A stretch of 26,726 nucleotides of DNA from a virus, in the IMG/VR virus record IMGVR_UViG_3300045922_000721, positions 1 to 26,726 of that record. One strand, 5' to 3'. This document shows, in pieces, positions 1 through 26,726 of this stretch. The notes below the pieces were generated by a model. The model had not been told where the DNA came from. It did not search any database and saw only the letters and a list, made by a program, of their open reading frames with translations. Within the stretch, counting starts at the first letter, position 1, and each line of letters begins with the position of its first letter. Position numbers and translations under genes: made by a program.

Positions 1-139
1 AATTTTCAGCAGTGATTTCACCGTAATTGGCTACTCCTCTGCCCAAAAGAGCAACGTTGAATGTGGTTGTGTCAAATGTACCTGGGTTAACTGTTGTTAC
101 TAGTGTGCCATTTGAAAGATTAATTGGATATCCGGACAC
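1..139 (-). CDS. Virion structural (tail-associated) protein, N-terminal fragment
   Basis: Partial gene leaving the window on the left; 46 codons are visible. The reading (SGYPINLSNGTLVTT, then TFDTTTFNVALLGRGVANYG, then EITAEN) has the look of an N-terminal signature I recall from phage tail or virion proteins, in which a Gly/Thr-rich opening is followed by a 'GRGVxNYGExxAEN' block. It lies 37 bases downstream of the 196-residue gene on the same strand, so it probably belongs to the same late unit. I chose the GTG at 139 because AGGA stands 9 bases upstream, a spacing also seen before the nucleotidyltransferase and the 196-residue gene. The same frame is closed by TAA at 163-161; between that stop and the GTG the only other candidate starts are rare ATT/ATA codons. 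The exact role is unknown; tail fibre or baseplate attachment is an inference. Confidence 0.6.
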   Translation of the reverse strand, partial: MSGYPINLSNGTLVTTVNPGTFDTTTFNVALLGRGVANYGEITAEN

Positions 140-148
140 TGTTTTTGT

Positions 149-152
149 TCCT
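149..152 (-). promoter_or_regulatory. Ribosome binding site deciding the start of the left-edge gene
   Basis: AGGA on the minus strand, 9 bases before the GTG at 139. It favours GTG over the ATG at 161, which opens a different frame and stops after 13 codons. Confidence 0.45.
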
Positions 153-176
153 ATAATACATTATAACTTATTTAGT

Positions 177-767
177 TTAGCACATGGAAATTCTTACAGT
201 GTAAATTACCTCAATCACTCTGTTCAAACTTTTTTCAATGGGGGAGAAAATGGCATGAGTCAGCAGTTTTTCCTGAGATGGCGTTGCCCCAAAGCTTTTT
301 AAGCCAATTTCATCAAAAATAAATGCGTCTTCAACGTTGGTTGCGTCGTCAAATGCATTTTGCCCTGATGGTTCTGCATATTCAAGGGTACAAGTGACTA
401 TTATATCCGAAAACAGTGTTGAAGGTACATGACGAACCACAATGTTGTTTCGCGTGGGATCAGTGTTTCGTGGATCAGAATCATCTACAATTTTTTCATA
501 AGTTTGATTGTAAAGATTTGCATCCAATCCAGTAATGTTTGGTGGAAAATAGGAAATTGTTCCAGTTCCACTCACAGTTGCACCACCATTGCCAAACACC
601 ATTTTAGAAATAAACCCTTCCGGCTCACGAGACAGTGCTTGAGCAATAGCAATGCTCATGTTTTCAAAATGCACGGCATTTTGCTTTTCCAGCAAAATTT
701 CCCCGGTGTTTGGGTCTCGTATAACAAACGACCCTTCAATTTTGGGGTTGACTTGAATTTGGTTCAT
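177..767 (-). CDS. Probable baseplate/tail structural protein, 196 aa
   Basis: A complete gene with AGAGGA 10 bases before its ATG. The N-terminus has a beta-hairpin-like segment (SFVIRDPNTGEILLEKQN, residues 13-30). A Gly-rich stretch follows (VFGNGGATVSGTGT, 57-70), and the C-terminal third (FDEIGLKSFG, 151-160, then a region rich in beta-forming residues ending VIEVIYTVRI) looks like a compact beta domain. I see no signal peptide, membrane segment or catalytic motif. It follows the giant baseplate protein and a 45-residue gene and overlaps the latter by 32 bases. In T4 this part of the cluster encodes outer-wedge and tail-pin proteins (gp8 to gp12), so a peripheral baseplate role is reasonable, but I cannot equate it with a specific T4 protein. 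The start of the 45-residue neighbour resembles residues 13-30 here. Confidence 0.65.
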   Translation of the reverse strand: MNQIQVNPKIEGSFVIRDPNTGEILLEKQNAVHFENMSIAIAQALSREPEGFISKMVFGNGGATVSGTGTISYFPPNITGLDANLYNQTYEKIVDDSDPRNTDPTRNNIVVRHVPSTLFSDIIVTCTLEYAEPSGQNAFDDATNVEDAFIFDEIGLKSFGATPSQEKLLTHAIFSPIEKSLNRVIEVIYTVRISMC

Positions 768-873
768 TTTTTGGTGTTCCTCTTTGATTTACCAAAACAG
801 CGCCTGTTTCGGCATCCTTTATTAAAATATGGTCAACAATTTTGGCTGTTGAAGGGTCAACAAGTTCTGTCAT
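736..873 (-). CDS. Small overlapping protein, 45 aa, hypothetical
   Basis: Opens at ATG 873, 13 bases after the stop of the giant gene, and ends at TGA 738-736 inside the next gene, overlapping it by 32 bases in another frame. Residues 15-31 (HILIKDAETGAVLVNQR) resemble residues 13-29 of the downstream 196-residue protein (SFVIRDPNTGEILLEKQ): both show I-K/R-D-x-x-T-G-x-x-L-x-x-x/Q. This is the main reason to believe it is real, since a random ORF would not be expected to share a motif with its neighbour. The C-terminus is Pro/Asn/Gln-rich. No clear Shine-Dalgarno sequence precedes it, so translation may be coupled to termination of the giant gene. Function unknown; a small structural partner of the downstream protein is a guess. 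Confidence 0.55.
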   Translation of the reverse strand: MTELVDPSTAKIVDHILIKDAETGAVLVNQRGTPKNEPNSSQPQN

Positions 874-880
874 TGCATGT

Positions 881-888
881 TATTTATT
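881..888 (-). promoter_or_regulatory. Candidate T4-type late promoter element (AATAAATA)
   Basis: The minus strand reads AATAAATA, a full match to the NATAAATA form of the late promoter reported for T4-like cyanophages and 7 of 8 to T4's TATAAATA. It overlaps the stop codon of the giant gene and precedes the 45- and 196-residue genes. A start about 6 bases downstream would leave almost no leader for the 45-residue gene but about 107 bases for the 196-residue gene. In AT-rich DNA such an octamer can occur by chance. Confidence 0.3.
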
Positions 889-3800
889 ATATACTAGTAT
901 TACCGGTTTTTAAAAAATCACTTACATTGTTTTGATTATACTGAATGCCCTGATTTTTTGCCCAATTTTGAGTGAACTCGGTTGGAAGTTTTGCTGATTC
1001 TGGCAAACTCCACACCGTTGCTCCGCCAAAGTGATTTATATTGGTGCTGGTCCAGTCAAACTGCACCGCAGTTACAATCACACTGCCAGGATAGTTTGGT
1101 GTGGGGCTTGCAAGTGGCGGTGAATTCAATATCACAGTGGTTCCAGAAAGAACATAATCACGTCCTTCAACAAGCACTGTGGTTCCAGCAAAAACATAAT
1201 CAAACACCTGTGCATTCCATTCAAACTTTACAATTTCCACTATCACTCGATTATATACTGGGCTGGGAACATTGAAGGTAACAAGCGATCCGTTGCCGTT
1301 ATATACCGCAGTTGCAGTGGCATATGGCGTGCCAAACGGTGAATGGTCGACACTGCGAACCAAATTTCCAAAAACGTAATAACGATTAACTGGATTGTAA
1401 ACAGATGTTTCAAACGACACAATTTCCCCACCTATCAATATTTTGCTGGGGTTGTATTTTGTTTCTCCGGTTATTGGATCCACGCCATCTGGTGTTTGCA
1501 CAGCAAATGTACTCTGCCATTCCAACGGAATTTGTGAATTTTGATTTGCTTGTATATCCGCAGAGTTTGAGAACACTGATGTACGCAAATTCAGTTTTTG
1601 TTCCTCGCTCAGTTTCCAATATGTCCAATTTGGTTCGGCTCCAGTTGATGTGGTATATTGCAACCAAGCAACTGGCTGTGCTGCTGGTAAATCACTCCAA
1701 GTTGTGATAACAACTCTAGCAAAACTTCTTATTTGTATTTCTGCGCCCAAACTAGGTGCCATAACAAATGAAATCTCAAATGTTCCGTTGAAGATCAAGT
1801 CAAAGTCCACAATTCTTTCTTGTCTAACTCCGTTTACAAACACATCCACTGCATCACTCAAACTGGTGATTGGTATTTGGGTTAACCCTGCTGTTGAGAA
1901 TTGTGTAGTAACACCGTCGCCAATTAACGTAATTGTGTCAATGTGCGCATCTTTAAACACCACAACATTTTCTTGGTCTGTATCCCAGGTGTAATTTAAA
2001 TCCCAATTCATAATATCCCAACCGTATGCAACTGATGTAACGATATAATCGCTTGCTAGAGTTTTTTGTTTGCCGTTTACGGATACAATGATGTGATTTG
2101 GGGTGCTTGGTGCTTGTGATATTTGATAAACTGCTGGCGCGTTTCCTTTTTGCGTTTCGGTTCGAATTGAGCTTGTAGCTGCATTGCTGATAGAATATAT
2201 TACTATCTCATCGCCTGCTTGCAATTGGTTGTTGGGGTCGTCAAATATTATTTGGTTTGGCGCGGATACACGGAACCAATAATTTTCTTCTAACACCACT
2301 AGCACTTCAGAACCCAAAGCAGGAGCAGATGGAGTAAAAAACTCAATAATAAAGTTTTCAGTTGGTGCGGGTGGTGGAGGATTTGGTCCCACGGTGTAAT
2401 CCACGCCTTGTGTTTGCAATACGCCATTTACATATACTTTCACATTGCTGTTAACAATAGGATCAAATGTTAATGTAAACAAGGTTTGTGTGCCAGTGCC
2501 TGTGAAGTAATTGGTATCAGCGCCTCCTAGACGTTGCCCGTTTCTAAACACAAACAACTGAGTTTGATCTGCAACAAGGGTAGAAATGTTTTGCACTAGA
2601 TTAAATGTTTGATTTCCGCCAATAGCTGTTTCCTGTTGCCTTCTCATGTCTGAAATTGTTCCATTTGTGACGTCAAACGAGTCAATTTTAACCAACCCAG
2701 TTGCAGGAGTTGATAATGCTGTATTCCATGTTGTTTGATTTGGCAATGTTCCTGTAATTATAGTGGATACTGGAATTCGAACTCCATCCGCAGTTGCACG
2801 AGATTCGATCATTGCAGTGTAACGTCGACTTACAAATGATCGGCTGACTACCGTACCCGTTCCTGCCCATGTACCAATTTGCCTTCCACTGCCACCCCAT
2901 CCAAACAACAATATTTCAATTGACTGGCCAGAAGATGGAGGTGCTGCAAATTGCAATTGACGATTGAGCAAATCCAAACTCCATCCAGTTACAATCAATA
3001 ATCCATCCACAAACACCATTACACTTTGTTCTGATTGGGGTGCTTGCTCAAATGCAAATTGCGTGCGAACGCCGTCGCCAACTGCTCGGATAGTTTCTAT
3101 TGGCAATTCCCCATTACTCCACGATGTATAAACAGAAATTTGCAATGGCGATTGAGTGCGAACTTGTGCTCGCTCTTCTGGTTGATTTGGACCATATTGT
3201 GGACGCAAGAAGTCATAACCATCAACTCGAATGTCCCATGCATTTAGCGGACTAGGTGCAAAAGGTGCCACTGATATTTTGATTTCGTCTCCCAATGCCG
3301 GCGCAATTGCAAATGTAACATTGTTACCTGCAACAGTATAATCTGTTATCGGTGTTTGCAACATGTTGTTGACATACACAATCAAATTATCAAATGCTGG
3401 AACAGCAACTGGATTTGTCAATGCAAACACAGTTGATACCCCGTCACCTTCAAATACAAAAAGATCAGGAGCAATGCCGCCATGCAATAATATGTCATTA
3501 TAAAAGTCGATAAAGATAGTGGGTGTGTCCCAGCTGTTTATTGCATCCCATAGAAAATAGTCCCAATCTAGCGTTTTGTTAAACGGTCCACCATCAACTA
3601 CTGTGCCGCTAAATCCACAACGCGGAATTAAGTCAAGTGCTGTTTTAGAAACTTGTCCCGTAGTTGGTAAATAGTATCTCAAAATTCTTTCCAGGCTTTC
3701 TAAGAATCGATATACTTTTATGACTCCGCGGTCGTTGGTAGGGAAGTCTACTACTAGTTTAGGTAGTATAGAAATTTCAATATTATCAGATACAGCAGGC

Positions 3801-6800
3801 GCAATTACAAATGTAACAGTATTACCTGACAATGTGTAATCCAAATCAAACGTTTGTAATATGCCATTCTTTTTAACTTGAATGGTGTTGTTGGATGCTG
3901 TTTGTTGCATGGTTAATGTAAATGCCGTGGTTACGCCATCGCCTACAAAATACATTTGTTCCAAATATGAAATTGCATACTCAGATGCAAATAGATCCCG
4001 ATAAACTGTGCCATCAAAATAATTGACTCTTGATATATTAATTGGATTCCACAATGTGGGGAACGCTTGAACCAGTGTTTGTAAATTATACACTGTTTGG
4101 TTTTGAATAGTTGCAATTTCCAATACGACTGGTGCATTGAGATTTACTAAGTTGTTTTGGCTATCCCAATTATTGGTACTCCATCCATTTTCATCCCAGT
4201 TTGCCAAATCCTCTGAATTTAAGCAGCTTACACGATCCAACAAAATTTGAATTCGATTGCGGCGAATTAGATCTGGATTGGTTTGATAATTTGCAAACCA
4301 GTCATTCCACAAGTTTTTTGAAGTGATCAATGCCTGGCCAATAGCTGGCAGTTGTCTCTCAACAATTTCAACAAGTGACCCAGCTGCTGGCGGTAGTAAG
4401 AAGATAACAGAGCTGCCTTCAACATAATAATCAAAGTTAAACGTTTGTAACAGCGAATTAACACGCACTTCTAAAAGTGACACGTTAATAATGTTTTCAT
4501 TCATCGCAAAAATTGTATTTCCACCGTTTGCTGTGAATGTTTGACTTTGACGAGGAAAGTTCAAAAACAAATCTAAAAAGTCCACATTGAATAATGTGCC
4601 GGGATTGTTTGTAGCTTCAAAAATTACAATATCATCAAGATCTGTTGGGCTCAACACTCGATATGAGCCAGTTTCAACATCAAAAAATACTGGCTTATCA
4701 AAGTCAGTAACATAAAAAGGTGCATTTTCGAATGCGCTTAGGCTGCGAACAAAGTTTCGAACTTTTACATGATATGGTTTGATTTCATCAACATATTCCA
4801 ACAAGGCTTGTGTTAGATCTGGACTTACCAATGCGCTTTGTGTTAGTGCTTGGCTGTAACCTGTAATGGAAATGAAACTGGTTTTAAATGCCCAATCCAC
4901 GTATGCTTGCTCAGAAAACACGTAATTTACCATTTTAAAAAACAATTGGTTATCTTCTAAGTTTGTTAGCACACGAGATCGCAAGTGTTCAATCAAATAA
5001 TAAAGTTCCAAACTTCCGTCGCGTGTGGACACAGCATTGCCCAATTGTAGTAAGTTACCAAATGATGCAACTGGTAATTGGTCCCATCCAATTAAATCCC
5101 AATCAAACAAATCCCAGTTGATACCAAAAATAGAGTTACCCAATTCTGGATCAAATGTCAATCCAAACACATTGCCACAGTTTTCAAAAAACTCTGGTTT
5201 TAGATTTATGGTACCATCTTGTTTTGCTACTGTTGCCCAAAACAAGTTGCCGGATTCATTTTTCTGTAGTTGTGTCCATTCCCATTTGCCATTACCATCG
5301 TTGTTTACGATTACAATGCGACCAGGTGCAAATTCCAAAGTATCTAAGTCACGTGTTTGTCTATTTGGGTATGACACAATAGGGGGCGTTGATGGATCTA
5401 TTCCATCTGCGTACCAATCCACAAACTGGTAGAAATCTGCAGTATTATATCGTTGATAGTTTATCAACCTCGGACCTTGAGAAGTGTAAAGCCAGAGGCT
5501 CCAGAAATTCGCAGTTTCTTCGTTACCCAGAACTAATACTTGCATGCCCGGCACAATCAAACCATTGACAACTTGATTATAAAAATCATTAACATCTGTT
5601 ACAACTCGTTGATTAGGCAATGCAGTAGCAGTTGTAAACGGCAGCGGCGTTGACTGATTGATGTTGATATTCCAGCCTGGACGATCTACATCCAACAACA
5701 ATTGGTTTAGTAAATGATTTGTTATTTGTACAAATTCTTGTCGAGCTTTGCATTGATTTCGAAACCATGTTTGGCGAGGACGAATTAAGTTTCCGTATTT
5801 TTGCACCTCACTTAAAGTGGGGTCTGGAACAGATCTGGGAATCCATACGTCCTTATTGTTGTTTGCCAATCTAAATGTAGCATTAAATGTTGCACCGGTG
5901 CCGCCAACCAATCCAGTAACTGCAAACGGCAACGCAGGTGTTTGCGAGTATATTCCTGGGTTCAATATTGATACATTGATTACTGTATTGCCAGCAACTG
6001 TTACTTCGAGCATAGCAGGGCTTTGCGTTGTTCCACCTATTACTTGAGCAACAAATGTGCCATTATTATAGCCAGTTCCTACTGTGTTGATCTCAACTGT
6101 GTTTGTTACAAATTGCAATTCATCAAACAGATTTTGGGTTTCACCGTACTGATCAAATCCAACCAAACTGTCTCGTAGTTTGTTCCATAACGAATTCTCA
6201 ATAACTGAATTTGGATCGTTTTCACGATGCAATACCCATTGCGAATGCCAGTTGCTGTCTTTGTTTTTCAAATTCCAGTTGATTTGAAGTGTGGTGTTTT
6301 CTTTCAGGAACGGATATATTCCGCTGAATATCGCAGCATTTTCAGAAATAGGGGCATACCAAACAATTCCTGCGCCGGTGGGATTTTCAATTTGATTTGC
6401 TATTGCGCGAACAGATATTTTTCGGAAATCTACATTTGGCACAGTGTCTTTGTTTTTTACCCAGAAATAATAGAAGGTTTGTAATCTTCCCGTTTGTATA
6501 TTATACTCCACGCCAACATTGAATTTTTCAACATTCAATGGTGTGCCTCTTCCTTTTGGTTCTGGATTATTTTCTAAATCAGCATACTGAGTTGGCGTGA
6601 GAGTTGTGCGCACCCATTCATATACATCAACTGATGATTTTGGGGTAGTTCGGCCCCAATAAGATCTGCGATAATTGTTGTCTTCTTGTTCGTAATCATA
6701 AAACCGCACAGTGCTCAAATCCCACCAAGTTTGACCCACTTGTTGCTTGCCCCAAATGTTTAGTTGTGTTCCAGCATTGACTTTTGACTCAAAATCAGGG

Positions 6801-9800
6801 GTGTTGTAATTTGCAGGGTCTATATTGGATATAAAATTAAGTTCTCGCAGTGCAGTTTGAGATATTTTTCCATTATACGGATCAATATGTTGCATGTAAG
6901 TGAGAATTGAATTTGATTCGCGATCATATACCAAACCATTGTCGTAATTTTCAGATGATATGCGGGAGTTTTGTCGTCGAACCAGAGTCCACGCATTGTT
7001 TTGGTATTCAAATACTGCCCAAATTTTATTTCCATTAATGCTAAAATAGTCGGATGCATCCATCACAAAGGCTCTGCTACCTTCAACAGGAGAAACATAA
7101 TTTAGAACCATATCAGTGTGAGTGTTGAATTTAACTTCGCGCAAGTGATAGAATTTTAAGGGAACCAAATCTGACAATATTGTGGGATCATAATAAATTG
7201 TTTTCAAATTTGATGCAGATATCACAACAAAACGGGTTCTGCCAGGCACAATTCGTTGCCACTCTCTGGAAATAAATGCAAGCCAATCCCCAGGCTCAAC
7301 TGGATCAGCAAACCCTAACACGCTGCCTTGTTGACTTGCAACTGTTGTGGTTGCAGCGTTTGTGCCGTTTCCACCCAACAAAGAATAAACTGTATTGTCG
7401 GGCAAATCAGCATAGTCGCCTGGAAACAAAATGTCAATGTCACGTATTGCGTGTGAAACAGTTGCAAAAGTTACATTAAACGTTGCGCCAGATCCTGCTG
7501 ACGTTCCTGGCACCAAAATGCTGGATGCAAGAGGTTGCGGCAGTGGCACAGGCGACGGAATCCACTGACCGCGTGCAACAATGTTAAAGTTTACCACAGC
7601 TCCAACATTGTTTACTTCTGTTACCACAAGTCGAAGTGGTTCGATTGTTATCATTGCACCTGGATCAATTTCAATTACGTCTTCAATTTGATATCCAGTG
7701 CCAGCGTTTGCCAATACAACAGTGTCTGCTGATACATATGGAAGCATATTTACTGCAAATTGTACGCCAGCGCCTGGAGAAAGATCGGCAGTCACAATGT
7801 TTCCTGGCGGATCAATGTTATAAGAGCCCGGTGTGTTTAGTGTTACGCTGACTACAAACCCACCCACTACAGTTACATCAACTGTTGCAGGTGTTCCGCT
7901 ACCTCCAATTAACGGTATAGCATTATACGTGCCGTCAGTGTAACCAGAGCCAGAACTCAAAATAGAGATGCTGTCCACATATGTTAGAGAAACGTTATTA
8001 ACTCTGAATGTTGCAGGACTTCCACCTGCCACAACTGTTCCGCCGTCTAGTGTTAAAATATCACCGGGCACATAATTTTCGCCCAAGTTTGACATTTCAA
8101 AAGATTCCACACCAGTAGTAATCTGAATATAATTTTGCGGAGTGGTATTGCTTGGTAATGTGCCGTTTAAATTAACATACCCGCTAAAATAAAATTCTCC
8201 AGATCGAAGTATTTGTGACCATCCTTGTAATTCAGACTCAGTTAGATATATCCATTGTCCTTTTGTAGAAATTTCAATTCTAGCAGCATTGGCTGGTGCA
8301 GCGTTAAATTGTATTTGCGTACCAACTATTGTGTATTGGGTTGTATCGACAATGTTACCATCAACTGCTACTACAATTTCATTGTTAGAAGAAAAATCAA
8401 ATCCAATATTAAAATTTGTTTGTATTCCGTCGCCTTGATAAGATGTAAATCCAGTAACAAACTCATTTACTACTAGTGGACATTGAAAATTAGGATCTGA
8501 CACCAACACCGCGCGAATATTTTTGTCATTGTCAACTATTCGCGCAACTGTCCAGTCACCCAAGTATTCATTATTAAATGTTGCATTTGCACCGGGTGAT
8601 TGATAAATCCAAAGTGTTTCGTTGGGTTGAAATATCTGCGATTCTGATTCTAGTGCAACTTCTAATTTCGGTGCAGTAAAGTCAATTGGTTTTAAAATAT
8701 CTTGCACAGTGAAGTCAGCATAAGTGGTTTCATTGGCTAACACAAATCCAGCATTTGGAAACTTATTAGTCGATGTGTTAGCACGAGATGCATTTGCTGA
8801 TAGAGGATCAATTAAGAAAAATGGTAGAAGCGAGTTGGGACGCACTTGCCAGAGCTTGCTTGTAACCGCTACATAATCGGAATTGGGCTGTGATTCAAAC
8901 TGCACTCGCAATCGCAAGCCTGTCCCAGTTCCTGGCCAATTGGTTCCTTGCAGTGCATTTTCAGTTATGTCATAAAAGCCCACTAACGGAACAGCTCTAT
9001 ATTCTCCTTGGTCTGACACTGCAACTTGTGATACCTCTCCAATGGAATTGGTTTGTATTACAAACTTTGCAGTAACATCTGGTGTGCCAACATTTAGATA
9101 AACTGTATATGTTTGGTTGGGCTCAAAATTTGATCCAGCGGATACAATCACTGGTAATTTTGCTGGCAAGGTTGATGTGTCGTATGCTATTCGATATTTT
9201 TTAGATATGAAATCAAACACATTGATAACATCGTCATTGGGCGAGTCAAGTGTCAATGCTTGCAATTCTGCACGATATTGTGCGGGGTCACTAAAAGTAG
9301 TAAATGCTTCTATTTGAGTTTGCCACTCTGCCGGTTCAACAATATTAAATTGAATCAATTGCGGATCAGCTCGTTTGATTTGTGCAGGTAAATCCAGTTC
9401 TAGAATTTGATTTTTTTCGTTGTTGCCGTAACTTCCAATTCTAAATCCCCACTCTTCATAAAAATCAAAATTGCTCAAATCAAATATAAAGTTAGATCGC
9501 AATAATTTGGTAAGTGAATTTGCTGTACCTTTTTCATGTATCATGCCTTGATAAAAATTCACTTGACTTTGGTCTGATATTATAAGTGTATTCAAGTAAG
9601 ATCTTTTTTCATATCCAATAGTGTGATTGGCAAAATCTGCAAGCTCGCGTGTTTCCACTTGGTTGTTCAAGTCAAAATATCTACGGAAATCATTGGCAGT
9701 TTTTTCAAAATTGGGTCGAATTTCATTTTCAGTCAAATAATAGCCTGGTGCATCCAAGCGCCCGTTCCACCCCAATGCTTTGCTTCCACTAAATGTCAAT

Positions 9801-12800
9801 CGATCTTGTTGTTGATTATATAATGGATCATATATTACATCATTGAACTGAGTAACATTATTAAAAAACACTGCATTTTCAAATGTTTTCAAATGCAAGC
9901 GCACTGCAAAAATTGCATTTTCAATACTTGGTTCATTGACTTCGATCGTCAATTGATTTTCAAAACGTGTGACATTAGTTACTTTAGGATTGATTAAAAA
10001 TCCTTCACGATTCAAAATTGAGTAAACACCGTTGACAATTTGTTCAATTGGTTGCACTTGACCAAACGCTGCTTGATAATTCACCTGCGTTGCAAATGGC
10101 GACATTGCCAAAATAGAGTTCGCCGGAAGACTATTCAACGTCCAGTTCAAAAACTCCTCAACATTTAGGTCCCAGTCCTGCAGGCGAACTTCCCCAGTAA
10201 TGGGGTCAGTATTGACCTGTGTAAATCTCCATCCTTCTGAAATCAACCAACGCTGATAATTGTAGATAAAGTTTACTACGTTTTGATAACCAATTAACAC
10301 AGTGCCATATGGCACTACAGAAACAGGATTGCCCGGCGCTGGGTCTAAATATTTTATTGCTGTAATTGCGGGCTGTGGTGCTGGATTGTTTTGTTTTTTC
10401 CACACACTAGGATCAAATTGATTTTTTGATTGATGCGCTCGAACAGCTTGATATACATTGCCTTCAAATATAACTGAGTCGCCAATAATATATGCAGTAG
10501 ACGGCGCCCATGCTGGAATGCTGTTGGCCAATGTGCCAACTCGAATTGTGGTTTTTCTGCCACCCACTGCCGGCAATATGGTATTGAAGTTTGGATTGAT
10601 TTGATCGTATCCAAACACTTGATAGCGATTGCCACCCAAGTAACGCAATATTATGCCAGAGTAAGATGCTTCCTTAATGCTTTGGCTACTGTAAAGCTGT
10701 ATTTGCTGATCTTCTAGAGGCACTTGACCAAAGCTTTCGGAATCCACACTTAACGTGTTTGCATCAATGTATGCTCCCATTTTGTGACCCAAACGAGCAG
10801 TCATGCCACGCACATAATTTCCAAATTGATTGGTTACAGAAGTGTTTAGACTTTGCAGATAATGGCTGATTATAGTTTGCACACCAAGCAAATTGTTATC
10901 ATTTTCAGAGTGAACACTTAACACACTGTTTGATGGTCGACGCCCATACAAGCTGTTTATATACTGAGTAGTGCTTTGTAAATTGTTATAGATGCTATTT
11001 TGATTTACTGTGTCCCAATTCAAGTCCACAAACGATGCTGGCATTGCTAATGCAAGAAACGCCATCATAGCATAACCAAATTGATCAGATCTACGCCATG
11101 CTAACTCAACTGGACCAATATCTCCAAATTTCCAGTCAGTGTTTAGAAATTCAGGGTTTACATATTTTGGAACAATGCCAGATTGAATTGGATCCAACAA
11201 TTGTCCTGCTTGATCAACTGGCAATATGCTCAATAACTGAGGACGAACAAATCTCTTGTCGATCCCAGCACGAACGCCTTGTCGTATTCTTCCATCGCGT
11301 AAATCTTGCCAAAGCTTTGTGTTCAATGATCCGTAAGGCGCTGGGCCATATTCCATTTCCCACCAAGACGGCTTAGATGCAAAGCCCAACATCTGCCATG
11401 GTGCAATATGCGGAGCATCAGTGTCAAAGTAAAAATAGTAAATATTGCGCCATGAACCTTGTAGTTCGTCTCCCAGCAAACTAGTAATGCCTGTATAGTT
11501 CCAGCTCCATGCATTTTCAGGCACATAAGAAGTGTTGTTACGGTATATTGCTGACTGCTGTACACTCCAAAGCTCAAAGCTGGGTTGTAATATTTTGTCG
11601 CACTCTGTTTTAGAATAGTTAGTGGATCTCCATTTTCCCGGAACAACATCATACCAAGACAACTGAGGTAGATAATTGTTTTTGAATTTGCTGTTTATGG
11701 AATTGTAAATCTGTGTTTCCAATTCCAAAACAATTTGATCACGGAAATCACCAAAAGTAGGTAGCAAGCTGCCGTCGTGACCTCGAATATATTCAACTGG
11801 ATTTAAAAGTGTAGTATCTAAAAATATTTCTGGTACATAGTTTGGAAGTATGCCCAAATACGCACCAGTTGGAGGAATAAACTGGCCAGCTCCACCCGCA
11901 GTGGAACTCCAAAATGCAAATTCACGAGTTTTGCTTAAATTCAAAGATTTCATAATTTCTTCGAACCATACGCCTGGCGCCGAGCTTTCACCGAATGTGC
12001 CTTTAGCAAAAAATTGATTCATTCGCTGTATATAACGATTTTTGAATTTGTTATATTCTCGTTGCACATACCGGTTAGCTGTAAAAAAGTTATTTTGATC
12101 TCTGCCAAACAGCAACATTGTTTTCAATAGCGTTGCATTGTGTTGCAGTATTTCGTCTCCCAAACTTAAGTTTTTTGGAGAGTCTCGATAGGAGTTTCGG
12201 CTGAAGAATGTTCCAGGATTGGCCGTATTAGTAACTAGTGCCAAATTGCGCTCAATAATTTCGTTAAATTGAGATGCAAATTGAGTTTTAGCAGCAATAG
12301 ATGGTTCCTGATTGTTTGCATTTGCAGAAAGATTGACCGGAATTTCAAAATTACCACCCACTGCATTTTCATTATATTCGCTGTAAATTTGTATTACGTC
12401 TTTCTCTGCCACTAGCCCTGGTACAAAAATAATCACAGTGGATTTGGGTTGCTTGCTAATTGTGTATTGAGTTGGTGATAATGTACGACCATTTAACCGA
12501 ATTTCAACCGGTTCTGAAACTACCCAAGGTAATACAATATTTTGATCCGCACTTAGTATAACCAATTGGTTTACATAACGTTGAACAAACGAAGACTCCT
12601 TTAAATACCATCCATTGGAATATCGATCCGTAGCATGATTTAATCCTTGTAATTTATAAAAATAATATCCATCAATGGGTTGTGTTCCATTTGAATAACG
12701 GTCTGTTGCTAGATTCCACTGAAAATTAATTTCACCATTTGAATCAAAACTCAACCTCTGTTGCAATACGGGATCAATTCGTCCGTTTCCAGTAGCATAT

Positions 12801-14923
12801 GAAAAAATTACGTTGCCGCGGAAATTGGAAACTGGATAACGACCTCCATCTTGCAAACTAACTCCAATGTTGTTTACTGGATTAGCATCGTACAGTTGAA
12901 AAAGCGGAGCTTGCGGAATTTTTTCTTTTGCTTGTGCAACAACCCACGATGATCCATTATAATATACTTCTCTCGAAGCCAAGTAACCTTGTTTTACATA
13001 AATCACTTCGCCGTTGCTTGGCGATCCGTCAAGTTCTATGCCATCTGTTTCCAACAACAAGTTTATTATGCCGTGGCTAAAAATTCCATCCACTCGATAA
13101 ATGCGATTGTTTTGAGAATTGTTAGTGGACGACACCACTAATATGCGGGTTCCGTCAACAATCTGTGCGCCGTTGTAAAATACTTCGCTCACGCCATTTA
13201 CCGTGTTTGTCCAGTTAAATGATCGAATGGTGAATTTTGTATTCTGCTCTGAAAATTCCAAATTAAATTCAGCACCAGTACCACCAGTTAGTCCTGTTAC
13301 TGACACGGGTTGCACTGGAATTTCCGTGTAACTTCCTTGGTTTACTATTTGTGCAGCAATTACTTTTCCAGATGATAGTGTTACTTCAATTTGGGCAGCA
13401 GTTCCATTTCCGCCAACTACTTGTACAATAAATTTACCTGCGCCGCCGCCGTTTGTATATCCACTTCCGCTATTAGCTATTTGAACATCAGTTGCAATAT
13501 ACGGCACAGACTTAACTGGATTTAGTGAATTAACAAAACTTGTTACTGGATCGGCCATATCGTTGACAACGATATCAACAAACCCTCGGAAAATTCTTCC
13601 GTAATTATACAATTCTAAATCACGATCAAATTCAATAATTGGGCGTACTGCTTGTATTGCAGATGATCTCTCACTCTCGGTTAATACATCGTAATGAAAC
13701 CAACGATTGACTCTGCTCCATGGATTGTTGTTTCTGGCAGTTCTTTCAATTGTAATGTAATCCGGTACATCCTGTCGTATTAAAGGCAGTATTGGATCGG
13801 TAGGACTCCATGCTGCACTATCCCACAACGATAAATCCCATCCACTAGTATCAAGTTCTCCATCAAATGCCAATCGTATTTCTCGACCAACTCCTTCAAC
13901 AATTGACTCCTTCTGATTGTAGATGCTGGGGGCAACATCATATGCCCATCGTATTTTCTGACCGGAGCTGAATTGATACCCATTTACATCTAAAAAGTTT
14001 TTTTGACCAATTATATCTTCAGTGACATTCAATTGTCGATATGTTAATACTTCAACAAATGTGCCAGCAATCAACGGCTGTGCAAACTCCACTGCAAAAC
14101 CTGATTGCGACTGAGTAACTTGATAGTCCGTTGTGATTTGATTATTCAAAAACACAACAACATCGCTTGCTGTTTTTGTTATAGACGGCGCATTTACTGT
14201 TAATGTAGTTTGGGTTGCAGTTTGTGATATATAACCAATTGTACGAAACGCAACAATGCGTATGACAGTGTTTTCACCAGGCGGCAATGTAAACGCAACA
14301 CTTCGATTGTTAATGGTGTAATCAACACCAAGAGTTAATTCTACATTATCAACAAACACCTTTATGTCTGATTGAGCAACAACCGGTGTGTTGAAATTAA
14401 ACATCGTTGTAGCTCCATCACCCACATACTCCACAACAGGATACCCTGCCCATTTTGAAATTGGTCCGTTCTTTACCCAAAAATATTGCTTGTAATTTTG
14501 TAATTTGTCTAAGTCAATGGGCGGTGCCCAGGAATAAGATTGTGTTTGAAACAATCGGTTGTGATTGTTTGTTAGTCCGCCGTTGAAACGAATTGAATTA
14601 ATCAAGTCGTCATAAAAAATCGAATAGTCAATATTCAGGTCGGAATTCAAGCTGATACCAGCTGGAGTGAGCTGATAAAATTGACGATCGTTATTTATTT
14701 CATTCAAATAAATGTCGCTAGTGTTGTAATACGGGGGAATGCCACCAGTAAATGCATTGAATTTTTGACTTTGATTGGGCTGAAACAAATAATCAATTGA
14801 GCTACCAAATACTTTTTGCCAACTGGGCGTGTTGTATGGCGCAGGCAGTAAACTTGTGACACGGCGTGTTTGTATATTGGGTTGATCTGGATTGATTACT
14901 TTGTTACTTGAATTTTCTTTCAT
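887..14923 (-). CDS. Giant baseplate-associated structural protein, 4678 aa, in gp7 position
   Basis: One uninterrupted frame of 14,037 bases directly after gp6, with which it overlaps by 4 bases (ATGA); AAGAG lies 7 bases before its ATG. In T4 this place is held by gp7 (about 1030 residues), followed by gp8. No obvious signal peptide or membrane segment is visible. The protein is modular: (1) an N-terminal region to about residue 160; (2) beta-sandwich-like units with the pattern GDGxxTxFxL, then VxVNxxLQTxxxDY, then VxFxxAPAxGDxIEI, first near residues 161-230, again at bases 8245-8455, then in a dense series at bases 1042-4556; (3) Gly-rich GSGYT/GGxGA units at bases 13250-13500, 7330-8110 and 5865-6095; (4) a Trp-rich core near residues 1165-1220 (APWQMLGFASKPSWWE); (5) a possible carbohydrate-binding module near residues 1469-1511; (6) a YVDEIKPYHVKVR motif near residue 3375; (7) five Trp-Asp triplet motifs. 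Assignment to the outer wedge is from position; the beta-rich repeats suit a long rigid or branched virion component. It may combine gp7 with gp8 or fibre functions, since no separate gp8 was recognised. Confidence 0.75.
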   Translation of the reverse strand: MKENSSNKVINPDQPNIQTRRVTSLLPAPYNTPSWQKVFGSSIDYLFQPNQSQKFNAFTGGIPPYYNTSDIYLNEINNDRQFYQLTPAGISLNSDLNIDYSIFYDDLINSIRFNGGLTNNHNRLFQTQSYSWAPPIDLDKLQNYKQYFWVKNGPISKWAGYPVVEYVGDGATTMFNFNTPVVAQSDIKVFVDNVELTLGVDYTINNRSVAFTLPPGENTVIRIVAFRTIGYISQTATQTTLTVNAPSITKTASDVVVFLNNQITTDYQVTQSQSGFAVEFAQPLIAGTFVEVLTYRQLNVTEDIIGQKNFLDVNGYQFSSGQKIRWAYDVAPSIYNQKESIVEGVGREIRLAFDGELDTSGWDLSLWDSAAWSPTDPILPLIRQDVPDYITIERTARNNNPWSRVNRWFHYDVLTESERSSAIQAVRPIIEFDRDLELYNYGRIFRGFVDIVVNDMADPVTSFVNSLNPVKSVPYIATDVQIANSGSGYTNGGGAGKFIVQVVGGNGTAAQIEVTLSSGKVIAAQIVNQGSYTEIPVQPVSVTGLTGGTGAEFNLEFSEQNTKFTIRSFNWTNTVNGVSEVFYNGAQIVDGTRILVVSSTNNSQNNRIYRVDGIFSHGIINLLLETDGIELDGSPSNGEVIYVKQGYLASREVYYNGSSWVVAQAKEKIPQAPLFQLYDANPVNNIGVSLQDGGRYPVSNFRGNVIFSYATGNGRIDPVLQQRLSFDSNGEINFQWNLATDRYSNGTQPIDGYYFYKLQGLNHATDRYSNGWYLKESSFVQRYVNQLVILSADQNIVLPWVVSEPVEIRLNGRTLSPTQYTISKQPKSTVIIFVPGLVAEKDVIQIYSEYNENAVGGNFEIPVNLSANANNQEPSIAAKTQFASQFNEIIERNLALVTNTANPGTFFSRNSYRDSPKNLSLGDEILQHNATLLKTMLLFGRDQNNFFTANRYVQREYNKFKNRYIQRMNQFFAKGTFGESSAPGVWFEEIMKSLNLSKTREFAFWSSTAGGAGQFIPPTGAYLGILPNYVPEIFLDTTLLNPVEYIRGHDGSLLPTFGDFRDQIVLELETQIYNSINSKFKNNYLPQLSWYDVVPGKWRSTNYSKTECDKILQPSFELWSVQQSAIYRNNTSYVPENAWSWNYTGITSLLGDELQGSWRNIYYFYFDTDAPHIAPWQMLGFASKPSWWEMEYGPAPYGSLNTKLWQDLRDGRIRQGVRAGIDKRFVRPQLLSILPVDQAGQLLDPIQSGIVPKYVNPEFLNTDWKFGDIGPVELAWRRSDQFGYAMMAFLALAMPASFVDLNWDTVNQNSIYNNLQSTTQYINSLYGRRPSNSVLSVHSENDNNLLGVQTIISHYLQSLNTSVTNQFGNYVRGMTARLGHKMGAYIDANTLSVDSESFGQVPLEDQQIQLYSSQSIKEASYSGIILRYLGGNRYQVFGYDQINPNFNTILPAVGGRKTTIRVGTLANSIPAWAPSTAYIIGDSVIFEGNVYQAVRAHQSKNQFDPSVWKKQNNPAPQPAITAIKYLDPAPGNPVSVVPYGTVLIGYQNVVNFIYNYQRWLISEGWRFTQVNTDPITGEVRLQDWDLNVEEFLNWTLNSLPANSILAMSPFATQVNYQAAFGQVQPIEQIVNGVYSILNREGFLINPKVTNVTRFENQLTIEVNEPSIENAIFAVRLHLKTFENAVFFNNVTQFNDVIYDPLYNQQQDRLTFSGSKALGWNGRLDAPGYYLTENEIRPNFEKTANDFRRYFDLNNQVETRELADFANHTIGYEKRSYLNTLIISDQSQVNFYQGMIHEKGTANSLTKLLRSNFIFDLSNFDFYEEWGFRIGSYGNNEKNQILELDLPAQIKRADPQLIQFNIVEPAEWQTQIEAFTTFSDPAQYRAELQALTLDSPNDDVINVFDFISKKYRIAYDTSTLPAKLPVIVSAGSNFEPNQTYTVYLNVGTPDVTAKFVIQTNSIGEVSQVAVSDQGEYRAVPLVGFYDITENALQGTNWPGTGTGLRLRVQFESQPNSDYVAVTSKLWQVRPNSLLPFFLIDPLSANASRANTSTNKFPNAGFVLANETTYADFTVQDILKPIDFTAPKLEVALESESQIFQPNETLWIYQSPGANATFNNEYLGDWTVARIVDNDKNIRAVLVSDPNFQCPLVVNEFVTGFTSYQGDGIQTNFNIGFDFSSNNEIVVAVDGNIVDTTQYTIVGTQIQFNAAPANAARIEISTKGQWIYLTESELQGWSQILRSGEFYFSGYVNLNGTLPSNTTPQNYIQITTGVESFEMSNLGENYVPGDILTLDGGTVVAGGSPATFRVNNVSLTYVDSISILSSGSGYTDGTYNAIPLIGGSGTPATVDVTVVGGFVVSVTLNTPGSYNIDPPGNIVTADLSPGAGVQFAVNMLPYVSADTVVLANAGTGYQIEDVIEIDPGAMITIEPLRLVVTEVNNVGAVVNFNIVARGQWIPSPVPLPQPLASSILVPGTSAGSGATFNVTFATVSHAIRDIDILFPGDYADLPDNTVYSLLGGNGTNAATTTVASQQGSVLGFADPVEPGDWLAFISREWQRIVPGRTRFVVISASNLKTIYYDPTILSDLVPLKFYHLREVKFNTHTDMVLNYVSPVEGSRAFVMDASDYFSINGNKIWAVFEYQNNAWTLVRRQNSRISSENYDNGLVYDRESNSILTYMQHIDPYNGKISQTALRELNFISNIDPANYNTPDFESKVNAGTQLNIWGKQQVGQTWWDLSTVRFYDYEQEDNNYRRSYWGRTTPKSSVDVYEWVRTTLTPTQYADLENNPEPKGRGTPLNVEKFNVGVEYNIQTGRLQTFYYFWVKNKDTVPNVDFRKISVRAIANQIENPTGAGIVWYAPISENAAIFSGIYPFLKENTTLQINWNLKNKDSNWHSQWVLHRENDPNSVIENSLWNKLRDSLVGFDQYGETQNLFDELQFVTNTVEINTVGTGYNNGTFVAQVIGGTTQSPAMLEVTVAGNTVINVSILNPGIYSQTPALPFAVTGLVGGTGATFNATFRLANNNKDVWIPRSVPDPTLSEVQKYGNLIRPRQTWFRNQCKARQEFVQITNHLLNQLLLDVDRPGWNININQSTPLPFTTATALPNQRVVTDVNDFYNQVVNGLIVPGMQVLVLGNEETANFWSLWLYTSQGPRLINYQRYNTADFYQFVDWYADGIDPSTPPIVSYPNRQTRDLDTLEFAPGRIVIVNNDGNGKWEWTQLQKNESGNLFWATVAKQDGTINLKPEFFENCGNVFGLTFDPELGNSIFGINWDLFDWDLIGWDQLPVASFGNLLQLGNAVSTRDGSLELYYLIEHLRSRVLTNLEDNQLFFKMVNYVFSEQAYVDWAFKTSFISITGYSQALTQSALVSPDLTQALLEYVDEIKPYHVKVRNFVRSLSAFENAPFYVTDFDKPVFFDVETGSYRVLSPTDLDDIVIFEATNNPGTLFNVDFLDLFLNFPRQSQTFTANGGNTIFAMNENIINVSLLEVRVNSLLQTFNFDYYVEGSSVIFLLPPAAGSLVEIVERQLPAIGQALITSKNLWNDWFANYQTNPDLIRRNRIQILLDRVSCLNSEDLANWDENGWSTNNWDSQNNLVNLNAPVVLEIATIQNQTVYNLQTLVQAFPTLWNPINISRVNYFDGTVYRDLFASEYAISYLEQMYFVGDGVTTAFTLTMQQTASNNTIQVKKNGILQTFDLDYTLSGNTVTFVIAPAVSDNIEISILPKLVVDFPTNDRGVIKVYRFLESLERILRYYLPTTGQVSKTALDLIPRCGFSGTVVDGGPFNKTLDWDYFLWDAINSWDTPTIFIDFYNDILLHGGIAPDLFVFEGDGVSTVFALTNPVAVPAFDNLIVYVNNMLQTPITDYTVAGNNVTFAIAPALGDEIKISVAPFAPSPLNAWDIRVDGYDFLRPQYGPNQPEERAQVRTQSPLQISVYTSWSNGELPIETIRAVGDGVRTQFAFEQAPQSEQSVMVFVDGLLIVTGWSLDLLNRQLQFAAPPSSGQSIEILLFGWGGSGRQIGTWAGTGTVVSRSFVSRRYTAMIESRATADGVRIPVSTIITGTLPNQTTWNTALSTPATGLVKIDSFDVTNGTISDMRRQQETAIGGNQTFNLVQNISTLVADQTQLFVFRNGQRLGGADTNYFTGTGTQTLFTLTFDPIVNSNVKVYVNGVLQTQGVDYTVGPNPPPPAPTENFIIEFFTPSAPALGSEVLVVLEENYWFRVSAPNQIIFDDPNNQLQAGDEIVIYSISNAATSSIRTETQKGNAPAVYQISQAPSTPNHIIVSVNGKQKTLASDYIVTSVAYGWDIMNWDLNYTWDTDQENVVVFKDAHIDTITLIGDGVTTQFSTAGLTQIPITSLSDAVDVFVNGVRQERIVDFDLIFNGTFEISFVMAPSLGAEIQIRSFARVVITTWSDLPAAQPVAWLQYTTSTGAEPNWTYWKLSEEQKLNLRTSVFSNSADIQANQNSQIPLEWQSTFAVQTPDGVDPITGETKYNPSKILIGGEIVSFETSVYNPVNRYYVFGNLVRSVDHSPFGTPYATATAVYNGNGSLVTFNVPSPVYNRVIVEIVKFEWNAQVFDYVFAGTTVLVEGRDYVLSGTTVILNSPPLASPTPNYPGSVIVTAVQFDWTSTNINHFGGATVWSLPESAKLPTEFTQNWAKNQGIQYNQNNVSDFLKTGNTSI
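1042..4556 (-). repeat. Array of degenerate beta-sandwich protein repeats in the giant gene
   Basis: At least seven protein-level units of about 65-90 residues, each opening with GDG/GNG/GGN-x-x-T-x-F, then an I/V-x-V-x-V-N-x-x-L-Q-T-like strand, D-Y-T/V, and V-x-F-x-x-A/P-P-A-x-G-x-x-I-E-I. Approximate extents: 4350-4556, 3750-3965, 3258-3468, 2893-3098, 2283-2508, 1705-1946 and 1042-1312. Further copies lie at 8245-8455, 12376-12560 and 14236-14442. The motif is conserved better than the bases, as expected for old duplications. Confidence 0.7.
5865..6095 (-). repeat. Gly-rich GTGYNNG/GGTGA repeat unit
   Basis: Encodes INTVGTGYNNGTF, then VIGGTTQSPAMLEVTV, VINVSILNPGIY and LVGGTGATFNATF. 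The order of elements matches the units at 7330-8110 and 13250-13500. Confidence 0.6.
7330..8110 (-). repeat. Tandem Gly-rich GSGYT/GGxGxxA repeat block
   Basis: Several consecutive units: LGENYVPGDILTL with GGSPATFRV; ILSSGSGYTDGTY with GGSGTPATVDV; LANAGTGYQIEDVI; TSAGSGATFNVTF; and FPGDYADLP with LGGNGTNAATT. Each pairs a (G)xGY/NY turn with a later GGxGxxA strand. This is the densest stretch of this family in the protein. Function unknown; a beta-roll or stacked-strand structure is inferred from the Gly spacing. Confidence 0.6.
10389..10518 (-). other. Possible carbohydrate-binding (chitin-binding type 5/12-like) module
   Basis: About 43 residues of the giant protein: W-A-P-S-T-A-Y, then IIGDSVIFEGNVYQAVRAHQ, then F-D-P-S-V-W. 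The order W..Y..GD.V...G..Y.A...H....F....W is that of small CBM5/12-like modules, which stack sugars on exposed aromatic residues. It sits mid-protein between structural segments. I see the motif spacing; binding is inference. Confidence 0.45.
13250..13500 (-). repeat. Gly-rich GSGYTNG/GGTGA repeat unit
   Basis: Encodes IANSGSGYTNGGGAG, VVGGNGTAAQIEVTL, AAQIVNQGSY and LTGGTGAEFNLEF, matching element by element the unit at 5865-6095 although the two are about 7.2 kb apart in the same gene. Confidence 0.6.
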
Positions 14924-17900
14924 CGTGTAACTCTTAAGTTTGTTTCTGTTAAGTTATTAACAATTTCAATGTCATTTACAGTTGCGACAGATATAGGCAT
15001 TTCATCCGCTTCTAGTTTGATTTGATACAAGTTTCCAAATCTTCCTTCTTCATTTAGCGGCACCAATGCAATACTTGCAACTGACGTTGCTAACTGTACA
15101 TGAATAAACGCAGCAAGTTCAGAAAAATACACAGTTTGCCCAAAGTCCCAGTTTTGAGACTCAAAATAACGATTCATTGCTTGTATAATTCCACTTTTTA
15201 TTTCGCCGTCGCTGAGTCGAGTTGTGGGTACTTTTACAACAAGAAATTTGGCTTGCAGTTCTTCTGGAGCACGTGTGCCATATAACAGTTTGTATTTAAC
15301 CGGGTGATAGATCAACTGATCTGAAATTGTTTTGATATTTTCCAAATCAGCAAATTCAATGCTTAAGTCAAAACTTGTGGGTGGCTGTGGAATTTCCTCA
15401 ATAGGTGCGTTGGTTGTTACCCACTGTCGTAGTGAAGTATCGTATTCTCTCTGAAGCACAAATATATCCACAACATTAGTGATAGCAGGATCAATACGCT
15501 GATCGGAACTTGCAAAATGTTTCCATAGAAAGTTCAATTTAGCTCGGCCCACCCTTGCTATATACTCTTCTGACGATTCCAATGGAGCCAAATCAGAAAT
15601 CACCGTAGGATTGTTTATTAATGCTCGATAAAACAGTTCGGTGGAATTCAAATACACCACTTCACCTTGCAATATAGGTGTCAGTGCTGGTGGATTTAAT
15701 GTGGCAGCATCGGCGCGCACACGAACATCAAGTGCTGGCTCATAATAGCGATATCCAAACTGGTCAACATATCGACGCCAAAAAGTCTTGTAATTGGAAT
15801 TAACAATTTGATCAAAAGCATCTGGATTGTCAACATATCCGTCAAAATCAGAGTCAGCAAATGTTATTTGTATGCGACGAGGTTCAATGTATCCATCCCG
15901 ATATATGAATGGGTCCAGCAAGTTGAAATTCACATCACCATTTGGAAGTGCGGATCCAGTAAACCGTGTGCGATCCCAGCTGTCAAACGGTGCTGGTATT
16001 GGTGTCAACGTATCAGCCGACGGGTTAACAGCAAAAACTCGGATTTGATCAACGTTTACATTGCCAGACTCAAAGTTTACTGATTTCAAAGTATTGGCAA
16101 ACCAAAAGCGAGCTTCCTTGTCACTTTCAAACACATACTGTAACCCGCGTGTTTGGAATGTATAAAGTTGCGTGCCGTCAGCACTCAAGCTCACCAACAA
16201 CACCCATCCATTTTGACGGTTGATTTGAGAATTTACTTCAGAATTCAAAGTTAGCAATTTAAAATTGTTAGCGTCAAAAGACGGTGTCTCATTAACAAAC
16301 ACATAGGTTTTCCATGCTTGCAAAAACCAATTCCAATAAATTGCAAACTGCTTTGGTGTGCCGTCCAACAGTGTGCGTATTTCTGTTTGTTCATCCGAGT
16401 TCAAAGTTGGGCGGAAATTTGGTATAACTTCAACTACTTTGGCCCCGTCTGGTAAGGTTGCTGCAAGAGTGATTTTGCCTTGTCCATTGTCAAATGTTCC
16501 GTTGCCGTTATCTGTTATAGATTGCACAGCTACCCAAGTGTTGTTGTCAAACTTAACATATGCGCCTGGAACAATAACCGAGCGCGCGTTTTGAAGGGGA
16601 ACAGATCCTACAAGTGCTGGAGTGTTTGGATCAGTAGGGTTAGTATTATCGCCTAATGGAGAAGTGTCAATATAAAAATATCCAGTGGATGAGAAATTTG
16701 CATTGGTTGACGATTTCCACCGCAACACCGGTGTTGCGGGCCAAGGATTGTAAGCTGCCGCTGCTGGATTATTTGGAGCAATACCCACTGGAAAATTGGT
16801 ATTGTTTTTTAACTTGTCTAACATAAAATGCAATAATTCTTGATTTTGTAGTGCAGGTTGTATATAACCTTCAATAATTTCGTCCGATGTTAGTGCCACG
16901 TTAATTGGCACTTGTGCAAATCCAATATCAGTGTTGGAGAAAATAATTCCGTCATCAGCAAACACATTTGTGGCTTGATATCTTCCAGTAGGGTCGTTGA
17001 TGTCTAAATAACGACTTTGTCCAGAATACACACGGTTAATTGCTGTGACTTTTAATGCAGAGTTATTTGTTAGTGGATAAACGTTGTAGTCTTCGCCATT
17101 TACCATTCGGTTTTGAGTATAAAAGATCCGTGGCGCGTTGCGACGAATTTCTTCAATGCCTTCTGATACTGCGGAGTTTGATATTGGTCCAGTTAGCCCC
17201 ATAGTTAAAGTGAGAGTTTTGCTTTGGCCCAGTGCATTAATATACCCGTATGTCAATACAATGCTTTGTAAATCTTGTGTGTTTATTGAAAAAGCTGCAT
17301 TTTCAGATACACGATACAACACTCGTATAATACCAGTTGGAGCATTGCCAAATCGATTGTCAGCAAATCGAATGGAGATTTGGTCATTTTCTCTGGTTAC
17401 AACTTCAAACACATTGCGAATGTTTCGACTTATGGAATTGTAAATTACGTTGTTGCCAAAAACCGAAGGAACTTTGGTCCAAATTTGAGTTGGCAAGCCG
17501 CCGTCATCAACAGTTTGCACCCATACATCAAGCTCGTTAATATTTGCTGTATTAACATCCAACACGCGATTTTCAATAGCAAAATCTAATCTATAATCAG
17601 TATAGCCCAGTGTGCCTTGTTTGAAGTAGAAGAAAAAACCAGTATTGGGTGACGCAAAACCGTTGCCATCAGAACGATACAAGAAGGAAATTGGAGTTCC
17701 AGGGTTGGGTTCCACTTCCGAAACAGTACCGTCATCAGTTAGCGTAGTGTTAACAACGTCAAAGCTCAATTCCAATCCATCAACAGTGGCGGAGAATGTT
17801 TTTACACCAAACCCAGACGGAATAGAATTGATTTGATAAACGTGTTGAGTCACACCATCAAATGGCACTGACTTTAGTGGTTGGCCAAATTGATTGGATT

Positions 17901-18399
17901 GCAAAAATGCATTATTTAATATCAAAACAAATTGATCAAACCAGTCTGGGTTGTTGGGATCATTCCAAAACACATTCAATCCATTTAAGTTTTGTCCCGA
18001 TGCATCAATAATATCGTCATCTGTGCTCACAGCGTCAATTCGCAATAATCCGCGTGCGGGTAAATTGCGACGAGGTTTATAACTTAAAAACTGTGCTAGA
18101 TTTAAAATACTTTCGCGGCGCTCAGCAGAATCAATAAAGTTTTCTCTAGAATTCAAATCCATGCGATACGCAAGACTTTGTCCCAAATATGAAACCAAAT
18201 CCAAAACGGCAATAAATTCCGATGAATTGATCCAGTCATTGAAGTCTTCTGGGTAATTTAAACGAACATAATTTACTAGGGCTGCTCGAATACTGTCAAA
18301 GTCATATGCATTGAAATTTACCTGAGTAAATGCTTGATAAATTGCAGTCCAGCTTTCACCAGCAAATAATTCGCTTTGTCTAACGCTTTGTGTGGTCAT
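14920..18399 (-). CDS. gp6: Baseplate wedge protein gp6, 1159 aa
   Basis: The N-terminal region (NYPEDFNDWINSSEFIAVLD near 48-67, then YLGQSLAYRMDLNSRENFID) is the signature I know from gp6 baseplate wedge proteins of T4-like phages; a baseplate J-like core is expected further on. gp6 dimers join neighbouring wedges and form the inner baseplate ring that rearranges when the sheath contracts. The gene follows gp25 with an ATGA overlap and overlaps the giant gene by 4 bases, matching the 25-6-7 logic. It is much longer than T4 gp6 (about 660 residues); the extra length appears to be in the middle, with additional beta-rich segments between roughly residues 450 and 900. Residues 849-860 (DSDFDGYVDNPD) form an EF-hand/dockerin-like loop with acidic residues at 1, 3, 5, 9 and 12 and Gly at 6. 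The C-terminal part (IHVQLATSVASIALVPLNEE) again looks like the conserved gp6 end. Confidence 0.88.
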   Translation of the reverse strand: MTTQSVRQSELFAGESWTAIYQAFTQVNFNAYDFDSIRAALVNYVRLNYPEDFNDWINSSEFIAVLDLVSYLGQSLAYRMDLNSRENFIDSAERRESILNLAQFLSYKPRRNLPARGLLRIDAVSTDDDIIDASGQNLNGLNVFWNDPNNPDWFDQFVLILNNAFLQSNQFGQPLKSVPFDGVTQHVYQINSIPSGFGVKTFSATVDGLELSFDVVNTTLTDDGTVSEVEPNPGTPISFLYRSDGNGFASPNTGFFFYFKQGTLGYTDYRLDFAIENRVLDVNTANINELDVWVQTVDDGGLPTQIWTKVPSVFGNNVIYNSISRNIRNVFEVVTRENDQISIRFADNRFGNAPTGIIRVLYRVSENAAFSINTQDLQSIVLTYGYINALGQSKTLTLTMGLTGPISNSAVSEGIEEIRRNAPRIFYTQNRMVNGEDYNVYPLTNNSALKVTAINRVYSGQSRYLDINDPTGRYQATNVFADDGIIFSNTDIGFAQVPINVALTSDEIIEGYIQPALQNQELLHFMLDKLKNNTNFPVGIAPNNPAAAAYNPWPATPVLRWKSSTNANFSSTGYFYIDTSPLGDNTNPTDPNTPALVGSVPLQNARSVIVPGAYVKFDNNTWVAVQSITDNGNGTFDNGQGKITLAATLPDGAKVVEVIPNFRPTLNSDEQTEIRTLLDGTPKQFAIYWNWFLQAWKTYVFVNETPSFDANNFKLLTLNSEVNSQINRQNGWVLLVSLSADGTQLYTFQTRGLQYVFESDKEARFWFANTLKSVNFESGNVNVDQIRVFAVNPSADTLTPIPAPFDSWDRTRFTGSALPNGDVNFNLLDPFIYRDGYIEPRRIQITFADSDFDGYVDNPDAFDQIVNSNYKTFWRRYVDQFGYRYYEPALDVRVRADAATLNPPALTPILQGEVVYLNSTELFYRALINNPTVISDLAPLESSEEYIARVGRAKLNFLWKHFASSDQRIDPAITNVVDIFVLQREYDTSLRQWVTTNAPIEEIPQPPTSFDLSIEFADLENIKTISDQLIYHPVKYKLLYGTRAPEELQAKFLVVKVPTTRLSDGEIKSGIIQAMNRYFESQNWDFGQTVYFSELAAFIHVQLATSVASIALVPLNEEGRFGNLYQIKLEADEMPISVATVNDIEIVNNLTETNLRVTR

Positions 18400-18818
18400 A
18401 GTTGTGTCTCATTTATTTGAAGTTCGTAATTTTTATTGGCAACAAAATCAGCAAAAAATGTTTCTACTACATCAAATGGGCGAAAATTACAGGTAATAGA
18501 TACTCGAATTCCTTGCTCTTGATTAAAAGTAAAAATTTCTGATGATATTAGTTGCAATCTGGGTTCCGAACGAATTACATTGTCAACTTCTGCTTTGATT
18601 TCTTCCAAGATTTCTTCCGTTAATGGTTCAAACAGTTTTTGCCAAATTGTTGTACCAAATCCTGGAAGCATCACTCTAGATCCCAATGGAGTGTAGAGGT
18701 GCAATAACACGTCGCGTTTTACCAAATCCAAATCATATGCCGTCCATTTTGGCGGGGTGCCTGCTGAGCTGTCAATGCCTCTGAAAAGCTTCTTCTTGCT
18801 GAAGTTTAAAGTAGCCAT
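18396..18818 (-). CDS. gp25: Baseplate wedge protein gp25, 140 aa
   Basis: The length is close to T4 gp25 (about 132 residues), and the protein shows the family pattern: an N-terminal arm, D-V-L-L-H-L-Y-T-P-L-G-S-R near 36-48, L-P-G-F-G-T-T-I-W at 51-59, and the helix LTEEILEEIKAEVDNVIRSE at 66-85 followed by two to three beta strands. The family (gp25/GpW, also TssE of type VI secretion) holds a wedge to the tail sheath and nucleates sheath assembly; despite an old 'lysozyme' label it is structural. It ends 4 bases into gp6 and begins 39 bases after gp5. The leader lacks a clear Shine-Dalgarno sequence and is AT-rich; ATTAAATA 6 bases before the ATG is one mismatch from a late promoter element but too close to act for this gene. 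Confidence 0.9.
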   Translation of the reverse strand: MATLNFSKKKLFRGIDSSAGTPPKWTAYDLDLVKRDVLLHLYTPLGSRVMLPGFGTTIWQKLFEPLTEEILEEIKAEVDNVIRSEPRLQLISSEIFTFNQEQGIRVSITCNFRPFDVVETFFADFVANKNYELQINETQL

Positions 18819-18857
18819 ACTTGTATTTAATAAGAAAATTATAGTAGCATTTAATGA

Positions 18858-20885
18858 TTATGCTGTATTTGATGAATTATTTGCTGTGCGAGAAGCAACT
18901 GCTTGGTTGTTTTTGGATAAAAAGCAGTTCAGTTCAGCAGGGTATCTGTTGTTTAATACAGAATTTTGAACGGCTGGAGTGGAGCTAGCAAAATATATAG
19001 AATTTCCGGCGCTGTCCCGCCTTCCACGTTCGCTTTGCACTGCGCGTATGATTTCTTCGTCACTCATTGTGTCTATGTTACGTCCTCTCAGAGCATTTCG
19101 AAACACGGTGACAATACCATTTTCGCCGTGCTGAACTGCGGACGAATAAATCAATTCCTGTACACCAGGTCCTCTTTTAGAGAAGTCTGTATTTAATGCA
19201 CGATTTACGTTTCTCAATCCAGGTTGATACCATTTTTCTTTGGCGATATCAATTTGTATTTGCGTAAATTCTTGCTTGGTTTCTGGATCTCTTGCCAGTC
19301 TTCTCCATTCAGCTTGAAAGGCCTCGTCACCCCGTCGAGCTGCGTCGTTGCCGCCCGCTGCTTGCAATCTTTCAAAAATAACAGGAGATCGCTCGCGCGC
19401 TGCTGCCATAAACGTGTTCATACCGCCCACATTGGCTGCAAACTGTGCCAAACCATAGCTCCACCCACCAGTGCGATCTCTGCCAATAATACCAGGATCG
19501 TTGCGGGATTCAAAATAACGAGCACAGCTTCCCAAATTTGGATCAGTGTTTGCTGGTATGCCGGGGTTGATTTCTGAGCTTTGTGCATTTGGTGTTTCTG
19601 GATCATTACTGCGTCGAATAGCACCTGGATCGTATGGTTCGTGTGATGGTAATGTTAGACTCAGTGTTTGTGTTTCCGTACGTGGATATGAGATTCCATT
19701 GTTAATGCTACGATCCGGCATTAAAAACGGTTGTGCAACAGATGCATCAACTGCCAGATTTTCTTTTATTTTCACTGCTTGCCCGTCAATTGCAACGATT
19801 TTGCCTGCTTTAATGCTTAATTGGGCATCTGATTGCAAATTCAATGCGCCGTTGGTTCGAAGCTGAATTGAATCGTTGCTACCAATTCCAACTCTACCGC
19901 CGCTAAACACATTCAGTCCGTTAGCGGAATACAAATTCATATTACCGTCAGCATGCAAGTTTATGTTTTTTTGAGATCGTAAACTGATGTCAACTGAGCT
20001 ATATCCGGATATGCCGCCTGTGTCGCTAATTTGAAACCAGCTGTTGCCGTTGCCAGAAATAATGTAAACATATCCTTCTGTGTCATTAATTAACACCTGC
20101 GTGCCGTTTCGTGTTCTCAAACGAATATATTCCGGGGAGGATTCGTCTCGACGGCGCTCTACATTCAAGCGAGTTGCAGTTGCCAATGCACTGCCGTCAT
20201 TGACAGGTTCTGTCAGTCTGCCATCATCAATATACAACTGATGCCCGCGTGGCGACAGCAACCCGTAAATATTTGATGGGCTATCGCGCCGCATAGATGC
20301 ATCGGTATTGCCTCGAACACTATCTCCTTGCAATCCTTGATTAACAATGGCTTGTGCTAGCGGGGTAAAAATTGGACGAGTTGCTGAATTTACATTTAAG
20401 TTTGGAGTAGTAGTATATCGGTTGTATTCGACTGATGGCCCTTGCACGTTCTCGCCCGGCAGTGTTGATGATGCCATCCCTGGAGTATTATGGTTCATAA
20501 ACTGCTGAAACAAGCATCCAAAGTAGATACCGCGATTTGGCGAACCGTTTAAAAATCCAACAACCACTTCGTTACCAATATGAGGTGGCTGAGCAATAAA
20601 TCCATATGACTGTTGCGATTGTGCAGCTTCTGTGCCGTCTCTTACGTTGGACGTGAGCGGCGTTGCCCCGGCAAATGGCGTAACATAAGAGCATACAATC
20701 CAGTTGTTTCGATCATTTTGATCGCCACCCAGCTCGGGAATCCATACCATAATGCGGCCCATTCGCTGTGCGTCATTGTTGTCCTTAACAATACCCACAT
20801 AGATATTTCCCATATTTGGGCGGCGGGCATAACCTTCACCCAATTCGCCTGCCGCTGGTTTAAATGATCTACTGTAAGTGCTCAT
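18858..20885 (-). CDS. gp5: Baseplate hub/needle protein gp5 with C-terminal lytic domain, 675 aa
   Basis: Three parts are visible. Residues 25-130 form an OB-fold domain as in gp5/VgrG (NIYVGIVKDNNDAQRMGRI, then a Q-P-P-H-I-G-N-E-V-V-V-G-F strand). Residues 205-375 carry the short repeating beta pattern of the triple-stranded needle (VDISLRSQKNINLHADGNMN, GGRVGIGSNDSIQLR). Residues 450-650 look like a peptidoglycan-hydrolase domain: YFESRNDPGIIG (457-468; E459 a catalytic candidate), GGWSYGLAQF (473-482), Q-I-D-I-A-K-E-K-W-Y-Q-P and SSAVQHGENG (581-590), an arrangement I recall from VgrG-linked and phage tail lytic domains rather than from GH24. In T4 gp5 the lysozyme lies between OB domain and needle; here it is after the needle. 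The ATG overlaps the stop of the hub gene (ATGA), with GGTGA 7 bases upstream. The role should be membrane puncture and cell-wall digestion during injection. Confidence 0.87.
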   Translation of the reverse strand: MSTYSRSFKPAAGELGEGYARRPNMGNIYVGIVKDNNDAQRMGRIMVWIPELGGDQNDRNNWIVCSYVTPFAGATPLTSNVRDGTEAAQSQQSYGFIAQPPHIGNEVVVGFLNGSPNRGIYFGCLFQQFMNHNTPGMASSTLPGENVQGPSVEYNRYTTTPNLNVNSATRPIFTPLAQAIVNQGLQGDSVRGNTDASMRRDSPSNIYGLLSPRGHQLYIDDGRLTEPVNDGSALATATRLNVERRRDESSPEYIRLRTRNGTQVLINDTEGYVYIISGNGNSWFQISDTGGISGYSSVDISLRSQKNINLHADGNMNLYSANGLNVFSGGRVGIGSNDSIQLRTNGALNLQSDAQLSIKAGKIVAIDGQAVKIKENLAVDASVAQPFLMPDRSINNGISYPRTETQTLSLTLPSHEPYDPGAIRRSNDPETPNAQSSEINPGIPANTDPNLGSCARYFESRNDPGIIGRDRTGGWSYGLAQFAANVGGMNTFMAAARERSPVIFERLQAAGGNDAARRGDEAFQAEWRRLARDPETKQEFTQIQIDIAKEKWYQPGLRNVNRALNTDFSKRGPGVQELIYSSAVQHGENGIVTVFRNALRGRNIDTMSDEEIIRAVQSERGRRDSAGNSIYFASSTPAVQNSVLNNRYPAELNCFLSKNNQAVASRTANNSSNTA

Positions 20886-23434
20886 ACTAAATTCACCGGT
20901 AACAAATCAAAATTAACTGGTAATTGTATTCTAGTATCTCTTGCTGCTGTTAGCACTTGTGTAAATCTCCCTTCTTCAAATATATTTTTCACTTCAAGCA
21001 CAATATAAATTCCATTATACACATCCGCAGTATTTAATTTTACATTTCCATTGCTATCAATGCCAGAAGGCAATTTAAAAGTCAGCAAAAACATACAATC
21101 CGAAATATCTGGATTCATGGTGTGTGGTTCCAGTGTAGTTCGAGGTGCAGAATAATGGTTATTTCCCAGCCAATAAGGGTCACCCTTAATAGTTAAATCA
21201 ATCTTCAAAAAGTCCTTTGTGGTTTTGGCTTGGTTTAAGATAGAAGCATACACCATGCGATTCCTGCCTTCTGCTGTAGTTGCATATTCACCGCTACGTT
21301 CTACTTCTGCTCGATTTTCAAAATTATCCGGTCGCAATGACAGCGGTAGAGATCTATCAAATCTTCCATCTAATCTCTCATTTAAAAGTTCCACGTAATT
21401 TAAGTTTCCAAACCCAGCTCGTTCTCGTATATCATTCACACGCTGATTTATGGTTTGATTGACTTCATCACCAACTCGAATTTGCAATGCGTCTGCTTGC
21501 AATTGAGTGCGATTTCGATTAATTGCTTCTGTGATTTGAGTCTGGATGTCTTGCAATCTTGCCCGTTGCGCTGAATTTTCTGACTGAAAGAATCTGCGTT
21601 CTCTTTGTAACACTTGATTGATTCGATTTCGTGTATCTGCAACGCGAGGTGACGCATTTTGAAAAATATTTGCAACATCATCTGCTGCTACTGGTTGTCC
21701 TGCCTGAATTTTTGCTAATAAATTGGAAACCTGTCGCTGTGCATTTTGTAAGAATATAAGATCTTGCTGTATGCCCAGCAGCTCTTGTCGTCCGGCCGTG
21801 GAAATTGCCTGTCCTGGATCAATTTGTCCAAACGAGTTTTCGCCCGAATATAATGGCAATGATGCCATCCAAGCAGTGTTTAGATTCAATTCCAAATCCA
21901 AAACTTCCGTATTTAAGCCAGTAAAAAGATAATCGTATCTCTTTATAAGCTTGCGAGTTTGATTGCGTTGATAAATTAACTCAGCATTGTTTTGTCGGTT
22001 AGGTTGCACTATATTTTGCACGTTATCTGTTACCACTTGATTGGTCTCATATGGTATGATAGTGTATTTTATTGAGAAATTATAAGTGTTGTTAATGTAG
22101 TTATAAGGATTTACAGGGTTCACAAACACATCCGCACGCAACTTCCACAGCACAATTGCGTCAACATTTTGTCGACCTTCACGAAGAAACTTGCGCAACT
22201 CTTGTGCTTCAGCAGTGTTTCCGATAACTTCTTGTATTACTTCATTGAATGCTTCTCTGCTTCCAATTGTGATTTTGGTTTTTTGTTCATCAGCAAACGA
22301 CGCAGACCTCAAATTTCTAGATCGTATATCGGCAGGTGTTAGTCTCCAAGTTTTTGGGTCTGGATTTGATGATGGCAGGTTTGCACCAGTAATGGGACGA
22401 TATGGCTGTACTGTAATTTCTTCTATTACGTGTTGATCTAAATTATCACGAAACTGTTTGGTAATCGCTTCTCTCACTCGATTGAGAAAATCTCCCACTG
22501 TATTAATTCCGTCAATGCTGATATTGGTTTTGGCATTTAGAAAATAGTCTGTCAATCCTACTTCAACATATGGTCGCAAAGTAATAGTGTGCACTGCTCC
22601 GCCTGGACCCAATTGTGTTTCAATGTTTTTAACTTGAACACGCCATATCCACTGTGATGGAATTGGCGCAGTTGATGTTTGTATTCCCAGTCTTTGCACT
22701 TGACTATTGGGCATTGCCGGCAAAATAATTACTTTGCCATTGTCATCTGTGCCAATAAAATCCAATTGTATGAAATATGGTGCTTTTAAATAATTTCTTA
22801 CACCCAGCGATTGTGCTGCAAGAAAAAACGAATCTGCCAATGCAATGCCCATCGGCTCTGCAACCACCATAGTAAACTCAGTAACTTGGGCGTTTTTGTT
22901 CCACCAATCCACACCAACAAAGTTGTTTATCGTGACTGATTTGATATTAAATCCAGTTGACCCAGTTTCAAAAAGAACCACACCTCGGCCATTTGAAGTT
23001 GAATTCAAAATGTCTGTTGTAGTGGTTCCGCTTTCCAGTGATAAGCGATCATCGGTTAGAAAAAATTTCCAACGATAACTGGTGTTATTAAAAGTAGACA
23101 GTGGGTTTACTATCCAATTTAAATTGTTTAGTGCGTTTTCGGGCAAAAAAATTGGGCGATCCGGTTCAGCAAATGGTTCAATAGTGCGTTGGCTTCGTTC
23201 CAGTGCAACACGTTGGCGCTGTTGCTCACTTAATATTATTTCATCTCTCTGCTCTCGCTGTTCAATGGATAATAATCCTTCAGACAACGCTTCTATTTCA
23301 GAGCTTGCAATAGGGCGAGGAGCAATTGCAAGTGGTGCTGCGGGGTTATTTGTTGCCCGTCGAGCTGCTCGTTCGGCGCTATCGCGCGCCACTGCTGAGT
23401 TGTTACCAAACAATCTGTTTAAAAAATCAACCAT
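20882..23434 (-). CDS. Large baseplate hub protein, gp27-like, 850 aa
   Basis: Directly upstream of gp5 and overlapping it by 4 bases, the expected place for the partner that carries gp5. An N-terminal charged, Arg/Glu/Gln-rich segment (1-95) is probably helical. Residues 105-290 form a beta-rich domain (W-K-F-F-L, FNIKSVTINNFVGVDWW, T-E-F-T-M-V-V-A-E-P, FIQLDFIGTDDNGK), like a tail-tube-type fold. Residues 430-530 hold a further beta segment. Residues 550-675 are rich in Q, R, N and A with long helical spacing and may form a coiled coil. Residues 735-840 (LTIKGDPYWLGNN, DVYNGIYIVLEVKNIFEEGR) resemble the C-terminal beta domain of gp27-type and VgrG-type hubs. T4 gp27 has 391 residues, so this protein is over twice as long. 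Function as hub trimer linking tail tube to gp5 is inferred from position and fold; no catalytic motif is seen. Confidence 0.65.
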   Translation of the reverse strand: MVDFLNRLFGNNSAVARDSAERAARRATNNPAAPLAIAPRPIASSEIEALSEGLLSIEQREQRDEIILSEQQRQRVALERSQRTIEPFAEPDRPIFLPENALNNLNWIVNPLSTFNNTSYRWKFFLTDDRLSLESGTTTTDILNSTSNGRGVVLFETGSTGFNIKSVTINNFVGVDWWNKNAQVTEFTMVVAEPMGIALADSFFLAAQSLGVRNYLKAPYFIQLDFIGTDDNGKVIILPAMPNSQVQRLGIQTSTAPIPSQWIWRVQVKNIETQLGPGGAVHTITLRPYVEVGLTDYFLNAKTNISIDGINTVGDFLNRVREAITKQFRDNLDQHVIEEITVQPYRPITGANLPSSNPDPKTWRLTPADIRSRNLRSASFADEQKTKITIGSREAFNEVIQEVIGNTAEAQELRKFLREGRQNVDAIVLWKLRADVFVNPVNPYNYINNTYNFSIKYTIIPYETNQVVTDNVQNIVQPNRQNNAELIYQRNQTRKLIKRYDYLFTGLNTEVLDLELNLNTAWMASLPLYSGENSFGQIDPGQAISTAGRQELLGIQQDLIFLQNAQRQVSNLLAKIQAGQPVAADDVANIFQNASPRVADTRNRINQVLQRERRFFQSENSAQRARLQDIQTQITEAINRNRTQLQADALQIRVGDEVNQTINQRVNDIRERAGFGNLNYVELLNERLDGRFDRSLPLSLRPDNFENRAEVERSGEYATTAEGRNRMVYASILNQAKTTKDFLKIDLTIKGDPYWLGNNHYSAPRTTLEPHTMNPDISDCMFLLTFKLPSGIDSNGNVKLNTADVYNGIYIVLEVKNIFEEGRFTQVLTAARDTRIQLPVNFDLLPVNLV

Positions 23435-23438
23435 ATGT

Positions 23439-23741
23439 TTATCTTGCTATTCCGTTCAATCGATCTCGTGTTGCATATCGAATTGTAATTCCAGGTTTGA
23501 AATCCCAAATTGGATCTTTTATTTCATTCATATTCATATTTTGAAACACCCACCAATAACGTGGATCGCCATATACGTCAAACGCTAGCAAATCTGGGCG
23601 ATGTTGATATTTGCTCTCCAACGTATAAAAAACATCACTGTTGCTAAACGGTATCTCACGAAAATTAAAATACAATAAAAAAAATGATGATTGGGGGGTA
23701 GTGTAATATGGAGATTCTGATGTATAATTCACACGAGCCAT
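23439..23741 (-). CDS. gp53: Baseplate wedge protein gp53, short form, 100 aa
   Basis: Carries the gp53 core: an N-terminal Y-Y-T-T-P-Q-S-S-F strand region and, from residue 50, a LysM-like motif (DLLAFDVYGDPRYWWVFQNM, then I-K-D-P-I-W-D-F-K-P-G-I-T-I-R at 74-88). In T4, gp53 binds at the wedge-hub interface and helps lock six wedges into a ring. T4 gp53 has 196 residues; here only about half is present, mainly the LysM-like part. It lies 1 base after the tail-tube cap gene and 4 bases before the hub gene, so it is translated as part of the block. The pattern is strong for the family; dispensability of the missing half is inference. Confidence 0.8.
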   Translation of the reverse strand: MARVNYTSESPYYTTPQSSFFLLYFNFREIPFSNSDVFYTLESKYQHRPDLLAFDVYGDPRYWWVFQNMNMNEIKDPIWDFKPGITIRYATRDRLNGIAR

Positions 23742-23742
23742 T

Positions 23743-24444
23743 TTATCTAAATCCTCTATTGTTTAGTAACAATTCACCGCTGCGGAATCTATTCAAATTA
23801 AATTCTCGCAAATAGTCGATTGGCCTTTTTTGTACCAATAAATCCACACTGATTGTTGTTTTGGTAGGAACAAATGCATACGCTTGGTCATTATATCTGA
23901 CTTCAACATTGTCAACTGTATTTGAATAATCCACGTTCCACGACTTAATTAGCACAGGAATGTCAGGAAAAACAAATCTCCCATATCCGCTTAACAACAG
24001 TATTGGGGGCGGGAGTCCGCGGCCTGGATCAGTTGCACCAAATCTCATTTTGGAATTGGAACTTAAAAAATGAATACATGCTAACATATATTCGGCCTCT
24101 CTGCTGTTTTGTGCAGTAAATTCGCCGGATATGGAAATGTTCATCTGTTGTTGACGTATGAAATATGAATAGTCTGAATTAACATGCACCAGCCCCAGGC
24201 TTTGATAGTCGTTATCGTTGCCCCATCGAATGTTTGGCGTATATGGAAAAACCATACCGTTCGTACGGCGAAGAGGGGCCATCACGTTAGATGCACTTGG
24301 TGCTGATTGAATTTTAGGGGGGAAGGGGTTGTTTTCGGTAGGCACAAATGTTGATTGAGTATTTGCTGGCCCGTCAGACTCAGATCCGCCATATATAACC
24401 CCTTCTTGTCCAGGTAGTGCTCGGATTCTAACTCTATGATCCAT
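23743..24444 (-). CDS. Baseplate/tail-tube initiator protein, gp48/gp54-like, 233 aa
   Basis: After a Pro/Ser/Asn-rich disordered start (1-60) comes NGMVFPYTPNIRW (62-74), HVNSDYSYFIRQQQMNISIS (87-106), FTAQNSREAEYMLACIHFL (109-127), KMRFGATDPGRGLPPPILLL (132-151) and a closing beta segment. This layout, particularly 'REAEYMLACIHFL' followed by 'GxxPPPxLLLSGYG', is characteristic of the tube-like proteins that sit on top of the hub and start tube polymerisation (gp48 and gp54 in T4). T4 has two such proteins; only one is in this window, so I give no number. It lies 1 base after the nucleotidyltransferase gene and 1 base before gp53. Confidence 0.72.
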   Translation of the reverse strand: MDHRVRIRALPGQEGVIYGGSESDGPANTQSTFVPTENNPFPPKIQSAPSASNVMAPLRRTNGMVFPYTPNIRWGNDNDYQSLGLVHVNSDYSYFIRQQQMNISISGEFTAQNSREAEYMLACIHFLSSNSKMRFGATDPGRGLPPPILLLSGYGRFVFPDIPVLIKSWNVDYSNTVDNVEVRYNDQAYAFVPTKTTISVDLLVQKRPIDYLREFNLNRFRSGELLLNNRGFR

Positions 24445-24445
24445 A

Positions 24446-24994
24446 TTAGTTTAGTCCTGCTTTTACGCTGTTAAACATCATTTTCTTCAATTTGTCGTTG
24501 CCGTCTGGTGCCATATTTTTAAATGCTTCCCAGTTGTTGGCTTTTGCTGCTTCTCGCATTTTTGTTGCAGAAGCTCCGCTTGTATCATCCGCATCCGGAT
24601 CTCGATCGATTTGAAAAACTTCAAAACTTTCCAAGTTAATTTTTTCTGGATCTGACGCTGACTTTGCCATTCCTCGAGAAATCATATTGTTATAGCCGGG
24701 CGCACGATCTGATCCAGCCAATAATATTACTGAGGAATAGCCCTCATTGCTTAAATTCTTTATTGCATCGTATGCATTTTTCATAGGTTTGAATTGTATT
24801 CCAGGAAAAAAAGATTCTAGATAGGCAATCTTGCTGGCAATTGATAATGGATTGGAGACATTGTCTTCTGTTCTAGAAACAAATACAAATAGATCTGCTT
24901 GATGTTTTTTTGCTATCTCCGCAGCTTGGCGGAACACAACTGCATGACCTTTTGTAGGTGGATTGAATCGCCCAATAACAACAACTGCTTGCAT
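24446..24994 (-). CDS. Cytidylyltransferase-like nucleotidyltransferase, 182 aa
   Basis: A Rossmann-type nucleotidyltransferase. VVVIGRFNPPTKGH (4-17) is the nucleotide-binding motif of this superfamily, with T-x-G-H in place of the usual H-x-G-H; SRTED (40-44) follows the second strand, LLAGSDR (91-97) the fourth, and SGASATKMREAA (139-150) corresponds to the ISGTxxR-type loop that binds triphosphate. Such enzymes join a nucleotide to a phosphorylated partner; in phages, members are often annotated as nicotinamide-nucleotide adenylyltransferases (NAD synthesis), but the substrate cannot be told from the sequence. It is the first gene of the minus-strand unit, starting at the divergent region, with AAGAGG 9 bases before the ATG, and it is 1 base from the tail-tube cap gene. 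A metabolic enzyme leading a baseplate unit is odd; it may be co-transcribed or expressed from its own promoter. Confidence 0.8.
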   Translation of the reverse strand: MQAVVVIGRFNPPTKGHAVVFRQAAEIAKKHQADLFVFVSRTEDNVSNPLSIASKIAYLESFFPGIQFKPMKNAYDAIKNLSNEGYSSVILLAGSDRAPGYNNMISRGMAKSASDPEKINLESFEVFQIDRDPDADDTSGASATKMREAAKANNWEAFKNMAPDGNDKLKKMMFNSVKAGLN

Positions 24995-25016
24995 ATAGTT
25001 AAACCTCTTAAAATAT

Positions 25017-25024
25017 TATTTACC
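25017..25024 (-). promoter_or_regulatory. Weak candidate late promoter element for the minus-strand unit
   Basis: The minus strand reads GGTAAATA, one mismatch from NATAAATA. It would start RNA just before the AAGAGG ribosome site of the nucleotidyltransferase, leaving a very short leader. The surrounding AT-rich bases (TATTATAAGATAAT further upstream) also offer sigma-70-like -10 sequences, so the true promoter is unresolved. Confidence 0.25.
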
Positions 25025-25063
25025 TTTTTATTATCTTATAATATAATGATATTGACGGCTAAT

Positions 25064-25072
25064 TGGTATAAT
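25064..25072 (+). promoter_or_regulatory. Extended -10 promoter for gp55
   Basis: TGGTATAAT is a perfect extended -10 element (TGnTATAAT). With 17-base spacing the -35 position reads TAATGA, which is poor; extended -10 promoters tolerate this. RNA would begin near 25079, about 29 bases before the gp55 ATG, leaving room for the AAGGA ribosome site at 25098-25102. A host-polymerase (early or middle) promoter fits a gene that must be made before late transcription. Confidence 0.55.
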
Positions 25073-25107
25073 ATATATTTTATATTATTGAATCAAAAAG
25101 GATTATC

Positions 25108-25914
25108 ATGACCTTACCTGTTTCCAAAGTCAAATATCTAACAAATAAAGAATTGCTTGCAGAAATACACAAGAGCAAATGCACTTTTTGTTGGTTCGCT
25201 GATAAAAAATATCAAGATTATGATATTATCTTGCCTTCGGTTAAAAAAATAACTAAAAAAATGCAAAAAGAGCTCTTGAAAAAGAAAGTTGAAAAAATCA
25301 ACGCAAGTCTCGAATTTGAAGCAAAATCTAGAAAAAAACCACTGGACTGGACTGCTATCACTATTAAAGACTTAGATCCAAGTGACATTGTTTTTAGAAT
25401 TATGACTAACGAACACATCCCTGTTGACCCAATTCGAGAAGCTAAAGCTAAAGAAGAAGGAGAACAATACACTCGTTTGAATTTCCCTGCGTTCAAGCAT
25501 TATATTTTGCGTGACAAAGAAATTGTTGAAGTAGGTCGCAGCCATTGGAAGGGAGATTTAGAAACTGGAAATTTCTGTCAAGAACATGGAAGAATTACCA
25601 ATGAATTAGCCCGCATGTTTATTCGACTAGTGGAACGATATGGCCAACGTGGAAATTGGAGAAATTACACGTACATTGAGGAAATGAAAAGTCAGGCTCT
25701 ATTGCAATTGAGCCAAATGGGTTTGAGATTTGACGAAAGTCGATCACAAAATCCTTTCTCATATTATACTGCGTCTGTTAGCAACAGCTTTACTCGCGTG
25801 CTGAATTTGGAAAAAAGAAACCAAAACATACGCGATGATATTTTGATGATGCATGGTCAAACTCCTTCCTATTCTCGCCAAATTGATAACGAAATCGAGC
25901 AGCGTAGCGAATAA
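25108..25914 (+). CDS. gp55: Late-transcription sigma factor gp55, 268 aa, with long N-terminal extension
   Basis: The C-terminal half matches the T4-like gp55 family: RGNWRNYTYIEEMKSQALLQ (181-200), FDESRSQNPFSYYTASVSNS (208-227) and FTRVLNLEKRNQNIRDD (228-244) form a sigma region 2-like helix bundle that recognises the late -10 element TATAAATA with host RNA polymerase. T4 gp55 has 185 residues; here about 80 more lie before the sigma domain. They include a Lys-rich helix (44-65), a conserved-looking 'LDPSDIVFRIMTNEHIP' stretch (89-105) and FPAFKHYIL (126-134). C25-x2-C28 and C157-x2-H160 could in principle bind a metal. The C-terminus (Q-I-D-N-E-I-E-Q-R-S-E) lacks the hydrophobic tail I expect of a clamp-binding end. 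AAGGA stands 5 bases before the ATG. It is followed by gp47, as genes 55 and 47 are close in T4. Confidence 0.88.
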   Translation: MTLPVSKVKYLTNKELLAEIHKSKCTFCWFADKKYQDYDIILPSVKKITKKMQKELLKKKVEKINASLEFEAKSRKKPLDWTAITIKDLDPSDIVFRIMTNEHIPVDPIREAKAKEEGEQYTRLNFPAFKHYILRDKEIVEVGRSHWKGDLETGNFCQEHGRITNELARMFIRLVERYGQRGNWRNYTYIEEMKSQALLQLSQMGLRFDESRSQNPFSYYTASVSNSFTRVLNLEKRNQNIRDDILMMHGQTPSYSRQIDNEIEQRSE

Positions 25915-25955
25915 AATTGATTTTTGATTGCTAATGCGCTATTTTTTATGCGAGC

Positions 25956-26726
25956 ATGACAAATTTCTTTAAAAAAGCCGTAGTAATGACTGACGTGCAT
26001 TGGGGAAAAAAGAACAATGACCGGCAGCATAATATAGATTGTGAAAATTTCATACAGTGGAGTATTGAAGAAGGTCAAAAGTTTGGTGCCGAAACATATA
26101 TTTGTTTGGGAGACTGGCATGACAATCGAAAAAGTTTGAATATTTCCACGATGAACTACTCACTCTCTTCGATGGAAGCAATTTCTAATAACTTTGAAAA
26201 GTTTGTGTTGATTTTAGGAAACCACGATCTGCCTTATAAAGAAAAGCGTGAGATCAATTCCGTTGAATTTGGTAGAAATATTGAAAATCTAACTTTAATT
26301 AAAAATATTTTAGTTGAAGGCAACTGTGCATTTGTGCCTTGGTTGGTAGGTGACGAATATCAACAACTGCCGGAAATCAAAGCCAAATATATTTTTGGTC
26401 ATTTTGAATTGCCACACTTTTTGATGAATGCAATGGTGGAAATGCCTGATGTTGGCAAAATAAATATCGACAATTTTCAACCAGCTGACTATATCTTTTC
26501 GGGACATTTTCACAAACGACAGTTTAAAAAAAATCAAAACGGCACAGAAATTATCTATATTGGCAACGCATTTCCGCATAACTTTTCAGATGCGTGGGAT
26601 GACGAACGTGGCATTATGTTGCTGGAGTGGGATAAAAAACCTGTTTTTAAAACCTGGCAAGATCAACCCACTTACAAAACTCTAAAGTTTTCTCAGCTTT
26701 TGCAGAATCCAGAAAAGTATTTGAAG
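25956..26726 (+). CDS. gp47: Recombination endonuclease subunit gp47 (SbcD/Mre11-like), N-terminal 257 codons
   Basis: Partial at the right edge; the visible 257 codons are open throughout. All calcineurin-type metallophosphoesterase motifs are present: D-V-H (13-15), G-D-W-H-D-N (52-57), G-N-H-D (88-91), G-H-F-E (148-151) and G-H-F-H (183-186), supplying the two-metal site. With the ATPase gp46, gp47 resects DNA ends for recombination-dependent replication and helps degrade host DNA. T4 gp47 has about 340 residues, so roughly three quarters is visible. ATG 25956 is the first start after an in-frame stop at 25932-25934. It has no good Shine-Dalgarno sequence, but a 3-codon frame (25948-25959, ATG CGA GCA TGA) ends on it with an ATGA overlap. 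It lies 41 bases after gp55, on the same strand; those bases hold no hairpin, so the two genes are probably co-transcribed. Confidence 0.93.
   Translation, partial: MTNFFKKAVVMTDVHWGKKNNDRQHNIDCENFIQWSIEEGQKFGAETYICLGDWHDNRKSLNISTMNYSLSSMEAISNNFEKFVLILGNHDLPYKEKREINSVEFGRNIENLTLIKNILVEGNCAFVPWLVGDEYQQLPEIKAKYIFGHFELPHFLMNAMVEMPDVGKINIDNFQPADYIFSGHFHKRQFKKNQNGTEIIYIGNAFPHNFSDAWDDERGIMLLEWDKKPVFKTWQDQPTYKTLKFSQLLQNPEKYLK

Follow-up and report, generated by a model that had tools for sequence, protein, structure and literature searches.

A giant of 4678 aa, encoded directly after gp6 in the 26,726-bp IMG/VR fragment analyzed here (the window, meaning this whole stretch of DNA), is by sequence comparison a further member of phrog_10938, a known family of RaK2-type jumbo phages. 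Its source is probably a jumbo myophage of the RaK2/121Q/Atu_ph07 type, in which it would be the wedge protein of the gp7 slot and replace gp7 as the outer wedge scaffold. We favor a gp7-like scaffold because the gp25-gp6-giant order is conserved, gp6 being the immediate upstream neighbor in 75 of 77 environmental loci, and because a putative helix-turn-helix with a KG motif was the only part of the protein, among 131 slices, to stand out, if weakly, against the gp7 core of cyanophages. The gene sits in the gp7 position, as stated in the initial annotation.

The giant gene, its neighbors, and its family

The ORF starts with ATG in the ORF listing of the window (the sequence near its start is CACGATGAAAG), and the single 4678-codon frame overlapping gp6 by 4 bases was found there as initially described. 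Such a frame is too long to be open by chance and thus represents a real gene; its GC3 is even and matches that of the adjacent genes. PHROG and Pfam HMM matches gave the order gp53-hub-gp25-gp6-giant, the upstream genes forming a T4-type baseplate cluster (Table 1). The hub has a VgrG3-like C-terminus, in contrast to RaK2 and CBB, for which a lysozyme is annotated at the hub gene. A small nucleotidyltransferase-like gene (PF01467, 24446-24994) stands at the head of the cluster; in Phosso, an adenylyltransferase heads its own baseplate cluster.

Table 1. Features of the giant and of neighboring genes. Coordinates refer to the window and residue numbers (aa) to the giant.
Feature	Coordinates	Strand	Evidence or remark
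Giant virion structural protein, gp7 slot, 4678 aa	887..14923	minus	ORF; phrog_10938 E=0, 1449 bits
gp6-like baseplate wedge protein, 1159 aa	14920..18399	minus	phrog_10646 E=0; phrog_219 E=2.8e-22
gp25-like wedge protein / sheath initiator	18396..18818	minus	PF04965 E=2e-9
gp5-like hub, VgrG3-type C-terminal domain	18858..20885	minus	phrog_13211 E=8.4e-46; PF21277 E=2.4e-30
gp53-like wedge protein	23439..23741	minus	phrog_7145 E=1.7e-21
Conserved 196-aa protein after the giant	177..767	minus	phrog_11259 E=1.2e-70
Conserved N-terminal block, aa 36-149	14477..14818	minus	29-39% identity in nine isolated jumbo relatives
T7-fibre-N-terminus-like repeats 1-2, aa 166-292	14048..14428	minus	self-HMM; PF03906
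Glycine-rich module, aa 486-554	13262..13468	minus	self-HMM
Conserved core C, aa 590-1870	9314..13156	minus	41% mean column identity, 10 proteins
Small beta domain, aa 781-851, like fibre-docking XD-type domains	12371..12583	minus	structure match
CBM5/12 chitin-binding-type module, aa 1467-1514	10382..10525	minus	Pfam PF02839, structure match
Candidate gp7-type core, aa 1735-1830	9434..9721	minus	profile comparison, weak
T7-fibre-N-terminus-like repeat 3, aa 2162-2218	8270..8440	minus	PF03906 best stretch; self-HMM
Conserved core D, aa 2606-3440	4604..7108	minus	second family-wide block
C-terminal array, T7-fibre-N-terminus-like repeats 4-10, aa 3463-4398	1730..4537	minus	self-HMM

The match to phrog_10938 was best over aa 803-3074. 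When two separate stretches of the giant were used in tblastn, each found 57 phage records, with the same host-genus tally and all below 60% identity; they included Atu_ph07, Phosso, PA5oct and its relatives, RaK2, K64-1, 121Q, PBECO4, CBB, GAP32, XaC1, SCTP-2, and Vibrio 2.275.O, among others. Family members such as RaK2 ORF070, CBB_236, 121Q 582, PA5oct gp355, Atu_ph07 gp180, and Phosso 294 occupy the same slot after gp6 and share collinear blocks, mostly at 25-40% identity, with the window giant. The latter exceeds the RaK2 protein (3326 aa) mainly in its linkers and C-terminal repeat array, and comes nearest in length to the proteins of Atu_ph07 and Phosso. The gp25-gp6-giant order was kept across the annotated isolates, and in 31 of 37 loci, the giant was followed by a gene for a protein like the 196-aa one (phrog_11259).

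At least 598 stretches in IMG/VR were related to the giant. Among 80 environmental ORFs, 41 were complete within the DNA taken (2328-5151 aa) and the incomplete ones reached at least 6198 aa. In the cellular genomes of 84,980 species, the giant was found on five MAG contigs only, as one would expect if its carriers are virulent phages. The RaK2/121Q/Atu_ph07 group carries the giant throughout and the window gene is ordinary within it, so that the giant is not unusual; larger ones also occur in cyanophages. The published genomes examined label the family merely as "structural" or "hypothetical" protein, as is the case for the 4455-aa ORF58 of AP-J-162, a "structural protein" in its published annotation (PMC11242549).

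The record is a metagenomic fragment, and in one relative (L071:8528-23292) the giant is covered by two long overlapping frames (frameshift or sequence error), which could suggest that two or more genes had been joined in a wrong contig. However, each of the nine aligned isolate relatives, among them Atu_ph07, PA5oct, RaK2, CBB, 121Q, and SCTP-2, has a single ORF (3323-4555 aa) with collinear blocks, and the 41 complete environmental ORFs reach 5151 aa. As the same gene is present in isolated phages, an assembly artefact was rejected as having next to no probability.

Two other loci showed irregularities of their own. In K64-1 (NC_027399, L005:17899-27876), the giant ORF is intact in the DNA (3326 aa), but the annotation breaks it up into numerous short hypothetical ORFs and a 4.1-kb C-terminal gene, which is likely a misannotation. 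At L025:2840-18108, three ORFs (2613, 1419, and 907 aa) take the place of the single giant, which is broken around the variable linker.

Homologues are present in virions. Twenty-one peptides of CBB_236 were detected by mass spectrometry of virions (PMC5259590), as were 17 unique peptides of phAPEC6 gp245 (381.9 kDa; PMC7247149), which we counted as a homologue from its size and from its listing beside the baseplate wedge protein gp244. PA5oct gp355 is labelled ESI-MS/MS in its annotation. For homologues, a lack of proteins of this size in virions, which would have spoken against the initial annotation, was thus not observed.

Conserved blocks, modules, and repeats

The region spanning aa 681-1870 was modelled by AF2 with a pLDDT of 82 and a pTM of 0.72. 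Most of the core C model had no clear PDB match and found relatives only in BFVD, in a structure search that is poorly tested for large models. In PDB sequence searches with the complete giant and with each of the two cores (C and D), the chitin-binding module gave the only match. A strongly conserved, tryptophan-rich block with a confident model (10543-12163, aa ~920-1460) had no clear PDB match when searched inside a larger model, and may, judging from this prediction, hold a new fold.

The possible sugar-binding module of the initial annotation proved to be a CBM5/12 domain at aa 1467-1514, an assignment that is well supported. It scored 25.8 bits with PF02839 (E=1.1e-5), 0.4 bits short of the cut-off of 26.2, and matched the chitinase A1 domain in the PDB sequence search (E=0.0098). 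In the structure search, the fold agreed with a Z of 7.4 and, for 46 residues with 33% identity, an rmsd of 1.1 A. The module may bind chitin or another polysaccharide. In Vibrio phage 2.275.O (L009:9941-13804), a CBM5/12 module sits in the gp6-like protein; chitin-binding modules seem to move between wedge proteins.

The linkers and the C-terminus are occupied by repeats and glycine-rich modules. Ten copies of a T7-fibre-N-terminus-like repeat of ~58 aa were found by self-HMM, together with at least three glycine-rich modules, of which the further copies lie at aa 2325-2389 and aa 2949-3014, in agreement with the several repeat families noted at first. The glycine-rich module is a mobile one, common to the window giant, the gp7-slot giants of cyanophages, and an insert in cyanophage gp8.

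The small beta domain at aa 781-851 gave a model resembling CBA120 TSP4 (Z 8.8, rmsd 2.1 over 64 residues), residues 171-275 of the T4 baseplate chain 5iv5_A (Z 6.5), and T7-like tail proteins, the latter with a Z below that of CBA120 TSP4. This beta fold is common, and a function can thus not be deduced from it.

gp8 and the question of fusion

The initial annotation proposed that the chain merges the functions of gp7, gp8, and the tail pin (gp10), and it saw no separate gp8. None was found in the window, where the giant is followed by just the 196-aa ORF; since the source record is a fragment, this absence is a within-window statement as far as this genome is concerned. When the 196-aa protein (P0011) was considered as a diverged gp8, profile comparison matched it neither to gp8 nor to gp9 or gp10. 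Six relatives with complete genomes and two long contigs from the environment had no match to the Phage-Gp8 (PF09215) or gp7 (phrog_964) HMM, and the same searches recovered a divergent cyanophage gp8 (E 5e-5) and T4 gp7 as controls. In the relatives, gp8 is thus absent or beyond detection.

A fusion by descent of gp7, gp8, and gp10 would explain the missing gp8 and is in keeping with these HMM results, with the size and modularity of the giant, and with the likeness of aa 781-851 to CBA120 TSP4, whose N-terminal domains were described as T4 gp10-like (PMC10253068). However, the fold of this domain is also that of a T4 wedge chain and of T7-like tails, and the giant itself had no PHROG or Pfam match to phrog_964, Gp7_helical, Gp7_5th, or Gp7_6th, nor any Pfam match to PF09215, T4_gp9_10_N, Gp10_D3, or Gp10_C. 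When 300-aa slices of the family profile were compared with T4 gp7, gp8, gp9, and gp10, nothing scored above the reversed controls except the glycine-rich module. The cyanophage gp8 profile (phrog_438) meets the relatives' giants solely over its glycine-rich insert, at about positions 185-301, and this insert recurs in other cyanophage proteins. The gp9/gp10 N-terminal domain was not found in the six complete isolates, and in PA5oct, it is gp358, a separate gene shortly downstream of the giant, that carries a Gp10 C-terminal domain.

Cyanophages also argue against a merger. Their gene order is gp25-gp6-giant-gp8, and their giants (phrog_2885, 4406, and 701), which are similar in size to that of the window or larger, reach 3495 aa in ACG-2014e, 4225 aa in ACG-2014f, where the protein is annotated as a baseplate wedge initiator, and 6378 aa in S-RIM2, in which we took as gp8 the gene annotated as a baseplate wedge subunit three genes after the giant. 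As these phages combine larger giants with a separate gp8, a giant in the gp7 slot need not be a fusion with gp8, and sheer gene length there should not be read as evidence of one. We therefore regard the merger as improbable; at the level of detectable similarity, gp8 appears to have been lost or to have diverged beyond detection, rather than fused.

The candidate gp7-type core and the proposed role

Like the window giant, the cyanophage giants lie between gp6 and downstream wedge genes, and the two share glycine-rich modules and a weak core-motif similarity, whereas the cyanophages have a separate gp8 and a gp7 core that lies closer to the N-terminus and shows a clear relationship to T4 gp7. 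Overall homology between cyanophage giants and the window giant was not found, and cores C and D, when compared directly with one cyanophage giant, gave nothing significant. The cyanophage core consists of a helical segment ending in FY..KGT..S...LF, close to the N-terminus in two of three giants; the same motif is present in T4 gp7 from aa 734, and a profile comparison of the cyanophage core with T4 gp7 gave E 3e-10 (probability 97%). Since these slot genes carry a recognizable gp7 core, giants in the gp7 slot can be gp7.

In the window family, NFYQGMIHEKGTANSLTKLLRS is found at about aa 1790-1810, and the K-G at aa 1798-1799 is invariant in 66 sequences. When the whole giant was scanned as 131 overlapping slices against the combined and cyanophage gp7-core profiles, the four slices containing this motif ranked 1 to 4 (E 0.0016-0.0075), ahead of the best reversed control (E 0.014), and with either the cyanophage or the combined core as target, none of 100 column shuffles scored as high, statistics that are somewhat weakened by the choice of the motif by eye before testing. 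The scores are close in strength to those that Det7 gp204, which is encoded beside gp6 and belongs to a baseplate-wedge family in Pfam, obtained against the same cyanophage sets (E 0.001-0.014), and the alignment spans only about 20-25 residues. Against the T4 gp7 profile alone, nothing was found, 32 of 100 shuffles being equal or better, and Pfam scans of the core slice returned no gp7-type family.

AF2 predicted a helix-turn-helix at the KG motif with low confidence. The isolated core model was poor (pLDDT 70) and had no gp7-type match in the PDB with Foldseek/VIA, which is not evidence that the folds differ. These results are suggestive of a weak relationship between the putative KG helix-turn-helix and the gp7 core.

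T4 gp7 (phrog_964) and the window giant share their genome position, the 4-bp overlap with gp6, and a likely role; they differ in that there is no sequence match, the giant is 4.5 times longer, and no gp8 gene follows it. As the giant fails the sequence test for the T4 gp7 family, we assigned it to phrog_10938, with a function that is probably gp7-like. In XM1 gp17, a 242-residue gp7 orthologue whose loops hold the tail spikes (PMC10457771), and in TssG, a small helical core joins two gp6-type partners and extensions carry receptor-binding parts (PMC10457771, PMC6300606). The likeness of the giant to XM1 gp17 and TssG is one of principle.

By this analogy, one giant per wedge would bind the gp6 dimer through the small helical core at aa ~1735-1830, in the manner of T4 gp7, XM1 gp17, or TssG, and would thus take over the place of gp7 as the outer wedge scaffold. 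The remaining ~97% of the chain, comprising cores C and D, the chitin-binding-type module, and the ten fibre-docking-like repeats, would form the baseplate periphery, with platforms to which tail fibres or spikes are attached and which possibly touch the surface. No atomic baseplate structure for this phage group was found in the open literature searched.

Alternatively, the giant may be a lineage-specific peripheral protein, such as a whisker anchor or a fibre hub, and a diverged gp7 may be encoded elsewhere. The absence of a significant sequence link to T4 gp7 alone and of a clear PDB match for most of core C would be consistent with this, and CBB and phAPEC6 bear additional tail whiskers to which no protein has been assigned (PMC5259590, PMC7247149). 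However, the adjacency of gp6 and the giant is kept both in isolates and in the environmental loci, the equivalent slot is that of gp7 in T4 and in cyanophages, and the KG core motif stands out. A purely peripheral role is thus a rather unlikely alternative to a gp7-like scaffold.

The assignment to the gp7 slot, together with a named candidate for the gp6-binding core, provides structural biologists with a definite prediction about the baseplates of jumbo phages, and prompts the question of how RaK2-type phages manage without a detectable gp8. As a tentative and rather unlikely extension, the outer baseplate may have been rebuilt in these phages, one gp7-derived chain of ~500 kDa per wedge doing the structural work of both gp7 and the missing gp8 and presenting a series of domains on which branched fibres could dock. 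If so, a single gene would define the whole baseplate periphery.

Finally, in Salicola phage SCTP-2 (L006:8633-17923), the gene before the giant, at the gp6 position, is 9.3 kb long and encodes 3096 aa, and the wedge gene adjoining the giant may thus also be enlarged in this phage.
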